Shown here: positions 1 to 64,000 of the stretch, piece by piece
How the letters are laid out: every line of letters begins with the position of its first letter
How positions within the stretch are numbered: the first letter of the stretch is position 1
Assembly (NCBI GenBank): GCA_000597885.1
Contig: CP004371.1
Span: 4,617,001-4,681,000 of the forward strand
From: Flammeovirgaceae bacterium 311
Lineage (GTDB): Bacteria > Bacteroidota > Bacteroidia > Cytophagales > Cyclobacteriaceae
Direction of reading: 5' to 3'
DNA length: 64,000 bases
Notes under the pieces: generated by a model
The model's input: the letters and a program-made list of their open reading frames with translations, nothing else
What the model was told of the DNA's origin: nothing
Databases searched by the model: none
Translations under genes and position numbers: made by a program

Positions 1-2
1 AC

Positions 3-344
3 AGTAAAGAGGTGCACCGATTTGTAGTGCTGAACCATATTTTATCATCTAACATTGCTACGGTTGCCCTTGCCTTATCGGCCGGTGCGCAGCAGCAAGT
101 TTCATCGGATAGTTTACGATCTGTCAGGCGTTCGCTACGAGTGCTTCAAAACACCAGGGAAAAACTTTCGGCCACTGTTGCCGGAGAGTCCCTGCCGGAA
201 GAAAACCAGCTGCAGGAACTGCCGGGAGATGATGATCATGCAGCTCCTGCAACAGTAGATTCTGAAGATAAGCTGCTTAAAGAGCAATTAGGATTTATTT
301 ACAGAATCAGCTCCGATATACGTAAAAGCATAGATGCTGTATAG
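3..344 (+). CDS. C-terminal end of a FUSC/YccS-like membrane protein (partial)
   Basis: The frame is open from the left edge, so the gene begins outside the window and only about 113 residues are visible. A GTG at 12 is probably an internal valine, since the codons before it read Ser-Lys-Glu. The visible part begins with a helix (VHRFVVLNHILSSNIATVA) that resembles the last membrane-proximal segment of FUSC/YccS-type inner membrane proteins, then an acidic linker rich in Glu and Asp, then a short helical tail ending SSDIRKSIDAV. The FUSC assignment rests on resemblance of one short segment and is tentative. The stop at 342-344 is followed by a broken small gene. Confidence 0.45.
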   Translation, partial: SKEVHRFVVLNHILSSNIATVALALSAGAQQQVSSDSLRSVRRSLRVLQNTREKLSATVAGESLPEENQLQELPGDDDHAAPATVDSEDKLLKEQLGFIYRISSDIRKSIDAV

Positions 345-430
345 TATTATGATACTTTGTGTTTTAGAGACACAGATAGAACAATAGGCCAGGCTGTTAA
401 CTTTCAGGCACTCTATTCGTATTTCAGAAT

Positions 431-681
431 ATGAAGTTAAGAGAAGAACTTATCACTAAACTAAGCAAGACCTACGAGCCTGCTGCCATGGTGCACATGC
501 ACTACAAAGGCAAAGATTTAGCCTTCAAACCGATAAAGATGGAAACCCAGTGATGCTGTTTATCGGGAAAGAAGATGAGGAGGGTACTGTGAAAGGCGAG
601 CGTTACGCCCGCACCTTAAAAAAAGATGCTGCCGGAAATGTGATATAAGACCACTGGGAGCTAAAGGGAAAAGCTACTTAA
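431..681 (+). pseudogene. Decayed small conserved protein gene (one frameshift, one nonsense codon)
   Basis: From ATG 431 the frame reads MKLREELITKLSKTYEPAAM and on through MHYKGKDLAFK, then runs into TGA at 551. Dropping into the next frame at about 529 (a lost base in an A run) restores a sensible protein: TDKDGNPVMLFIGKEDEEG, then RYARTLKKDAAGNVI. This frame meets TAA at 646, a one-base change from the AAA lysine codon, and continues as DHWELKGKAT to a second TAA at 679-681. Reconstructed, the protein is about 83 residues and resembles a small conserved Cytophagales protein of unknown function, as I remember that family. Two independent lesions make a functional gene unlikely unless there is assembly error. 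It ends just before a strong terminator, as an intact gene would. Confidence 0.7.
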
Positions 682-701
682 ATATTTAGTGCATAAAAAA
701 A

Positions 702-736
702 AACAGCTCCGGTTCAAACTGGAGCTGTTTTTATAT
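702..736. terminator. Bidirectional intrinsic terminator
   Basis: Nine-base inverted repeat AACAGCTCC / GGAGCTGTT around a 10-base loop, with an A run before it and a T run after it. It can end transcripts of the decayed gene on the left and of the SPW gene converging from the right. Confidence 0.8.
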
Positions 737-810
737 ACGAAAGTGTTTATGTTTCGTGGAAAACGTAATTCTGGTACTAAAGTACAGCTTACGTAAAGTT
801 CTCTGTTCTA

Positions 811-1347
811 TTATTTTAAACGATCGCGGTCAGCGCGCTCACGTTCTGTAGGAACACGAGTATCGGTATTAGAACCCATTGCTGGCCTGTCTACTGGTCT
901 GTTAGTACTGTTGTCTACAATTGTAGCATTAGTACGGCTGGTACTGTTGGTTCCTGTAGCAGTACGCGTATCTGCATTGTTAGCAGTATGATGAGGATGT
1001 GTATCAGGTACTGTTTTAGTTAACAGACCAGAGCCTATTTCAGCAATACCTAAAATCAGGTGCGGTAAGTACACATATTCATCGAAGTTAAATAACCAGG
1101 GCGAAACTGCAAGAAAAGCACCACCCAGTACATCCAGCCACAGGTGAGTAGGCATGGAAATCTTGCGTGCTATACTTAATTCATAATCGGTAAACAGGCT
1201 GTAAAGTATAACGCCTGCACCCAGGATTACAGGGATCCAGGTTTCGGCTCCTCCTCGGTTAAAATCTAAAATCCAGGGAGAGGCTATCAATAATAAACCC
1301 ATTAGATAATCCAGCATCCCGTGTATTCGTGTTGGTATGAATCTCAT
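811..1347 (-). CDS. SPW-repeat membrane protein with hydrophilic tail
   Basis: 178 residues. The first 110 or so hold about four hydrophobic segments with two SPW motifs, SPWILDF near residue 24 and SPWLFNF near residue 82, as in the SPW (PF03779-like) repeat family of small integral membrane proteins with no defined biochemical role. The C-terminal 65 residues are unrelated low-complexity sequence rich in Thr, Asn, Arg and Asp, probably an exposed disordered tail. A paralogue without the tail lies at 3890-4297. The start ATG at 1347 gives MRFIPTRIHGMLDY, which matches the N-terminus of the paralogue and supports the start choice. It is transcribed alone toward the terminator at 702-736. Confidence 0.8.
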   Translation of the reverse strand: MRFIPTRIHGMLDYLMGLLLIASPWILDFNRGGAETWIPVILGAGVILYSLFTDYELSIARKISMPTHLWLDVLGGAFLAVSPWLFNFDEYVYLPHLILGIAEIGSGLLTKTVPDTHPHHTANNADTRTATGTNSTSRTNATIVDNSTNRPVDRPAMGSNTDTRVPTERERADRDRLK

Positions 1348-1699
1348 AACTCTAAAAAATTAAATTACACATAAAAAATACTTGTGTTGAAACTGTTTAT
1401 TATACGGATTTGCCAGATAAAGTTTTTGTTGGTAACAAAAAATTCAAAAAAAGCATGTGTATAACATATAGAAAAAGAGAGGTTTACGGGTTGATAATGA
1501 TGTTAGGGTGAAGTTTTCAGAATTGATAATTCAGTATTTAGATGGTCCTTATATGTCTTATTTGTTCCAAGGTTGGCAGGTGCTGGTGTGCTGGAAATGA
1601 CGAGCCTCATCATGGACTTTGTGAATGATGCAGATGTTAATATTTTAGGCTGTACTGTCTGAGAGAGAGAGAGAGATAGCAGTACGGCTCTTGTGTGTA

Positions 1700-1760
1700 A
1701 CTATGCTATATAAGTATTATGATACATATGATACAATTATATATATATATATAGCATAGT
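1700..1760. repeat. AT-rich inverted repeat, 13-base arms
   Basis: ACTATGCTATATA at 1700-1712 is the exact reverse complement of TATATAGCATAGT at 1748-1760, with 35 bases between. The right arm extends an (AT)n run. It could form a cruciform or an RNA hairpin; there is no T run, so it is not a standard terminator. Confidence 0.7.
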
Positions 1761-1943
1761 CAGCATAACAGATAGCGTTAGGTACCGCATATACTGCATA
1801 TTGCTGAAGCCACTTCTGCTACATGATGAAGGTTTTTGGGAGTAAAGAGCTGCTCTTAATTTTAGCATTAAGCATGGAAGGGCAGTAAATTTTAAAAAAA
1901 TGATCTTGAGATTGTTGTAACAAATCAATATTTTATGCGTACC

Positions 1944-1972
1944 TTGCTATGGATTGACAAGGATTATTTTTG
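1944..1972 (+). promoter_or_regulatory. Promoter candidate for the RRM protein gene
   Basis: TTG at 1944-1946, 18 bases, then TATTTTTG at 1965-1972. This fits the Bacteroidota -33 TTG / -7 TAnnTTTG pattern. Transcription would begin near 1979 and give a leader of about 80 bases, which is long enough for cold-responsive structure as in other RRM and cold-shock genes; that last point is inference. Confidence 0.5.
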
Positions 1973-2061
1973 ACATGCAGTTTGGCCTTATCCTCTAATG
2001 CCTTATTTAGCCCCCAGGAAAACCTTGATCAGTTAATTATTCAGATCAACAAATTTTAGTG

Positions 2062-2379
2062 ATGAACATTTTCGTAGCAAAATTGAATTTCAAGACGAAA
2101 GAGGAAAACCTCCGCCGCCTGTTTGAGGAGTATGGTGAAGTTAGCTCAGTGAAAATCGTTACCGACCATGAGACTGGAAAGTCTAAAGGTTTTGGTTTTG
2201 TAGAAATGCCAAACGATGACGAAGCACAGAACGCCATCGAAGATCTTAACGAGACTGAGTTTGAAAGCGCCACAATCGTGGTTAACAAAGCCCGTCCAAA
2301 AACTGAAGGTGGAGGAGGCGGTGGCCGTCCACGTAGCAACGATGGCGGCGGCTGGGGTGGTAACAAGCGTCGTTATTAA
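2062..2379 (+). CDS. RRM RNA-binding protein with glycine-rich tail
   Basis: 105 residues from ATG 2062; a GTG directly before it is not needed. A single RNA recognition motif fills residues 1-78, with RNP2 (IFVAKL) and RNP1 (KGFGFVEM) both intact, including the aromatic residues that stack on RNA. The last 25 residues are glycine and arginine rich (run of six Gly, then GGGWGGNKRRY), like the RGG tails of cyanobacterial and Bacteroidota cold-induced RNA-binding proteins. The likely role is RNA chaperone or post-transcriptional regulator in the cytoplasm. It is monocistronic with its own promoter and terminator. Confidence 0.93.
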   Translation: MNIFVAKLNFKTKEENLRRLFEEYGEVSSVKIVTDHETGKSKGFGFVEMPNDDEAQNAIEDLNETEFESATIVVNKARPKTEGGGGGGRPRSNDGGGWGGNKRRY

Positions 2380-2423
2380 TCTTCCTGCTGCTATTTTTAG
2401 CAACAGTTATCAATAGTACTGGA

Positions 2424-2459
2424 AACCACTCTGATTCATCAGAGTGGTTTTTTTTTTAG
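2424..2459 (+). terminator. Terminator of the RRM gene
   Basis: Perfect 12-base stem AACCACTCTGAT / ATCAGAGTGGTT with a 2-base centre (so a small effective loop), followed by a long T run. Confidence 0.93.
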
Positions 2460-2586
2460 GTCTGTTCCGGTTATCTCTCTACTGGCAGGTGCAGGTACTC
2501 TTGTGTCAATGTAAACCTGTATATTTTGACTATCAGCCAGGATCTGCTTTAAATACAGTGCTAGCCTGGAACGCTGATAAGGGGAT

Positions 2587-2626
2587 AAATAAAAATGTCC
2601 CTGCAGCATTATGTACTGCAGGGACA
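2587..2626 (-). terminator. Terminator of pheA
   Basis: Stem TGTCCCTGCAG / CTGCAGGGACA with a 9-base loop; on the minus strand it is followed by TTTTTATTT. It lies about 27 bases beyond the pheA stop. Confidence 0.88.
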
Positions 2627-2652
2627 CTTAAAAATATAATCCTTTCAGGTTT

Positions 2653-3729
2653 TTACAGTGCCTTCACATAGCTGCCCAGCCATATTAGCCTGTCGTCGTA
2701 CTTATTCAGGATCTCCTGCACCGCATCGTCATCGCGGTGTCCGTCGAACTCTATGTAGAACCAGGTTGCAAAGCTTCTTTCGCCACGTACAGGCCTGCTC
2801 TCAATTTTAGTGAGGTTGATGTTGCGCTGATGGAAATCCTGCAGAAAACTTACCAGGCCGCCCGGCTTATCGGGTAGTTTGGCCAGAATGGTAGTCTTGT
2901 CCTGCTTTCCCTTCTGATTAATAAAATCCTTGGCCAGAATAAGAAAGCGGGTCATATTATAATCTGCGTCCTCCACATTATCAAATAGCACCGGCAGTTT
3001 GTATATCTTGGCGGCCACAGAAGAACACAACGCTGCTGTTTCAGGCCCTTCCTTCAGTGCCATCCGGGCTGCTTCAGAGGTAGAATTAACCGGTATCATA
3101 TGCACCTCCTGGTCGCGCAGATACTTACTCATAAAATTCTGGCACTGCCGGAATGCAATGTCCTTTGAGTAGATCTTACGGATGCTGGTGATGCTGTCGG
3201 CAACTGTTGCCAGGCAAAAATGGATAGGCTGTGCTACTTCAGCCACAATCTTCAGGTTAAAGCTTTCCAGGCTATCCATGGTTTCGGCCACCACGCCCTC
3301 CTGGTTGTTTTCTATAGGCACCACGCCAAAACGTGCTTTGCCGGTTTGTACAGCCTCAAATACGGTAGCAATGGCAGGCATAGCCAGGTATTCGCTCATG
3401 GCGCCAAACCTGCTCTCTGCAGCCGCATGTGTAAAGGAACCTTCAGGCCCCAGGTAAGCTACCTTCTCGGGCAGCTCCAGGTTGCGGCTGGCGGCAAAAA
3501 TCTCCAAAAATATAGCTTCCAGCGCCTGTCGGTTCAGCAGTCCGGCAGTTTTCTGATGCAGCCGTTCAATAATCTGCATTTCCCGTTCAGGACGATAAAT
3601 AACTGTATTCTCGTTCTTTTTAAGTTTGCCAACTTCTTTTACAATTTCCATGCGGCGGTTCAGCAGGTCCAGCAACTGATCATCAATGCTGTCTATCTGC
3701 CGCCTAAGATCTTCCAGCGACTGGCTCAT
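2653..3729 (-). CDS. pheA: Bifunctional chorismate mutase / prephenate dehydratase
   Basis: 358 residues in the usual P-protein order. An AroQ-type chorismate mutase occupies about 1-88 (start LEDLRRQIDSIDDQLLDLLN). Prephenate dehydratase follows at about 90-270 (YLGPEGSFTHAAA, VPIENNQEGVV, and the catalytic-loop Thr-Arg in NMTRFLIL). A C-terminal ACT domain at about 280-358 carries the ESRPVRGE phenylalanine-binding motif. It makes phenylpyruvate from chorismate for phenylalanine synthesis, with feedback inhibition by phenylalanine expected from the intact ACT motif. It is a single gene, divergent from nothing close and ending at its own terminator. Confidence 0.96.
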   Translation of the reverse strand: MSQSLEDLRRQIDSIDDQLLDLLNRRMEIVKEVGKLKKNENTVIYRPEREMQIIERLHQKTAGLLNRQALEAIFLEIFAASRNLELPEKVAYLGPEGSFTHAAAESRFGAMSEYLAMPAIATVFEAVQTGKARFGVVPIENNQEGVVAETMDSLESFNLKIVAEVAQPIHFCLATVADSITSIRKIYSKDIAFRQCQNFMSKYLRDQEVHMIPVNSTSEAARMALKEGPETAALCSSVAAKIYKLPVLFDNVEDADYNMTRFLILAKDFINQKGKQDKTTILAKLPDKPGGLVSFLQDFHQRNINLTKIESRPVRGERSFATWFYIEFDGHRDDDAVQEILNKYDDRLIWLGSYVKAL

Positions 3730-3889
3730 AAACCTCCCTTAAATATTGTTTAAAGAGAAGAAATAATTGTTTGCCATTCAAAGAAAAGCATCAAAATTTT
3801 ACTGCAAACGGTGTCATCTGGCAATTAAACTGCTGCGCTGGCACAACTTTAGCTTTAGTGGTTTACTGATCTGTAAGGTTTCTGATGGA

Positions 3890-4297
3890 TCAGCGAACAG
3901 GATTTCCCCGTTTTGGGTAGTTGGGAGCTGCTGTAGCTGTAAATAATGCAGCCCCGATTTCTGCCAATCCCAGCAGCAAATGAGGGAGATATACATTGTC
4001 GGCAAAGCCAAAGAGCCAGGGCGAAGCTGCCAGAAACAAGCCGGAGATGGCATCTATCCACAGGTGCGTAACCATAGGGATTTTCCGCACAGCCCCAAAT
4101 TCATAGTCTGTAAAAAGGCTGTAAACCATTACACCAATGCCCAGCAAAATAGGAATAACAGATTGCGGATTAGTGCCAGGAACAGCCTGAGGATGATCTA
4201 ATTGTTGAGCAAAACCAAATATCCAGGGAGATAAAAGCAAAATAACACCCATGCCGTAATCCAGCATGCCATGAATGTAGGTAGAAATAAACCGCAT
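3890..4297 (-). CDS. SPW-repeat membrane protein
   Basis: 135 residues with four hydrophobic segments and two SPW motifs (SPWIFGF, SPWLFGF). The opening MRFISTYIHGMLDYGMG matches the paralogue at 811-1347 closely, as do YSLFTDYE and THLWIDAISG, but this copy has an insertion after the first SPW repeat and lacks the hydrophilic C-terminal tail. Function is unknown for the family. Two copies within 3 kb suggest an old duplication, now separated by the RRM gene and pheA. Confidence 0.8.
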   Translation of the reverse strand: MRFISTYIHGMLDYGMGVILLLSPWIFGFAQQLDHPQAVPGTNPQSVIPILLGIGVMVYSLFTDYEFGAVRKIPMVTHLWIDAISGLFLAASPWLFGFADNVYLPHLLLGLAEIGAALFTATAAPNYPKRGNPVR

Positions 4298-4444
4298 AAC
4301 AGTACTTATAAAAGTTAAAAAAAAGCATATCAGTTTATAACTAAATAATAATGAAATATTTAGGTTTTCGCCAGGCCATAAAACTTAATGACAAATGTGG
4401 ATTTATAGTAAACCACCTAAGATGCAGGGCAGTGGGTATGCTGC

Positions 4445-4472
4445 AAAAAAAATAGCTGCCCTTAGGCAGCTA
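4445..4472 (-). terminator. dnaA terminator that includes the stop codon
   Basis: On the minus strand TAGCTGCC / GGCAGCTA form an 8-base stem whose 4-base loop contains the dnaA TAA, followed by eight T. The last codons of dnaA are therefore part of the hairpin. Confidence 0.85.
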
Positions 4473-5895
4473 CTCTACTTTTTAATTTTTTGGTAAGCTC
4501 CTGAATAGAGCCTTTGAACTTACTATCGGTTTCCATCAGGTCATTTACCGCCTGTACGGCATGGATAACCGTGCTGTGATCGCGGCCGCCAAAATGGGCG
4601 CCAATAGATTTCAGAGAGTGTGTGGTGTATTCTTTAGCAAAATACATCGCCACCTGTCGAGCCACCACAAACTCGCGTTTGCGGCTCTTGCCTTTCATCT
4701 GTTCCGGCGTGATGCTAAAAAATGCAGAAACCGTTTTCTGAATGTAATCGATGTTTACTTCGGTATCAATCTCCTGCACAATATTCTGCAGGGTGGCCTT
4801 GGCCAGCTCCAGGTCAATGTTACGGCGGTTAAGGGAGGCATGTGCCAGTAAAGACACCAGTACACCCTCCAGCTCACGCATATTCGTATCTACGCTGTTT
4901 GCCAGGTACTCCACCACATCGTTAGGAATATAAATACCATCAGCTTCCATTTTCCGCTGAATAATGGCCATGCGCGTTTCCAGGTCAGGTGCCTGTAAAT
5001 CGGCGGTGAGGCCCCACTTAAAGCGGGAAAGCAAACGCTCCTGCAAGCCCTTCAGCTCCCTTGGCGGACAGTCTGAAGTCATGATGATCTGTTTGCCGCT
5101 CTGGTGCAGGTGGTTAAAAATGTGGAAGAAAATTTCCTGTGTTTTTTCTTTGCCGCTCAGGAACTGCACATCATCAATAATGAGCACATCAACCTGCAGG
5201 TAAAAATTACTGAAGCTCTGTACGTTGTTGCCTTTTAAAGCTTCTATAAACTGGTTGGTAAAGTTCTCCGAAGTAACATAGAGTACAAATTTACCATTCA
5301 GGCCGTGCTTGATTTCGTTACCAATGGCCTGCACCAGGTGTGTTTTGCCCAGGCCTACGCCCCCATAAATCATGAGTGGGTTAAAGGAAGTAGCGCCGGG
5401 GCGCTCAGCTACTGCCATTCCCGCAGAGCGTGCCAGGCGGTTGCAGTCTCCTTCTATGTAGGTGGTAAAGGAATAATTTGGGTTCAGGTGCGATTTCTGC
5501 TGCACCTCGTCTATGGCTCTTAAAGAGAAGGGGCTTTTATAATCAGGCTCGTAGCTGTTGCCGTGAGAGGTAACAGGCTGGCGTGAGGCCTGCTTCATGG
5601 CGGGCAGGCTTACCGTTTTAGGCTGAAACTGCTCATTGCCACGATCTACAATAACCGAATACTGCAGGCGACCCTGCGGACCCAGCTGCTGCATAATGGC
5701 CTGCTTTAGCAGGTGAACGTAATTTTCTTCCAGCCACTCATAAAAGAACTGGCTGGGTACCTGAATGGTAAGTATATGGTTATCCAGGCTCATGGGCACT
5801 ATAGGAGCGAACCAAGTCTTAAAAGACTGTTCGTTTGTGTGCTCTCTGATGAGCTCGAGACAACTCGACCATACGGTATAGCAATTCTGATGCAT
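4462..5895 (-). CDS. dnaA: Chromosomal replication initiator DnaA
   Basis: 477 residues with the four usual parts: domain I (about 1-85, SFKTWFAPIVP), a short linker, the AAA+ ATPase (Walker A GGVGLGKTH near 178-186, Walker B LIIDDVQFL, arginine-finger region LLSRFKWGL), and the DNA-binding domain IV with the signature HFGGRDHSTVIHA. It binds DnaA boxes and opens the origin. The usual operon partners dnaN and recF are absent on either side, and I see no cluster of DnaA boxes, so the origin is probably elsewhere, as is common in this phylum. It is monocistronic. The long gap upstream (5896-6043 to the next gene, which is also minus) should hold its promoter, but I could not pick a clear -7 element. 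Confidence 0.97.
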   Translation of the reverse strand: MHQNCYTVWSSCLELIREHTNEQSFKTWFAPIVPMSLDNHILTIQVPSQFFYEWLEENYVHLLKQAIMQQLGPQGRLQYSVIVDRGNEQFQPKTVSLPAMKQASRQPVTSHGNSYEPDYKSPFSLRAIDEVQQKSHLNPNYSFTTYIEGDCNRLARSAGMAVAERPGATSFNPLMIYGGVGLGKTHLVQAIGNEIKHGLNGKFVLYVTSENFTNQFIEALKGNNVQSFSNFYLQVDVLIIDDVQFLSGKEKTQEIFFHIFNHLHQSGKQIIMTSDCPPRELKGLQERLLSRFKWGLTADLQAPDLETRMAIIQRKMEADGIYIPNDVVEYLANSVDTNMRELEGVLVSLLAHASLNRRNIDLELAKATLQNIVQEIDTEVNIDYIQKTVSAFFSITPEQMKGKSRKREFVVARQVAMYFAKEYTTHSLKSIGAHFGGRDHSTVIHAVQAVNDLMETDSKFKGSIQELTKKLKSRVAA

Positions 5896-6043
5896 TGGCC
5901 ACTAAGGCTTTGGCTAATGGAAAAAACGGATTTAAAATTACATAAGAATATCCAATATTCAAGAAGGCTTTTCGGTTCCTATGAAAATTAGAATACTACA
6001 TTCCCCTGTAATCTGTTTGTTGGAACATGCTACTCAATAAAGT

Positions 6044-6967
6044 TCAACTCTGCCCGGTTGGTGTACTTACGGGAATCACATTCCAGCTAACATCTGTAGT
6101 TCGGCCGGCGGCATCAAAGTTGTAGTCTAAGCGGCCCAGTCTGATACCTGACCAGCCTGCCTGGTTAATAATCACTTCTTTGCCGGCAGGGTTTAACACC
6201 CTTACTGGTTCATCTAAAAAAGTATGGGTATGGCCGCCCACAATCAGGTCGATACCTTCTACCTGCTGTGCCAGACGTACATCTGATATTTGCGGCACAT
6301 CATACTCCAGGCCCAGGTGAGATAGGCAAACGATCAGGTGGCAGCCCTTTGCACGCAGCTCCTGCACCATTTCGCGAGCCACAGGCACCGGGTCCAGGTA
6401 AACGGTTTGCCCTTTGCGTTTGTCGGCCACCAGCCCTGCCAGTTTAATGCCCAGCCCAAAAATGCCAATCTTTACTTTCCCTTTTTCAAAGATCTTATAA
6501 GGCGCAAACTGATCTTTCAAAATAGTGCGGGAAAAGTCATAATTAGCAGTGATGAACGGAAAAGTAGCATGCGGCAGCTGTTTAGCTATATTCTCCAGGC
6601 CGTTGTCAAAATCATGATTACCCAGTGTTGCTACATCGTAGCGCATCCGGCTCATGAGCTTATACTCCAGCTCCCCGTCATAATAATTAAAATAGGGTGT
6701 GCCCTGCCATATGTCGCCGGCATCGAGCAGCAGCACATGCTCCTCCTGAAGACGTATTTGTTCTATCAGGGTTGCCCTTCTGGCCATACCGCCCAAGCCT
6801 GCCCAGCTGCGTCCGTCGTCCGGAAATGGTTCAATGCGGCTGTGCATATCGTTGGTATGCAGTATGGTAATTTTTTGTGCTCCGGCAGCCTCACTTATGG
6901 TAGGACCCAGGGTAAGGAGGGCACCAGTGCCAAGGGCTACATTTTTAATAAATTCTCTTCGCTGCAT
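6044..6967 (-). CDS. 5'-nucleotidase family metallophosphatase (catalytic domain protein)
   Basis: 307 residues. The N-terminus MQRREFIKNVALGTGALLTL looks like a twin-arginine type signal (RREF). The calcineurin-like two-metal site is complete: HTNDMHSR (31-42 region), DAGD, GNHDFD, SHLG and GGHTHT. The protein ends after the metallophosphatase domain; the nucleotide-binding C-terminal domain found in UshA-like enzymes is on the gene just upstream (7000-7785). It probably hydrolyses nucleotides or related phosphate esters in the periplasm. The two genes are on the same strand, 32 bases apart, and likely cotranscribed. Confidence 0.88.
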   Translation of the reverse strand: MQRREFIKNVALGTGALLTLGPTISEAAGAQKITILHTNDMHSRIEPFPDDGRSWAGLGGMARRATLIEQIRLQEEHVLLLDAGDIWQGTPYFNYYDGELEYKLMSRMRYDVATLGNHDFDNGLENIAKQLPHATFPFITANYDFSRTILKDQFAPYKIFEKGKVKIGIFGLGIKLAGLVADKRKGQTVYLDPVPVAREMVQELRAKGCHLIVCLSHLGLEYDVPQISDVRLAQQVEGIDLIVGGHTHTFLDEPVRVLNPAGKEVIINQAGWSGIRLGRLDYNFDAAGRTTDVSWNVIPVSTPTGQS

Positions 6968-6999
6968 ACTTGGTGCTTTCTGGCAAAAAAAATAGACTG

Positions 7000-7785
7000 T
7001 TATTCAGCTTCCTCAATACGGCCTTCCAGCCGGGCATCAACTTTTTGTCCACGCTGCTGCAAGGATTTCACCTTATCGATAATAGCCGTGCGCAGCAGAA
7101 CATCTGTGGTGCTCACCACCTCTGTTTCTTTGAAAAAAGCCATATTATCGCCGCCACCTGCTAAATAATCTGATGTGGCCACAAGGTAAGATCTGGATTC
7201 GTCCAGGGGCTCTCCATTGATCAGGATACTGACAGGCCTGCCCTCCCGAACCTCCATTTTACTGTTGGAGATGGCTACAATTTTTCTGGCAGCAGCAAAC
7301 TCAAAAAGCTGCCGGGTTTGCTCACCGCTAAGCTTTAGCACCACCAGCAGGTTTTCGAATGGCATTACCTCATACATATCACGCACCCTGATGGGCCCCT
7401 GCGGAATGGGCATGCGCAGACCACCTATGGTAACCACACCCAGGTCTATGGGCAGTTCGCTTACCTCCTGAGTTGCTTCCTGAACAATATCGGCTACAAA
7501 GTTGCCAAGGGGAGATTCTACTTCTGCTTTTATCAGCTCACGTGCGGCATAGCCAATAATGCTGTCCAGGTCCGCCTCTAGTTTTACTTTGTATGGCTGA
7601 ATGAAAGACTCTACTGTGGCATCTGCGGTGATCAGGGAATCTATGGAGATTGAAGTTGTAGTGGTATCAGCATACTGAGGTGCTATTCTGGTACTGCCAC
7701 AGCCCACCAGTAGTATGCCAGTAAGGCAAAAATTCAGCAGATGCAAATATTTTTTCAGTTTACGATCAGATGTAGATCCCGTCAT
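7000..7785 (-). CDS. 5'-nucleotidase C-terminal domain lipoprotein
   Basis: 261 residues from ATG 7785. An upstream in-frame ATG at 7863 would overlap mutA and bury the signal, so I prefer 7785. The N-terminus has a basic stretch, a hydrophobic run and a lipobox ending LVGC, so it is a lipoprotein. The rest is the 5_nucleotid_C fold: LGNFVADIVQEA, GGLRMPIPQGPIRVRDMYEVMPFENLLV, and the late YLVATSDYLAGGGDNM motif. This domain binds the nucleotide base in UshA-like enzymes but has no metal site. It most likely pairs with the metallophosphatase at 6044-6967. Confidence 0.85.
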   Translation of the reverse strand: MTGSTSDRKLKKYLHLLNFCLTGILLVGCGSTRIAPQYADTTTTSISIDSLITADATVESFIQPYKVKLEADLDSIIGYAARELIKAEVESPLGNFVADIVQEATQEVSELPIDLGVVTIGGLRMPIPQGPIRVRDMYEVMPFENLLVVLKLSGEQTRQLFEFAAARKIVAISNSKMEVREGRPVSILINGEPLDESRSYLVATSDYLAGGGDNMAFFKETEVVSTTDVLLRTAIIDKVKSLQQRGQKVDARLEGRIEEAE

Positions 7786-7857
7786 AAAATATGGAGCAGC
7801 TTTATAAACAAACGCAAATAAAGCTAACTTTACCCTAAAACCACTATCAATTTTTTC

Positions 7858-9717
7858 ATGCAATTTCTCTTTTCAGATTTTAGTGCTACCGATAAGGAAC
7901 AGTGGAAAAAGCAGGTGCTTCAGGACCTGAAAGGAAAATCATACGATAATCTTTTATGGAAACTACCCGAAGGATTTTCACTTGATCCCTACTATACCGC
8001 GAAAGACCTTGCCGCTACGGCAAAAGGTATTGCCGCTACTACTGCCCCGAATATAGACCTGAACCCACCGGCTGCTGAGCCTGGCGGAGAACCCCGGCAA
8101 TGGGTAAACATGCAGTACCTGCCCGTAAGCAACGATGCTGCAGCTGCCAATGCCCTGGCGCTGGAGGCCCTGAACGGCGGTGCCGATGGCCTCCTGTTTG
8201 ATTTGCGTGCTCTTAAAGATTTACCGGATTTTCATGTATTGCTGAAAGGAATTCTGCTGGAGCACTGCACCGTTTCTTTTCAGGTAGAGGAGGTGGGCCA
8301 GAAAGTACTCACCGCCTATTTGCAGTACATCAGTCATCAGGGCTTAAATATAAGCCAGCTGCAGGGCTTTATTGCTTTCGATCCGCTGGGTTATTTATCA
8401 GAAACAGGACTGATCGATAACGACCGGCTAAGGGAGTGGGCGCAGGCTGCCGAAACAACCTTGCCCTATCCTGCACTCAAGGGCATTATGCTGGATAGCG
8501 GAAGCTACCACAATGCCGGGGCGCATGCCGTGCAGGAGGTTGCTTTTTTGCTTAGCCTTACAGCAGAATACATGCACCGCCTTACCGAGCTGGGTGTTAG
8601 TCCTGAAAAAGCTTTCAGCAACCTTGGCTACTCCGTTGCCCTGGGAGGCAGGTACTTTATTGAAATAGCCAAGCTTAGGACTTTACGGCTGTTGGTGGCA
8701 CAAATGGCACAGGCTTATGGGCTCGAAAATTTCAAGACCTCAGATGTTTATGTGCATGCCTATACAGGCCGCTGGTCTAAAACCCGCCTGGACATTTACA
8801 ATAACATGCTGCGCAATACTACCGAGGCCATGAGTGGCATATTGGGCGGCTGCAATGCTTTAACCGTAATGCCCCATAATGCACTGGTGCAAAATGCCGA
8901 CTCTACTTCACTGCGCATGGCCCGTAACATCTGTTCTATACTGCGCGAAGAAGCCTATTTCGGCAAAGTACATGATCCTGTGGCTGGTGCCTATTATCCC
9001 GAGGTGCTTACACAAAAAATGGTTTCTGAAAGCTGGAATCTGTTTTTAGAGCTTGAAGAAGAAGGCGATTATACCAAACTGGTAGAAAAGGGCAGGCTGC
9101 AGGAAAGGATTAAAAGCGTACGTAAACAGCGTTACGAAGATATTGCCAGCCGCCGACAGCGTATCGTGGGAGCCAATGCATATGCCAACGCAGCCGAAGA
9201 GCTTCATTTGCCTAAAATAGCAGCAGGTGCAACTGCCAACAGCCTGCTGTTGAAGCACCAGGGGCAGGCCGATGCTTTTGAAGCCATGCGCCGCCGCACA
9301 CAAAAGTTTTACCAGGAGCAGGGCCGTTTACCAGCTGCCTTGTTGCTGCTGTTTGGCGATCCTGCCATGGGCAGAGCCCGTGCCAGTTTTGCAGATGAGC
9401 TGTTGCGGGTAGCGGGTTTTCAGATCCTGGAAACCCGGCTGCAGGAGGGTGAATCTTTTTTAAACCACCAGGGCGGGTTGTCGCCGGAAGTCATCGTGCT
9501 TTGTGCTGCCGACGAAAATTATAACAAACAGGTAGTATGGCTCACAGATCAGCTCCGGCAGTCTTATGGCGGCGTTTTGCTGGTGGCAGGAAATCCCGAT
9601 CAGCTGTCTCCGGATGTTAAAAGAGCAGCCCTGGATGGATTTATCCACCTTAAATCAAATGCACTGCAGGCGCTTACTGAAATTCAAGACAAGACTTTTT
9701 TTACCAATGAAGCCTGA
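7858..9717 (+). CDS. mutA: Methylmalonyl-CoA mutase small (beta) subunit
   Basis: 619 residues, the usual length for the non-catalytic subunit of the heterodimeric mutase. The TIM-barrel part is recognisable ([51 protein letters not shown]), but the C-terminal flavodoxin-like domain lacks the DxHxxG cobalamin-binding motif, as is normal for MutA. Together with MutB it interconverts succinyl-CoA and (R)-methylmalonyl-CoA using adenosylcobalamin. A TAACTTTA at 7825-7832 is a near match to the -7 promoter element. The gene overlaps mutB by 11 bases. It diverges from the 5'-nucleotidase pair. Confidence 0.95.
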
Positions 9718-11842
9718 TTTTACCAAGCATAACATACATAAAGGATTTCCCCAGGCAGATACTTCAGTGTCAGCTCAGGCAGCTGCCTGGACCTCTGCCG
9801 AAGGAATAGAGATACCCCCTTACCATGCTCCTGAAGAAGTGCAGCAACTGGAACACCTGAAGTTTGGAGCAGGCATACCTCCTTACCTGCGGGGCCCTTA
9901 TGCCAGCATGTACGTCACCCGGCCCTGGACCATCAGGCAATATGCCGGTTTTAGCACAGCCGAACAAAGCAATGCCTTTTACCGCCGTAACCTGGCTGCC
10001 GGCCAGAAGGGTCTAAGCGTGGCCTTCGATCTGGCCACCCACCGCGGCTACGACAGCGACCATCCCCGTGTGGAGGGAGACGTAGGCAAGGCAGGTGTAG
10101 CCATTGATTCGGTGTTGGACATGAAAATTCTGTTCGATGGCATTCCCCTGGACCAGATGTCGGTATCCATGACTATGAACGGCGCTGTGATACCCATTAT
10201 GGCCTTTTTTATTGTGGCTGCCGAGGAGCAGGGCGTAAAACCAGAGCAGCTTAGCGGCACCATCCAGAACGATATCCTCAAGGAGTTCATGGTGCGGAAC
10301 ACCTACATCTATCCGCCCGGGCCCAGCATGCGCATCATTGCCGATATTTTTCGCTATACCTCGGAAAAAATGCCTCGCTTCAACTCCATTTCCATCAGTG
10401 GCTACCACATGCAGGAGGCGGGCGCCACTGCCGACCTGGAGCTGGCTTATACCCTTGCCGATGGCCTTGAGTACCTGCGTACCGGCATTGCAGCGGGAAT
10501 TCCAGTAGATAATTTTGCGCCACGCCTAAGCTTTTTCTGGGCTGTTGGCATGAACCATTTCATGGAGATTGCCAAAATGCGTGCCGGTCGTCTGCTGTGG
10601 GCTAAAATTGTAAAGAAGTTTGAGCCCAAGAACCTGAAGAGCATGGCCCTGCGCACCCACTGCCAGACCAGCGGCTGGAGCCTAACCGAGCAGGATCCTT
10701 TCAATAATGTAGTGCGCACCTGTGTAGAGGCCATGGCTGCTGCCTTTGGTGGCACCCAAAGCCTGCACACCAACGCCCTCGACGAAGCCATTGCCCTGCC
10801 TACCGATTTCAGTGCCCGCATAGCGCGCAATACGCAGCTTTACCTGCAGGACGAAACCGGCATTACCAAAGCCATTGATCCCTGGGCGGGCAGCCACTAT
10901 GTGGAAACGCTTACCCACGAGCTGTGCCAAAAGGCCTGGGCACTGATTGAGGAAGTGGAGCGGCTGGGGGGTATGGCCAAAGCCATAGAAACAGGCCTGC
11001 CTAAGATGCGCATTGAAGAAGCCGCCGCCCGTAAACAGGCCCGAATTGATGCTGGCCGCGATGTGATTGTAGGCATCAACAAGTACCGCACAGAAGAGAA
11101 ATCGGATATAGAACTGCTGGAGGTAGACAATGCCGCTGTACGTGAATCGCAGCTGCGCCGCCTGCAGGAGCTGCGGGAAAACCGAAACGAGCAGGAGGTG
11201 CAGCAGGCCCTGGCAGCCCTTAGCCGCAGTGCAGAAGACAGGACCGGAAACCTGCTGGAACTGGCCGTAACAGCAGCAAGAGCAAGGGCCACTTTAGGAG
11301 AAATATCGGATGCTATGGAAAAATCATTTGGTCGCCACAAAGCCCCTGTGCAGTCTATCAGCGGGGTGTACAGCAGCGAGGCAAAAGAAGATAAAGACTT
11401 TATTGCCGCTATAGCACTCGCTAACCGTTTTGCAGAACTGGAAGGCCGCCGCCCCCGCATTATGATCGCTAAAATGGGCCAGGATGGCCACGACCGCGGT
11501 GCCAAGGTAATTGCCACTTCCTTTGCCGATCTGGGCTTTGATGTAGACATTGGCCCCCTCTTCCAGACACCGGCAGAGGTAGCGCGGCAGGCTGCAGAAA
11601 ATGATGTACACCTGGTTGGCGCCAGCAGCCTTGCCGGAGGCCATAAAACCCTCGTGCCCCAGCTGATCGAAGAGCTTCGCAAGCTGGGCAGGGAGGATAT
11701 TATGGTAGTGGCCGGCGGTGTAATTCCGCCCAAAGACTATGACTACCTCTATAGGGCTGGCGTAGCCGATATATTTGGCCCGGGTACCGTTATCGCACAG
11801 GCTGCCCAAAAGGTACTAAAGCGGTTAATGGACGAGGAATAG
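9707..11842 (+). CDS. mutB: Methylmalonyl-CoA mutase large (alpha) subunit
   Basis: 711 residues from ATG 9707, inside the end of mutA; longer readings in this frame run back into mutA coding sequence. The substrate-binding barrel is typical ([23 protein letters not shown], split here as the family signature around residues 55-78; [21 protein letters not shown]). The C-terminal B12 domain carries the base-off motif DGHDRGAKV, with His595 as the lower cobalt ligand. The start overlap with mutA suggests translational coupling and 1:1 expression. The GTPase chaperone MeaB lies 13 kb away at 24724-25752 and the B12 uptake genes lie between and beyond. Confidence 0.97.
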
Positions 11843-11859
11843 TTTTTTAGGTTCTTCCC

Positions 11860-11900
11860 GGCACAGGCCCTGGCAGATAGCCAGGGCCTGTGCCTTTTTA
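11860..11900 (+). terminator. mutAB terminator
   Basis: Perfect 15-base stem GGCACAGGCCCTGGC / GCCAGGGCCTGTGCC with loop AGATA, followed by TTTTTAT. One of the strongest terminators in the window. Confidence 0.95.
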
Positions 11901-11999
11901 TAGCAGTCTTTTCAGGCTTGTATTTCAAATTTAAACCAGTTGGGTGCTGATTTGCTTTTATAAGTGCGGAGCTGTTTTCCTGCACCAGAATTAATACAC

Positions 12000-12440
12000 A
12001 TGATAAGAGCTGCCTTACTGGCTATAGTTTTGTTGATGATTTCCTTCTCCTGCGGCAGAAGGCCTGTTTCAGGCACCGATTTTCTGGAAGAGCGGTACCG
12101 CTACCGGAAGATCAATGTGATCAATGTAAGTGATGAAGTGCGTTTTGAACCAGGCACAGGAGCACTGATGATGGAGGAAGAGAGTGAGCAGCTAAACCAG
12201 CTGATACAATTTCTGACTGATAATCCGGATGCTGAGGTAGAGCTTAGGGTCAGCCATATTCATCGTTCTGAGGAGTACCATACAGAGGGTTATACAAAAA
12301 GTATCAACCTTAGAAATTATTTCATCTCCCAGGGCATAGCACCCTCCCGCTTAAAATCTTCGACCTTCCTGGACAGGCGGAGCAAATACCCCTATAATTC
12401 TTATTACAGAAAGGTGTTGCTGGTGGTTACCAACATCTAA
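12000..12440 (+). CDS. Lipoprotein with degenerate OmpA-like domain
   Basis: 146 residues from ATG 12000, which places a hydrophobic signal and lipobox (ISFSC) at the N-terminus; an upstream in-frame ATG at 11964 would add 12 residues before the signal. Residues 60-146 follow the OmpA C-terminal plan (LNQLIQFLTDNPDAEVELRVS, then NLRNYFISQGIAPSRLKS). The peptidoglycan-binding hallmarks are altered: GHTD is SHIH, the RA pair of the LSxxRA helix is gone, and NRRVE is YYRKVLLVV. It may not bind diaminopimelate in the standard way. It stands alone between mutB and the C10 protease gene. Confidence 0.7.
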   Translation: MIRAALLAIVLLMISFSCGRRPVSGTDFLEERYRYRKINVINVSDEVRFEPGTGALMMEEESEQLNQLIQFLTDNPDAEVELRVSHIHRSEEYHTEGYTKSINLRNYFISQGIAPSRLKSSTFLDRRSKYPYNSYYRKVLLVVTNI

Positions 12441-12641
12441 TACAATTGGTTTTACAGCCATAGTCCAGTTTTCAGGTCCAGAGCTCAATTTATCCATAAC
12501 CTCTTCATGGTCAGTAGCTATGTGTAGCTCAGCTAATAAGGCAGCGGTCCTTTCAGATTTGTTTTTTCACCACTCATCTGCAGATTTTTGGGCTTAAAAT
12601 AAAATAACATTACACTCAGCAGACTCAAACAGCCTTCCTCC

Positions 12642-12649
12642 TAACTTTG
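12642..12649 (+). promoter_or_regulatory. -7 element and nearby inverted repeat before the C10 protease gene
   Basis: TAACTTTG at 12642-12649 matches TAnnTTTG. I see no clear -33 TTG. A 7-base inverted repeat, CTTTAGA / TCTAAAG (12655-12661 and 12667-12673), sits at the expected transcription start and could be an operator or a leader hairpin. Confidence 0.45.
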
Positions 12650-12697
12650 TGCAACTTTAGATCCCGTCTAAAGTAGATCACCCAATTTTTTTTAACC

Positions 12698-15286
12698 ATG
12701 CGTAATTTGTTTTTGCTGATTGCTGCACTGTGGTGCAGTACAGTATTGGTACAGGCCAGGCAAGTGCCTGTAGAAGATGCTCAGCTAGTAGCACTTCATT
12801 ATCTTCAGTTGGTGAAGCCAGGAGCAAACCTGCGTACAGCAGGTTCACTTCAGCTGGCTTACCAGGAGGTTTCGAAAACCTCAGCTATCAACGCCCGCAC
12901 AACCCCCCTCACGTATTTCTATGTGTTTAACATAGGTGAAAACGGAGGGATGATTTTTGTGGCTGGTGATGATAAAGTAACACCCATTCTGGGTTACACC
13001 GATGCAGGCAGCTATGATCCCAAGCGTATGCCGCCGCATTTTACCAAGTGGCTGGAGTACTACAAAAATGAAATTCGTTATGCCATTCAGTCCCTGCCCC
13101 AGAACGAAGCCCTGCAGAAGGAATGGACCGGCTTGCTGAAGGGAACGGTGAGCGGAACAAAAGCAGGTGCTGCCGCGGCTTCAACAAATGGGGTAAACCC
13201 ACTGATTGCCAGTAAATGGGATCAGTCTCCTTTCTACAACCAGTTATGTCCCTATGATGATGATGCTCGGGACAGAGCCGTTACCGGCTGTGTGGCTACT
13301 GCCATGGCCCAGATTATGCGCTACTGGGAGTACCCGGCCAAAGGCAGCGGATTCCACTCCTACAACCACGAGCGCTACGGCACCCTGACAGCTAACTTTA
13401 GCAATACTACCTACGACTGGGCAAATATGCCGATGGAGCTAAATGGCAATAACACTGCGGTGGCTACCCTTATGCAGCATGTAGGCATTAGCGTAGACAT
13501 GAATTACGATATAGCCGAACGCGGCGGCAGCGGTGCCTATGTGGTCTCTGATGCCAGCCCGGTGCAGCACTGCTCTGAATATGCCTTAAAGACCTACTTT
13601 GGTTATAAAGATGTAAGAGGTGTTCAGCGTGCTGACTACACCCAAAGCGCCTGGATAGATCTCCTCAAGCAGCAGCTGAGTGCGGGCCAGCCTGTATTAT
13701 ATGCAGGTTTTGGCAGTGGTGGCGGCCATGCCTTTGTCTGCGATGGTTACACCGATAATAACCTGTTCCATATGAACTGGGGCTGGGGAGGCTATGCCGA
13801 TGGTTATTTTGCCATTACAGCCCTCGATCCCGAAGGTGGCGGTACAGGCGGTTTTAACAGTGGGCACCAGGCGGTAATAGACATCAGGGCTTCTGAGACA
13901 CCGGTACAAACTGCTGAACTACAGTTGTATGATAATGTGAGCCTGAGCGCCTCCAGCATCTACTATACACAGGAGTTTTCGCTGCATACCAATATCATCA
14001 ACAAGGGCAACAGCAGCTTTAAGGGCGATTATGCGGCAGCCGCTTTTGATGAAGAAGGTAACTTGGTTGAATTTATCCAAACCTATACCAACAACGAGCT
14101 GCCGTCCGATTATTATTACATAGAGGGAGTTACTTTTTCTACTGAAGGTATGGTTAGCCTGCTGCCGGGCAGGTACACACTGGCGGTGCTGTATAAACCG
14201 CTTAACGGAGAGTGGCAGCAGTTAAGCGGCAGCGGTTACACCAGTGCAGGCAGTCTGGAGGTGGTATATCCTAACGACCTGGAACTGGGCTCTGCTTTCA
14301 AGATTAACAATGGAGCAGATGTTTACAGCAATGCTGAGGTTACAGTTGAGGTTGCCATTAAAAACGATGCTGCAGCGGCTTTTAACGGAGTGGTTGATGT
14401 AAGCCTCTATAACCTGGATGGTAGCCTGGCCTATACCATAGAAGAAAAAGAGAATGTAAGCATCTGTGCCAAATGTAAAAGCCCGGCCATGAGCTTTAGC
14501 AACAATTCAGTGGCGGTAGAGCCCGGCACTTACCTGGTGGCAGTGCTTTTTCACGCCAGCGATGCAAGCGAGTGGGACCTGGCAGGCTCCAGCTATTTTA
14601 CCAATCCTGTAAAAGTTATTGTAAAAACTGCCCCGCTGGCCGGTGATGCTTATGAGAACAACGACGATCCGGAATTTGCCTATCTGCTGCCGCTTACTTA
14701 CTCCAGCCAGGAGCGTAGGGTAGCTACCATCGGCTCCAACATTCACATTGGTACCGATTACGACTTCTATAAATTTGAGATTCCCGCAGATGGCCTGTAC
14801 ACCATGAAACTGCGGGTGCATGACAGTTATAACAGCACCGATGCCAATACCTACAGCAATGATGTTTTATTTTCATACTCTACAGATGGTGAAAACTGGT
14901 CAGATGTTTATGATGATGTAATGCCAGCAGCCATAGAACTGGAGGGAGGAGAAATCTTTTATGTATTTGTAGCTTCTTACTTCCAGGGCGAAACAGGCTC
15001 TTACAGCCTGGAGGCTGCAGTGCGCCAAACCAGGCCAAACGGGGTAGACGATGATCACCTGGCAGAACTGGTAGAAGTCTATCCAAATCCCACCAGCGGG
15101 CAACTTAGCATTAACATGCATAAGCCCATCGATTCCCTGGAACTCCTTAGTATGTCAGGTCAGGTATTGAAGCAGGCACAGCGTGGGGCAGCACAATTAG
15201 ACATCTCCGGCTTGCCAAATGGCATGTACCTGGTGCGAGTGCGTTCGGGTGCTGATTTACAGGTTAAAAAAGTAATCAAACAATGA
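12698..15286 (+). CDS. Secreted C10 (streptopain-like) cysteine protease with T9SS sorting domain
   Basis: 862 residues. A signal peptide (about 1-20) is followed by a propeptide of the Spi type (about 22-130), then a C10 catalytic domain. The nucleophile is Cys198 in VTGCVATAMAQ, the His is His344 in GGGHAFVCDGY, and MNWGWGG follows. Residues about 400-760 look like beta-sandwich and pre-peptidase-type modules (SSYFTNPVKV, then YDFYKFEIPADG). The last 75 residues form a type IX sorting domain (VYPNPTSGQL, LDISGLPNGMYLVRV, ending KVIKQ). It should be exported through Sec, then T9SS, and act outside the cell. The stop overlaps the start of the next gene by 4 bases. Confidence 0.92.
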   Translation: MRNLFLLIAALWCSTVLVQARQVPVEDAQLVALHYLQLVKPGANLRTAGSLQLAYQEVSKTSAINARTTPLTYFYVFNIGENGGMIFVAGDDKVTPILGYTDAGSYDPKRMPPHFTKWLEYYKNEIRYAIQSLPQNEALQKEWTGLLKGTVSGTKAGAAAASTNGVNPLIASKWDQSPFYNQLCPYDDDARDRAVTGCVATAMAQIMRYWEYPAKGSGFHSYNHERYGTLTANFSNTTYDWANMPMELNGNNTAVATLMQHVGISVDMNYDIAERGGSGAYVVSDASPVQHCSEYALKTYFGYKDVRGVQRADYTQSAWIDLLKQQLSAGQPVLYAGFGSGGGHAFVCDGYTDNNLFHMNWGWGGYADGYFAITALDPEGGGTGGFNSGHQAVIDIRASETPVQTAELQLYDNVSLSASSIYYTQEFSLHTNIINKGNSSFKGDYAAAAFDEEGNLVEFIQTYTNNELPSDYYYIEGVTFSTEGMVSLLPGRYTLAVLYKPLNGEWQQLSGSGYTSAGSLEVVYPNDLELGSAFKINNGADVYSNAEVTVEVAIKNDAAAAFNGVVDVSLYNLDGSLAYTIEEKENVSICAKCKSPAMSFSNNSVAVEPGTYLVAVLFHASDASEWDLAGSSYFTNPVKVIVKTAPLAGDAYENNDDPEFAYLLPLTYSSQERRVATIGSNIHIGTDYDFYKFEIPADGLYTMKLRVHDSYNSTDANTYSNDVLFSYSTDGENWSDVYDDVMPAAIELEGGEIFYVFVASYFQGETGSYSLEAAVRQTRPNGVDDDHLAELVEVYPNPTSGQLSINMHKPIDSLELLSMSGQVLKQAQRGAAQLDISGLPNGMYLVRVRSGADLQVKKVIKQ

Positions 15287-15813
15287 GAATAAGCTCTTCC
15301 TTTTTGCTGACTTTGTTATCTCTAAGCTTTGTAGCCTGTAAAAATAAAATGATGGCAGACCAGACCGGTGCAGCAGAGATTACACCCCGGTTTACACCAG
15401 GGCCGCCGGCAATTGTATATAAAACCCGTGCAGATTATACAGATAAAGTTGCCATAACCCTAAACGAAGATAAAACAGCGGTGGTAGCTTATCCTCATCC
15501 GGCAGACATCGCCAGGGCATCGGGCCTGCCTTATCCTACCCGGCTGGCACAGGGCTACCTGCTGGATAACCAGGGAATCAATGCCCGGGTAGCTTTTACC
15601 AGCTATACCATGCAGGAGTATGCAGCCCTGCAGGAGGCACCCGCTCCGGCTGAACTGATGGCCAGGGTAATCGATAAAGATCCGCTGCTGCACATGTGCA
15701 ATTGTGGCAACCGTAAGCAGTACGATAACCAGGAAGCAGCCATGAATGAATTAATTGCCCGGGGCCTGGATGCCTGTAAGCCAATGGCCGGTAAAACCCT
15801 CAAAGATCTGTGA
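15283..15813 (+). CDS. Small lipoprotein, translationally coupled to the C10 protease
   Basis: 176 residues. A signal with lipobox (SFVAC) is followed by a compact domain with YKTRADYTDKVAITLNED, YLLDNQGINARVAFTSYT and a Cys-rich end (HMCNCGNRKQY, LDACKPM). I do not recognise a named function. Similar small lipoproteins occur in Bacteroidota as far as I recall, not only beside C10 proteases. The ATGA overlap with the protease gene implies coupled translation. C10 proteases in this phylum can be encoded with inhibitors, so a protective inhibitor role is possible, but nothing in the sequence proves it. Confidence 0.75.
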   Translation: MRISSSFLLTLLSLSFVACKNKMMADQTGAAEITPRFTPGPPAIVYKTRADYTDKVAITLNEDKTAVVAYPHPADIARASGLPYPTRLAQGYLLDNQGINARVAFTSYTMQEYAALQEAPAPAELMARVIDKDPLLHMCNCGNRKQYDNQEAAMNELIARGLDACKPMAGKTLKDL

Positions 15814-15835
15814 TCTGCTGCTATACCCGCTTTAC

Positions 15836-15870
15836 AAGGCCCTGCCCACCGGCAGGGCTTTATTTATTTT
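15836..15870 (+). terminator. Terminator after the protease-lipoprotein pair
   Basis: Stem AAGGCCCTGCC / GGCAGGGCTT (one mismatch) with loop CACC, followed by a TTTATTTATTTT tract. Confidence 0.8.
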
Positions 15871-15942
15871 CAGCCATAACTATTTGCTCCCATAGTGGTT
15901 AAATAGAGGACAATTTTTTGTACTACCCAAAGCATATAGCCT

Positions 15943-16719
15943 TTGTTTTCGAATAGCAGTAGCCGTTTTAACAGCTTCTTCATAAACCTGGCCAACATAT
16001 ACCGGTTCGTAGGACGCACCTTTCGAAATGCTGCGCTTCCTCCTTACGAAACCAAAGAAATCCTTCGCCAATCTTACCAGATTGGCTTCAGAACTTTTGC
16101 CCTGGTTGGATTTACCGCTTTTATTGCCGGCATTGTGTTTACACGGCAAAGCCGGCCGTCGCTCCAGGAGTTTGGGGCAGAATCATGGCTGCCTTCCCTG
16201 GTATCTATCGCCATTGTACGGTCATTGGGCCCCTTAATTACAGGCCTGATTTGTGCAGGCAGGGTTGGTTCCAGTATAGGGGCAGAATTAAGCTCCATGA
16301 AGGTAACCGAGCAGATCGATGCCATGGAGGTTTCCGGTACCAAGCCTTTTCAGTACCTGGTGGTAAGCCGCGTAACCGCCGCTGCTTTTATGGTGCCTAT
16401 ACTGGTAATTTATGCCGACTTTATTGCGCTGCTGGGCTCTTTTATAGCCACCAACTATTTTTCTCAAACCTCTTTTGCCCTCTATTGGACCCAGGCCCTC
16501 TCGTCGCTTAGTCTTCTGGATGTGTTTACCAGTGTTGGTAAAGGCATATTGTATGGGCTTGCCATTGGTCTAATAAGCTGTTATACAGGATATAACTCTG
16601 GGGGAGGCACCGTTGGCGTAGGCAAAGCTGCTAATACAGCAGTGGTTACATCTATGTTTATGATATTTATTTTAGACCTTTTAGCACTTCAAATCAGTGA
16701 ATTCTTCCGATCATTATAA
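15943..16719 (+). CDS. mlaE: MlaE-type ABC transporter permease
   Basis: 258 residues of the MlaE family. Landmarks are GLICAGRVGSSIGAELSSMKVTEQ (split across about residues 100-123), DAMEVSG, and five or so membrane segments. With MlaF and MlaD it forms an inner-membrane complex that moves phospholipids between the inner and outer membranes. The start is uncertain: an in-frame TAG at 15937 leaves TTG 15943 as the first candidate, and no ATG or GTG lies near. It overlaps mlaF by 23 bases. Confidence 0.9.
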   Translation: MFSNSSSRFNSFFINLANIYRFVGRTFRNAALPPYETKEILRQSYQIGFRTFALVGFTAFIAGIVFTRQSRPSLQEFGAESWLPSLVSIAIVRSLGPLITGLICAGRVGSSIGAELSSMKVTEQIDAMEVSGTKPFQYLVVSRVTAAAFMVPILVIYADFIALLGSFIATNYFSQTSFALYWTQALSSLSLLDVFTSVGKGILYGLAIGLISCYTGYNSGGGTVGVGKAANTAVVTSMFMIFILDLLALQISEFFRSL

Positions 16720-17491
16720 AGAACCGAACCGGGAGGAAGTAATCCATATCAAGGGGCTCCACAAATCTTTTGAGGAGCTTACCATTTTGCGTGGGATAGA
16801 TCTTTCGTTGCACCGGGGCGAAAACCTGGTGGTGCTGGGGCGTTCCGGTACAGGTAAGTCTGTACTGATCAAGTGTATTGCTGGCCTGATTACCCCCGAT
16901 GCCGGTACCATAGAGGTGTTAGGCAAAAATGTGCCGGATCTTGGACCCGACGAGCTGAACATCCTGCGGCGGCATGTTGGGTTTTCTTTTCAGATGAGTG
17001 CCCTTTACGACTCTATGACCATTCGGGAAAACCTGGAATTTCCGCTAAAGCGCAATCTTAAGATCTACGATACCAAAGTGCTGAATGATAAGGTAATGGC
17101 TGCTTTAGCCGATGTGGGGCTGGAGCGTACCGCCAACCAGTTTCCTGCCGAGCTTTCAGGAGGTATGAAAAAACGCATTGGCATTGCCCGCACGCTGATC
17201 CTTCAGCCGGAAATTATGCTGTATGATGAACCTACCTCAGGCCTGGATCCTATTACCTCAGAAGAAATAAACGAACTCATGGTAGAGGTACAACGTAAGT
17301 ATGGTACCTCGTCCATCATTATTACTCACGACATTACCTGCGCCAAAACCACGGCCGACAGGGTGATTTTTTTACACGAAGGAGAGGTAGGGTATGACGG
17401 AGCTTTTGAAGGCCTGTATACCACTAAAAATCCGCTGCTGAGCACTTTTATGGAATATTTCAATTTAAAAGAACATGAGCGAACAAGATAA
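16697..17491 (+). CDS. mlaF: MlaF-type ABC transporter ATPase
   Basis: 264 residues from GTG 16697. Walker A GRSGTGKSV (about 49-57), signature LSGGMKKR with the Met-Lys-Lys-Arg variant typical of MlaF, Walker B IMLYDEPTSGLDP, H-loop ITHD. It energises lipid transfer by MlaE-MlaD. It overlaps both neighbours (23 and 17 bases), so the three genes form one operon with coupled translation. Confidence 0.95.
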   Translation: MNSSDHYKEPNREEVIHIKGLHKSFEELTILRGIDLSLHRGENLVVLGRSGTGKSVLIKCIAGLITPDAGTIEVLGKNVPDLGPDELNILRRHVGFSFQMSALYDSMTIRENLEFPLKRNLKIYDTKVLNDKVMAALADVGLERTANQFPAELSGGMKKRIGIARTLILQPEIMLYDEPTSGLDPITSEEINELMVEVQRKYGTSSIIITHDITCAKTTADRVIFLHEGEVGYDGAFEGLYTTKNPLLSTFMEYFNLKEHERTR

Positions 17492-18482
17492 TAGACGCAA
17501 TGCCCGCCTGGGCTTTTTTGTACTGATTGGCATCATTGTGTTTTTGATAGGTATTTTCTTTATAGGGAGCGCCCGTAACCTGTTTAATTCTAATATTACC
17601 CTTTATGTACTCTTTAATAATGTAAGTGGTTTGCAGAGAGGCAACAATGTGTGGTTAAGCGGGGTAAAGATTGGCACTGTGAGCGATGTTGATATCGCTA
17701 CAGATTCACTGGTACTGGTAAGCTTAAAAGTCAGGGAAAAAGATCAGCGGTACATCAACAAAGATGCCAAGGCCTACCTGGGTAGCGAGGGTCTTGTAGG
17801 AAACTCTATTATTGTGATTGAACCTGGCCAAATGCGTACGCCTGTTAACGATGGCGATACCATTGGTACTAAATACACTACCAGTACAGAAGATATTATA
17901 AACCTGGCACAATCGGCCGGAGAGCAGTTAATTTCGGTGGCCGGTAACCTGGGGCAGGTAACCCAGCGGCTGCTGGATGGTAACGGAACTATTGGCATGT
18001 TACTCTCAGATACCACTGTTGCCGATGATTTCAGGTCTACCCTTGCCAACCTGGAGGCCACCAGCCAGCGCACCCGCAATCTTAGCAATGAGGTAGGGCA
18101 GATGGTAAACAGGCTGCAGACCAACCGAGAGGGCGCCGTATACACCCTCATGAACGACACCAGCTTTGCCGGCACCTACAATACTGCCCTAAGCAATATT
18201 GAGGAAACCACTGCCAATGCCGCACAGGTATCGCAGGAGCTGCAACGCCTTTCCGAGCAGCTGCAGCGCGAAGATAATGCCGTTGGCGTGCTGCTGAAAG
18301 ATCCTGAATTTGCCCGCGACCTGCAGCGCACTATGGACAATGCCGCCGATGCCAGCAGAAAGCTGGATGAAAACATGGAAGCCCTGCAGAGCAACATCCT
18401 CTTCAGGGGTTTCTTCCGCAGAAAAGCCCGCGCAGCCGAGCGTGCCCGCAAAGATTCAATTGAGCAGGTAAACCAGCGCTAA
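17475..18482 (+). CDS. mlaD: MlaD-type MCE domain protein
   Basis: 335 residues. A single N-terminal membrane helix (about 12-33) anchors a periplasmic MCE domain (about 38-118: LYVLFNNVSGLQRGNNVWLSG, split here at the family core; GLVGNSIIVIEPG). The remaining 200 residues are helical and Gln/Asn rich with repeated LSNE/LEATSQ-type heptads, likely a coiled-coil extension, and a basic end. It is the lipid-binding component of the Mla complex. No MlaB or MlaC homologue lies beside it, as is common outside Proteobacteria. Confidence 0.92.
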   Translation: MSEQDNRRNARLGFFVLIGIIVFLIGIFFIGSARNLFNSNITLYVLFNNVSGLQRGNNVWLSGVKIGTVSDVDIATDSLVLVSLKVREKDQRYINKDAKAYLGSEGLVGNSIIVIEPGQMRTPVNDGDTIGTKYTTSTEDIINLAQSAGEQLISVAGNLGQVTQRLLDGNGTIGMLLSDTTVADDFRSTLANLEATSQRTRNLSNEVGQMVNRLQTNREGAVYTLMNDTSFAGTYNTALSNIEETTANAAQVSQELQRLSEQLQREDNAVGVLLKDPEFARDLQRTMDNAADASRKLDENMEALQSNILFRGFFRRKARAAERARKDSIEQVNQR

Positions 18483-18528
18483 CTTTAATACTGTATAAAA
18501 ACTTTGTTTGCTAGACCAGAAAGCTGGT

Positions 18529-18559
18529 GTACCCCTGCACTACATCAGTACAGGGGTGC
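18529..18559 (+). terminator. Hairpin after mlaD, possible terminator without T run
   Basis: ACCCCTG (18531-18537) pairs with CAGGGGT (18551-18557) around a 13-base loop. It is followed by CTGTGTGAT rather than T, so termination would need Rho or the structure has another role. Confidence 0.4.
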
Positions 18560-18655
18560 CTGTGTGATAAGGGCGCTGTCATTTGAGTGCTGATGATGGA
18601 TCAGCTGTTCAATCACCAGCGCAATATCTCATTAGCACATTAAACAATTAACTAC

Positions 18656-18663
18656 TATCTTTG
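18656..18663 (+). promoter_or_regulatory. -7 promoter element of the btuB transcript
   Basis: TATCTTTG, an exact TAnnTTTG, begins 14 bases before the riboswitch. The expected transcription start near 18670 coincides with the first paired bases of the riboswitch. Confidence 0.65.
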
Positions 18664-18669
18664 CGCCAG

Positions 18670-18852
18670 ATTATGGTTCTGGCAGGGCATTCGCCCTTCG
18701 CCGGATGAAAAGGGAATCCCGTGCAAATCGGGAGCTGTCCCCGCAACTGTAAGCGTTATTAAACCTGCTGCCAAAACCACAGGCCACTGTTCCGGAGCAA
18801 TCTGAAATGGGAAGGCCGTGCAGCAGGAACGCAAGCCAGGAGACCTGCCATG
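18670..18852 (+). promoter_or_regulatory. Cobalamin riboswitch
   Basis: The core elements are present in order: GGGAATCCCGTG with GGGAGCTGTCCCCGCAACTG (paired core), the long variable arm with CTGCTGCC and GCAGCAGG, the B12 box region AGGCCACTGT (18781-18790), GAAGGC and the closing GCAAGCCAGGAGACCTGCC (18830-18849). It lies 130 bases before the GTG start of btuB. After it, GTGAAAGG (18876-18883) can pair imperfectly with CCTTTCTCAC (about 18919-18928), a possible expression-platform hairpin without a T run. Binding of adenosylcobalamin should reduce btuB and btuG-like expression. Confidence 0.95.
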
Positions 18853-18981
18853 ATTCTAAACTTCAAGGCTTTCGGGTGAAAGGCTGAGAAAATGCGCTGA
18901 TGCCTTTTCGCGTCCTTGCCTTTCTCACGTTCTTACAACCGCATGCTTTGTATTAAATCATGGATTTAATCTGGCTATTGC

Positions 18982-20889
18982 GTGAAACAGATACTGCTTA
19001 ACTATTACTTCCTGCTGCTGCTCTGCTGCACCCCTTTATATGCTCTGGCACAGGTGGATGCAGATACGCTCCTGCCGGCAGTAGAAATAACAGGCCTGCG
19101 GCACGAATCATTTACGGCTGGCGTAAAGCGGCAGCAGCTCGATTCGCTTAGCCTGCAGCTGCAGCGGGGGCAGTCGCTCGCCAGCTTGCTGAACGAACGC
19201 AGCCCGCTATACCTGCGGGAGTATGGCCCCGGCCAGCTCACCACCCTTAGTTTCAGGGGCACCGGCAGCAGCCATACTGCCGTGCTATGGAACGGCCTTA
19301 ATATCAACAGCCCAACCCTGGGACAGACAGATTTTTCCCAAATTCCGGTTTTTGCCCTTGAGAATGTGCAGGTACAGTATGGCAGCAGCAGCGCCCTGTA
19401 CGGATCCGATGCGCTGGGTGGCAGCATACAGCTGGAAACAAAGCCGCAGCAGTGGCAGCAGGGCTGGGGGGCAAGGTTAAGGCAGGAGGCAGGCAGCTTT
19501 GGGTCTTACTTTACAGGGCTGGCCGGAAACTGGGCAAATAAGCAGTGGCAAACTGATGTGCGCGTTTACCGCCGCAGTGCCGATAACGACTTTCCCTACA
19601 CCAATACCCTTAAACGTTCTCAGCCCCGGGAGCGAAATGTACACAGCGCTTTCTGGCAGCAGGGAGGTGTGGCACAGCTGGGCTATAAGCCTGCGGCCAA
19701 CCAGGAAGTATGGCTGCAGGGCTGGTGGCAACAAGGCTGGCGCCAGGTGCAGCCGCTTATTGGCAGCACCACAGGCTCTGATGAGCAGCAGGACGAAGCT
19801 CTGCGCCTGAATTTGCAGTACAGGCACATACTCCCACTGGGAGAGTGGCAGCTGCAGGCAGGTTGGATAGACGAGGAGATGATCCACAACAGCTCCGGCT
19901 TTAGGGCCAGGCAGTTTATTGCCAAACCAAACTGGGAAACAGAACTTACAGACAAGCTGCTGCTGCAAATTGGTGGCCAGTGGAACTGGCGCCAGGCGAC
20001 CAACGAAAATTATAAGGAACAGGAAAACCGGACTGAGGCATTCACCCGCATGCGCTGGCAGCCCAGCAGGGCCTGGGTAACAAGCTTTAACCTAAGGCAA
20101 ATAGTAACAGACCAGTTGTGGGGGCCTTTGTCTCCATCATTAGGTACAGAAGTAGCCCTTCTGCCATACCTGAAAGCAAAAGCTTCAGGAGGCAGGCACT
20201 ATCGTGTGCCCACCCTCAACGACCGCTTCTGGCCTTGGTTTGGCCAACCGGCCCTAAAGCCGGAAACAGGCTGGAATACCGAAGCAGGCCTGGTGGCAGA
20301 AGAATTGAATGTATTTGGAGGAAAACTTTATGCCGACCTTACCGCTTACTGGCTCTGGATTAATGACTGGATTATGTGGCGGCCAACTGTTGCGCCAGGG
20401 CCCGATGGGGAACCGCTTTCAGGCTGGGGTCCCAAAAACCTGCGCAGTGTATATAGCCGTGGCTATGAGGCAAGTTTTAGCTGGCAGCATCATATTCTGG
20501 AAGTAGGGGGCAACGCCGCCTACACCCGATCAGAAAACCGGGTGGCCCTAAATCAGTTCGACCGTACCGTTAACCAGCAGCTGCCATTCGTACCGCTCTG
20601 GAAAGCCAATAGCTGGATCAGGGCTGCTAAAAAGGGGTGGCTGGGCGAGCTAACCGGACAGTATACCAGCCGCAGGTACACCACAGGGGTAGAAGACAAC
20701 ACCCTCAGCCTGCCCCATTACTATCTGCTCAACCTGAGTGCCGGCAAAACCTGGCAGCTGCAAAATCACAGCCTTGGCTTGCTGCTGCAGCTGCGCAACC
20801 TGCTCGATCATCAGTATCAGAACTACGAAAACCGGGCCATGCCCGGCAGAAGCTATACCCTAACTGTAAACTATATTTTTAATAAATAG
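18982..20889 (+). CDS. btuB: TonB-dependent cobalamin receptor, BtuB-like
   Basis: 635 residues from GTG 18982 (no better in-frame start; the ATG at 18959 is out of frame). Signal peptide about 1-23 ending ALA-Q. A plug domain spans about 45-160 (LYLREYGPGQLTTLSFRGT, NGLNINSPT, ALYGSDALGGSI), then a beta-barrel with alternating aromatic strands to the end (YTLTVNYIFNK). No carboxypeptidase-like N-terminal domain, so it is the slim BtuB form. Control by the riboswitch just upstream supports B12 as the substrate. The next gene starts 5 bases later. Confidence 0.92.
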   Translation: MKQILLNYYFLLLLCCTPLYALAQVDADTLLPAVEITGLRHESFTAGVKRQQLDSLSLQLQRGQSLASLLNERSPLYLREYGPGQLTTLSFRGTGSSHTAVLWNGLNINSPTLGQTDFSQIPVFALENVQVQYGSSSALYGSDALGGSIQLETKPQQWQQGWGARLRQEAGSFGSYFTGLAGNWANKQWQTDVRVYRRSADNDFPYTNTLKRSQPRERNVHSAFWQQGGVAQLGYKPAANQEVWLQGWWQQGWRQVQPLIGSTTGSDEQQDEALRLNLQYRHILPLGEWQLQAGWIDEEMIHNSSGFRARQFIAKPNWETELTDKLLLQIGGQWNWRQATNENYKEQENRTEAFTRMRWQPSRAWVTSFNLRQIVTDQLWGPLSPSLGTEVALLPYLKAKASGGRHYRVPTLNDRFWPWFGQPALKPETGWNTEAGLVAEELNVFGGKLYADLTAYWLWINDWIMWRPTVAPGPDGEPLSGWGPKNLRSVYSRGYEASFSWQHHILEVGGNAAYTRSENRVALNQFDRTVNQQLPFVPLWKANSWIRAAKKGWLGELTGQYTSRRYTTGVEDNTLSLPHYYLLNLSAGKTWQLQNHSLGLLLQLRNLLDHQYQNYENRAMPGRSYTLTVNYIFNK

Positions 20890-20893
20890 AACA

Positions 20894-21964
20894 ATGAACA
20901 AGATGAACAACCTATGGCTGATTTGCTTCAGCTGCCTTACCCTTGTATTTGCCGGATGTGATGACGACGATGCTCCTGAAACTCCTGCAGAAGGAAACAA
21001 AGGAGTGCTCCTGATTAATCAAGGTAACTTAAGCCAGGGTAATGGCTCTATTGATATATACTTTCCTGAAAGCAAAGAGATTACCCAGAATGCCTATACC
21101 GTAACGAATGGCGAGCCAATGAATGGTATCATTGAAAATGTGAGCATCGATAATGATGATCTCGTTATTACAGTAAATGAGTACAGTGGCGCTGGCAGAG
21201 TTATCTTTGCTCAGGCTGCTACTTTAGAAAAAGCAGACCAATATAGCAGTGCAGGAGCCTATGAAAATTTTTATTCGCCCCGTTATGCTGCTTTTACCAA
21301 TAACAGGGTATTTTTGTCTGTTTGGGGGCCGTTTGAGAACGGCTATGAATTACACAAAAGCAGTGTAGCAGTTTTTAACAGGAGCTCTCATCAGCTGGAA
21401 AAAAGTATACCCGTACCCTCGGGAGCAGAGGGCATATTGGCAGATGGCACAAACATCTGGGTAGCCAATTCCTATACCGATACCATAACTATTATTAACA
21501 CCGGTACCCTGGAGATTGACCGGAAATTTAAATCCGTTCGCGGTACCTCAAAAATTCTGGAGGCTCCCAATGGTAAAATTTGGACATTGGCCGGCGATAC
21601 TATTTCCCGCTACAACCCTTCTACTTTTGCCCTTGAAAGCAAGATAAAACTGCCTGGAAGAGCTGCTAAATGGCAATTTGTAGGTGATCAGCTTTACTTC
21701 CTTACCCAGGCTTACAGTGACGATTATACAACCACCTATAATAATCTGTACAGCCTGGATATTAACCAGGAGGGTGCACAGCCGCAGCAAATATTGGAAA
21801 TGGACGATGCCGGCTTATTCTGGGTAGATGCTGAAACAGGCGAAATCTACCTGGGAGTAGCTGCAGGAGCAGATCCGGGTACCCTGCTTAGACTCAGTGC
21901 AGATGGTGCAGAGCTGGACCGTAAGCCAGCCGGCGTGTTCCCACAGCAGTTTCTTTCCCGTTAA
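20894..21964 (+). CDS. BtuG-like beta-propeller surface lipoprotein
   Basis: 356 residues. Signal with lipobox ending FAGC, then DDDD, an acidic run like the surface lipoprotein export signal of Bacteroidota. The rest is a YncE-like beta-propeller with repeats such as YSPRYAAFTNNRVFLSVWG, ILADGTNIWVANSYTDT and EAPNGKIWTLAGD. In Bacteroides, BtuG is a surface propeller lipoprotein that binds B12 tightly and caps BtuB. Here the gene follows btuB by 5 bases in the same riboswitch-controlled unit, so the same job is likely. The assignment rests on fold and context; no B12-contact residues were checked. Confidence 0.8.
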   Translation: MNKMNNLWLICFSCLTLVFAGCDDDDAPETPAEGNKGVLLINQGNLSQGNGSIDIYFPESKEITQNAYTVTNGEPMNGIIENVSIDNDDLVITVNEYSGAGRVIFAQAATLEKADQYSSAGAYENFYSPRYAAFTNNRVFLSVWGPFENGYELHKSSVAVFNRSSHQLEKSIPVPSGAEGILADGTNIWVANSYTDTITIINTGTLEIDRKFKSVRGTSKILEAPNGKIWTLAGDTISRYNPSTFALESKIKLPGRAAKWQFVGDQLYFLTQAYSDDYTTTYNNLYSLDINQEGAQPQQILEMDDAGLFWVDAETGEIYLGVAAGADPGTLLRLSADGAELDRKPAGVFPQQFLSR

Positions 21965-21989
21965 TATTTCACACCAAATCATCATTTTC

Positions 21990-22016
21990 AGGAGCAGCGT
22001 TAGAAACGCTGCTCCT
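21990..22016 (+). terminator. Hairpin after the btuB-btuG-like unit
   Basis: Twelve-base stem AGGAGCAGCGTT / AACGCTGCTCCT with loop AGA, followed only by GCTGTTTG. Strong stem, weak T tract. Confidence 0.65.
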
Positions 22017-22434
22017 GCTGTTTGTAAGGATTATTTACGCTTTTGGTCTGGACTTTTAAGATCTGCAGCGTCTAAATGTATTCTTCTTACAAAGCCTTTG
22101 TGCGTAGTTTAGTGAATCCTGGAGATAATTAATTTGATTAATCTAACAATTTAAATTTATTCCAATACAAAAAGCTTTGCTTTTAGCAAAATCAGCTGTA
22201 TGATTGGCATTCATCAGTATCCTCTGAATATTACCGTTAAAGAAGATACCATTTAAATAAAATCATTTGAGGTGTTATTTGCAGAAGTTTTAGACTACTA
22301 ATCCTGGCAAGACTCTTCAAGATTCAAAATGAGTAGCTGTCTGGTGATAGTATGACAAATCCTGAATAAGCCAGTATGATTTGTTATTTTACAAGTCTTT
22401 GTTTTTTTCTGTCTTGGATTATTAAAGCTGTTAG
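22017..22434. other. Intergenic region before the histidine kinase gene
   Basis: About 420 AT-rich bases. I see no gene, RNA or repeat I can name. A short hairpin AAAAGC-TTT-GCTTTT lies near 22171-22186. No exact TAnnTTTG is close to the kinase start. Confidence 0.5.
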
Positions 22435-23985
22435 ATGACTGAAAGAGCCATAAGCATTTTTTTAGTAGAACCTAAGCAGGAAAATTTTGGATCGGTACTG
22501 GCAGTTTTAGATAAAGCCGGATTGCCGGCCACTCTGATTCCAATACAAGACCAATTTGGTTTTATGCGGGAGCTGCAGGCAGGGCTTCCAGATGTAGTAC
22601 TGGTTTGTTATCAGGAAAAAAGCTTTGGAGATTTTGATTGCCTGGGGCTGCATAAAAAGCTTGCTCCACAGATTCCTGCCATTGTAATTGCACCCGGCTT
22701 TGGTGAAGAATGGGCTGTTGAAATGATGCGGGGAGGCGTTAGTGATATTGTACTGCAGCAAAAGCTGTATAAGTTGCCTGCAGCCATTACCAGGGCCATG
22801 GCCGAATCATTTCACCGACGCCAGCAGCAGCAAAAAGAACAATCTCTGCAGCTAAGCCAGCAGCACCTGCTCGATCTTTTCAAAATGACACCTGTAGGAG
22901 TATTTCGGTGCGACAGCGAAAAGAATTGCTTTTATGTGAACGACAGGTTCTGTGAACTAATTGGCTTAAGTCCTGAAGAAGCCTTTGGTCCAGGCTGGAT
23001 AAAGGCGCTTCATCCGGAAGACAGAGAGTTTATTTTGCGGGAATGGTATGAAAAAAAAGGCGTTGTAGAAGAGACAAAGGCAATTTATCGATACCAAAAG
23101 CCTGTAAGCGGAGAAACTATCTGGGTGTTAGGTCAAAGCAAATCAGAGCTGGATAGTGAAGGTAATGTTACCGGCTATTTAGGCTCCGTTACCAATATCA
23201 CACGCCTTAAAATAGTAGAAGAGGCACTGAAGGAGAAAAATAATTATCTGACCAAGGTCAATAAGGAACTGGATAATTTTGTTTACAGCGCCTCACATAA
23301 CCTGCGTGCTCCCTTAACCTCCCTCATGGGTCTTATTAATCTGCTAAGGCTGGAAACAGGCAAGCCGCTGGAGCTGCATCAGATATGCAGCATGATGGAA
23401 AATAGCCTGCTGCGTCTGGATGGCTTTATCAGAGATATCATAGACCATTCCCGCAATTCCCGCCTCTTTATTCAATCTGTTGAGGTGGATGTAAAAGCCC
23501 TGATCGCTGAGGTGCTGGAAGAGTTTAGTCTGGCAGATAATTATAACCGGATATGCATTGATGTGAATGTACAGCAGGAAGTGCCCATGTTTACAGATCC
23601 TGCCCGTTTACGCATTATAATCCGCAACCTGATTTCTAATGCCATCCGTTACCAGAATAATACATTACTCCCACAAATATCAATTACAGCACAAATAACA
23701 GGGCAGGAAAGTATTTTTCAGGTGTGTGACAATGGCATTGGCATCAGGCAGCAGCATCATGAGCGGGTGTTCGATATGTTTTACCGGGCAGATGAACACA
23801 GGAGTGGTTCAGGCTTAGGCTTGTATATAACCCGTGAAGTAATAGATAAAATGGGCGGTAAAATTGAACTGACCTCACAGCCTGCCAAAGGTACCACTGT
23901 TAAAATAGTGCTCCCAAACCAGCAGGCAGGTAAAGCTGCAGACAGCTATAACACTGAGACAAGAACCGGCTGGCTACCGGATTAA
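22435..23985 (+). CDS. PAS histidine kinase with degenerate N-terminal receiver
   Basis: 516 residues, no membrane segment, so cytoplasmic. Residues 1-125 have a receiver-like fold, but the strand that should carry the phospho-accepting Asp reads PDVVLVCYQEK, so the Asp is missing. A PAS-PAC sensor follows at about 145-265 (GVFRCDSEKNCFYVNDRF, LGSVTNITR). The kinase core has His288 in SASHNLRAPL, the N box NLISNAIRYQ, G1 VCDNGIGI and G2 SGSGLGLY. It should autophosphorylate in response to a PAS signal. No response regulator gene is adjacent. The gene sits inside the B12 region but nothing ties it to B12. Confidence 0.9.
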   Translation: MTERAISIFLVEPKQENFGSVLAVLDKAGLPATLIPIQDQFGFMRELQAGLPDVVLVCYQEKSFGDFDCLGLHKKLAPQIPAIVIAPGFGEEWAVEMMRGGVSDIVLQQKLYKLPAAITRAMAESFHRRQQQQKEQSLQLSQQHLLDLFKMTPVGVFRCDSEKNCFYVNDRFCELIGLSPEEAFGPGWIKALHPEDREFILREWYEKKGVVEETKAIYRYQKPVSGETIWVLGQSKSELDSEGNVTGYLGSVTNITRLKIVEEALKEKNNYLTKVNKELDNFVYSASHNLRAPLTSLMGLINLLRLETGKPLELHQICSMMENSLLRLDGFIRDIIDHSRNSRLFIQSVEVDVKALIAEVLEEFSLADNYNRICIDVNVQQEVPMFTDPARLRIIIRNLISNAIRYQNNTLLPQISITAQITGQESIFQVCDNGIGIRQQHHERVFDMFYRADEHRSGSGLGLYITREVIDKMGGKIELTSQPAKGTTVKIVLPNQQAGKAADSYNTETRTGWLPD

Positions 23986-24014
23986 AATGAGACTAATGCT
24001 TCCTCCGCAGCTAA

Positions 24015-24665
24015 CTAGTTTTCCTCCGCAGTCTCAAATTCAGTTACGATGAGCTGATTATTGTCGAGCTCGTAAAAAATCCGTTTTATGGCTTTGTCCT
24101 GTTCGGTGGTATCGTAATTAAGTGTTCTGAATTCTCTGATGATCTGGCCGGTTTGGGGGTAAAAAATATCTCCACCCTCATAATCAGCACCCAGCTGCTC
24201 ACTTAGCGGCTGCATATCAATGGTTTCAAAGGTGAAATTTCTGCCCAACTCATGCAGGCGCATCTGTCCGGTTTTGCGCTGGTTCTGGCTGCGGGTAACA
24301 ATCCCGATTTCGGGCAGGCTGTCGCGGTCAAAATCGTTGATCCAGGTTTGTACCACAGCTCCCTGCTGGTGCATGGAAAAAGAGGTGTAATTGCCATTGG
24401 CACTGTCGGCAAGCATAATGCTGTAACTGCCAATGCTGTCGGAGCCCCAGCTTACCACCAGAAAATAAAGGCTGTCGCGCCATTGGTGCAGTTTTTTGTA
24501 TCTGAGGTAGTTATTCAGGTTTAAGCGGATATCAAGCGTAGTTTGCTCCGGAAATTCCTGATCTAAACTTGGCTTTTCCTTTGGCTTCTCCTCTTCCTTG
24601 CAGGAGCCTGCTAGCCCTGTTATAAAAATGCATATCAATATTGTCGCAAAAAAATTACGTACCAT
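24015..24665 (-). CDS. Lipoprotein of unknown function
   Basis: 216 residues from ATG 24665, which gives a clean signal with lipobox (LAGSC) followed by a Lys-Glu rich linker (KEEEKPKEKPS). The body is predicted mostly beta: LYFLVVSWGSDSIGSYSIML, VVQTWINDFDRDSLPEIGIV, then a segment with DYEGGDIFYPQTG. The DFDRDSLPEI stretch resembles FG-GAP/VCBS-like calcium loops, but only one copy is seen. I cannot name the family. It lies 58 bases downstream of meaB on the same strand and may be cotranscribed with it. Confidence 0.75.
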   Translation of the reverse strand: MVRNFFATILICIFITGLAGSCKEEEKPKEKPSLDQEFPEQTTLDIRLNLNNYLRYKKLHQWRDSLYFLVVSWGSDSIGSYSIMLADSANGNYTSFSMHQQGAVVQTWINDFDRDSLPEIGIVTRSQNQRKTGQMRLHELGRNFTFETIDMQPLSEQLGADYEGGDIFYPQTGQIIREFRTLNYDTTEQDKAIKRIFYELDNNQLIVTEFETAEEN

Positions 24666-24723
24666 AGTTGGCTGGCAAAGATTCATTGGTCAGAAGATTC
24701 ATTGCTGATACGCGTAAACTGTA

Positions 24724-25752
24724 TCAGGAGTTATTAACGCTTGTTTCGGCACCAAAATTACCCTTAAAAACAGAAAATAAGAAACGGGCTGCGCCAACAG
24801 CACCGGTATTGCCGGCCATTACCTGTTGTTCCAGTTGTGTTCTATGCTGAGCCACAGCGGGATGACTCCAAAAATGCTGCTTCAGCATATCTTCTATGGC
24901 TGTATGCATCCAGCTTAGATTTTGTTCCTGCCTCCGGTGTTCAAAAAATCCTTTCAGGCGGGTGTGCTCCTCATACTGGCAAATCATGTGCCAGATTGCT
25001 TCCAGTCCTTCATTGGATATAGCAGAACAGCTCAGTACCTTAGGAATCCAGCCGCTGGGGGTAGGAGGGAACAGGTGCAGGGCATTTCTGTAAGCAGCCT
25101 GAGCCTGTTTGGCATGCATTTTATTATCGCCATCAGCTTTGGTAATGGCCAGGCCATCGGCCATTTCCATGATGCCTTTTTTTATACCCTGCAGCTCATC
25201 GCCGGCACCCGCCAGCATGAGCAGCAGGAAAAAATCTACCATGTTGCGAACAGCCGTTTCGCTCTGGCCAACACCAACGGTTTCAATAAAGATCACCTCA
25301 AAACCGGCTGCTTCACAAAGGAGCATGGCCTCGCGGGTGCGGGCGGCTACACCACCCAGCGCAGTGCCGGCAGCAGAGGGGCGTATGTATGCCAGCGGAT
25401 TGTGCGATAGCTGTTCCATACGGGTTTTATCGCCCATAATACTGCCACCGCTGCGCTGGCTGCTGGGGTCTATGGCCAGTACAGCCAGTTTTTTGCCAAG
25501 CCCCGTCAGGTAGGTGCCAAAGCTTTCTATAAAAGTGCTTTTACCAACCCCCGGCACTCCTGTTATGCCAATGCGAACAGACTGGCCGGTATGGGGTAAG
25601 ATAGCATCCATCACCTCCCGGGCAAGATGCTGGTCTGCAGGCAGGCTGCTTTCTACCAGGGTAATAGCACGGCTTAGCACCAGCCGGTCGCCCGCCAGTA
25701 TGCCTTTTATATAAGCTTTGGGAGTTAAACGGGATCGGCGCTTGCTGTTCAT
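24724..25752 (-). CDS. meaB: Methylmalonyl-CoA mutase GTPase chaperone MeaB (ArgK family)
   Basis: 342 residues from ATG 25752 (an upstream in-frame ATG at 25782 is possible). G3E-type GTPase: Walker A GVPGVGKST, the MeaB signature DPSSQRSGGSIMGDKTRM (18 residues), switch region ETVGVGQSE, and TKAD as the guanine-specificity motif. It guards adenosylcobalamin loading and repair of MutAB. It is separated from mutAB by 13 kb but lies in the middle of the B12 uptake genes. Old databases call it an arginine/lysine transport ATPase, which is misleading. Confidence 0.95.
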   Translation of the reverse strand: MNSKRRSRLTPKAYIKGILAGDRLVLSRAITLVESSLPADQHLAREVMDAILPHTGQSVRIGITGVPGVGKSTFIESFGTYLTGLGKKLAVLAIDPSSQRSGGSIMGDKTRMEQLSHNPLAYIRPSAAGTALGGVAARTREAMLLCEAAGFEVIFIETVGVGQSETAVRNMVDFFLLLMLAGAGDELQGIKKGIMEMADGLAITKADGDNKMHAKQAQAAYRNALHLFPPTPSGWIPKVLSCSAISNEGLEAIWHMICQYEEHTRLKGFFEHRRQEQNLSWMHTAIEDMLKQHFWSHPAVAQHRTQLEQQVMAGNTGAVGAARFLFSVFKGNFGAETSVNNS

Positions 25753-25833
25753 TAGGCTAAAACTAGGGATATGGTGGCACAATCACAATGTATTTGCGTT
25801 GCAGCCCTACCATTCCCTGCTTACCTTAGCCCC

Positions 25834-27024
25834 ATGAAACGGACCTTTGCAGCAGCCGGGCGTTGCCTGATCACGCCCCTTCTACTAGCTTTTACACTTA
25901 CTTACTGGTCTTGCAGGCCCAATAGCACTGAAAGAGAGAACACTGAAACAAACATAAATTCAGCAGCCTGGCAGAGTACTCCCATTCAGTATGCAAAAAC
26001 TTTTGAACTGGAGTACCGGGAGGGCTATAAACTAATCCATGTAAAGCAGCCTTATCCCGGCGCTACCAGGCCCTATACATACCTGCTGCTGCCTCACGGT
26101 CAGCCCCAGCCCGATTCTGTTGAAGCCGATGCCGTGGTGCGGATTCCGGTTCAGCGCATCATCAGCCTTAGCACCACCCATCTGCCTGCCCTTGATATGC
26201 TTGGGGAGAGCAACAAGCTGACTGGTTTTGCACAGTCCGAATTTATTACCAGCCCCGCCCAGCGCCTCCGGCTGGAGCAGGGCGAGCTTACCGACATTGG
26301 CAGCACCCAAGGGCTTAGCCCCGAGCAGATCCTCTCCCTGCAGCCCGACCTCATCATGGCCTATGGCATGGGCCCCGACGATGGCACACTGCAGGTACTG
26401 CACCGCACAGGCGTGCCCGTGCTTCTAAATGCAGATTTTCTGGAGAACAACCCCCTGGGCCGGGCAGAGTGGATAAAATTTACGGCAGCCCTCCTGAACA
26501 GGGAGAAAGAAGCAGATTCAGTATTTAACCAGATTGTGCATCGCTACGATTCCCTCACAGCTTTAACCAAAGATGTAGCGCAGCGCCCGGAGGTGTTTAG
26601 CGGCATTGTGTACGGCGATATCTGGTATATGCCTGGCGGCAGGAGCTGGGCAGCCACATTTCTGGCCGATGCCGGTGCCAATTACCTGTGGGGCGAAACA
26701 GCAGAAAGCGGCAGCGTGCCCCTAAGTTTAGAGCAAGTATTTGCCAAAGCCCACGATGCCCCCTTCTGGATCAATACCGCCGACTTCAGCTCTTTACAGG
26801 CCATTGCCGCTGCCGACGAGCGTTACAAGCGCTTCAGGGCCTGGCAGCAGGGGCAGGTCTATACCTACATCAACAAAATAAGCCCCACCGGCGGCAATGA
26901 ATACCTGGAGCTGGGCTATGCCCGCCCCGATATGGTGCTGGCCGATCTGATTAAGATTCTGCACCCGGAGCTGTTGCCAAAGCATGAGCTGTATTTTTAT
27001 AAACAATTACCAAAGAACAAGTAG
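25834..27024 (+). CDS. btuF: ABC transporter substrate-binding lipoprotein, BtuF-like
   Basis: 396 residues from ATG 25834; the longer ORF from GTG 25771 would overlap meaB upstream and hide the signal. Signal with lipobox-like YWSC. Periplasmic-binding (type III) fold: RIISLSTTHLPALDMLGE, SPEQILSLQPDLIMAY, GGRSWAATFLADAGANYLWG, and the ending GYARPDMVLADLIKILHPEL (20 residues) typical of Bacteroidota haem/B12/siderophore binding proteins. B12 is inferred from the btuB, btuG-like and meaB neighbours; a siderophore or haem substrate is not excluded. Confidence 0.8.
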   Translation: MKRTFAAAGRCLITPLLLAFTLTYWSCRPNSTERENTETNINSAAWQSTPIQYAKTFELEYREGYKLIHVKQPYPGATRPYTYLLLPHGQPQPDSVEADAVVRIPVQRIISLSTTHLPALDMLGESNKLTGFAQSEFITSPAQRLRLEQGELTDIGSTQGLSPEQILSLQPDLIMAYGMGPDDGTLQVLHRTGVPVLLNADFLENNPLGRAEWIKFTAALLNREKEADSVFNQIVHRYDSLTALTKDVAQRPEVFSGIVYGDIWYMPGGRSWAATFLADAGANYLWGETAESGSVPLSLEQVFAKAHDAPFWINTADFSSLQAIAAADERYKRFRAWQQGQVYTYINKISPTGGNEYLELGYARPDMVLADLIKILHPELLPKHELYFYKQLPKNK

Positions 27025-27131
27025 TAGAAACCATTCTATAGGAAAGCTCAGCCAGAATCTTTTGGTAAAGCTTAGGTGCGATTTTCCGGCGGCTTTTGCC
27101 CTCTGCCTGCTATTCACTATTTTGCCGGCCG

Positions 27132-28184
27132 ATGCAATCTCTTCAACCACTTCTCTGGATGCCGAAAGGCTGGGGCTGGCGCCTGCTGTTGCTCGTGCTG
27201 GCGCTGGCGCTGCTGTTTGTGGTAGATCTCAGTCTGGGGGCTGTTGCCATTCCTTATAAGTCCATTGTGAAGATTCTCACAGGTACACCTTCAGAAAACA
27301 GGGTGTGGGAGCAGATCGTGTGGGAGTTTCGCCTGCCTAAAGCCTTAACAGCACTGGCAGCAGGCAGTGCCCTGGCGGTATCGGGCCTGCAGATGCAAAC
27401 CTTGTTTCGCAATCCGCTGGCGGGTCCTTTTGTGCTGGGCATTAGCTCAGGCGCAAGCCTGGGAGTAGCGTTTTTGCTCATGGCCGGGAGTATAGGCTGG
27501 CTGATGGTACCGGAATGGATTCCCTGGCTTACTGCCGGAGCAGCTGCGCTGGGTGCTGCAGGGGTGCTGGTGCTTATTTTTCTGGCGGCCCTGCGCCTGC
27601 AGGATAGCATGGCCCTGCTAATACTGGGCCTGATGGTGGGCAGCCTGGCCGGGGCCGTGGTCAGTGTGCTGCAGTTTTACAGCGGGGCAGAGAAAGTGCA
27701 GGCCTATCTTATCTGGACCTTTGGTAGCCTGGGGGGGGTAACCTGGCCCGAGCTGCAGGTGGTAATACCCGTTGTGGTGGTGGGGCTTGTGCTGGCACAG
27801 GCGCTGGCAAAGCCGCTGAATGCCCTGCTGCTGGGGGAGCGTTATGCCCATAGCGTGGGCGTGTCTATGAGTAGGGTACGGCCGCTTATTCTGCTAAGTA
27901 CAAGTTTGCTTGCCGGAAGTATTACTGCTTTTTGCGGGCCTATTGCTTTTGTAGGGCTTGCTGTGCCGCATTTATGCAGGCTGCTGTTTCATATATCTGA
28001 TCACCGTTTGCTGTTGCCCGTGGTCATGCTGGGGGGTGCTATTTTGCTTCTCCTATGCGATATACTAGCAAATATACTGGCAGCGGGCGGTGCCCTGCCG
28101 CTCAATGCCATCACCACCCTCTTTGGCGCGCCGGTGGTGCTGTGGCTTATTCTGAGGCAGCGGGCAATTGGTAAAATGTTTTAA
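27132..28184 (+). CDS. btuC: FecCD-family permease, BtuC-like
   Basis: 350 residues from ATG 27132. Hydrophobic throughout with about ten membrane segments. Family landmarks: SGLQMQTLFRNPLAGPFVLG (20 residues), GISSGASLG, FCGPIAFVGLAVPHLCRL and the ending FGAPVVLWLILRQR. It is the channel of a type II importer for corrinoids or iron chelates. It lies between the binding protein (107 bases upstream) and the ATPase (1 base downstream). Confidence 0.9.
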   Translation: MQSLQPLLWMPKGWGWRLLLLVLALALLFVVDLSLGAVAIPYKSIVKILTGTPSENRVWEQIVWEFRLPKALTALAAGSALAVSGLQMQTLFRNPLAGPFVLGISSGASLGVAFLLMAGSIGWLMVPEWIPWLTAGAAALGAAGVLVLIFLAALRLQDSMALLILGLMVGSLAGAVVSVLQFYSGAEKVQAYLIWTFGSLGGVTWPELQVVIPVVVVGLVLAQALAKPLNALLLGERYAHSVGVSMSRVRPLILLSTSLLAGSITAFCGPIAFVGLAVPHLCRLLFHISDHRLLLPVVMLGGAILLLLCDILANILAAGGALPLNAITTLFGAPVVLWLILRQRAIGKMF

Positions 28185-28185
28185 A

Positions 28186-29250
28186 ATGAAAGCAGTACTG
28201 GAGGCCCATAATCTTAGCATCGGCTACCGCTACCGGCAGGAAACCCTGGTGCGGGCCGGGATTGAGCTGGCGCTGGAGCCCGGCAGGCTGGTTTGCCTGA
28301 TGGGCCCTAATGGTGCCGGCAAATCTACCCTGCTGCGTACGCTGGCGGGGGTGCAATTGCCACTGGGCGGAGAGCTGCTGCTGCAGGGGGTGCCTATCGA
28401 AAAGCTTTCGCAGCAGGAAAAAGCCCGGGCCATCAGTTTAGTGCTCACCGATCCGGTACATTCGGCAAATCTGCGGGTGCTGGAGGTAGTGCAGCTGGGG
28501 CGTTACCCACATACAGGCTGGTTTGGCAGCATGGGGGAGGTAGACAGAAAAGCAGTGGAGAAAGCGCTGGACGATACCGAAACCCGCCACCTGGCCGACC
28601 GCAAGCTCTACACCCTAAGCGATGGTCAGCGCCAAAAGGTGCTCATTGCGCGGGCAATGGCGCAGGGTGGGCAGCTGCTCCTGCTGGATGAACCCACAGC
28701 CCACCTCGACCTGGTACACCGCATCCAAATTATGCACCTGCTTAGAGGAGTGGCACAGGAGCAGCAAAAGGCAGTGGTGGTGGCTACCCACGAGCTTGAC
28801 CTTGCCCTGCAAACTGCCGATCGCCTACTGCTCATGCCTCACAATGCGGGCGATCCTATGCTCGAAGGTATGCCCGAAGACCTGGTGCTGAACGGATCCC
28901 TGGAGCAGGCTTTTAGCCGGGAGCCTTTTAAATTCGATGTACAGACAGGCCGCTTTTACCAGCCGCTGCCACAAAAAGCCAGTGTGCTGCTGAGAGGCCC
29001 GGAACCAGCCCGTTACTGGACAGAGCAGGTACTTCGCCGCCATGGGATAGTTGTGGCAGGCAGTCCTGTGACAACTGGTGCTGTGGCAACATCTGCATCA
29101 GCAGCCGATGCTGCGGCTGCTGATGCCATAGCCACCATTGAGGTGCAGCAGAAAGCCGTGGGCTGGATGTGGCACTACCAGCATGGACTCTTTGAGCAGC
29201 AGTTCTTTTCCCTGGCAGGACTGCTGAAGGAGCTATGCAAGCGGTATTAA
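28186..29250 (+). CDS. btuD: ABC ATPase, BtuD-like, with C-terminal extension
   Basis: 354 residues from ATG 28186, one base after the btuC stop. Walker A GPNGAGKST (40-48), signature LSDGQRQK, Walker B LLLLDEPTAHLD, H-loop ATHELD. The ATPase ends near residue 260. A further 95 residues form an extension with LLRGPEPARYWTEQVLRRHG, an Ala-rich linker (about 300-320) and an end with aromatic residues (GWMWHYQHG). Related transporters in this phylum can carry such a tail, as I recall; its role is unknown. It may regulate the importer or bind a ligand. Confidence 0.88.
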   Translation: MKAVLEAHNLSIGYRYRQETLVRAGIELALEPGRLVCLMGPNGAGKSTLLRTLAGVQLPLGGELLLQGVPIEKLSQQEKARAISLVLTDPVHSANLRVLEVVQLGRYPHTGWFGSMGEVDRKAVEKALDDTETRHLADRKLYTLSDGQRQKVLIARAMAQGGQLLLLDEPTAHLDLVHRIQIMHLLRGVAQEQQKAVVVATHELDLALQTADRLLLMPHNAGDPMLEGMPEDLVLNGSLEQAFSREPFKFDVQTGRFYQPLPQKASVLLRGPEPARYWTEQVLRRHGIVVAGSPVTTGAVATSASAADAAAADAIATIEVQQKAVGWMWHYQHGLFEQQFFSLAGLLKELCKRY

Positions 29251-29307
29251 TCTAAATGTCAGCTTCCTTACAATCCGCTGCATGCTAATTTGCGTATATT
29301 GAGGCTC

Positions 29308-30630
29308 ATGAAACACGTGGTCATCATTGGTAATGGCATTGCAGGGATCACTGCAGCGCGGCACATCCGCAAAGGCAGCGATTACCGCATTACTGTTATC
29401 TCCGGCGAGAGCGACCACTTTTACTCCAGAACTGCCCTGATGTACCTCTACATGGGCCAAATGGAATACCACCACCTAAAGCCTTACGAAGACTGGTTCT
29501 GGCCCAAAAACAGGATTGAGCTGGTAAAGGACTGGGTCGAAAAGGTAGAGGTGGAGCAGCAGCAGCTGATACTGCGCAATGGAGAGCCCATTCCTTATGA
29601 TGAACTCATTATTGCAGCAGGATCCCGCTGGCGAAGGGGCGGCTGGCCCGGCGAAGGTGCCAAAAGCGTGCATGGGCTCTACGGGCTGCAGGATCTGGAG
29701 GCAATAGAGGCCTCTACGGCAGGCATTGAAAAGGCGGTGGTAGTTGGAGGGGGCCTGATTGGCGTGGAACTGGCCGAAATGCTGCACAGCCGGGGCATAC
29801 CTGTAAGCCTGCTGGTACGGGAAAAAGGTTACTGGGCCAGTGTATTACCTCCCGAAGAAGCCACTCTTGTTGGGGAGCACCTAAAGAAACATCATATTGA
29901 TCTTCGCTTCAATACAAGTCTGGAAGAAGTACAGCAGGATGCAGCAGGCCGTGTGCAGGCCATAGTGACAGGTGACGGGGAGAAGATCGCCTGCCAGTTT
30001 CTGGGCATTACCATTGGGGTGGAGCCAAACATAGCTTTTCTGCAGGGCAGTGGCATAGAAACAGATAAAGGTGTGCTGGTAGATGAATATTTCAGAACGA
30101 GCGTTAGAGGGGTGTATGCCATAGGCGATTGTGTGCAGTACCGCAAGCCACCACCAGGCCGCAAGCCGGTGGAGCAGGTATGGTATACCGGGCGTGAGCA
30201 TGGGCTGCTGGCGGCAAAAAACATTTGTGGCAAACCAGCTGCTTATAAGCCTGGTCCCTGGTTCAATTCAGCAAAGTTTTTCGATGTGGAGTACCAGGTA
30301 TACGGCGATGTGCCCGCAAGGCTTCCGGAAGGGTGGGATTGGTTTTACTGGCAGCACCCCCGGAAAGATCAGGCTCTAAGGCTGGTTTGGGAGCAGGAAA
30401 GTGGAAAATTCAGAGGCGTAAATCTTCTGGGAATCCGCTACCGCCAGGAGGTATGTGAGCAATGGATTATCAGTGGTACTAAAATAGAGGAAGTAGTGAC
30501 TCAGCTCCACCAGGCTAATTTCGATCCTGAATTTCATAATAAGTATGAAGAGGAGATCAAGACTGCTTTTACTGAACAAACGGGTAGAACTGTACATGGG
30601 CGAAAAAAGCGATGGTGGGTATTTGGGTAA
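29308..30630 (+). CDS. NAD(P)/FAD-dependent oxidoreductase
   Basis: 440 residues from ATG 29308. Pyridine nucleotide-disulfide oxidoreductase fold: FAD GxGxxG at VVIIGNGIAG (4-13), NAD(P) motif VVVGGGLIGVELAE, and the second FAD motif GVYAIGDC. No redox-active CxxC disulfide pair is seen, so it is closer to NirB- or rubredoxin-reductase-like proteins than to thioredoxin reductases. A C-terminal 120-residue domain (about 315-440) is of unknown role. The next gene codes for a membrane ferredoxin protein, so electron transfer from NAD(P)H to that partner is plausible but inferred. Confidence 0.85.
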   Translation: MKHVVIIGNGIAGITAARHIRKGSDYRITVISGESDHFYSRTALMYLYMGQMEYHHLKPYEDWFWPKNRIELVKDWVEKVEVEQQQLILRNGEPIPYDELIIAAGSRWRRGGWPGEGAKSVHGLYGLQDLEAIEASTAGIEKAVVVGGGLIGVELAEMLHSRGIPVSLLVREKGYWASVLPPEEATLVGEHLKKHHIDLRFNTSLEEVQQDAAGRVQAIVTGDGEKIACQFLGITIGVEPNIAFLQGSGIETDKGVLVDEYFRTSVRGVYAIGDCVQYRKPPPGRKPVEQVWYTGREHGLLAAKNICGKPAAYKPGPWFNSAKFFDVEYQVYGDVPARLPEGWDWFYWQHPRKDQALRLVWEQESGKFRGVNLLGIRYRQEVCEQWIISGTKIEEVVTQLHQANFDPEFHNKYEEEIKTAFTEQTGRTVHGRKKRWWVFG

Positions 30631-30780
30631 TGCTTCATAGATTAGAATGATTAAAAGGAGCAGCTTGTTGTGAATGTAATCCCGGCATCAGTTTTCAGCA
30701 GGAGTCTATCATCAGGAATAAATAAAACGTAATTTTCCCTCTGTAAACAGGAGGTCTGCTTTGGGCAAGGAAGAGGAAAA

Positions 30781-32337
30781 ATGCCAACTATAATACGCGA
30801 TACACGCTTTACAAAACTTAAGAAGCACCCTGTACAGCAGGTAGGCCTAGTTTTACTCTTGTTGGGCTTTGCGGTGCTCATTGGCATGCTGAGCCTGGGC
30901 AATTATAAGCTGACTCCTTCGATTGTAGAGCAATCAGTGGCAGATAGTGCCCATCAGGCAGTGTTGAAATCGTATCTGGAACCTCTGTACGACAAACCCA
31001 TAGACAGCGACTGGGCTCTCTCTGGTGTTTTGGATGAAGCTTTTGAAAATGCCAACGAACAGCTGGGGGATAAGCCAATAGATGATTACTGGGGCCGTAC
31101 TTATAAAACCTATCTGATCAAATACAGTACCGTGGGCTTGCCTGCCGAGCGGCCGCTCCTGCTCTTCTGGCTTAGCATAGGCCTGGGCATTTTGGGTGGC
31201 CTACTCTATATTTTTCCAAAGCTGCAGCTCCTTCCGGGCATTAAAAACAACCATATTTTTCACAGCGCCACCACCAACAGGGGCTGGGTTGGCTGGCTGC
31301 TGGGCTCATTTCTTATCCTGTTCTACATCCTGCTCTATTTCTTTCCCTACTACATCACCACCTGGATGCTCATTTGCGATCCGCTTGCCTATTGGCTAAA
31401 GGGAAGCGGGGCTACGGAGTGGTTCTTTTACGGACTGCTTTACACCCTGGCCATTCTGGTGATGGGGGTGCGCATGATGATCAAATACCGCCACAGTAAG
31501 TATCATAAACTTCGCACCGGCAGTGTTATGTTCTTTCAGCTGGCTTTTGCTTTCCTGATCCCAGAATTTCTGGTAGCCCTGAATAAGCCCTATTACGACC
31601 TGAAGAACATCTGGCCTCTTAATTACGACCTGTTTTTCGAATATAAGATCGAAGAGTTTCTGAGCAGTGGCACCCTGGGCATGTTTATGCTGATATGGGG
31701 CATTGCCCTGGTGGTGCTGGGTGTTCCACTCATGACGTACTTCTACGGCAAGCGCTGGTACTGCAGCTGGGTGTGTGGCTGCGGCGGCCTTGCCGAAACG
31801 CTGGGAGATCCTTACCGCCAGCTTTCCGATAAAAGTTTAAAAGCATGGAAAGTTGAGCGCTGGATGGTACACAGTGTACTGGTACTGGCCGTTGTGATGA
31901 CGGCTGCCGTGCTTATTACCTTCTTTACTGGTAAAAGCAGCCTGCTGGGAATAAGCTCTTATGACCTGCGGTATTGGTATGGTTTTGGCATCGGTTCTAT
32001 CTTTGCCGGGGTGGTGGGTACTGGTTTTTACCCCCTGATGGGTAACCGCGTGTGGTGCCGCTACGGTTGTCCGCTGGCAGCTTATATTGGTATTGTACAG
32101 CGATTTAAATCCAGATTTCGTATTACTACCAATGGCGGACAGTGCATCAGCTGTGGCAACTGTTCTACCTATTGCGAAATGGGCATCGACGTACGCTTTT
32201 ACGCCCAGCGTGGCCAGAATGTAGTGCGGGCCAGCTGTGTAGGCTGTGGTGTGTGCGCTTCCGTATGCCCCAGGGGCGTGCTAAAGCTGGAAGACAGAGG
32301 AGATGGCAAAGCCAGGTTTGGCGAAGTGAAGTTTTAG
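30781..32337 (+). CDS. NapH/CcoG-like polyferredoxin membrane protein
   Basis: 518 residues. About six membrane segments; an N-terminal soluble loop after the first segment. Cysteine motifs of the NapH/NosR type lie at the membrane face: RWYCSWVCGCGG and RVWCRYGCPLAA. The C-terminus has two ferredoxin motifs, CISCGNCSTYC and CVGCGVCASVCP, for two [4Fe-4S] clusters. It should carry electrons across or along the membrane. A good ribosome site (AGGAAGAGG) precedes the ATG. The gene lies 150 bases after the FAD oxidoreductase and 100 before a glycosyltransferase; none of the nitrate or nitrous oxide genes usually linked to NapH or NosR is near. Confidence 0.88.
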   Translation: MPTIIRDTRFTKLKKHPVQQVGLVLLLLGFAVLIGMLSLGNYKLTPSIVEQSVADSAHQAVLKSYLEPLYDKPIDSDWALSGVLDEAFENANEQLGDKPIDDYWGRTYKTYLIKYSTVGLPAERPLLLFWLSIGLGILGGLLYIFPKLQLLPGIKNNHIFHSATTNRGWVGWLLGSFLILFYILLYFFPYYITTWMLICDPLAYWLKGSGATEWFFYGLLYTLAILVMGVRMMIKYRHSKYHKLRTGSVMFFQLAFAFLIPEFLVALNKPYYDLKNIWPLNYDLFFEYKIEEFLSSGTLGMFMLIWGIALVVLGVPLMTYFYGKRWYCSWVCGCGGLAETLGDPYRQLSDKSLKAWKVERWMVHSVLVLAVVMTAAVLITFFTGKSSLLGISSYDLRYWYGFGIGSIFAGVVGTGFYPLMGNRVWCRYGCPLAAYIGIVQRFKSRFRITTNGGQCISCGNCSTYCEMGIDVRFYAQRGQNVVRASCVGCGVCASVCPRGVLKLEDRGDGKARFGEVKF

Positions 32338-32437
32338 TTTGCAGCCACCAATCTGCCTTCTTGATAGCCTAAAAAAATTAAACAGCAGCAGATTAGAAAA
32401 ATTATACAGTCTAAGTAAGACTGAAGATGAATTGAGG

Positions 32438-33274
32438 ATGAGTAAAATGAACAGTACAGCAGGCAATCTGGCAATACCTCTCATTGAGGGGCGCAGGGGA
32501 GAGAAACTACGCCGACTACCTCTACAGCAGTTAGAAGAGAATGAGCTATCACCTTTAGATTCGGCGACTACCGATAATGAAACATTCCCTACTATTGCCG
32601 TCGTAATCCCTGCTCATGATGAAGCAGAGGGCATTCTGAAAGTAATACAGGCCTTACCAAAGAATTGGGTGCATGAAGTAGTGGTAACAGACAATGCCTC
32701 TAATGACGGTACTGCCGGAGTAGCAGAAGCCCTGGGTGCCACCGTGTTGCACGAAGACCGCAAAGGATACGGCTGGGCCTGCCTGAAGGGGCTGGAATAC
32801 CTGTCGCAGAAGCCTGAACAACCTGACATTGTTGTTTTTCTGGATGCCGATTATTCTGATTTTCCCGAAGAGCTGCCCCTTTTGGTAGCACCTATCCTGG
32901 AAGGTAAAGCCGACCTGGTAATTGGCTCCCGCGCAATGGGCAAGCGGGAAAAAGGCTCCTTAACACCGCAGCAGATATTTGGAAACTGGCTGGCTACGCG
33001 CCTGCTCCGCCTGATCTATGGTGCCTGCTTTACAGACCTGGGGCCTTTCCGCGCAGTAAGATGGGATGCGCTGCAGAAAATAAATATGCAGGATAAAACG
33101 TATGGCTGGACGGTAGAAATGCAGCTAAAAGCTGCTAAACTTGGGCTGCGCGCTACCGAAGTGCCGGTCCGTTACCGCCGCCGCATCGGGCATTCTAAAA
33201 TAAGTGGTACGGTAAAAGGGGTTTTAGGAGCGGGTTATAAAATCTTATGGACCCTCTTTCGCTATAGCCGATGA
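32438..33274 (+). CDS. GT2 glycosyltransferase, polyprenyl-phosphate type (DPM1-like)
   Basis: 278 residues from ATG 32438; the frame extends upstream to a TTG at 32339, and ATG 32447 is also possible. GT-A fold: AVVIPAHDEAEGI, TDNASNDGTAG, and the metal-binding DADYSD. LIYGACFTDLGPFRAVRWDAL and the ending HSKISGTVKG resemble dolichyl/undecaprenyl-phosphate sugar synthases. No membrane segments at the C-terminus, so it is a soluble single-domain form. The stop overlaps the start of the next gene by 4 bases. Confidence 0.88.
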   Translation: MSKMNSTAGNLAIPLIEGRRGEKLRRLPLQQLEENELSPLDSATTDNETFPTIAVVIPAHDEAEGILKVIQALPKNWVHEVVVTDNASNDGTAGVAEALGATVLHEDRKGYGWACLKGLEYLSQKPEQPDIVVFLDADYSDFPEELPLLVAPILEGKADLVIGSRAMGKREKGSLTPQQIFGNWLATRLLRLIYGACFTDLGPFRAVRWDALQKINMQDKTYGWTVEMQLKAAKLGLRATEVPVRYRRRIGHSKISGTVKGVLGAGYKILWTLFRYSR

Positions 33275-34722
33275 GCTGGCTGATTGCTATCTTATACTGT
33301 AGTAGTTTACTCTTTCTCTTCCTGTTCAGCCTGGGGCAGCTGCACCTGACCTGGCATTACCTGCGCCGCCTGCGTAAAGGAGTGGATAGACCATATACCC
33401 TGCCAGATGAGCTGCCGGTGGTAACCATACAACTCCCCATCTACAACGAACGTTATGTAGCCGGGCGCCTGCTGGAGGCTGTTGCCCGCCTGGATTATCC
33501 TGCTGATAAACTGCAGATACAGGTACTGGATGACTCCACCGATGATACTGTCAGCTTGATTGCTGCAAAAGTAGAAGCATTACAACAGCAGGGGCTGTGG
33601 ATAGAGCAAGTGCGCCGCTCTGAGCGGCATGGCTTTAAAGCAGGTGCCCTGCAATGGGGGCTGCAAGGGGCAAAGGGACGGTTCATTGCTATTTTCGATG
33701 CTGATTTTCTGCCTCCTGCTGATTTCCTCCTGAAAACGCTACCCCATTTTCAGGTGCCGGAGGTAGGCTTGGTGCAAACCCGCTGGGGCCACCTGAACCG
33801 TACCTATAACCTGCTCACTAAACTGCAGGCCTTTGGGCTCGATGCTCATTTTACTGTTGAGCAGGGCGGCCGCAGCGAAGCCGGCAGCTACATTAATTTT
33901 AACGGTACCGGCGGCATCTGGCGGCGGAGCTGCATAGAAGATGCCGGCGGCTGGAGTGCCGATACCCTTACCGAAGACCTGGACCTTAGCTATCGGGCAC
34001 AAATGCGGGGCTGGAAGTTTCTATACCTTGAGGAAGTGGAAAGCCCGGCAGAACTTCCTGTTGTAATGCCGGCCGTTCGTTCGCAGCATTTCCGATGGAA
34101 TAAGGGCGCAGCAGAATGTGCCCGTAAAAACCTGCTGAACTCCCTTCGCAGTCCCGGCAATTTATTCAATAAGCTGCATGCTTTCTTTCACCTCACCAAC
34201 AGCAGCATCTTTATAATAATACTCATAGCAGCTTTATTAAGCGTGCCCATGCTTTTTGTGAAGGAATCACTTCCAGAGTTTAGACAGATTTTCTATTTTG
34301 GGAGAGTGTTCTTTTTCGGGTTTCTGGCAATTGGCTTTTTTTACTGGGTAGCGAGTCGGCGATTGCATCCAAAAAAAGGCGCGCTCTATTTCTGGAGCCT
34401 GTTTCCGCCTTTTCTGGTGGTTTCACTTGGTTTATCTGCGCATAATACCCTGGCAGTTGCAGAAGGCTGGCTAGGAAAGAAATCGCCTTTTTTGCGTACG
34501 CCTAAGTTTAACATAACAGGAAAAACCGGAGGCTGGAAGGGTAATGTATACCTGCATCGGCAATTCAGCTGGATGAGCATGCTGGAAACCATACTGGCCC
34601 TGTACTTCGTATTTGGCATAGGTGCCGGTTTGTATTTGCATGATTACAGCCTGCTGTTGTTCCATGCCATGCTGGCCATTGGTTTTGTACTGGTAGTTTA
34701 CTATACCTTAAAGGGTAAATAG
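33271..34722 (+). CDS. Processive-type GT2 membrane glycosyltransferase (cellulose synthase-like)
   Basis: 483 residues. One N-terminal membrane helix, a GT2 catalytic domain (about 45-290) with the complete D,D,D,QxxRW set: DDSTDD, DADFL, TEDLDL and QHFRWNKG, then four or five C-terminal membrane segments. This is the layout of cellulose synthase and glucomannan synthase-like enzymes. No PilZ domain and no BcsB partner, so cellulose itself is unlikely; a beta-linked glycan or glycolipid is more plausible. Translation is coupled to the upstream GT2 gene (ATGA overlap). Confidence 0.88.
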   Translation: MSWLIAILYCSSLLFLFLFSLGQLHLTWHYLRRLRKGVDRPYTLPDELPVVTIQLPIYNERYVAGRLLEAVARLDYPADKLQIQVLDDSTDDTVSLIAAKVEALQQQGLWIEQVRRSERHGFKAGALQWGLQGAKGRFIAIFDADFLPPADFLLKTLPHFQVPEVGLVQTRWGHLNRTYNLLTKLQAFGLDAHFTVEQGGRSEAGSYINFNGTGGIWRRSCIEDAGGWSADTLTEDLDLSYRAQMRGWKFLYLEEVESPAELPVVMPAVRSQHFRWNKGAAECARKNLLNSLRSPGNLFNKLHAFFHLTNSSIFIIILIAALLSVPMLFVKESLPEFRQIFYFGRVFFFGFLAIGFFYWVASRRLHPKKGALYFWSLFPPFLVVSLGLSAHNTLAVAEGWLGKKSPFLRTPKFNITGKTGGWKGNVYLHRQFSWMSMLETILALYFVFGIGAGLYLHDYSLLLFHAMLAIGFVLVVYYTLKGK

Positions 34723-34838
34723 CCACTCCTGAAAATTTAATTGTAATGATGTTTGCTGACCATGCAGATGAGCAGGTCTGATGCCGGAAATGTTGTCTGC
34801 TTGGTTGTGCTCATAGTTTTCAAAATAAACCTTGAAAT

Positions 34839-36332
34839 TTGCTCCATACACTTACTTCCATAAGATTGCGCTTTACCATTGCCACCTTGGTGGCCGGGGT
34901 GGTGTATTTAGTGGTGTTAGCACTTATGGTATATGGCGTGGAGCGTTATCAGTCTGGTCCTTTACTGGTTGGCTATGGTTTGTTGTTCGGTTTATATTTG
35001 ATGTTAGTATGGGGTGCAAAAGAATTGCCCTTCTGGTCTTACCTGCTACTGGCCGCTGTAGCACGTTTGCTGCTGCTGCCATCCATGCCCTCACTTTCCG
35101 ATGATTTTTACCGCTTTTTATGGGATGGCCATCTGCTGGTGGAGGGGCTGCATCCTTTTTCTCACTCGCCCGAGTGGTACATGCAGGCAGGAGAGCCCGA
35201 GGTACAAAATATCAGTCCCGAACTTTACAAAGGCCTCAATTCCAAATCTTATTTTACCATTTATCCGCCCCTGGCACAGGCCTTATTTGCTTTTGCAGCA
35301 TGGATAGGGGGGAGTAGCATTCAGGCTGGCGTAGTGCTGTTGCGCCTGCCTCTTTTGCTGGCTGAGTGTGGTACAGTCTGGCTGCTGCTAAAGCTGCTCA
35401 GGCAGTATGGGCTGCCCCGGCGCAGGGTGCTGCTGTATGCCTTAAATCCGCTGGTGGTACTGGAAATAACAGGCAACCTGCACCTGGAGGCATTTGCTGT
35501 TTTCTTTCTGCTGCTGCTGGTGTGGAGCCTGGGAAAAATTGATAAGGGGGAGGCCATGGCGGGCAGCGCAAAAGCCGGCTGGGCGGCAGTTGCTTTTGCC
35601 GGTGCAGTAGCCAGTAAATTATGGCCATTACTTTTGGGGCCGTATTTGCTCCTGAAGTTAGGCGGGAACAAACGATGGCAGTGGCTGCTGCTCTCTTCAG
35701 GATTATTGATCGTGCTCTTTGTGCCCCTCTTTGGTAAGCCCCTGCTGGAAGGAATGCTGGAAAGTATTTCACTCTATTACCAGCGCTTTGAGTTCAATGC
35801 CAGCCTCTATTATCTGCTGCGCGGATTAGGGTACTTAATATTTGGCTTCAACCTGATTGTACAGCTGGGGCCTATGCTGGCTTTAGTGGCTGCGGGACTG
35901 ATCCTGTTTTTCAGCAGCCGTTCTGTAAAGAGAGGCTGGGGTATTCCTGAAACCTTGATGCTCCTTTACGGGTTGTTTTTACTCTGTGCTACTACGGTGC
36001 ATCCGTGGTATGTACTCCCCCTGCTAGCTTTGATGCCTTTGACACATTTACGCTTCTCTCTTGCCTGGAGTGGGCTTGTTTTTCTCACTTACGCCGGCTA
36101 TACACAAACTGGCTATGAGGAGCCTTTGGCCCTGGTGGCATTGGAGTATGCTGTGGTGATACTGGTTTTATGCTGGGATTTGAAGAAACAAAAAGAATTT
36201 CAGACAACTCCGGCAAATCATGCACCAGCATCTGCAGTGCACCAAAGCTTAAGAATGGGAGTGCCAGAACGGGGAGTATCTCTGCCTGCTGTAAAAGAAC
36301 CGGTTAAAGCACCCCTCAGGAAAAAAATCTAG
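34839..36332 (+). CDS. Multi-spanning GT-C glycosyltransferase (mannosyltransferase-like)
   Basis: 497 residues with about eleven membrane segments. The first periplasmic loop holds the acidic motif SDDFYRFLWDG, typical of polyprenyl-phosphate sugar dependent GT-C enzymes, followed by the YPPLAQALFA region and ALNPLVVLEITGNLHLEAFA (20 residues). The cytosolic C-terminal 60 residues are hydrophilic. An in-frame TGA at 34833 leaves TTG 34839 as the first possible start; no ATG or GTG is near, so the start is unusual. It probably uses the lipid-linked sugar made by the DPM1-like neighbour, which is inference. Confidence 0.8.
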   Translation: MLHTLTSIRLRFTIATLVAGVVYLVVLALMVYGVERYQSGPLLVGYGLLFGLYLMLVWGAKELPFWSYLLLAAVARLLLLPSMPSLSDDFYRFLWDGHLLVEGLHPFSHSPEWYMQAGEPEVQNISPELYKGLNSKSYFTIYPPLAQALFAFAAWIGGSSIQAGVVLLRLPLLLAECGTVWLLLKLLRQYGLPRRRVLLYALNPLVVLEITGNLHLEAFAVFFLLLLVWSLGKIDKGEAMAGSAKAGWAAVAFAGAVASKLWPLLLGPYLLLKLGGNKRWQWLLLSSGLLIVLFVPLFGKPLLEGMLESISLYYQRFEFNASLYYLLRGLGYLIFGFNLIVQLGPMLALVAAGLILFFSSRSVKRGWGIPETLMLLYGLFLLCATTVHPWYVLPLLALMPLTHLRFSLAWSGLVFLTYAGYTQTGYEEPLALVALEYAVVILVLCWDLKKQKEFQTTPANHAPASAVHQSLRMGVPERGVSLPAVKEPVKAPLRKKI

Positions 36333-36359
36333 TACCTATTAATAATAACTGAATCAAAG

Positions 36360-36695
36360 ATGGAAAACACATACTATAACCCTGCAGACCTGGCGAAATT
36401 TGGAAACATAGCTGAGTTCAGTCCCGACCTTGCCAAAAAGTTTTTCGATTACTACGGAGATGTATTTAAAGAAGGGGAACTCTCCGTGCGGGAAAAGTCG
36501 CTCATTGCCCTGGCCGTAGCCCATGCCATTCAGTGCCCCTACTGCATTGATGCCTATACCACCGATGGTCTGGAAAAGGGTGCCTCCGAAGGACAGATGA
36601 TGGAAGCCATTCATGTGGCTGCTGCCATCCGTGGAGGGGCCTCCCTGGTGCACGGCGTGCAAATGATGAATAAGGTAAAGGAAATAACGATGTAA
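36360..36695 (+). CDS. AhpD-like protein of arsenosugar-type loci
   Basis: 111 residues, the size of a carboxymuconolactone decarboxylase domain. The active-site pair is present in HAIQCPYCIDAYT (CxxC), with the surrounding EKSLIALAVAH and MMEAIHVAAAIRGGASLVHG (20 residues). It matches the small peroxidase-like protein that is often encoded next to ArsS. It could reduce peroxides or act as a thiol redox partner of the radical SAM enzyme. It lies 28 bases after the GT-C gene. Confidence 0.88.
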   Translation: MENTYYNPADLAKFGNIAEFSPDLAKKFFDYYGDVFKEGELSVREKSLIALAVAHAIQCPYCIDAYTTDGLEKGASEGQMMEAIHVAAAIRGGASLVHGVQMMNKVKEITM

Positions 36696-36843
36696 AATTA
36701 GTATTGGGTATTTAGTATGGAGACTGTGCTGGGAGCGCATCCTTCACTTATATATTTTACCTGATGCAAGCATTAATTTGTTTAACCTTAATGCCGGCAC
36801 CCGACTCTGTCTCAATGCTCAATACCTAATACCAACTACTAAA

Positions 36844-37905
36844 ATGAAGTCACTTAAACGACAAGAGCATAAATTTTCCGATTCTTTTATACAGCTTGAA
36901 GTGTTGCAGGCAGCGCGTCCTGGTGGCGGTAAATTTGAACGCTTCGAAGATAAACTTGATACAATCGGGCTGTTTCCGCTAAGGCCTACCCAGCTGGAGA
37001 TTTTTCAGGTAAATGTTGGAAAAATGTGCAACCAGACCTGTAAGCACTGCCATGTGGATGCCGGGCCGGATCGCAAAGAGATCATGACCCGGGAAACCAT
37101 GCAGCAATGCCTTGAGGCACTGGACAAGGCAGATGTAGCCGGCTTTCCCGTAAAAACTATTGATTTAACAGGAGGAGCTCCTGAAATGAACCCCCACTTT
37201 CGCTGGTTTGTACAGGAGCTGCACAAGCGGGGCAAGCATGTAATAGTACGCTGCAACCTCACCATTATACTGGCCAATCCAAAATACCATGATCTTCCCC
37301 AGTTTTTCAAGGCGCATGGGGTAGAGGTGGTCAGCTCACTGCCCCATTTTTCTGCCAGGCGTACCGATGCGCAACGGGGTGATGGCGTGTTTGAAAAGTC
37401 GATCAAAGCCCTGCAGATGCTCAATGCAGCGGGCTATGGTCAGGAGGGCAGCGGGCTCCAGTTGCACCTGGTCTATAACCCGGCTGGTGCTTTTCTGCCA
37501 GGTGCACAGGTTTCGCTGGAGAAAGAGTTTAAGCAGCAGCTAAAACGCCAGTTCAATATAGATTTTAACAGCCTGTTTGTTATAACCAACCTGCCCATCA
37601 GCCGTTTTTTGGATTACCTGGTGCAAAGCGGCAACTATGAGGGTTACATGGAAAAGCTGGTAAACAGCTTTAACCCGGCTGCCGCAGCCAACGTGATGTG
37701 CCGCAATACCATTTCCGTAGGTTGGGACGGCCAGCTTTATGACTGCGACTTTAACCAGATGCTGGACCTGACGGTAGTAGGAGCCCCCCGCCACATTAAA
37801 GATTTTGATGTAGCACAACTCAACCAGCGCGATATCGTTCTGAACCAGCACTGCTACGGCTGCACTGCCGGCGCCGGGAGTAGTTGTGGCGGGCAGACTG
37901 CATAA
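36844..37905 (+). CDS. arsS: Radical SAM enzyme ArsS (arsenosugar biosynthesis)
   Basis: 353 residues from ATG 36844. The radical SAM cluster motif is CNQTCKHCH (Cys62, Cys66, Cys69), followed by the glycine-rich DLTGGAPEM. The C-terminal half has the family ending CYGCTAGAGSSCGG with a CxxC and a further Cys. In some members the last motif carries selenocysteine; here all are ordinary Cys codons. Characterised ArsS links an adenosyl group to a methylated arsenic compound. There is no arsM methyltransferase in the window, so the substrate here is open. Confidence 0.9.
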   Translation: MKSLKRQEHKFSDSFIQLEVLQAARPGGGKFERFEDKLDTIGLFPLRPTQLEIFQVNVGKMCNQTCKHCHVDAGPDRKEIMTRETMQQCLEALDKADVAGFPVKTIDLTGGAPEMNPHFRWFVQELHKRGKHVIVRCNLTIILANPKYHDLPQFFKAHGVEVVSSLPHFSARRTDAQRGDGVFEKSIKALQMLNAAGYGQEGSGLQLHLVYNPAGAFLPGAQVSLEKEFKQQLKRQFNIDFNSLFVITNLPISRFLDYLVQSGNYEGYMEKLVNSFNPAAAANVMCRNTISVGWDGQLYDCDFNQMLDLTVVGAPRHIKDFDVAQLNQRDIVLNQHCYGCTAGAGSSCGGQTA

Positions 37906-37912
37906 GTTTACC

Positions 37913-38524
37913 ATGACCCCAAACCACCTGATCATATTTGTAAAAAACCGCATCCCTGGCCGTACAAAAACCAGGCTGGCTCAATCCATAGGTGATGAAG
38001 AAGCGCTGCAGGTGTATGATGAGCTATTAGTCCATACCCATGCAGCAACAATAGGCCTTAATATCTCAAAATGGGTATTTTTTTCTGATTACCTGGAAGA
38101 AAATAATAGCCTGTGGCAACAGGGATATCAATTACAGGTACAGCAGGGAAAAGACCTGGGGGAAAGAATGCAGCTGGCTTTTGAAAAATGTTTCTCCCAA
38201 GGGGCACAGCGCGTATGCATTATCGGGTCAGATTGTTATGAACTGGAAACAGAACATCTGAATAAAGCCTATGATGCGCTCCGCCAAAAGGATGTGGTGC
38301 TTGGGCCCGCCGCAGACGGAGGTTACTATTTGCTAGGCTTGCAGGAGCAGCAGCCCGAACTTTTTCAGCATAAAATCTGGAGTACACCTGAGGTATTGGC
38401 GGACACGCTGGATGATTGTGAGCGGCTTGGTTTATCTGTACAGCAGCTCCCACAGTTGCACGATCTGGATAATATTCAGGATCTTAAACGCTACCGGCAA
38501 AAGCAGAATAATAAGTCTCGTTAG
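37913..38524 (+). CDS. TIGR04282-type transferase linked to ArsS
   Basis: 203 residues from ATG 37913, 7 bases after arsS; an in-frame GTG at 37886 would overlap arsS. GT-A nucleotidyl/glycosyltransferase-like fold: FVKNRIPGRTKTRLA, GKDLGERMQLAFE, CIIGSDCYEL and LGPAADGGYYLLGL. This matches the rSAM/selenodomain-associated transferase 1 family that accompanies ArsS in many genomes. It probably uses an activated sugar or nucleotide on the ArsS product. Confidence 0.9.
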   Translation: MTPNHLIIFVKNRIPGRTKTRLAQSIGDEEALQVYDELLVHTHAATIGLNISKWVFFSDYLEENNSLWQQGYQLQVQQGKDLGERMQLAFEKCFSQGAQRVCIIGSDCYELETEHLNKAYDALRQKDVVLGPAADGGYYLLGLQEQQPELFQHKIWSTPEVLADTLDDCERLGLSVQQLPQLHDLDNIQDLKRYRQKQNNKSR

Positions 38525-38652
38525 CATAATATTACAAAAACATATTTTTATAAGAAATTGATTAGCAAGGGGTAAGGCTTTTTGTTTGTGGAGTTTGTCT
38601 ACAGAAAATGAGTAGCTTTTTGCATTGACAGTTTTCTTTTATATTTTGTTGC

Positions 38653-39513
38653 ATGGCTCGAAAAAAGCTAGCTATCAGTGAACTGTGGGTATATCCCATA
38701 AAATCGTTGGGAGGTGTATCTTTACGAGAGGCACCACTTACTCCGCGCGGCCTGCAATGGGACCGGCGCTGGATGCTGCTGGATGCAGAAGGAAATTTTC
38801 TGACACAGAGACAGTATCCCAAGATGGCCTTGCTTCAGGTAAGTCTGCACAACTATAGGCTGGAGGTAAATCATCGGGGTAAAAACCTGGCTCCTTTGCA
38901 GATTCCACTGCAGATGGAAGATACCGGAGAACATGTGCAGGCACCTGTTTGGGACGACAGCACCCTTGCCTGGTATGTGGGCAGGGGCTATGACCAATGG
39001 TTTAGTGAAGCATTGGAAATACAATGCCGGCTGGTGTACATGCCTGATGAAAGTGAGCGCACAGCCACTGGTAAATGGAGTGGACGGCAGCAGAAAGTCT
39101 CCTTTGCCGATGCATATCCTATTCTGCTGATCAGTCAGTCATCGCTCGATGACCTGAATTCCCGATTGAGGGAAACCATTCCCATGGATCGTTTTCGTCC
39201 TAATATCGTAGTGCGTGGAAGTGCTCCTTTTGCCGAAGACCAGTGGCACGAATTCTGGGTGGGCGATCTGCATTTCTGGGCAGAAAAGCCTTGTGCCCGC
39301 TGCACACTTACCACAATAGATCAGCTTACAGCAGAGAAAGGAAAGGAACCCCTGCAAACACTTTCCCGCTATCGCCGCTTGGGGTCAAAAGTAATTTTCG
39401 GGCAGAATATCCTAAGTGATACAAAGGGTATTTTACATGTTGGTGATGGGTTAGTGGTGAAAAGCTATAAGCCCGACCCTATGCATGCATCTCATGCTTC
39501 TCAAACCAAATAA
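38653..39513 (+). CDS. MOSC domain protein, YcbX-like
   Basis: 286 residues. An N-terminal beta-barrel MOSC_N part (SELWVYPIKSLGGVSL, RGLQWDRRWMLLD) is followed by a MOSC domain with RFRPNIVVRG and the conserved cysteine Cys214 in KPCARCTL. Such proteins bind molybdenum cofactor and, like YcbX and mARC, reduce N-hydroxylated compounds with an external electron donor. No ferredoxin domain is fused here. It has its own short upstream region with TTGACA and TATATTTTG near 38624-38649, so it may not belong to the arsS unit. Confidence 0.88.
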   Translation: MARKKLAISELWVYPIKSLGGVSLREAPLTPRGLQWDRRWMLLDAEGNFLTQRQYPKMALLQVSLHNYRLEVNHRGKNLAPLQIPLQMEDTGEHVQAPVWDDSTLAWYVGRGYDQWFSEALEIQCRLVYMPDESERTATGKWSGRQQKVSFADAYPILLISQSSLDDLNSRLRETIPMDRFRPNIVVRGSAPFAEDQWHEFWVGDLHFWAEKPCARCTLTTIDQLTAEKGKEPLQTLSRYRRLGSKVIFGQNILSDTKGILHVGDGLVVKSYKPDPMHASHASQTK

Positions 39514-39522
39514 GTATTCCCT

Positions 39523-39530
39523 TAACTTTG
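39523..39530 (+). promoter_or_regulatory. -7 promoter element before the GH3 gene
   Basis: TAACTTTG, an exact TAnnTTTG, 10 bases after the MOSC stop. It predicts a leader of about 115 bases for the GH3 gene. No good -33 TTG. Confidence 0.5.
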
Positions 39531-39652
39531 TAAAGTATCAATCTGCATTTTAGGCCCTTACTACCGGCAACTACGCCTGTTTTTAGGATTAAATTACACC
39601 TGCAACTTCTTGCAGAAGCAGAAGAGCTGTTTTTTCACTAACTTTAAGGCCT

Positions 39653-41167
39653 ATGGGTATTCGTTCTGTATTAAGCAAACCCCTGGCTGCCTGGGTGGCA
39701 AAAGAGCAGCGTCAGTGGTCTTTAAAGCCTGCTGAATCGCAACGAAACGTGTTTCGTCAGTTACTGGAATCTGCCAGAAATACTGCTTTTGGGAAAGACT
39801 ATGACTTTGGCAATATCAAGACCTACCGGGACTTTCAGGCACGTGTGCCGGTAGCGGATTATGAAGATCTCAAGCAATACATTGAACGGGTAAAAGGGGG
39901 CGAAAAAGACGTGCTCTGGCCCGGCCAGCCGCTTTACTTTGCCAAAACCAGTGGTACTACCTCAGGCACCAAGTACATACCCATCTCTAAAGAATCTATT
40001 CCTTACCATATCAATGGTGCCCGTAATGCACTGCTCACCCATGTGCATAATACCGGTAACGGTAAGTTCCTGGATGGGAAGCTGATGTTTTTAAGTGGCA
40101 GCCCGGAGATGAAAAAGGAGAATGGTATTTACATAGGCCGACTTTCCGGCATTGTAAATCATCATGTGCCCGGCTATTTGCGCACCAACCAGATGCCCGG
40201 CTGGGAAACCAATATCATCGACGACTGGGAAACCAAGGTAGATACCATTGTAGCCGAAACCCTGGATAAGGACATGACCCTGATCAGCGGCATACCACCC
40301 TGGGTACAAATGTACTTTGATAAAATAGTGGAGCAGACGGGAAAAAAGATCAAAGATGTGTTTCCTAACTTTTCGCTCTTTGTATATGGTGGTGTAAACT
40401 TTGAGCCCTACCGGGCAAAACTGTTCGAAACGATCGGGAAGCGGATTGACAGCATAGAAACCTACCCTGCATCGGAAGGCTTTATTGCCTACCAGGACCT
40501 GCAGTACGATTTAAGCCAGGGCAACCCGGGTTTGCTGCTGCTGTTGAATCATGGCATCTGGTACGAATTTATACCTGCCGATCAGTATTTTGAGAAAAAC
40601 CCGCCCCGCCTCACGATAGAAGATGTAGAACTGGGGGTAAACTATGCGGTGGTGATGAATACCAATGCAGGCCTCTGGGGCTACAGCATTGGCGATACGG
40701 TGCAGTTTGTAAGTAAAGACCCATACCGCATTATTGTGAGCGGGCGCATCAAGCATTTTATATCGGCCTTTGGTGAGCACGTAATTGGCTCTGAGGTGGA
40801 GGGAGCCATGCGTGAAGCCGTGAGCAAACACCCGGAGGTGGAGCTAATCGAGTTTACCGTTGCCCCGCAGGTAACCCCAGCCCATGGGCTGCCCCTGCAC
40901 GAATGGTTTGTAGAATTTGCAACGCCGCCCAAGGATTTGGCTGCCTTTGAAAAAGAACTTAACTTGCAGCTTCAGCATCGTAATACTTATTATGATGACC
41001 TAATCACCGGTAGTGTTTTACGGTCGCTGGAAATAAGACCTCTACAGCGCGGTGCTTTTCAGCAGTACATGAAAAGTCAGGGCAAGCTGGGTGGTCAGAA
41101 CAAGGTGCCCCGCCTTAGCAATGATCGCAAGCTAGCCGATGGCCTGCAGGCGTTTGTGGTGAGGTAG
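39653..41167 (+). CDS. GH3-family acyl-adenylate amidosynthetase
   Basis: 504 residues, the usual length for bacterial GH3. Adenylate-forming motifs: AKTSGTTSGTKYIPI (ATP loop), YPASEGFIAYQD, and GLWGYSIGDTVQF followed by SGRIKHFISAFGEHV. Plant GH3 enzymes join hormones such as auxin or jasmonate to amino acids; bacterial members exist widely in Bacteroidota with unknown natural substrates. It probably adenylates a carboxylic acid and transfers it to an amine. It stands alone. Confidence 0.88.
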   Translation: MGIRSVLSKPLAAWVAKEQRQWSLKPAESQRNVFRQLLESARNTAFGKDYDFGNIKTYRDFQARVPVADYEDLKQYIERVKGGEKDVLWPGQPLYFAKTSGTTSGTKYIPISKESIPYHINGARNALLTHVHNTGNGKFLDGKLMFLSGSPEMKKENGIYIGRLSGIVNHHVPGYLRTNQMPGWETNIIDDWETKVDTIVAETLDKDMTLISGIPPWVQMYFDKIVEQTGKKIKDVFPNFSLFVYGGVNFEPYRAKLFETIGKRIDSIETYPASEGFIAYQDLQYDLSQGNPGLLLLLNHGIWYEFIPADQYFEKNPPRLTIEDVELGVNYAVVMNTNAGLWGYSIGDTVQFVSKDPYRIIVSGRIKHFISAFGEHVIGSEVEGAMREAVSKHPEVELIEFTVAPQVTPAHGLPLHEWFVEFATPPKDLAAFEKELNLQLQHRNTYYDDLITGSVLRSLEIRPLQRGAFQQYMKSQGKLGGQNKVPRLSNDRKLADGLQAFVVR

Positions 41168-41227
41168 GTGCTTTAGGAAAATATTAGGATATCAGGGCGG
41201 GGAAATTTATTTACCCGTACATAAAGA

Positions 41228-41313
41228 TTCCTCCCCCCAGCCTCCTCAAAAAAGGAGCAACCGGTGGGAGATTTCCCTCTTTTGGAGGTTGGCCCTTAAG
41301 GGCTAGGGAGGTA
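41228..41313. repeat. Palindromic intergenic repeat element
   Basis: The outer arms CCTCCC..AGCC (from 41230) and GGCTAGGGAGG (41301-41311) pair. Inside are CTCCTC-AAAAA-GGAG, a CTCTTTTGGAG arc and the palindrome CCCTTAAGGG. This nested layout and wording (CTCCAAAAG, GGGAGG) matches the dispersed C/G-tract repeats found between genes in many Cytophagales and Flavobacteriales genomes. Its right end lies 3 bases before the dxr start, so GGGAGG may act as the ribosome binding site. Confidence 0.7.
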
Positions 41314-41315
41314 TT

Positions 41316-42494
41316 TTGGAAGAAACAGAAAAGAAACACATTGCCATCCTGGGCTCTACCGGTTCTATTGGTACCCAGGCGCTGGAAGTAATAGCACAGC
41401 ATCCCGATAAGTTTGCAGTAGAGGTGCTAACGGCCCAGAATAACGCACGCCTGCTCATTGAGCAGGCTTTGACGTTTAAGCCCAATGCAGTAGTTATTGG
41501 CAATGATGAGCATTACGAACTGGTACGGGATGCCCTGCTGCCGCACGATATAAAAGTGTATGCTGGCGAGCGTGCACTGGCTTCTGTGATGGAAATGGAA
41601 ACCATAGACCTGGTGTTAACAGCACTGGTGGGCTATGCCGGCCTGCAGCCCACCCTAAGAGCCATAGAAAGCGGCAAGCCCATTGCGCTGGCCAATAAAG
41701 AAACACTGGTGGTTGCCGGTGAGATCGTAACGGCAAAAGCCCGCGAAAAGGGCGTAAACATCTATCCGGTCGATTCTGAACATTCAGCCATTTTTCAGTG
41801 CCTGGTGGGAGAGTTTCACAACCCGATCGAAAAAATAATCCTGACCGCATCAGGAGGTCCTTTCCGGGGCAAAACCCGCGAAGAGCTGCTGAAAGTTACG
41901 AAAGCCCAGGCCCTGAAGCACCCTAACTGGGACATGGGCGCTAAGGTAACCATAGATTCGGCCTCGCTCATGAACAAAGGGCTGGAGGTGATAGAAGCCA
42001 AATGGCTGTTTAACCTGAAGCCGGAGCAGATCGATGTGGTGGTTCATCCGCAGAGCATTATTCACAGCATGGTGCAGTTTCAGGATAGCTCCATCAAGGC
42101 ACAGATGGGCTTGCCCGATATGCGGCTGCCCATACAATTTGCACTTGGCTTCCCTGAAAGACTACAGGCACCATTTCCGCGTTTTAATTTTCTGGACTAT
42201 CCTCAGTTAACTTTTGAGCAGCCCGATCTGGAAACTTTCCGGAACCTGGCGCTGGCTTTTGAGGCGCTGAAGCGGGGTGGTAATGCACCCTGTATATTAA
42301 ATGCTGCCAATGAAATAGCGGTAGCTGAATTTTTAAATGATAAAATCCGTTTCCTAGACATGCCTGATCTGGTGGAAGCCTGTTTGGCCAAAGTAACCTT
42401 CATCGAAAAACCTTCTTTGGAAGATTACATACAGACAGATGCTGAAACCCGTAAATTGGCACACAAATTGAGTAAATCCAATACTGTTCATTAA
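41316..42494 (+). CDS. dxr: 1-deoxy-D-xylulose 5-phosphate reductoisomerase
   Basis: 392 residues. NADPH-binding GSTGSIGTQALEV near the N-terminus, NKETLVVAGE, metal-binding VDSEHSAIFQ, and SGGPFRG with the substrate-binding SASLMNKGLEVIEA. It makes 2-C-methyl-D-erythritol 4-phosphate in the MEP isoprenoid pathway. The start is TTG 41316, which gives a family-like N-terminus; the ribosome site AGGGAGG comes from the end of the intergenic repeat. rseP follows 8 bases later and is likely cotranscribed. Confidence 0.95.
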   Translation: MEETEKKHIAILGSTGSIGTQALEVIAQHPDKFAVEVLTAQNNARLLIEQALTFKPNAVVIGNDEHYELVRDALLPHDIKVYAGERALASVMEMETIDLVLTALVGYAGLQPTLRAIESGKPIALANKETLVVAGEIVTAKAREKGVNIYPVDSEHSAIFQCLVGEFHNPIEKIILTASGGPFRGKTREELLKVTKAQALKHPNWDMGAKVTIDSASLMNKGLEVIEAKWLFNLKPEQIDVVVHPQSIIHSMVQFQDSSIKAQMGLPDMRLPIQFALGFPERLQAPFPRFNFLDYPQLTFEQPDLETFRNLALAFEALKRGGNAPCILNAANEIAVAEFLNDKIRFLDMPDLVEACLAKVTFIEKPSLEDYIQTDAETRKLAHKLSKSNTVH

Positions 42495-42502
42495 TACCAT
42501 AA

Positions 42503-43882
42503 ATGGAAAACATTGTAATGATTGGCCAGCTGTTGCTGGGCTTGTCCATCCTGATAGGCCTGCACGAGATGGGGCATATGCTGGCGGCTAAATTCTTTGG
42601 AATGCGGGTGGAAAAATTTTCCATTGGCTTTCCTCCTAAGATTGTAGGTTTCAAATCCGGAGAAACCGAATATTCACTGGGCGCTATTCCGCTGGGTGGC
42701 TTTGTTAAAATCAGCGGCATGATCGATGAATCGCTGGATATGGACCAGATGGGTGCCGAACCCCAGCCTTGGGAGTTTCGGGCTAAGCCGGCCTGGCAGC
42801 GTCTTATTGTCATGATGGGTGGCATTATTGTCAACATTGTGCTGGGTATCATTATCTTTGTGTTTCTTACTTACCGCTATGGCGATACCTATATTCCACG
42901 CGAAGAGGTGCTCGAGCATGGTATAGTAGCCCTGGAATATGGCCAGCAGATTGGTTTGAAAACAGGCGATAAGATCCTGAAGGTAAACGGCCAGGATTAT
43001 GGCCGCTTCAGCGATGTGGCACGTGGGGCAGATGTTATTCTGGGAGAGAATAGCTATTACACCATAGAACGTAATGGTGAGATCCTAGATATTCCTATTC
43101 CTTCGGACCTGCTGGAGATCTTTACCGATAAAAATACGGCAGATCAGTTTATTACCATCCGCATGCCTTTTAAAGTAGGAGAGGTAGTAAAGGGCTCTAA
43201 TGCTGATAAAGCAGGCCTGCAGGCCGGCGACAGGATCGTAGCTGTAAATGGCACCTCTTTTAGTTACTTCGATGAATTTGCAGATCTGCTGTCAAAACAG
43301 TCGGGTGGACAGGTACAGTTTACTGTAGATCGCGCAGAAACCTCTGCTGATGCACAGGCGGGCGTTGAAAATCAGTATACGGTCGAAGATCAAAATGCCA
43401 GCACTGTACAATTAACTGCACAGGTAGATGAAGAAGGCCGGGTAGGCTTTTATCCGGAACCACTCCTAGATGTACGCCAGGAGCAGTATGGGCCTATAGA
43501 ATCTTTGGGAAAAGGTACTGAAAAAGCCTTTGAATCTGTATGGTTGAACATACGGGGCTTTGGCAAGATCTTCAGTGGAGATGTGAATGTATCCAAATCC
43601 GTAAAAGGGCCCATTGGTATCCGCGAAATCTATGGTGGCACCTGGGACTGGACTCGTTTCTGGACCATTACAGGCCTGCTGAGCATGTGGCTTGCCTTTG
43701 TAAACTTCCTGCCAATTCCGGCACTGGATGGTGGCCACGTGATGTTCCTGACTTACGAAATGGTAAGCGGAAGCAAGCCAAGTGATAAATTCCTGGAAGT
43801 AGCGCAAAAGGCCGGCATGATTCTGATCTTTGCCATCATGGGCCTGGTGCTTTTCAATGATATCTTTAACCTCTTTGTGTAG
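42503..43882 (+). CDS. rseP: RseP-type site-2 intramembrane protease
   Basis: 459 residues. The zinc site is HEMGH (His21, Glu22, His25) in the first membrane helix, with the third ligand in PALDGGHVMF near the C-terminus. Two PDZ domains lie between (GLKTGDKILKVNGQ and KAGLQAGDRIVAVNG). The stretch ESVWLNIRGF follows, ahead of the last helices. It cleaves membrane-anchored anti-sigma factors or signal peptides after a first cut. The dxr-rseP order is a common arrangement. Confidence 0.95.
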   Translation: MENIVMIGQLLLGLSILIGLHEMGHMLAAKFFGMRVEKFSIGFPPKIVGFKSGETEYSLGAIPLGGFVKISGMIDESLDMDQMGAEPQPWEFRAKPAWQRLIVMMGGIIVNIVLGIIIFVFLTYRYGDTYIPREEVLEHGIVALEYGQQIGLKTGDKILKVNGQDYGRFSDVARGADVILGENSYYTIERNGEILDIPIPSDLLEIFTDKNTADQFITIRMPFKVGEVVKGSNADKAGLQAGDRIVAVNGTSFSYFDEFADLLSKQSGGQVQFTVDRAETSADAQAGVENQYTVEDQNASTVQLTAQVDEEGRVGFYPEPLLDVRQEQYGPIESLGKGTEKAFESVWLNIRGFGKIFSGDVNVSKSVKGPIGIREIYGGTWDWTRFWTITGLLSMWLAFVNFLPIPALDGGHVMFLTYEMVSGSKPSDKFLEVAQKAGMILIFAIMGLVLFNDIFNLFV

Positions 43883-43919
43883 GGGAGGCTGGAATTTAGC
43901 AGATAGAAGAAAGACTTAA

Positions 43920-43956
43920 AGAAAAGCTGCTCCAGACGGGCAGCTTTTCTTTTTTG
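43920..43956. terminator. Terminator after rseP
   Basis: Stem GAAAAGCTGC / GCAGCTTTTC with a 9-base loop, followed by TTTTTTT; an A run on the other side could also serve the converging cupin gene. Confidence 0.9.
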
Positions 43957-44032
43957 GCTGAAAGCAGAGGCTGCAAATCTGACAGGTTTGCATAAATCGC
44001 AAAGGTAGGGGTAGACTAATACTGAGCAGCGG

Positions 44033-44545
44033 TTAAGACCACTCCTGCACCAGCGGTCCGTTTTTGCCTCCAACAGGATCTGTCTGTGGCAGAGCTACCC
44101 GTTCAATATTCTGCTTCTTTTCTTCCGGATTGTCTTTCTCGGTGCAGACATCGTAATCTTCCTGCCCTTTGGGGTAGGCACCAACTACTTTGAAATCATC
44201 AGAGGCCCATTTGCAGCAGTGGCCCACCCCTGCGGGTATTACAACCATATCACCGGTTTCAACCTCAACTTCCTGCCCTCCGGGACCTCCAAAAATAATA
44301 GTTGCCTTACCGCTGTATACACCCAGTACCTCATGGGCAGTGCTGTGGTAGTGGTGGTAATTATAAATGCCGTTAGTCCAGCTGCCACCCCAGCTGTTTT
44401 CTTCAAAAACCTGTTTAAACTTGGTTAAAGTCCCTTCAGAAGAACTGTATACATGCCGGTAAAGGAGGAGGGGTAGTTTTGGATTGTTTGGAATCTTGCC
44501 TTGCTGGCTAGCTAAGGCATACAAGACGGGTTGAAGGTGTTCCAT
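44033..44545 (-). CDS. YjlB-like cupin
   Basis: 170 residues. Opening IPNNPKLPLLLYRHVY matches the YjlB cupin family. The metal-binding cupin motif 1 is HHYHSTAHEVLGV and motif 2 is GDMVVIPAGVGHC. The natural substrate is unknown for the family. The gene stands alone between rseP and the porE-like gene, the latter on the same strand upstream. An imperfect inverted repeat lies in its leader (44549-44594). Confidence 0.88.
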   Translation of the reverse strand: MEHLQPVLYALASQQGKIPNNPKLPLLLYRHVYSSSEGTLTKFKQVFEENSWGGSWTNGIYNYHHYHSTAHEVLGVYSGKATIIFGGPGGQEVEVETGDMVVIPAGVGHCCKWASDDFKVVGAYPKGQEDYDVCTEKDNPEEKKQNIERVALPQTDPVGGKNGPLVQEWS

Positions 44546-44650
44546 ATTACTGAAGTTAAAAGGTGCATAGCATCAGTATTGCTTTAACTCAGTATATTCA
44601 TTTTGATTTCCAGAAGAGAAGCCTATAGATTTTTATAGAAGTTTTATCTC

Positions 44651-46633
44651 TTACTTCATCGCCTCTTCCTGGCCGGGCCGGATGAGCTCAAACTCTACGC
44701 GGCGGTTCAGCTTTTTATCCTCTTCGGTTCTTTCTACCGGTACAATTGGTTTGGAGCTGCCATAACCAATGGCCTGTACCTGATTTTCATTGACACTGGC
44801 AAAATGCACCAGGTATTCCATGATGGCCAGGGCTCGTTTTTGCGATAGTTGCTTGTTCGATTCTGCGTTGCCGTCAGAATCGGTATGGCCGGATATTACC
44901 AGCTGTACATCGGGATGATCGATCAGGAAGTTGGCCAGCTTGTTCAGGTCGGGATACATTGCCGGGGTAACGGTAGCGCTGCCGCTGGAGAAGTCGATGG
45001 TGGTAAACTCCAGCTTTTTGCTGATGCTCTGAGTTTTGCGCTCAATCTCCATATCGCCTTCCAGGTAAAAGATCTCTTCAATCCGAAAGAAATCATTCCC
45101 CTGGATCACCAGCAGGTAATTACGGTCTTTGATAAGATCAAACTCAAAGCTGCCGTTTTCGCGCATAAATTTTGGTTCAATCTCAACCCCCTTATCCAGG
45201 TCTATTACACTTACAATTCCTTTAAAGGGCAGGCCGGAGTCTTCGTCAGAGAGCCAGCCTTTAAATTTGGTGGTAGCCAGCGGCTGGGCACCCATGGGCA
45301 GGGGGAAGGAGTAGAGGTCGAGGTTTGCCATTTTATCCTGCTTGCTGGCGGCGTAGTAGAGGTCTTTTGATTCGGAGTCTATGGTAAAGTAAAACTCACT
45401 GCCTTTGCCATTTACCAGGGGTCCGATATTTACAGGTTCGCCCCAGCGTGGTGAATTGCCTCTGCCACTATGCCAGTAGCTTTTGTATATATCAAACTCG
45501 CCAAAGTTGAGCATGTGCCCGTTAGAGCTAAAGTAAAGAATATTATAACGGGGATGAATAAAGGGGCTTACCTCGTTATTGCGGGTGTTTACCACCGGGC
45601 CAGCATTGCGGGCCGGCATCCACTCGCCGTTCCCTTTTTTATAAGTAAACCAAATGTCGGACATGCCAAAACCGCCAATGCGGTCGGAGGCAAAGTAGAG
45701 GGTGTCTTCTGTGTGCGAGAGCGAGGGGTGCGAATCCCAGCCAATGGAGTTTACATTGATGCCCATGTTGCGTACGCCGCCCCAGGTGCCGTCGGCCTGC
45801 TGGCTAGCTACAAAGAGATCGCAGCTACCATAGCTGTCTGGAGAATCGCAGCGGCTGAAGTAAATGGTTTTGCCATCGCGGCTAAGGGTGGCAGAACCCT
45901 CGTTGTACTGGGTATTGATGCCCTGAAAGGTCTCTGCCTCGCTCCAGATGCCATCCTGAAATTCGCTGAAGTACAGATCTTCGTTTACAGTTTTCTGAAG
46001 GCCACGCTGCTTTACATTCCGCTTCGAGGTGAGAATCATCAGGTTGTTCTGCAGGTTGAGTGCAGGGCCGTAATCTTCTGACTTAGAGTTAATGTTGTCT
46101 CCCATGTTCAGGAGCACGCTGCGGGGAGGCATCAGGGTATCTACCTGGCGCCGGTAATCTACCAGTTCATAATAATACTCCAGCGGTACATACAAGTCTG
46201 CTTCATTTTTGTTAAGTTCGTTGTAATGCAGCTCTACTTTACGGAGGTCAATATCGCTGCGATGGTGTTTTAGCACCAGCCTGTAATACATTCTGGCTTC
46301 GTCGGGGTTGCCGAGCAGTTCTGTAAGTTTAGCGAGCCGCCAGAGGTAGTAAGTATCTTTGTAAAAGTTCTGAATGCCAAAATTACTGATGTAGGCCTTC
46401 ATTACTTTGTGAAGTCTGGACCAGTCTTGTTTCTGCTCCAGCTCTTTCATCAATTGCTGTTGCTTACGGTCTGTATAATAGGCAGAGCGGTTTACATTCT
46501 TGAAGAGAGCGATGGGCTGGTTTCGCAGATCGGCAGAGTCTTGCTCCAGTTGTGCAAAGGCTGTCAGGCCTGGCATCAGCCAGGCTGTCAGGTACAGTGC
46601 CAGTGAACAAACAAGCCTGGAAACATTTTTCAT
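44651..46633 (-). CDS. OmpA-family protein with beta-propeller, PorE-like
   Basis: 660 residues from ATG 46633 (an in-frame ATG at 46669 is upstream of the signal). Signal peptide ends TAFAQ. Then a TPR-like helical region (about 50-140), a PD40/WD40-like propeller (about 175-450: SATLSRDGKTIYFSRC, PSLSHTEDTLYFASDR, FIHPRYNILYFSSNG), a small beta domain (about 465-545), and a C-terminal OmpA domain with SGHTDSDGN and NRRVEFELI. This order matches Porphyromonas PorE, an envelope T9SS component that binds peptidoglycan. Cytophagales often have several such paralogues, so PorE itself is not certain. Confidence 0.82.
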   Translation of the reverse strand: MKNVSRLVCSLALYLTAWLMPGLTAFAQLEQDSADLRNQPIALFKNVNRSAYYTDRKQQQLMKELEQKQDWSRLHKVMKAYISNFGIQNFYKDTYYLWRLAKLTELLGNPDEARMYYRLVLKHHRSDIDLRKVELHYNELNKNEADLYVPLEYYYELVDYRRQVDTLMPPRSVLLNMGDNINSKSEDYGPALNLQNNLMILTSKRNVKQRGLQKTVNEDLYFSEFQDGIWSEAETFQGINTQYNEGSATLSRDGKTIYFSRCDSPDSYGSCDLFVASQQADGTWGGVRNMGINVNSIGWDSHPSLSHTEDTLYFASDRIGGFGMSDIWFTYKKGNGEWMPARNAGPVVNTRNNEVSPFIHPRYNILYFSSNGHMLNFGEFDIYKSYWHSGRGNSPRWGEPVNIGPLVNGKGSEFYFTIDSESKDLYYAASKQDKMANLDLYSFPLPMGAQPLATTKFKGWLSDEDSGLPFKGIVSVIDLDKGVEIEPKFMRENGSFEFDLIKDRNYLLVIQGNDFFRIEEIFYLEGDMEIERKTQSISKKLEFTTIDFSSGSATVTPAMYPDLNKLANFLIDHPDVQLVISGHTDSDGNAESNKQLSQKRALAIMEYLVHFASVNENQVQAIGYGSSKPIVPVERTEEDKKLNRRVEFELIRPGQEEAMK

Positions 46634-46788
46634 CTTAAAACTCCCCTTTAGGCAAAGAGTGTAAAGCAATATGGAATGAGTACAACGAATTAGGTTGAAT
46701 AAACAAAAATAAGCTTTTTCTAATTACTTTTGGCATTTGCCTTGCAGAATGTTAGAATGCTTAGGGTTTTGAATATTTTGTTGAAATG

Positions 46789-46803
46789 ATGTCATAATGA
46801 CAT
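46789..46803. promoter_or_regulatory. Operator-like palindrome before lon
   Basis: ATGTCAT-A-ATGACAT, 7-base arms around one base, ends 14 bases before the lon ATG. A TATTTTG near 46774-46780 is a weak -7 candidate just upstream, so a bound repressor would cover the transcription start. It does not match CIRCE. Confidence 0.5.
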
Positions 46804-46817
46804 AAATATAGTCGTGC

Positions 46818-49298
46818 ATGAGCAATCAGTATAGCCCTATTAAAGGGTCACTATTCCTTGATAAATACAGCGGAGACGAATCCGACGATCTGGTGCAATT
46901 GATTACCCCTGATGCGGGTGGTGAATTGGATGAAAACAGCGTGCCGGACGAGCTGCCCATTCTGCCGGTGCGCAACACTGTGCTTTTTCCGGGGGTGGTA
47001 CTGCCTATTACAGTAGGCCGGCAGAAATCTATCAGGCTGGTAAAAGAAGCTTATAAAAAAGAGCGCCTGGTGGGGGTAATAGCCCAGAAGAAAGATACCT
47101 CCGAAGAACCATCGTTCGAGGAAATCTATAAAACCGGCACCATAGCCAAAATTATAAAAATGCTGGTGCTGCCAGATGGCAATACTACCATTATTATACA
47201 GGGTAAGCAGCGTTTTGCTGTTACCGAAACCATACAGGAAGATCCTTACCTGAAGGCAAAGGTGCGGCTGATCAAAGAGAAATTTCCCGCTAAAGAATCT
47301 AAGGAAACCAAAGCACTGGTTACTTCTCTGAAAGATGCAGCCGCTAAAATCATAGATCTTAATCCTGAAATACCACAGGAGGCCCAGGTGGCCCTCGATA
47401 ACATCGAGAGCACGCCCTTCCTCACGCACTTTCTGTCTTCCAACATCAATGCCGATGTGGCCGATAAGCAAAAGCTGCTGGAGATAGACGATGGCATACG
47501 CCGTGCTACGCTGCTGCTCAAATACATGCTCAAGGACATTCAGATGCTGGAGATCAAGCAGGAAATACACCAGAAGGTGCATACTGATATTGATCAGCAG
47601 CAGCGCGACTATTACCTGCGCCAGCAGATAAAAGTATTGCAGGATGAGCTGGGCCAGGACTCTCCCGATCAGGAAGTAGAGGCCCTGCGCCTGCGTGGCG
47701 AGAGTAAAAAATGGCCTGATACGGTGGCCAGGCACTTTAACAAAGAGCTGGATAAGGTACTGCGCATGAATCCCATGGCGGCCGAGTATCCCGTAGCCCT
47801 TTCTTATGCAGAGCTGTTGGTAGAGCTGCCCTGGCAGGACTACTCCAAAGATAATTTTGACCTGAAGCGAGCCCGTACGGTGCTCGACAAAGATCATCAC
47901 GGCCTGGAAAAGGTAAAAGAGCGGATTCTGGAATACCTGGCGGTGCTCAAGCTAAAGCAGGATATGAAGGCGCCCATTCTGTGCCTGTATGGCCCTCCGG
48001 GGGTGGGTAAAACCTCCCTGGGTAAATCGGTGGCAAAAGCGTTGGGCCGTGAGTATGTGCGCATGAGCCTGGGGGGCATACATGATGAAGCTGAAATACG
48101 CGGGCACCGCAAAACCTACGTAGGTGCCATGCCCGGCAAAATTGTGCAGAATATTAAAAAGGCGGGTACCTCTAACCCGGTCTTTATCCTGGATGAGATC
48201 GATAAGGTAAGCTCCGATTTTAGGGGAGACCCCTCATCGGCCTTGCTGGAGGTGCTGGATCCGGAGCAGAATGATTCATTCCAGGACAACTACCTGGAAG
48301 TGGAGTATGACCTAAGCAAGGTGCTCTTTATTGCTACTGCCAACTCCCTTGATACCATCCAGCCCGCCCTGCGCGATCGGATGGAGATCATAGAGGTAAC
48401 CGGTTACACCCTGGAAGAAAAGGTGAAGATTGCCAAAAAGCACCTTATTCCAAAGCAGAAAAAGGATAATGGCGTGCCTCAAAAAGAACTGCAGATTACC
48501 GATGAGGCTGTTGCTGCCATTGTGGAGGGCTACACCCGCGAATCCGGGGTGCGTAACCTGGAGCGGCAGGTAGGCAAGGTAGTGCGGTATGCGGCCAAGT
48601 CTATTGCCATGGAGCAGGAGTACCACAAGAAAGTGCTGCCACAACACCTGAAAGAAATTTTAGGAGCCGAAATTTTCGATAACGAGGAGTACCAGGAGCA
48701 CGATTCTGCAGGAGTGGTAACAGGCTTGGCCTGGACGCAGTTTGGCGGCGAAATTCTTTTTGTGGAAAGCAGCCTAAGCCGTGGCAAAGGAAAGCTTACG
48801 CTAAGTGGCAAGTTGGGCGATGTGATGAAAGAATCTGCCATGGCTGCCTTAAGTTATCTGCGGGCCAATGCAGAGGAAATTGGCATTGACCACCGTCTGT
48901 TTGATAAATACGACCTGCACGTGCACGTGCCGGCCGGAGCAGTTCCTAAGGACGGGCCCAGTGCAGGTATTACTATGCTTACTTCTATGGCCTCGGCCTT
49001 TACCCAGCGCAAGGTGCGCAACCGCCTGGCCATGACGGGTGAGATTACCCTGCGAGGTAAAGTGCTACCCGTGGGTGGCATTAAGGAAAAGCTGCTGGCG
49101 GCTAAACGCGCCGGTATTACCGATCTGATTCTTTGTTATAAAAACCGTAAGGACATAGAAGAGATCAATAACCGCTACCTGAAGGGTTTAAATATTCATT
49201 ATGTAGATTATGCTGCCGAGGTGCTGGATTTTGCCCTACTGCCTGATAAGGTAAAAGGGGCAAAGAAGCTTGAGGTAGAAGATGTAAAGAAAGATTAA
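46818..49298 (+). CDS. lon: ATP-dependent protease Lon
   Basis: 826 residues: N-terminal substrate domain (about 45-240, [18 protein letters not shown]), AAA+ module with Walker [10 protein letters not shown] (about 391-399) and the [20 protein letters not shown] region (20 residues), and the protease domain with the Ser715-Lys758 dyad ([21 protein letters not shown]). It removes misfolded and regulatory proteins in the cytoplasm. Monocistronic with its own terminator. Confidence 0.97.
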
Positions 49299-49307
49299 GT
49301 ACTTAAA

Positions 49308-49350
49308 AGCGGTACCCTAACGTTTTAAGTTAAGGTACCGCTCTTTTTTT
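49308..49350 (+). terminator. lon terminator
   Basis: AGCGGTACC / GGTACCGCT stem with a partly paired 17-base interior, then CTTTTTTTC. Confidence 0.9.
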
Positions 49351-49358
49351 CAGGAGAC

Positions 49359-50345
49359 GTGCCCGTACGCTTTTTAACCCTGTTCATTGCACTAATAAGC
49401 CTGGGAGTAGCCGAAGCTACAGCGCAGGTGGGCGGGCGGCATTCTTTTGCTTTTCTGAAGCTATCCCCTACGGCAACGGTAAGTGCGCTGGGCGGTGCTG
49501 CCACGGCTGCCCCAACAGGTGCAGGTTTCTGGCAATATAACCCTGCCCTGGCCGATTCTGCCAGTGCCCAAACCCTGCACCTGAGCTATCTGCCCTACTT
49601 TGCCGATATCAGGCAGCTGCAGCTTAGTTATGCCCAACCCTGTAAGGGCGGGTATTTACTGGGGGGTGTGCAGTACCTCAATTATGGAAAGATGCAGGGC
49701 TATGATCCTACTGGCGTAGCTGAGGGAGATTTTTATGCCAGCGACTGGGCGGTATCGGCAGGTTACAGCCGCAGCTTTGGCCACTATGCGGCAGGGGCTG
49801 TGCTGAAGTGGGCTTCTTCCGGCATTGCCGGTTACCGTGCATCTGCACTGGCAATCGATGCAGGTGGCCGCTTCAGGCACCCGGCAAAAGACTTAACGTT
49901 AGGCTTCCTGATCAGAAATATGGGACTGCCCATAAGCCGGTACGAAGAAGAAACACCAGAACTGCCCCTGGATGTACAGCTGGGAGCTTCTTTTAAGCCC
50001 GAGTTTATGCCGTTTCGCTTTTATGTGCAGGCGCATCATTTACAGTTGCCAAGACTTTACCAGGAAAGCAACAAAGAAGCCCCTGCTGTGTTTGGTAAAG
50101 TGATGCGGCATGTAACACTGGGAACAGAGTTAGTGGCCAGCCGCAACGTACACCTGAGATTTGGTTACAACTACCTGCGCAGGCAGGAGCTAAAGCTGCC
50201 ACAGGCCTCCGGTGGCGCTGGTTTTTCGGCTGGTTTTATGCTGCAGAGCAGGCGTTTTCGCATAGATTACAGCCGTGCCTGGTACCATGCAGCAGGAGGC
50301 CGCCATCAGTTAAGCCTGATGTTCAACATGAAACAATTGCTTTAG
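49359..50345 (+). CDS. porQ: Type IX secretion system protein PorQ
   Basis: 328 residues from GTG 49359. Signal peptide ending ATA-Q (about 1-23), then an outer-membrane beta-barrel with the PorQ opening GGRHSFAFLKLSPTATVSAL (20 residues), GGVQYLNYGKMQGYD, and the closing RRFRIDYSRAWYHAAGGRHQ (20 residues). PorQ works with PorU, PorV and PorZ in attaching cargo at the cell surface. The other T9SS genes are elsewhere, except the porE-like gene upstream. Confidence 0.9.
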   Translation: MPVRFLTLFIALISLGVAEATAQVGGRHSFAFLKLSPTATVSALGGAATAAPTGAGFWQYNPALADSASAQTLHLSYLPYFADIRQLQLSYAQPCKGGYLLGGVQYLNYGKMQGYDPTGVAEGDFYASDWAVSAGYSRSFGHYAAGAVLKWASSGIAGYRASALAIDAGGRFRHPAKDLTLGFLIRNMGLPISRYEEETPELPLDVQLGASFKPEFMPFRFYVQAHHLQLPRLYQESNKEAPAVFGKVMRHVTLGTELVASRNVHLRFGYNYLRRQELKLPQASGGAGFSAGFMLQSRRFRIDYSRAWYHAAGGRHQLSLMFNMKQLL

Positions 50346-50388
50346 CGCTCCTGGGGAGCGCAGTTTATAAGCTTACTTACAATTAATT

Positions 50389-51801
50389 ATGCTAAACGAA
50401 AATTCATATCTCACACCCCGGCAGATTGTCGAAGAGCTTGATAAATATGTTATTGGCCAGAACGATGCCAAACGTAATGTTGCCATAGCCCTGCGTAACC
50501 GCTGGCGGCGCATGAATGTAACCTCCGAAATTCAGGGCGATATTGTGCCCAACAACATCTTGATGATAGGCGCAACAGGTGTTGGTAAAACAGAGATTGC
50601 CCGCCGCCTGGCCCGTATAGCCGATGCCCCCTTTACCAAAGTAGAGGCCTCTAAATTTACAGAGGTAGGCTATGTTGGCCGCGATGTGGAAAGTATGGTG
50701 CGCGACCTGGTAGACCAGTCGGTAAACCTGGTAAAGGCCCGCAAGCAGGAAGAAGTAAAAGAAAAGGCCGAGCGTATGGTAGAAGATACCATCCTGGACA
50801 TTCTGATCCCGCCGGTAAAAGGTGTAGGCCGTACAAACACGTCAAGTGGTTTCTCACTGGAGCAGGACAATGATGATATACCACAAAGCGACGAAGAGCT
50901 GAACGAGCGTACGCGTGAGCGTTTCAGGGTAAAACTGCAGGCCGGAGAGCTCGATGACCGTAAAATTGAGATCAACATCAGGAAATCTGCAGGCTCCAAT
51001 ATGGGCATGGTAGGCGGCGGCATGATGGATGAGGTGAGCATGATGAACCTGCAGGAAATGCTCTCTAACATGATGCCCAAGAAAAGTAAAAAGCGAAAGG
51101 TAAGCATTGCCGAGGCACGTAAGCTGCTGGTAGAGGAAGAGGCTGCCAAACTTATCGATATGGATGAGGTAAAAGAAGAAGCCATCCGCAAAGCAGAGAA
51201 CACCGGTATTATTTTCATTGATGAAATTGATAAGGTAGCTTCCAGCTCTGGTAGTGGCAAAGGCGGCGGACCTGATGTTAGCCGTGAAGGGGTGCAGCGT
51301 GATCTGCTTCCCATTGTAGAGGGCAGCACTGTTTCTACCAAGCATGGCGTGATCAATACAGACCACATCCTGTTTATTGCTGCAGGTGCCTTCCATGTGG
51401 CCAAGCCCAGCGATCTTATCCCTGAGCTACAGGGTCGTTTTCCGATCCGGGTAGAGCTGGAGAATCTCACTGAAGATGATTTCTACCACATACTCAAGGA
51501 ACCAAAGAATGCGCTTACCAAGCAGTATACTGCCTTATTCCATTCTGAAGAAGTTAAGCTGGAGTTTCAGGATGAATCCCTTAGGGAGCTTGCCCGTATG
51601 GCTTTCAAGCTGAATTCTGAAGTGGAAAACATAGGTGCACGCCGACTGCATACCGTTATGAGCCAGCTGCTCAACGATTTTCTGTTCGATGTGCCAGACA
51701 TCATAGGGCCAAATGCTCAAATTATGATTACGTCGGAAATGGTGCGGGAGCGCCTCACAAAACTGGTTCAGAATAAAGATTTAAGTCAGTATATTTTGTA
51801 A
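50389..51801 (+). CDS. hslU: HslU (ClpY) ATPase of the HslUV protease
   Basis: 470 residues. Walker A GATGVGKTE (61-69), VGYVGRDVESMVRDL, intermediate domain (about 110-245) with the Met-rich MGMVGGGMMDEVSMM, Walker B IIFIDEIDK, and the C-terminal end SQYIL that inserts into HslV. It unfolds proteins for the HslV peptidase. hslV is not in the window. Confidence 0.97.
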   Translation: MLNENSYLTPRQIVEELDKYVIGQNDAKRNVAIALRNRWRRMNVTSEIQGDIVPNNILMIGATGVGKTEIARRLARIADAPFTKVEASKFTEVGYVGRDVESMVRDLVDQSVNLVKARKQEEVKEKAERMVEDTILDILIPPVKGVGRTNTSSGFSLEQDNDDIPQSDEELNERTRERFRVKLQAGELDDRKIEINIRKSAGSNMGMVGGGMMDEVSMMNLQEMLSNMMPKKSKKRKVSIAEARKLLVEEEAAKLIDMDEVKEEAIRKAENTGIIFIDEIDKVASSSGSGKGGGPDVSREGVQRDLLPIVEGSTVSTKHGVINTDHILFIAAGAFHVAKPSDLIPELQGRFPIRVELENLTEDDFYHILKEPKNALTKQYTALFHSEEVKLEFQDESLRELARMAFKLNSEVENIGARRLHTVMSQLLNDFLFDVPDIIGPNAQIMITSEMVRERLTKLVQNKDLSQYIL

Positions 51802-51804
51802 CTT

Positions 51805-51846
51805 AAATGGGTACTTCTTTAAAAGAGAAGTACCCATTTTTTTTAT
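51805..51846 (+). terminator. hslU terminator
   Basis: Stem AAATGGGTACTTCT / AGAAGTACCCATTT with a short loop, then a T run and TTATT. Confidence 0.93.
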
Positions 51847-51864
51847 TCCGGGCCTGGTATGGCT

Positions 51865-51872
51865 TAATTTTG
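51865..51872 (+). promoter_or_regulatory. -7 promoter element before the SDR gene
   Basis: TAATTTTG matches TAnnTTTG. The leader to ATG 52048 would be about 170 bases; to the upstream ATG 51901 about 22. Confidence 0.4.
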
Positions 51873-52047
51873 ATATAGATTTTGGGCTTGGCTGAGCGTA
51901 ATGAAAATTTACATAACAGCTAAAGCCTGGCATCTGGCAGGTAAATTCTGGAAGCCAGCTATTACTTTCAGGGAGGCTCCTGCTACGAAAGAGAAAGATA
52001 TATGCTATGGGCTAAACAGGAAGGTAACAAGGGGGGGCATTAATTTT

Positions 52048-52767
52048 ATGGATAACATTGCTTATATCACCGGCACCAGCCGGGGCATTGGCCGGGCACT
52101 GGCCGAGGCTTTATTGGATGATGGCTGGTCTGTAACCGGCATCAGCCGGCAGAAAACACTGGAACATCCTGAGTATAAACACTTGGCTTTAGATATAAGC
52201 GCTCCCTGGCAGCAGTGGCTGCCACAGATATTTGCAAATCATCAGGAAGCTAGGCGGCTGCTGCTTATTAATAATGCGGCAACCCTGGGAGAGGTAGGCT
52301 ATATGGGGCATATTGCTCCGGAAGCCGTGGCTGCTGCCATTGCCCTTAATGTTACCGCTCCTGCTTTGCTCATGAATGAGTTTATTAAATGCTATCCAAA
52401 GCAGCAGAAGCTGGTACTGAACATCAGCAGCGGGGCGGGGCAATATCCTGTGGATGGCTGGAGTATTTACTGCAGCAGCAAGGCTGCACTGGATATGCTC
52501 ACTGAGGTAGGCGCCCATGAAACTGAGCTGATCAAAAGAAATAACCTGCAATTTTTTTCGGTATCGCCCGGGGTGGTAGATACCGGCATGCAGGAGCAGA
52601 TCAGGCACACCGACAAGAAAGCTTTCAGCAGGGTGGTGTATTTTCAGCAATTGAAGAGTGGCAAGCGGCTGGCCGATCCGGCAGAGGTTGCCCGCCAGCT
52701 AATGATGCTTGTCAATCATCCAAAGGAATTTAAAGCAGTAAAGCAGGATGTACGGAAAATGGAATAA
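52048..52767 (+). CDS. Short-chain dehydrogenase/reductase (sepiapterin/benzil reductase-like)
   Basis: 239 residues from ATG 52048. Cofactor motif TGTSRGIG (8-15), NNAATLGEV, catalytic Ser (LNISSGAG) and YCSSK (Tyr and Lys). The late part (VSPGVVDTGMQEQIR) fits the sepiapterin/benzil reductase subgroup, which reduces ketones with NADPH. An in-frame ATG at 51901 would add 49 residues before the cofactor motif with no family support; I prefer the shorter form. Confidence 0.88.
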   Translation: MDNIAYITGTSRGIGRALAEALLDDGWSVTGISRQKTLEHPEYKHLALDISAPWQQWLPQIFANHQEARRLLLINNAATLGEVGYMGHIAPEAVAAAIALNVTAPALLMNEFIKCYPKQQKLVLNISSGAGQYPVDGWSIYCSSKAALDMLTEVGAHETELIKRNNLQFFSVSPGVVDTGMQEQIRHTDKKAFSRVVYFQQLKSGKRLADPAEVARQLMMLVNHPKEFKAVKQDVRKME

Positions 52768-52803
52768 GCTAACCCTCTGCCGCTGCAATCCGTAAAAAGA
52801 GGG

Positions 52804-53877
52804 GTGAAGAATAATATCCTACTCATTTTTGCAATATGCTTTTTACTACCGCTGCTAAGCAGCCTTCAGGCACTTGGCCAGCAGCAGGATTCGCTTAGGC
52901 GGAAGGGCGATGTATTTTATTCCTATCCGCACAAATTTGCGGTTCGTTTGGTGTATCAGCAGCGGCAGCTGCCATTTATCCTGCAGCCCATTCCCGGCGA
53001 GGGCAGGGCAGTTTACCAGTCTAACAGCAGGAGAACCTTTGGGGTAGGAGGATCTCTTTTTGATGTTAGTTTTACACTCTCATTTATGCTTCCGGAATCA
53101 CTGCAGCGTAACTCAAGCTATGGGGGTGATAATAAGCAGCGGGACCTGCGGTTAAATGCATTCCATAAACGATGGGGCCTGCAGCTCGACAGGCAAAACT
53201 ATACCGGCTATTATCTTAATAACCTGCACGAGCTGGATACCGACAGTCAGGCAGGAGAAGAATTTCCTTTCTACAGGCAGGATTTGCAGGTGAAGCGCTT
53301 TGGAGCAGGTGTTTTTTACCTCTTTCAGCCCGATAAATTTTCTTATAGCGCAGCGCTGAATAATAAGAAGAAGCAGCATACCAGCGGAGGTACTTTTTTC
53401 CTGGAGCTCTATGGCGGTAGTTTATTGGTGGGCGGCGATTCTCTTTTGTTGCCACGCAGGTTTTTTGGTAATGCGGGCAGTGCAGGCAGAGTGGAAGAGG
53501 TAAATGTCTACCATGGATCAATGATGTCGGGTTACGCCCACACCTTTGTACTGGGAAGATTTTACCTGATGGGCAGCCTGGCAATTGGTCCGGAAATACA
53601 GAGAAGAAATGTTTTACAGGAAAACAACCAGGCTGATGTGCAATGGTCGGCAGAGGGGCGTATGCAAATACAGGCAGCAGTTGGTTATGATGACCACACC
53701 TATTTCTGCAATATTGCCTATAACAGTGAACTGCAGCAATACGAGGTGAATAATTTAGGGGTGAGCGTTAACACCAACGGATTCAGGCTGCTGGTAGGCC
53801 GCAGGTTCGATGAGTTTGGTTTTATGACCCGTTTCCGCAAATGGGGCTTTTATCGCAAGCTTAGAGGACAGGAGTAG
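52804..53877 (+). CDS. DUF4421-like outer-membrane barrel protein
   Basis: 357 residues from GTG 52804. Signal peptide ending ALGQ. The rest has alternating beta strands with frequent Tyr, Phe and Gly (FGVGGSLFDVSFTLSFML, DLRLNAFHKRWGLQLDRQNY with RLLVGRRF near the end), which fits the Bacteroidota DUF4421 family of predicted barrel proteins. No function known. It begins 36 bases after the SDR stop, and may share its transcript. Confidence 0.72.
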   Translation: MKNNILLIFAICFLLPLLSSLQALGQQQDSLRRKGDVFYSYPHKFAVRLVYQQRQLPFILQPIPGEGRAVYQSNSRRTFGVGGSLFDVSFTLSFMLPESLQRNSSYGGDNKQRDLRLNAFHKRWGLQLDRQNYTGYYLNNLHELDTDSQAGEEFPFYRQDLQVKRFGAGVFYLFQPDKFSYSAALNNKKKQHTSGGTFFLELYGGSLLVGGDSLLLPRRFFGNAGSAGRVEEVNVYHGSMMSGYAHTFVLGRFYLMGSLAIGPEIQRRNVLQENNQADVQWSAEGRMQIQAAVGYDDHTYFCNIAYNSELQQYEVNNLGVSVNTNGFRLLVGRRFDEFGFMTRFRKWGFYRKLRGQE

Positions 53878-53940
53878 TGCGAGTTGCAATCTTTTTTGAA
53901 TGTTGAATAAAAGAATAAAGCAAGTGCAGCTACTGCCTGC

Positions 53941-54435
53941 TTACAGGTTCTTTGGAAACTGGTAGGTTTCAAACTGTGCTTCGTTTGCTTCGGCTTCTTC
54001 CCAGCTCTTTATATCGAAACTAAAGGCAGCAAACCCGCTGGTGGGTATGTTTTCAGTTTCAAATTCTTTACACAGGCTGTTGGCAAATTCAGTTAAGCCA
54101 GGGTTGTGCCCCACCAGCATCAGCCGGTCAATTTTATTATCACAGCTTTGCACCAGGTCCCACAAGGTTTCTGTGCTGGCATGGTACAGACTACTTTCGA
54201 ACCGGAGTACTTCTGCGGGCAGCTGCCAGGCTTCCATTACAGGCTCAATAGTGGCCCTGGTGCGTGCAGAATCGCTGCAAAGGATCAGCTGAGGCGGCTT
54301 GAGATTGGCCTGAAGCCATTTTCCCATTTTGGGAGCATCATTTTTGCCGCGTTTATTTAGAGGGCGTTCGTTGTCTGGCAGTGATTCATCATCCCAGCTG
54401 GATTTGGCGTGCCGTAAGAGGTAAAGCGTTTTCAT
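53941..54435 (-). CDS. sixA: SixA-like phosphohistidine phosphatase
   Basis: 164 residues of the histidine phosphatase superfamily. Catalytic RHA motif in LYLLRHAKSSWDD, SDSARTRAT, and the second His in VGHNPGLTEF. SixA removes phosphate from histidine of phosphotransfer proteins; whether that is the substrate here is not shown. A terminator separates it from the HNH-AP2 gene upstream on the same strand. Confidence 0.88.
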   Translation of the reverse strand: MKTLYLLRHAKSSWDDESLPDNERPLNKRGKNDAPKMGKWLQANLKPPQLILCSDSARTRATIEPVMEAWQLPAEVLRFESSLYHASTETLWDLVQSCDNKIDRLMLVGHNPGLTEFANSLCKEFETENIPTSGFAAFSFDIKSWEEAEANEAQFETYQFPKNL

Positions 54436-54470
54436 AGGGTTATCAGGGTTCGACCTTGGTACTAATTAAC

Positions 54471-54506
54471 AAAAAAAGCACACGCTTGTGTAGTAGCGTG
54501 TGCTTT
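54471..54506 (-). terminator. Terminator of the HNH-AP2 gene
   Basis: AAAGCACACGC / GCGTGTGCTTT with a 10-base loop; the minus strand continues into a run of T. Short A run on the other side. Confidence 0.88.
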
Positions 54507-54542
54507 AAAAAATAAATCTTTAGCAGAAATTTTATTTAATGC

Positions 54543-55121
54543 TTATTCCTGCACATTGGCAGTTGCATCAACTTCTTTTTGCTTTTCCTTGTCTATTACG
54601 TTCAGGCTGCGGGTTTTACCAAAGAGCTCAATAGACTTTTTGTTATAAGCCAGTGCTGCTTCTTCGGGGGTGTCATACAGGCCAAGGTTGTAGCGTTTGC
54701 CATCTTTGTAGATTACGGCACGGTACTTCTGGTTGTCTTTTACAATACCACGGTAGCCAAGTGGATTATCTGTTTTGCGGGTATTGCGTGTAACATGACT
54801 AAAGGTAGTCCATTCCAGGTTTTTAACACGACAATCCAGTCTGTCGCCATTTTTAAGAATTACAAAAAGGCGTTTAGTTGTTTCCGGCTTGTCTACAAAT
54901 TTCTCTGCTACAAGTTTATGCAGGTAAATGGTTTCGTTCCGGTAAGAGCCATCTTTGTTTAGCCAGTTTTTCTGGAAAAAGGCATAGCCGCTTGAGTGCA
55001 GGCGCAGGTGCTTCAGGAAACCTACGGTGTTAAGGTATTCATTGTTGGTGATGTACTCATAGGTTTTGTCATCAACAATAGCTGTCTTGTCAGAATTCTT
55101 GAGTTTCAGTCTGTATAACAT
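54543..55121 (-). CDS. Degenerate HNH domain fused to AP2 DNA-binding domain
   Basis: 192 residues. Residues about 1-62 are unassigned. Residues 64-107 follow the HNH homing-endonuclease plan (IYLHKLVAEKFVDKP ... RVKNLEWTT) but the central N-H-x-D-G-N part reads VILKNGDRLDC, so the second His is lost. Residues 122-168 are an AP2 domain (GYRGIVKDNQKYRAV, KRYNLGLYDTPEEAALAYN). Free-standing HNH-AP2 proteins are mostly mobile endonucleases. This copy has lost the nuclease centre and has its own terminator and clean neighbours, so it may be a domesticated DNA-binding protein; that is inference. Confidence 0.82.
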   Translation of the reverse strand: MLYRLKLKNSDKTAIVDDKTYEYITNNEYLNTVGFLKHLRLHSSGYAFFQKNWLNKDGSYRNETIYLHKLVAEKFVDKPETTKRLFVILKNGDRLDCRVKNLEWTTFSHVTRNTRKTDNPLGYRGIVKDNQKYRAVIYKDGKRYNLGLYDTPEEAALAYNKKSIELFGKTRSLNVIDKEKQKEVDATANVQE

Positions 55122-55287
55122 AGGGTTACAGAAAAATGATGTGTCTAATGATTTTTTCTATTTGGCTATAGAGGAATAAATCAGATAAGCTTTATTCCTA
55201 TAAGAGAATCCTTGCTGCAAGGTGTATACGGAAATTGTTAACAGTTTGTTAACATAGTCTCATAGTATTTAATGTTGCAACAAAGCA

Positions 55288-56295
55288 TTACGGCAAATAG
55301 AAGTCAAAATCTATGCCATTCATGCACAAGAAGTGTCCCTGAGGGCATTTGTTATACCCAATCTTTGAGCAGGGCCTGCAGGAAAGCCCTTTTTTTTCAA
55401 ATACAGTAAACTGGGTACGGTAGGGATACATTCCAAATTCTGGAATAGTATTCCCCCAAATGGAAAAAATAGTCTTCTTGAAGGCGGCTGCAATGTGCAT
55501 TAGGCCTGTATCGTGGGTAAAAATATATTTTGCCTGCTTTACCAGTGATGCGCTCTGGTTTAGGTTAAATTTTCCGCAAGCATTAAAAATTACAGTTCTT
55601 TTGTTTAGCTCTTTTAATCCCGCTTCATAAGGCTCAGAACTCTGCTGCTGCCTAAAAAAGTTCTCTATCTGTTCACCATTGGCAGCATCTTCTTTCCCTC
55701 CTAATAAAATAACAGGCTTATTAATTTTATCGCAGAGCTCGATCATACGGGGGAGGGGCAGTTTTTTAGTGTTATGCTGGGCGCCAATGGCATAGGCCAC
55801 GTAGCCACTCCGGTGGGCTTCGGGCAGCCATTCCAACGGAACTTCATCCTGCTCCGGAATAAAATAATCCAGCCCCAGTTCATCGCCCTTTACACCAAGG
55901 GGAGCTACAGTTTCCAGGTTACGATCTACAATATGCACATTAGGCAGACGGTTAATTTTAAAATTAACCATCATCCATTTTTCAAAATTCAGCTTATCGA
56001 AGCTGTAGGACTTTACCCCCAGCCGTTGTTTGATGATGGCCGTGCGCAGGTTGTGGTGAAGGTCGATTACATAATCAAAACGTTCCTGCCTGAGCTCCTG
56101 CACCAGGCTGTTGAGCTTATCCTCCAGCAGGTGCAATTTGTCGATATAAGGGTTTGCCTTCAACATACCGGCAAAGCCTTTTTTGGTGCAGTAGTGCACC
56201 TGCGCATCTGGCAGCTGTGTTTTTAATACCCGTACTACGGGAGTCGTCAGCACAATATCACCAATAGAAGAAAATCGTATTACGAGTATTTTCAT
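55288..56295 (-). CDS. GT9 glycosyltransferase (heptosyltransferase-like)
   Basis: 335 residues. Opening MKILVIRFSSIGDIVLTTP is the ADP-heptose transferase signature; DLHHNLRT and FTHDTGLMHIAAAF complete the family. It probably adds a heptose or related sugar to lipid A core or another envelope glycan. The Cys-rich end (SCRPCSKIGYNKCPQGHFLC, 20 residues) is common in Bacteroidota members. It is coupled to polX (ATGA overlap). Confidence 0.92.
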   Translation of the reverse strand: MKILVIRFSSIGDIVLTTPVVRVLKTQLPDAQVHYCTKKGFAGMLKANPYIDKLHLLEDKLNSLVQELRQERFDYVIDLHHNLRTAIIKQRLGVKSYSFDKLNFEKWMMVNFKINRLPNVHIVDRNLETVAPLGVKGDELGLDYFIPEQDEVPLEWLPEAHRSGYVAYAIGAQHNTKKLPLPRMIELCDKINKPVILLGGKEDAANGEQIENFFRQQQSSEPYEAGLKELNKRTVIFNACGKFNLNQSASLVKQAKYIFTHDTGLMHIAAAFKKTIFSIWGNTIPEFGMYPYRTQFTVFEKKGLSCRPCSKIGYNKCPQGHFLCMNGIDFDFYLP

Positions 56296-58007
56296 ATTTG
56301 TTGCAGCGCTTTTTGTTTACGTTGCTCAAAATGTTTGGCTACCACCTCGAGTGGTTGCGCATTAAAACAACGTTCTGCTGTTAATCCTCCTTTTCTGCCT
56401 GCCAGCATGCCAAAATACATATCATGATAGCCGGCGGTTTCATGTGCATCCGGGTTTACGCTAATCCATACACCCTTTTCAAGTGCATAGCTTACCCAGC
56501 GCCAGTCCATATCCAGCCGCCAGGGGTTTGCATTTATTTCTATGATCACCCCATGTTCGGCACAGGCATCTATTACCGCCTTGTGGTCTATGGGATAACC
56601 TGCCCTGCGCAGTAAAAGTCTGCCGGTGGGGTGGCCTAAAATGGTGGTAAAGGGATTGGCAATAGCGGTAAGTAACCTGTCGGTAGCTTTCTGCAGGCTC
56701 ATGTTCAGGTTACCATGAATGGAGGCAACAATAAAATCGAACTCTGCCAGCTGGTCGGCCGGATAATCCAGGCTGCCATCGGCAAGTATGTCGCTCTCTA
56801 TGCCTTTAAAAATTTTGAAAGGCGCCATCTCCTGGTTCAGGGCATCAATTTCCTTATGTTGCTGCCGTACCCGCTCAATCTGCAGTCCGCCTGCATAAAA
56901 GGCAGCCTGGCTGTGGTCAGACATGCCAACATACTGAAAACCCAGCTCCCGGCAATAGGCGGCCATTTCTTTTAAAGTATTTTTGCCATCGCTGTAAGTG
57001 CTGTGGTTGTGGAGGATGCCCTTAAAATCTGTATATTCAATTAACCTCGGTAAATTATCAGCTGCGGCAAGTGCCAGCTCACCCCTGCCTTCGCGCAGCT
57101 CGGGTGCTACCCATGCCAGGCCAGCCTCCTGGTAAATGGCTTCTTCTGTCTCATAACTTTTGGCTCTGGCCAGCTGCATCATTGTGCCTCCGTTTTCCAA
57201 AGTAGTACCCAGGTGTGCATCGGAGCCGGTAAGCACCAGAAGAGTGCTGGCAAAATGGGCCGGTGCTGCCACATGCACCTCTACCGGCAGCTGTGTTTCC
57301 TGCAGTTTGCCCCGCCAGGCATAAGGCCCGCAGCAGGAGTTTTCTGCCTTCAGCTCATCCATGCTGTTAAGTACTTCCCATACTGCTGCGGCATCAACAT
57401 GGCTTACTAGCAGACACAGGCTGGTAATGATTTCCATGCAACGGCGCATCTCACCAGCCCAGGCTACCTGCGGGAACTGCTTTTGCAGCTGCTCCTTTAG
57501 CCTTTCCGCAATGGGAAGGCAATCGGCATAGCGCAGGCGGCCCTGGTTTTCCTTTGCGAAGAGAAGGGCCTCTTTAATGGTGTCCTGCGTTTTGGCACCA
57601 AAGCCTTTTACTTTAGCCAGTTTGTTTTCCTCACAGGCCTGCAGCAGCGCCTCCGGATCTTCTATGCCTACTTCCTGCCAGATCTGCTGTACTTTTTTTG
57701 GCCCCAGCCCTTTTATGTTCAGCATGCGCAGCACGCCCTCCGGGGTTTTAGCCAGCAGCTCTTCCAGTAGTGTGAAAGTACCTGTTTCCAGAATTTCCTG
57801 AATATTGCTGGCAATGCTTTTGCCAATGCCCTGCAGGTTACTGATCTCCGCCGCTGGCATCTGGTATAGCGCCTGCTCCAGGCGCTCCAGCGGGAATACA
57901 GCATTTGTGTAGGAACGTATTTTAAATTGATTTTCTCCGTGCAACTCCAGTAAGGTGGCTGCTAGCCGTAACTGGCGGATGATGGTTTTATTATCTGTTT
58001 TTTCCAA
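56292..58007 (-). CDS. polX: PolX-type protein with inactive polymerase core and intact PHP domain
   Basis: 571 residues in PolX order: HhH and lyase-like part (1-155, GIGKSIASNIQEILETG), polymerase core (about 160-310), C-terminal PHP domain (330-571). In active family X enzymes the core has GSxRRGxETxxDxD with two catalytic Asp; here the segment is GEMRRCMEIITSLCLLVS, with Ser196 and Cys198 in their place, and the third Asp is Glu243. The PHP metal-site motifs are intact (LHNHSTYSDG, MSDHS, GIESDIL, SIHGNL, INPDAHE-like NPDAHE). It may act as a nuclease or phosphatase in DNA repair rather than as a polymerase. Other Bacteroidota PolX may share this loss; I could not check. Confidence 0.85.
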   Translation of the reverse strand: MEKTDNKTIIRQLRLAATLLELHGENQFKIRSYTNAVFPLERLEQALYQMPAAEISNLQGIGKSIASNIQEILETGTFTLLEELLAKTPEGVLRMLNIKGLGPKKVQQIWQEVGIEDPEALLQACEENKLAKVKGFGAKTQDTIKEALLFAKENQGRLRYADCLPIAERLKEQLQKQFPQVAWAGEMRRCMEIITSLCLLVSHVDAAAVWEVLNSMDELKAENSCCGPYAWRGKLQETQLPVEVHVAAPAHFASTLLVLTGSDAHLGTTLENGGTMMQLARAKSYETEEAIYQEAGLAWVAPELREGRGELALAAADNLPRLIEYTDFKGILHNHSTYSDGKNTLKEMAAYCRELGFQYVGMSDHSQAAFYAGGLQIERVRQQHKEIDALNQEMAPFKIFKGIESDILADGSLDYPADQLAEFDFIVASIHGNLNMSLQKATDRLLTAIANPFTTILGHPTGRLLLRRAGYPIDHKAVIDACAEHGVIIEINANPWRLDMDWRWVSYALEKGVWISVNPDAHETAGYHDMYFGMLAGRKGGLTAERCFNAQPLEVVAKHFEQRKQKALQQI

Positions 58008-58042
58008 GACTAAGCCCTCTGATCGTAAAAAATGCTCTTTAA

Positions 58043-58050
58043 CAAAGGTA
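58043..58050 (-). promoter_or_regulatory. -7 promoter element of the polX-GT9 pair
   Basis: On the minus strand TACCTTTG matches TAnnTTTG, 36 bases before the polX start. No good -33 TTG. Confidence 0.5.
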
Positions 58051-58218
58051 CAACCTAAGCAGTGAATTAGGGAGCCTGGCCCTGTTTTTTACCAGAGCAG
58101 CTGAGAAAGTGAATTAATATTGTCAAAATTATGTAAAATAGTATCCTATTGTTGTGCTAATACTCTCTAATCTGTGTTAACTTAATAAGAAAGAGCGAGG
58201 GAGTTTTAAGAATAAATT

Positions 58219-59808
58219 ATGAAGTTAATATATACCTACCTTCTGAGTTTTATGGTGCTGATGCTTTTGGGATCTGCTGTGCAGGCCCAGATTAAGCAGC
58301 CAGCCAGGCTCGAGCTGGAGCTAAAGCGCGAAACCGATGAGTATTTTGTAATTCCCGCAGGTACAGACGGAATTTTTGTTCATCAGCGCAATGTAAAAGA
58401 AAGCACCTTCAGCAAAAATATTTATGACCTTTACCTGTATGATACTACTCTTACCGAACGCTGGAAAAGTCGTTTGGAACTGGGTACACAAGCCGTTTAC
58501 CGGGGCTGGGAGTATCGCAAGGGTAAGGTTTTTCTCCTTTTTTCAGAACCCAAAAACCGCTCTGTAGATTTTCTGTTGTATACAATCGATACCGAGACCA
58601 GCTTTATCAGGGGCTATACCATCAAAAACGATCTTCAGATTGATCTGACAGAATTTACAGCCCTTGAAGACCTGGTGTTGCTTGGAGGGTATGTTAATTA
58701 CCGGCCGGCTGTTTTTGCTTACGATTTAACCACAGAACATTTTAAAGTACTTCCCGGTCTGTATCTCAACAACAGCGAACTGCTGGAGTTAAAGGTAACG
58801 CCCGAACAGAAAACCTTTACTGTTCTTTACTCAGATCAGACCCCGGATAAACAACAGACTGTTGGCTCTAAAACTTTTAATGAAAAAGGCGAGCTGCTCT
58901 TTGAGTACAAGTTAAAGCCCGATAAAGAGCATTATCTGCTCTACGGCCGCACCACTTCCTTTGGCGACGATGCTGTGTATATTGCCGGCACCTATGCCAA
59001 CAGCAACTCAAAATACAGCAGGGGGATTTATATGGCCAGGGTAGCACCCGATGGCACCCAAAAGATTAACTACTACAACTACGGTGAGCTTACCAACTTC
59101 TTCTCCTATATGAAAGATAAGCGCCAGAAACGCATCAAGGATAAGGTGAGCAGGCGCATGGCACAGGGTAAGAAGGTGAAATTTAATTACCGCCTGCTGG
59201 TGCATGATGTGGTGGAAAGCAATGGCAACCACGTATTGCTGGCTGAGGCTTACTATCCAAAATACCAGAACAGTTCTGCCGGAGGTACCTACTTCAGGGA
59301 ATTCAGGCGGTCAGGAATATCTACTTATCCAAACCAGTATCTGGAGGGCTATAAATATACGCATGCCGTGCTGGTTGGCTTTAATAACGATGGTAAGCTG
59401 CTCTGGGATAACAGCTTTGAAATTAACGAGGTGTTTAGCCCGCAGCTGGATAAACTTGTGCATGTATTGCCAGATAAGGATTATACAGTACTGCTCTATA
59501 CTTTTGAAGATGCCATCCGCACAAAAATCATCAAAAATGATAAGGTACTGGAAGGTAAGCAGGAAGAAAAGCTGGCGTTGACAAACGAAAATGATCAGAT
59601 CTCAAAGCTGGACCAGGAAGAAGCTACTCTTTTGCCATGGTATGGTCCTTATTTCTTTGCTTATGGCACACAGCGTATTAAAAATATATCGAAAGATACT
59701 GGTGCCACCAGCCGCAAAGTGTTCTTTATCAATAAAATAGTATATCAGCCCGACCCTACGCTGCTGGAAAACGCACGCAGCGATGCCCGGCCTGCGGTTG
59801 ATAAATAA
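58219..59808 (+). CDS. Secreted protein of unknown function
   Basis: 529 residues. Signal peptide ending AVQAQ. The body is predicted beta-rich, with repeated strands such as YDLYLYDTTLTERWKSRL, KVFLLFSEPKNRSVDFLLYT (20 residues), TAVNYRP-like segment GGYVNYRPAVFAYDLTT and GIYMARVAPDGTQK, which could be a propeller. A basic helical stretch lies near 305-325 (KDKRQKRIKDKVSRRMAQGK, 20 residues). I know no named family. It has its own terminator and is not obviously tied to neighbours. Confidence 0.75.
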   Translation: MKLIYTYLLSFMVLMLLGSAVQAQIKQPARLELELKRETDEYFVIPAGTDGIFVHQRNVKESTFSKNIYDLYLYDTTLTERWKSRLELGTQAVYRGWEYRKGKVFLLFSEPKNRSVDFLLYTIDTETSFIRGYTIKNDLQIDLTEFTALEDLVLLGGYVNYRPAVFAYDLTTEHFKVLPGLYLNNSELLELKVTPEQKTFTVLYSDQTPDKQQTVGSKTFNEKGELLFEYKLKPDKEHYLLYGRTTSFGDDAVYIAGTYANSNSKYSRGIYMARVAPDGTQKINYYNYGELTNFFSYMKDKRQKRIKDKVSRRMAQGKKVKFNYRLLVHDVVESNGNHVLLAEAYYPKYQNSSAGGTYFREFRRSGISTYPNQYLEGYKYTHAVLVGFNNDGKLLWDNSFEINEVFSPQLDKLVHVLPDKDYTVLLYTFEDAIRTKIIKNDKVLEGKQEEKLALTNENDQISKLDQEEATLLPWYGPYFFAYGTQRIKNISKDTGATSRKVFFINKIVYQPDPTLLENARSDARPAVDK

Positions 59809-59832
59809 AGTTAAACCACATCCAATTAGGAG

Positions 59833-59860
59833 AGGGGCTTCTGCAGAGCCCCTTTTTTTA
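59833..59860 (+). terminator. Terminator after the unknown secreted protein
   Basis: AGGGGCT / AGCCCCT stem with a 7-base loop, then TTTTTTTATAT. Confidence 0.9.
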
Positions 59861-59868
59861 TATATTTG
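59861..59868 (+). promoter_or_regulatory. -7 promoter element of pyrR-pyrB
   Basis: TATATTTG, an exact TAnnTTTG, directly after the T run of the upstream terminator. The leader to the pyrR ATG is about 23 bases, too short for a PyrR attenuator. Confidence 0.55.
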
Positions 59869-59898
59869 CCAAAGCGCTGAAGGCATCAACAGGCATAT

Positions 59899-60456
59899 AT
59901 GCAAACACGAATTTTAATGGAAGGCGAGAGGCTCAATATAACCCTTCGCCGGCTGTGTGAGCAGCTCATCGAAAATCATGGAAATTTTTCAGACTCCTGT
60001 ATTCTTGGTTTGCAACCCCGGGGCACGCTGCTGGCACACCGCATTCATCACAGGCTGCAGGATAAAACAGGCTTGAACATTCCTTACGGAGAGCTTGATG
60101 CTACTTTTTTTCGGGATGATTTTCGCAGAAGAGAAAAGCCTCTGAAGGCCAATGCCACGCATGTACCCTTTATCATAGAAGATAAAAAAGTTATACTGAT
60201 AGATGATGTACTCTATACCGGCCGCAGCGTACGGGCAGCCCTGGATGCCATGACCGCCTTTGGCCGTCCCAGTAAGGTAGAGCTGCTGGTGCTCATAAAC
60301 CGTCGCTATGCCCGCGACCTGCCCATAGAGCCAGTGTACGTGGGGAGCCATGTGAATACCCTCAGCAGCCAGAAAGTGCTGGTAGAGTGGCAGGAAGAAA
60401 CTGCCGCGCCGGACCGCGCCGGGCATAACAGAGTATCATTAATAGAAATTGCCTGA
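59899..60456 (+). CDS. pyrR: PyrR bifunctional regulator / uracil phosphoribosyltransferase
   Basis: 185 residues. The PRPP-binding loop is [18 protein letters not shown], and [15 protein letters not shown] plus [16 protein letters not shown] (16 residues) are PyrR landmarks. PyrR in Firmicutes binds pyr mRNA to attenuate transcription; here the leader is too short for that, so control elsewhere or only the enzymatic role is possible. pyrB starts 2 bases later. Confidence 0.93.
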
Positions 60457-60458
60457 TC

Positions 60459-61385
60459 ATGCAGCAGCAACTAAGTGTTAAGCACCTGTTAGGAATTAAA
60501 AACCTCACGGCCGATGATGTACGGCTGATACTTGAAACTACTGATGATTTTAAGGAGGTAATTAACCGGCCCATCAAAAAAGTGCCTTCCCTGCGCGACA
60601 TTACCGTAGCCAACGTATTTTTCGAAAACTCAACCCGCACCCGCTTAAGCTTTGAGCTGGCAGAAAAAAGGCTTTCTGCTGATATCGTTAATTTTGCTGC
60701 TTCCAACAGTTCGGTAAAAAAGGGAGAAACCCTGCTGGATACCGTTAACAACATCTTGTCGATGAAGGTAGACATGATTGTAATGCGTCACAGCAGCCCG
60801 GGAGCACCTCATTTTCTTTCCCGCCATATAAAAGCCAATATTGTGAACGCCGGCGACGGCACCCATGAGCACCCAACGCAGGCCCTGCTGGATGCTTATT
60901 CCATCCGTGAAAAGCTGGGCGAAGTGGCCGGTAAAAAAGTGGTGATCATTGGCGATATTCTGCACTCCAGGGTGGCACTCTCCAACATCTTCTGCCTGCA
61001 GAAGCTGGGCGCAGAGGTAATGGTATGCGGGCCTAATACCCTTTTGCCCCGCTACATAAAAGAGCTGGGGGTGCAGGTAGAGCTGGATGTAGACAAAGCC
61101 CTGAAATGGTGTGATGTAGCCAACGTATTACGCATACAGCTGGAGCGTCAGCAGGTAAAATACTTCCCCTCGCTGCGGGAGTATTCGCTCTATTTCGGGC
61201 TCACCAAAGAGCGCCTGCAGCGGGTGGGCAAGGAGATCGTGATTATGCACCCAGGGCCCATTAACAGGGGAGTAGAGCTGTCGTCAGATGTGGCAGATGC
61301 CAAAAATGCTATTATTCTGGACCAGGTAGAAAACGGAGTGGCCGTACGTATGGCTGTGCTGTATTTACTGGCCCAGCAGCATTAA
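60459..61385 (+). CDS. pyrB: Aspartate carbamoyltransferase catalytic chain
   Basis: 308 residues, normal length. Carbamoyl-phosphate site [37 protein letters not shown], and the [16 protein letters not shown] signature. Late motif [15 protein letters not shown]. It makes carbamoyl aspartate in pyrimidine synthesis. No pyrI regulatory chain is beside it. Confidence 0.97.
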
Positions 61386-61411
61386 AAAAGGCCCCCATAG
61401 GGCAGGGCCTG
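61383..61411 (-). terminator. Terminator of the small conserved gene, sharing the end of pyrB
   Basis: AGGCCC / GGGCCT stem; on the minus strand it is followed by TTTTTT, so it serves the minus-strand gene at 61418-61765. Toward plus the T tract is poor. Confidence 0.7.
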
Positions 61412-61417
61412 TTGTAT

Positions 61418-61765
61418 TTAATATGCAGAATTCCTTCTGGTGGTATCGTTCATCTTTTTGATGATCTCGTCCGTGTCCCCATCTGCATAAGTTCCGTAGG
61501 CATTGGAAATATAGCCTTTGGTGCCAGATGAGTCAGAAATAGCATAGAGAATTCCCATATATTCAGGATCGCTCTGTCCCTCGAAACGATATTCATTATC
61601 GATAGACATTTTCGTAGGGTCAAAGTTTTTTCCTTCTCTGTCATGTATTTTACCATCGTTCACAAAAAACTCGGTAGTATAACCCTCGCCCTTCAGATCT
61701 TCAATTATCTGTATCATTGGAGATAGGCGCCCGGGTTTGGTTTCCATATTATCATCTTTGGCCAT
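61418..61765 (-). CDS. Small conserved protein (often misnamed PRPP synthetase)
   Basis: 115 residues; a shorter start is possible at the later Met (residue 7 or 17). Opening IIEDLKGEGYTTEFFVNDGK, then DNEYRFEGQSDPEYMGILYA (20 residues) and KGYISNAYGTYADGDT. This small family is common in Bacteroidota and, as I recall, is often labelled phosphoribosylpyrophosphate synthetase without cause; it has no PRPP loop and is far too short. Function unknown. It converges with pyrB. Confidence 0.82.
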   Translation of the reverse strand: MAKDDNMETKPGRLSPMIQIIEDLKGEGYTTEFFVNDGKIHDREGKNFDPTKMSIDNEYRFEGQSDPEYMGILYAISDSSGTKGYISNAYGTYADGDTDEIIKKMNDTTRRNSAY

Positions 61766-61923
61766 ATTCTTGATTGTTTAAGTAAAAATAAAAGACAAGC
61801 AACCGCTATCTTTCTCTTTGAGAAACTACTTTATGTAAGGCTATGTTTGAGAAGTGAGCACTTATGGTGCAGGCACCTCTTATCTACAGCCTAACAACTG
61901 TATGGTTATTACGAGCAAGTGCT

Positions 61924-61931
61924 TAACTTTG
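61924..61931 (+). promoter_or_regulatory. -7 promoter element of the cystathionine beta-synthase gene
   Basis: TAACTTTG, an exact TAnnTTTG, 22 bases before the ATG, so the leader is only about 16 bases. Confidence 0.55.
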
Positions 61932-61953
61932 TGGCAGGAAAACAACTTTAAAA

Positions 61954-63327
61954 ATGTATTATAACTCCATTATTGATACCATTGGGAATACACCCCTGGT
62001 AAAGCTGAATAAAGTAACCCGCGGTATTAAAGGCACCGTGCTGGTAAAAGTAGAGTACCTGAACCCCGGTAACTCTATGAAAGACCGCATGGCTATTAAA
62101 ATGATTGACGATGCCGAAAAGGCAGGGATCATTAAACCGGGCGGTACTATTATTGAAGGTACCAGTGGTAATACCGGCATGGGCCTGGCACTGGCGGCCA
62201 TTGCCAGAGGCTATAAGTGTGTGTTTACTATGGCCGATAAGCAATCGATGGAGAAAATAAATATTTTGCGGGCTATGGGAGCAGAGGTAGTGGTGTGCCC
62301 CACCAACGTTACGCCAGATGATCCGCGCTCTTACTACTCTGTAGCCAAAAAGCTAAATAAAGAGATTGAGAATTCTTTTTATCCCAACCAGTACGATAAC
62401 CTCAGCAACACTGCTGCCCATTACGAAACCACTGGTCCCGAGATTTGGCGTGATACCGATGGCAAGATAACCCATTATGCTGCCGGCGTGGGTACGGGTG
62501 GTTCTATTAGCGGTACCGCCAAATACCTGAAAGAGCAGAAAAAAGACCTGGTAACGGTGGGCATCGATACCTATGGCTCGGTTTTCAAAAAATATAAGGA
62601 AACAGGCGAGTTCGATGCCAAGGAAGTCTATCCCTACCTGACAGAAGGTATAGGAGAGGATATTCTGCCCAAGAACGTTGACTTTAGCCTTATTGATACC
62701 TTTGTAAAGGTTACTGATAAAGATTCCGCCATCATGACCCGGCGCCTGGCGCGGGAGGAAGGCTTGTTTGTGGGCTGGTCCAGCGGCTCTGCCGTATTTG
62801 GCGCCCTGGAATGGGCCCGCCAGCACCTGCAGGAAGACGACATGATGGTGATTATCCTGCCAGACCATGGTACCCGTTACCTGAACAAGATCTATAACGA
62901 CGAGTGGATGCGTGCCCATGGATTCCTGGAGAGTCAGGAATTTGCAACAGCGGCCGATATCATTCAAAACCAGAATGGCCATAGCAAGCTAAGCACCATT
63001 GATCAGGAAGCAACTGTTGCTGATGCCGTTCGGCTGATGGACGAGAAGGGAATTTCCCAACTGCCTGTGCTTTCTGAGGGCACATTTGTAGGAAGCTTAA
63101 CCGATAAGATTCTGCTCTCCAAGATACTGAATGAGCCAAACCTGAAGCAGAAAAAAATTAAGGACGTAATGGATGCCCCCTTCCAGTTTGTTGGACTTAA
63201 CAATACGCTTGATGTGTTATCTTCTGTTTTAAAAGACAGTCATCAGGCCGTGATGGTGCGCGATGAAAATGATGAGCCGCATATCATCACGCAGCACGAT
63301 ATCTTAAAGACCCTGATGGAGAAGTAA
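61954..63327 (+). CDS. Cystathionine beta-synthase with CBS-domain pair
   Basis: 457 residues. The PLP lysine is Lys43 in GNSMKDRMA; EGTSGNTGMGLALAA is the phosphate/substrate loop; GVGTGGSISG binds the cofactor phosphate. A CBS domain pair fills about 340-457 (TVADAVRLMDEKGISQLPVL, HQAVMVRDEND), as in human-type cystathionine beta-synthase but without a haem domain. It joins serine (or O-acetylserine) and homocysteine to cystathionine; a cysteine synthase role is possible. Monocistronic. Confidence 0.93.
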   Translation: MYYNSIIDTIGNTPLVKLNKVTRGIKGTVLVKVEYLNPGNSMKDRMAIKMIDDAEKAGIIKPGGTIIEGTSGNTGMGLALAAIARGYKCVFTMADKQSMEKINILRAMGAEVVVCPTNVTPDDPRSYYSVAKKLNKEIENSFYPNQYDNLSNTAAHYETTGPEIWRDTDGKITHYAAGVGTGGSISGTAKYLKEQKKDLVTVGIDTYGSVFKKYKETGEFDAKEVYPYLTEGIGEDILPKNVDFSLIDTFVKVTDKDSAIMTRRLAREEGLFVGWSSGSAVFGALEWARQHLQEDDMMVIILPDHGTRYLNKIYNDEWMRAHGFLESQEFATAADIIQNQNGHSKLSTIDQEATVADAVRLMDEKGISQLPVLSEGTFVGSLTDKILLSKILNEPNLKQKKIKDVMDAPFQFVGLNNTLDVLSSVLKDSHQAVMVRDENDEPHIITQHDILKTLMEK

Positions 63328-63340
63328 AATAGCAAACCTG

Positions 63341-63370
63341 AAGCCCCGCCCCCAGGGGGGCTTTTTATTT
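63341..63370 (+). terminator. Terminator after cystathionine beta-synthase
   Basis: AAGCCCC / GGGGCTT stem with a 9-base loop, then TTTATTT. Confidence 0.88.
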
Positions 63371-63726
63371 CAGGGTTTACCATTAGTTTAATTTTGGTGT
63401 TTTATTACAAGTACATAAATAATCTGTATAAGGCTATGCAGCCCCTACTTGCCTGGCGTGCATATTTAGAGGTTTCAATAGCAATAACAGCCGGTATATT
63501 AGGATTTAATTGTGCATTGTTAAGGTGATATAATTTCGCTTCTCTCAAAAGCAGCTAGTATCAAATCCAGATAAGACGTCAGTAATTTTAGAACAGTTGT
63601 AATCTTTGCAAATAAAAGTTGAGCTATTACTGAAATTATTAAAATGCCCCGTATTTCTTACGCCACTCTTTAGTCTCCATTTTTCGGGCAGTCTTATAAA
63701 TTCTTTCTAAGGTGTAATATTGTGTT
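63371..63726. other. Intergenic region before the right-edge gene
   Basis: About 356 AT-rich bases with no gene I can support. TAATTTTG at 63389-63396 matches the -7 element but is far from the next start; TAATCTTTG near 63600 is a near match. Confidence 0.5.
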
Positions 63727-64000
63727 GTGAACAAAAGGTCAGCCTACATATTACTGCTGGTTCTCGGCTTATTAATGCAACTTTCTGCTGCAGCGCAAAA
63801 AGCGCTAGAGGTTCTCGTACAGGACCAGCAGTCTAAGGTTGTACAGGGGCTGCGTGTTTCCATACAAAACAGCGACTACTACACAACGGACAGAAACGGT
63901 AAGTTTACGCTTTCGCAGGAGAGGGCATTCCGGATGCCTGTAAGAGCAGAGCTGGAAGATGAACGCTGGGAGATTACCAGGGCAGAGTATTATGAGGATG
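63727..64000 (+). CDS. Start of a secreted protein with a carboxypeptidase-regulatory-like domain (partial)
   Basis: The frame from GTG 63727 is open to the right edge, 91 codons. Signal peptide (basic NKRS, hydrophobic LLLVLGLLMQL, then AAAQ). The next 60 residues (LEVLVQDQQSKVVQGLRVSI, then YTTDRNGKFTL) have the beta-sandwich pattern of the carboxypeptidase D regulatory-like domain common in Bacteroidota outer-membrane and surface proteins. The rest of the gene is outside the window, so the function is unknown. Confidence 0.7.
   Translation, partial: MNKRSAYILLLVLGLLMQLSAAAQKALEVLVQDQQSKVVQGLRVSIQNSDYYTTDRNGKFTLSQERAFRMPVRAELEDERWEITRAEYYED

Follow-up and report, generated by a model that had tools for sequence, protein, structure and literature searches.

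The window analysed here, a stretch of 64,000 nucleotides from Flammeovirgaceae bacterium 311, carries a run of eight plus-strand genes (Table 1), all of which were confirmed as open reading frames without internal stops in the order given by a preliminary description, whose protein identities held as domain names in profile searches. The close spacing reported there was borne out as well, with gaps of 150, 100, -4 (ATGA), 116, 27, 148 and 7 bases, values which depend on the start codons chosen. The same-strand run does not begin at 29308, where its start had been placed, since BtuF/FecCD/ABC genes end 57 bases upstream; a MOSC gene begins 128 bases past the end of the eight genes. A cobalamin riboswitch was located at 18657-18866 of the window.

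Table 1: Genes of the run and of its flanks, with positions in the window.
Feature	Position	Strand	Remarks
BtuF-like protein, FecCD permease, ABC ATPase (B12-type uptake)	25771..29250	+	flank, not claimed for the system
FAD/NAD(P)H-dependent oxidoreductase (Pyr_redox_2)	29308..30630	+	PF07992 E 9.7e-54
NapH-like membrane polyferredoxin, 518 aa	30781..32337	+	Fer4_5, Fer4_21; TIGR02163 62.6 bits
GT2a, DPM1/AglJ-like	32438..33274	+	PF00535 E 1.5e-20; start uncertain, ORF open from TTG 32339
GT2b, cellulose-synthase-like membrane glycosyltransferase	33271..34722	+	PF13641 E 6.6e-23; ATGA overlap with GT2a
GT-C fold glycosyltransferase (predicted)	34839..36332	+	profile and model; start uncertain
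AhpD-like TIGR04169, CPYC motif	36360..36695	+	196.2 bits, cut-off 120; arsenosugar-associated
ArsS, predicted arsenosugar radical SAM enzyme	36844..37905	+	TIGR04167 448.5 bits, cut-off 300
TIGR04282 (DUF2064), CofC-like nucleotidyl/glycosyltransferase fold	37913..38524	+	207.7 bits, cut-off 134
MOSC-domain protein	38653..39513	+	PF03476/PF03473; flank, not claimed for the system

Between 26000 and 43000, 25 terminator-like sites were counted on both strands, compared with 19.0 ± 4.4 in shuffled sequences. One plus-strand site lies clearly inside a gap (30738-30754, five pairs, weak), and the longest stem (34880-34904, 11 pairs) falls right at the beginning of the GT-C reading frame but could sit in a leader, because alternative GT-C starts reach 34926 and beyond. 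The earlier claim that no intrinsic terminator interrupts the run is therefore no more than plausible. The consensus of the Bacteroidota -7 motif is TANNTTTG; it occurs 60 times in the window versus 50.6 ± 7.1 in shuffles and has no exact match in the gaps of the run. Promoter motifs were dropped as evidence, their signal being no higher than chance.

Domain assignments

Judged by their profile matches, the AhpD-like protein, ArsS and the TIGR04282 protein are a known arsenosugar module, in which both ArsS partners, TIGR04169 and TIGR04282, pass their cut-offs. The CX3CX2C motif of ArsS is present as CNQTCKHC; its start is approximate (ORF open from TTG 36778), a search of the genome at E 0.001 gave this one match, and phmmer found no relative in the PDB at E 0.01. 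An arsenosugar-type ArsM (NF038099, 550.2 bits, cut-off 400) is encoded outside the cluster at C1:976854-977816, and a TIGR04283-like glycosyltransferase gene at C1:399758 scores 172.9 bits (cut-off 182). Of the NCBIfam arsenosugar genes (ArsM, ArsS, TIGR04169, TIGR04282, TIGR04283) three are over the cut-off here and ArsM is found elsewhere in the genome; the FAD enzyme, the NapH-like protein, GT2a, GT2b and the GT-C enzyme come in addition and lie outside the reach of those models. The arsS part had been assigned to what may be one uncharacterised pathway, but it is not uncharacterised itself, as one study reports that ArsM and ArsS of Synechocystis carry out the first arsenosugar steps (PMC8552651).

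The TIGR04282 protein also matches PF09837 and PF01983 (E 5.9e-7 for the latter), and its profile (A3) matches 3cgx, a putative NDP-sugar transferase, at E 6.2e-51. Its likeness to CofC/FbiD-type guanylyltransferases consists of the PF01983 match and a weak one of profile A3 to the CofC-type 6bwg (E 0.4), whereas it forms a family of its own and reaches 41.1 bits with TIGR03552, whose cut-off is 105.

The FAD enzyme was detected in 32 of 118 genomes of the order (E 1e-80), among them all 31 with the NapH-like protein, whose strict partner it is at genome level; in 24 of these 31 the two genes are no more than 25 kb apart. The NapH-like protein remains below the curated TIGR02163 cut-off of 213 bits. 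A nearly invariant motif, GKRWYCSWVCGCGGLAET, was found in an alignment of 26 sequences (A1), and the C-terminus bears two CxxCxxCxxxC motifs. Like the NapH/MauN-type quinol-linked membrane ferredoxins it is a membrane protein whose cysteine pairs precede two 4Fe-4S motifs at the C-terminus, but it has a long N-terminal part that the TIGR02163 match, covering residues 311-504, does not include, and its partner is an FAD enzyme, the two being fused in L141 and L142. Its AlphaFold model is of pLDDT 70 with a poor C-terminus, and Foldseek returned no meaningful fold match (best E 0.85).

GT2a, with 124.7 bits against TIGR04182 (AglJ; curated cut-off 325), is by its sequence probably a polyprenyl-phosphate sugar synthase. 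GT2b scores 99.8 bits with the cellulose synthase CelA family TIGR03030 (curated cut-off 699). The GT-C protein had no match in Pfam or NCBIfam at E 0.01; a search with its profile (A2) found GPI mannosyltransferase 1 (E 1.9e-5) and mannosyltransferase 9dm5 (E 0.0031). Its model (pLDDT 89.7) retrieved ALG3 (TMt 0.70), PimE, Pmt4 and PglB in Foldseek with probabilities of 0.92-1.00 and E values of 0.003-0.16; among the 24 best PDB matches, 22 carry the titles of GT-C enzymes, and one GPI transamidase and one translocon complex make up the rest. This good model places the protein in the GT-C fold superfamily, though the best Foldseek E value is just 0.0027, and the enzyme probably uses a polyprenyl-phosphate sugar. 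In polyprenyl- and dolichyl-phosphate sugar routes GT2a would correspond to the DPM1/AglJ step (by profile) and the GT-C protein to the ALG3/GPI mannosyltransferase 1/PimE step (by profile and model), but both are too far removed to be placed in any of the named families they were tested against.

Gene order in relatives

Comparisons drew on overlapping samples of the order, the phylum and named loci. The named loci are the best 80 of 588 relatives; many end at contig edges, and they lean to close relatives because only these 80 were kept. For NapH 78 of them were counted (L058-L135), L056 and L057 being left out as Cesiribacter. In addition, 42 ArsS loci were scored, leaving aside L007 (on the second contig of G115), L010 (G096) and L001, the locus of the window itself; counts of NapH, FAD and glycosyltransferase genes near ArsS are biased upward in this set because several regions were fetched for nearby NapH. 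In 40 of the 42, the AhpD-like gene and ArsS are no more than 10 kb apart.

The exact order of the eight genes recurs in one other Cesiribacter and is absent from the Algoriphagus loci. The set FAD-NapH-GT2a-GT2b-GT-C is found repeatedly as a unit, in many cases accompanied by rhodanese, DUF547 or TIGR04282, and in Algoriphagus-type loci this unit has no arsenic genes nearby. Three 20-kb loci from the family of the window (L033, L037, L039) have the five genes but no arsS, which counts against a single pathway by the preliminary description's own test, neighbourhood of the two sets in relatives.

In some other lineages the two sets are joined. A tight gene row in L141 and L142, both of one family, holds an FAD-NapH fusion, DUF547, AhpD, ArsS and GT2a, and a GT2-TIGR04282 fusion occurs in the row of that family (L142 scanned). 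One-strand clusters in L143, L144, L147 and the metagenome-assembled L102 unite the five-gene unit with AhpD, ArsS, TIGR04282, ArsM and DUF547; L123 resembles them as far as GT2a, where its contig ends. Satellites are exchanged, rhodanese and DUF547 adjoining ArsS in some genomes and FAD-NapH in others. A tblastn search of the window (E 1e-3) with 15 satellite proteins of relatives, among them DUF547, rhodanese and ArsM, was without a match, while ArsS as positive control was found; phmmer against the window's ORFs gave superfamily-level matches to GT2a and an SDR gene (51874-52764) only.

Linkage and co-occurrence

Of the 65 sampled genomes with both genes, all of which were counted, 21 have NapH and ArsS no more than 25 kb apart, where 0.76 would be expected under an assumed flat genome size of 4.3 Mb. 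These belong to seven families, the safer number because relatedness inflates genome counts. In the phylum sample 10 of the 71 NapH genomes have a longer, weaker form of 153-212 bits (four in f35, three in f54, one each in f53, f58 and f38), and the 21 linked genomes include two of these ten (G136 and G178); without the ten, 19 of 58 genomes are linked, in six families. In the order, with rounded sizes for each genome, 7 of 22 are linked and 0.29 expected. The other 44 of the 65 do not have the genes within 25 kb, some being fragmented drafts. The predicted neighbourhood of NapH and ArsS was found in certain distant relatives far more often than chance would give.

As a control, the BtuF, FecCD, ABC, MOSC, GH3, Dxr and MeaB genes of the window were located within 10 kb of ArsS in none of the 42 loci, and given the linkage excess chance juxtaposition of NapH and ArsS was rejected. 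Near NapH (10 kb) MOSC occurs in 7 of the 78 named loci from the best 80 of 588 relatives.

Both genes share TIGR04282 as partner. It is present in 28 of 28 ArsS genomes, 30 of 31 NapH genomes and 1 of 81 others in the order, where strong matches were counted (28 of the 36 genomes listed for ArsS and 31 of the 33 for NapH; those dropped had E 2.8e-5 to 6.2e-4), and in the phylum in 120 of 121 and 70 of 71, respectively. NapH without ArsS was found in 9 of 31 genomes of the order, 23 of 71 of the phylum and 16 of 48 named genomes, the latter from 50 of the 80 named loci (best 80 of 588 relatives), picked by eye favouring longer ones, with Algoriphagus kandeliae (L085) as one genome that gave no ArsS match; ArsS without NapH in 6 of 28 and 73 of 121 genomes of order and phylum. 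Because about a third of NapH genomes are without ArsS, a strictly arsenic-specific system was rejected as an absolute claim. Within TIGR04282 genomes of the phylum (180 at E 1e-20, 178 passing the cut-off) ArsS and NapH are independent, occurring together in 47 of 180 (odds ratio 1.04); in the order they do so in 22 of 37 (odds ratio 0.46). As 60 of the 180 showed no ArsS, the NCBI name 'arsenosugar glycosyltransferase' for TIGR04282 seems too narrow.

Discussion

On balance we lean, by a little, towards regarding the run as a form of a gene set that is linked in several Bacteroidota families, in which an arsenosugar route feeds or adjoins a membrane redox and polyprenyl-sugar branch. This branch is separable from the arsenosugar start, with a glycolipid as its probable product. 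Since arsenosugar and redox/glycosyl sets are close together in some distant relatives, it is suggested that they can work together, and the earlier notion of one pathway is partly supported, the units being linked but separable. Gene content, linkage, shared partners and fusions were observed, to which the GT-C-like fold of a predicted model is added, and from these we infer all substrates and the order of reactions past ArsS. ArsM would provide a dimethylarsenical, to the arsenic of which ArsS would add the 5'-deoxyadenosyl group of SAM, a chemistry known in print for the ArsS family. The CofC-like TIGR04282 enzyme may activate arsenoribose or another sugar, GT2a would transfer a sugar to polyprenyl phosphate and GT2b might make a lipid or glycan acceptor, while the GT-C enzyme would move the sugar at the outer face of the inner membrane, with a glycolipid as the outcome, perhaps an arsenosugar lipid where arsS is present. 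The FAD enzyme would pass electrons from NAD(P)H to the NapH-like iron-sulfur protein and sustain a reductive step, for which arsenic reduction, priming of ArsS and a lipid-side reduction are candidates.

It is rather unlikely, though of the alternatives it survives best, that the sets are two independent neighbours, FAD-NapH-GT2a-GT2b-GTC-(rhodanese)-TIGR04282 producing an arsenic-free glycolipid and AhpD-arsS having been placed between GT-C and TIGR04282 in the Cesiribacter lineage. The order GTC-Rhod-TIGR04282 in L133, L080, L108 and L091, where the window has GTC-AhpD-ArsS-TIGR04282, would agree with this, as would the third of NapH genomes without ArsS and the independence of both genes within TIGR04282 genomes; yet NapH is near ArsS in six other families, and dense rows with fused genes as in L141/L142 are hard to obtain by chance insertion. 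That FAD-NapH mainly supplies electrons to the radical SAM enzyme ArsS, the glycosyltransferases being separate, appears improbable. In L136-L140 FAD-NapH adjoins ArsS, and neither GT2b nor GTC was called there, GT2a in L136 only, where 83 bases separate the NapH and AhpD matches, but FAD-NapH exists without ArsS, most ArsS genomes of the phylum (73 of 121) have no NapH, and in the 78 named loci (of the best 80 of 588 relatives) NapH is more often within 10 kb of GT2b (47) and GT2a (44) than of ArsS (5). Very improbable is an affiliation of FAD-NapH with the upstream B12 uptake genes in cobalamin reduction, the rest being accidental, for which the 57-base distance, the riboswitch and uptake genes no more than 10 kb from NapH in 6 of the 78 named loci (best 80 of 588) might speak, but such genes were seen neither in the other 72, some cut by contig ends, nor in the 42 ArsS loci.

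Returning to the linked but separable gene set, no description of the extended cluster was found in the passages of open-access literature searched, which does not establish its absence in print, nor did these passages name enzymes past the first arsenosugar steps (ArsM, ArsS), such as for the joining of arsenoribose to glycerol or lipid. FAD-NapH-GT2-GT2-GTC together with TIGR04282, rhodanese and DUF547 form a short list of candidate genes for later arsenosugar steps. A more specific proposal, which we regard as doubtful, is a dedicated arsenosugar-lipid line of Bacteroidota, leading from ArsM/ArsS over TIGR04282 to GT2a/GT-C and via polyprenyl phosphate to a lipid or envelope acceptor, with NADH-driven reduction by FAD-NapH; if true, it would account for those later steps of arsenolipid synthesis in bacteria that are still missing.

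Results

The eight plus-strand genes singled out in the preliminary description are present as described. The first five encode a Pyr_redox_2 FAD enzyme (FAD), a NapH-like polyferredoxin (NapH), two GT2 proteins (GT2a, DPM1/AglJ-like; GT2b, cellulose-synthase-like) and a GT-C-like protein (GTC), which is without family matches and whose predicted model resembles a GT-C glycosyltransferase. The last three, AhpD-like TIGR04169, ArsS (TIGR04167) and TIGR04282 (DUF2064), each score above the curated NCBIfam cut-off and, by family assignment, are the NCBIfam arsenosugar set. The same-strand run extends further, upstream into BtuF/FecCD/ABC genes (57-base gap before FAD) and downstream into a MOSC gene (128-base gap after TIGR04282); MOSC also occurs near NapH, mostly beyond TIGR04282, in 7 of the 78 NapH loci counted from named relatives. 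Elsewhere the genome (6.67 Mb, one contig) encodes an arsenosugar-type ArsM and a TIGR04283-like protein scoring below the cut-off; rhodanese NF045521 was sought in this genome and not found. The window is rich in B12-related features, among them a cobalamin riboswitch upstream of a TonB-receptor-like gene.

Features of the window, its genome and the compared loci (L)
Feature	Position	Strand	Remark
Window	4617001-4681000		genome position
Methylmalonyl-CoA-mutase-like pair	7858-11842		named by eye
Cobalamin riboswitch RF00174	18657-18866		112.7 bits
TonB-receptor-like gene	18982-20889		named by eye
MeaB-like gene	24724-25782		named by eye
BtuF/FecCD/ABC	25771-29250	+
Eight-gene run	29308-38524	+	gaps 150, 100, -4, 116, 27, 148, 7 bases, in gene order
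MOSC gene	38653-39513	+
TIGR04283-like gene	399758		genome position
ArsM	976854		genome position
Fusion frames	L142:6476-10369
Fusion frames	L141:6489-10401
Mixed-strand cluster	L017:1-17761		~18 kb
Regulator, rhodanese, DUF547	L037:12022-14141
Probable lipoprotein	L037:5916-6824		~300 aa
Probable lipoprotein	L006:12954-13880		~300 aa

The NapH unit (FAD-NapH-GT2a-GT2b-GTC) and ArsS are linked. In overlapping samples of 118 Cytophagales and 296 Bacteroidota genomes, NapH and ArsS were found together in 65 genomes and no more than 25 kb apart in 21 of these, against about 0.8 expected from position alone; the shortest distance was 432 bases, on the same strand (genome G250). Excluding the ten genomes whose NapH form is longer and matches more weakly left 19 linked among 58, and the order set alone, with genome-specific sizes, gave 7 of 22 against 0.29 expected. 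As a control, the flanking genes BtuF, FecCD, ABC, MOSC, GH3, Dxr and MeaB were all absent within 10 kb of ArsS at 42 other loci.

The strongest gene-order evidence pointing to linkage comes from the tightly packed, same-strand rows of L141 and L142 (family f35), in which fusion frames stand directly upstream of DUF547-AhpD-ArsS-GT2a: a FAD-NapH fusion of 830-839 aa (pyridine-nucleotide reductase domain plus NapH-type part) and a frame of 467-474 aa, which in the copy scanned (L142) joins a GT2 domain to DUF2064/TIGR04282. AhpD, ArsS, TIGR04282, ArsM, DUF547 and FAD-NapH-GT2a-GT2b-GTC share one strand within about 20 kb in L143, L144, L147 and the MAG locus L102, accompanied by TIGR04283 in the last three and by rhodanese in L147; the MAG locus L123 is alike as far as GT2a, where the contig ends. 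L017 unites GTC, GT2a, FAD, NapH, GT2b, rhodanese, ArsM, DUF547 and ArsS on both strands, along with a PiT-like permease (named by eye), a TIGR04283-type GT, an epimerase, an SDR, an AhpD-region and a MIP-type channel.

FAD is a strict partner of NapH: each of the 31 order genomes with NapH also carries FAD (32 of 118 overall), and the two lie no more than 25 kb apart in 24 of them. The preliminary description raised the question of neighbourhood in relatives, which holds for the 21 linked genomes from seven families but not for three genomes of the window's own family, G035, G050 and G091, which carry FAD-NapH-GT2b-GT2a-GTC with arsS absent from the 20-kb locus. In these three the unit is accompanied by probable lipoproteins, DUF547, rhodanese and a regulator of the CRP type, and G091 alone among them has ArsS, on another contig; named Algoriphagus loci among the best 80 of 588 relatives are similar. 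In L037, L033, L039 and these Algoriphagus loci, FAD-NapH is preceded by genes for a regulator of the CRP/FNR type, a rhodanese (NF045521) that is probably exported, and a DUF547 protein; a regulator of this kind hints at control by redox state or oxygen. In Algoriphagus-type loci one probable lipoprotein family separates GT2a from GTC, and in L006 the same family adjoins TIGR04282 near ArsS; it had no Pfam match in the L037 or L006 copy and no NCBIfam match in the L037 copy.

Among the same best 80 relatives, Cesiribacter sp. SM1 (L056) is the nearest named one (NapH 94% identical), with gene order identical to the window from MeaB through Dxr. C. andamanensis follows (82%), its short contig stopping inside GT2b and its ArsS lying on a different contig. 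L133, L080, L108 and L091 show FAD-NapH-GT2a-GT2b-GTC-rhodanese-TIGR04282, preceded by BtuF-FecCD-ABC in the first three, whereas AhpD-ArsS takes the rhodanese position in the window and L056, which fits a replacement of rhodanese by AhpD-arsS in the Cesiribacter line, or an insertion of AhpD-arsS there after GTC and ahead of TIGR04282.

Of the 118 order genomes, 37 have TIGR04282 above its cut-off, including all 28 with ArsS, 30 of 31 with NapH and one with neither. In the phylum sample, where 180 genomes had a match at E 1e-20 and 178 exceeded the cut-off, it accompanied ArsS in 120 of 121 genomes and NapH in 70 of 71. Among genomes with TIGR04282, the presence of ArsS is independent of that of NapH (phylum, both in 47/180, odds ratio 1.04; order, both in 22/37, 0.46). 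This independence, together with the near-universal TIGR04282, argues that each unit accompanies a TIGR04282 function and that the two are not obligate partners.

Discussion

The suggestion that the eight genes might form one uncharacterised pathway gained real comparative support from the linkage, short of proof, but about one third of the genomes carrying NapH have the unit without ArsS. In published work, arsenic is adenosylated by a radical SAM enzyme in arsenosugar synthesis (PMC12159101), and the first steps in Synechocystis are carried out by ArsM and ArsS (PMC8552651). Judged from family membership, TIGR04282 may be a CofC-like nucleotidyltransferase, GT2a would make a polyprenyl-phosphate sugar used as donor by the GT-C enzyme, and GT2b would build the acceptor. 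FAD-NapH could form a membrane iron-sulfur chain fed by NAD(P)H and possibly serving ArsS, arsenic reduction or a lipid-side step. Since 37 of the 296 phylum genomes carry TIGR04282 with neither ArsS nor NapH found, its NCBI name, arsenosugar glycosyltransferase, may be too narrow.
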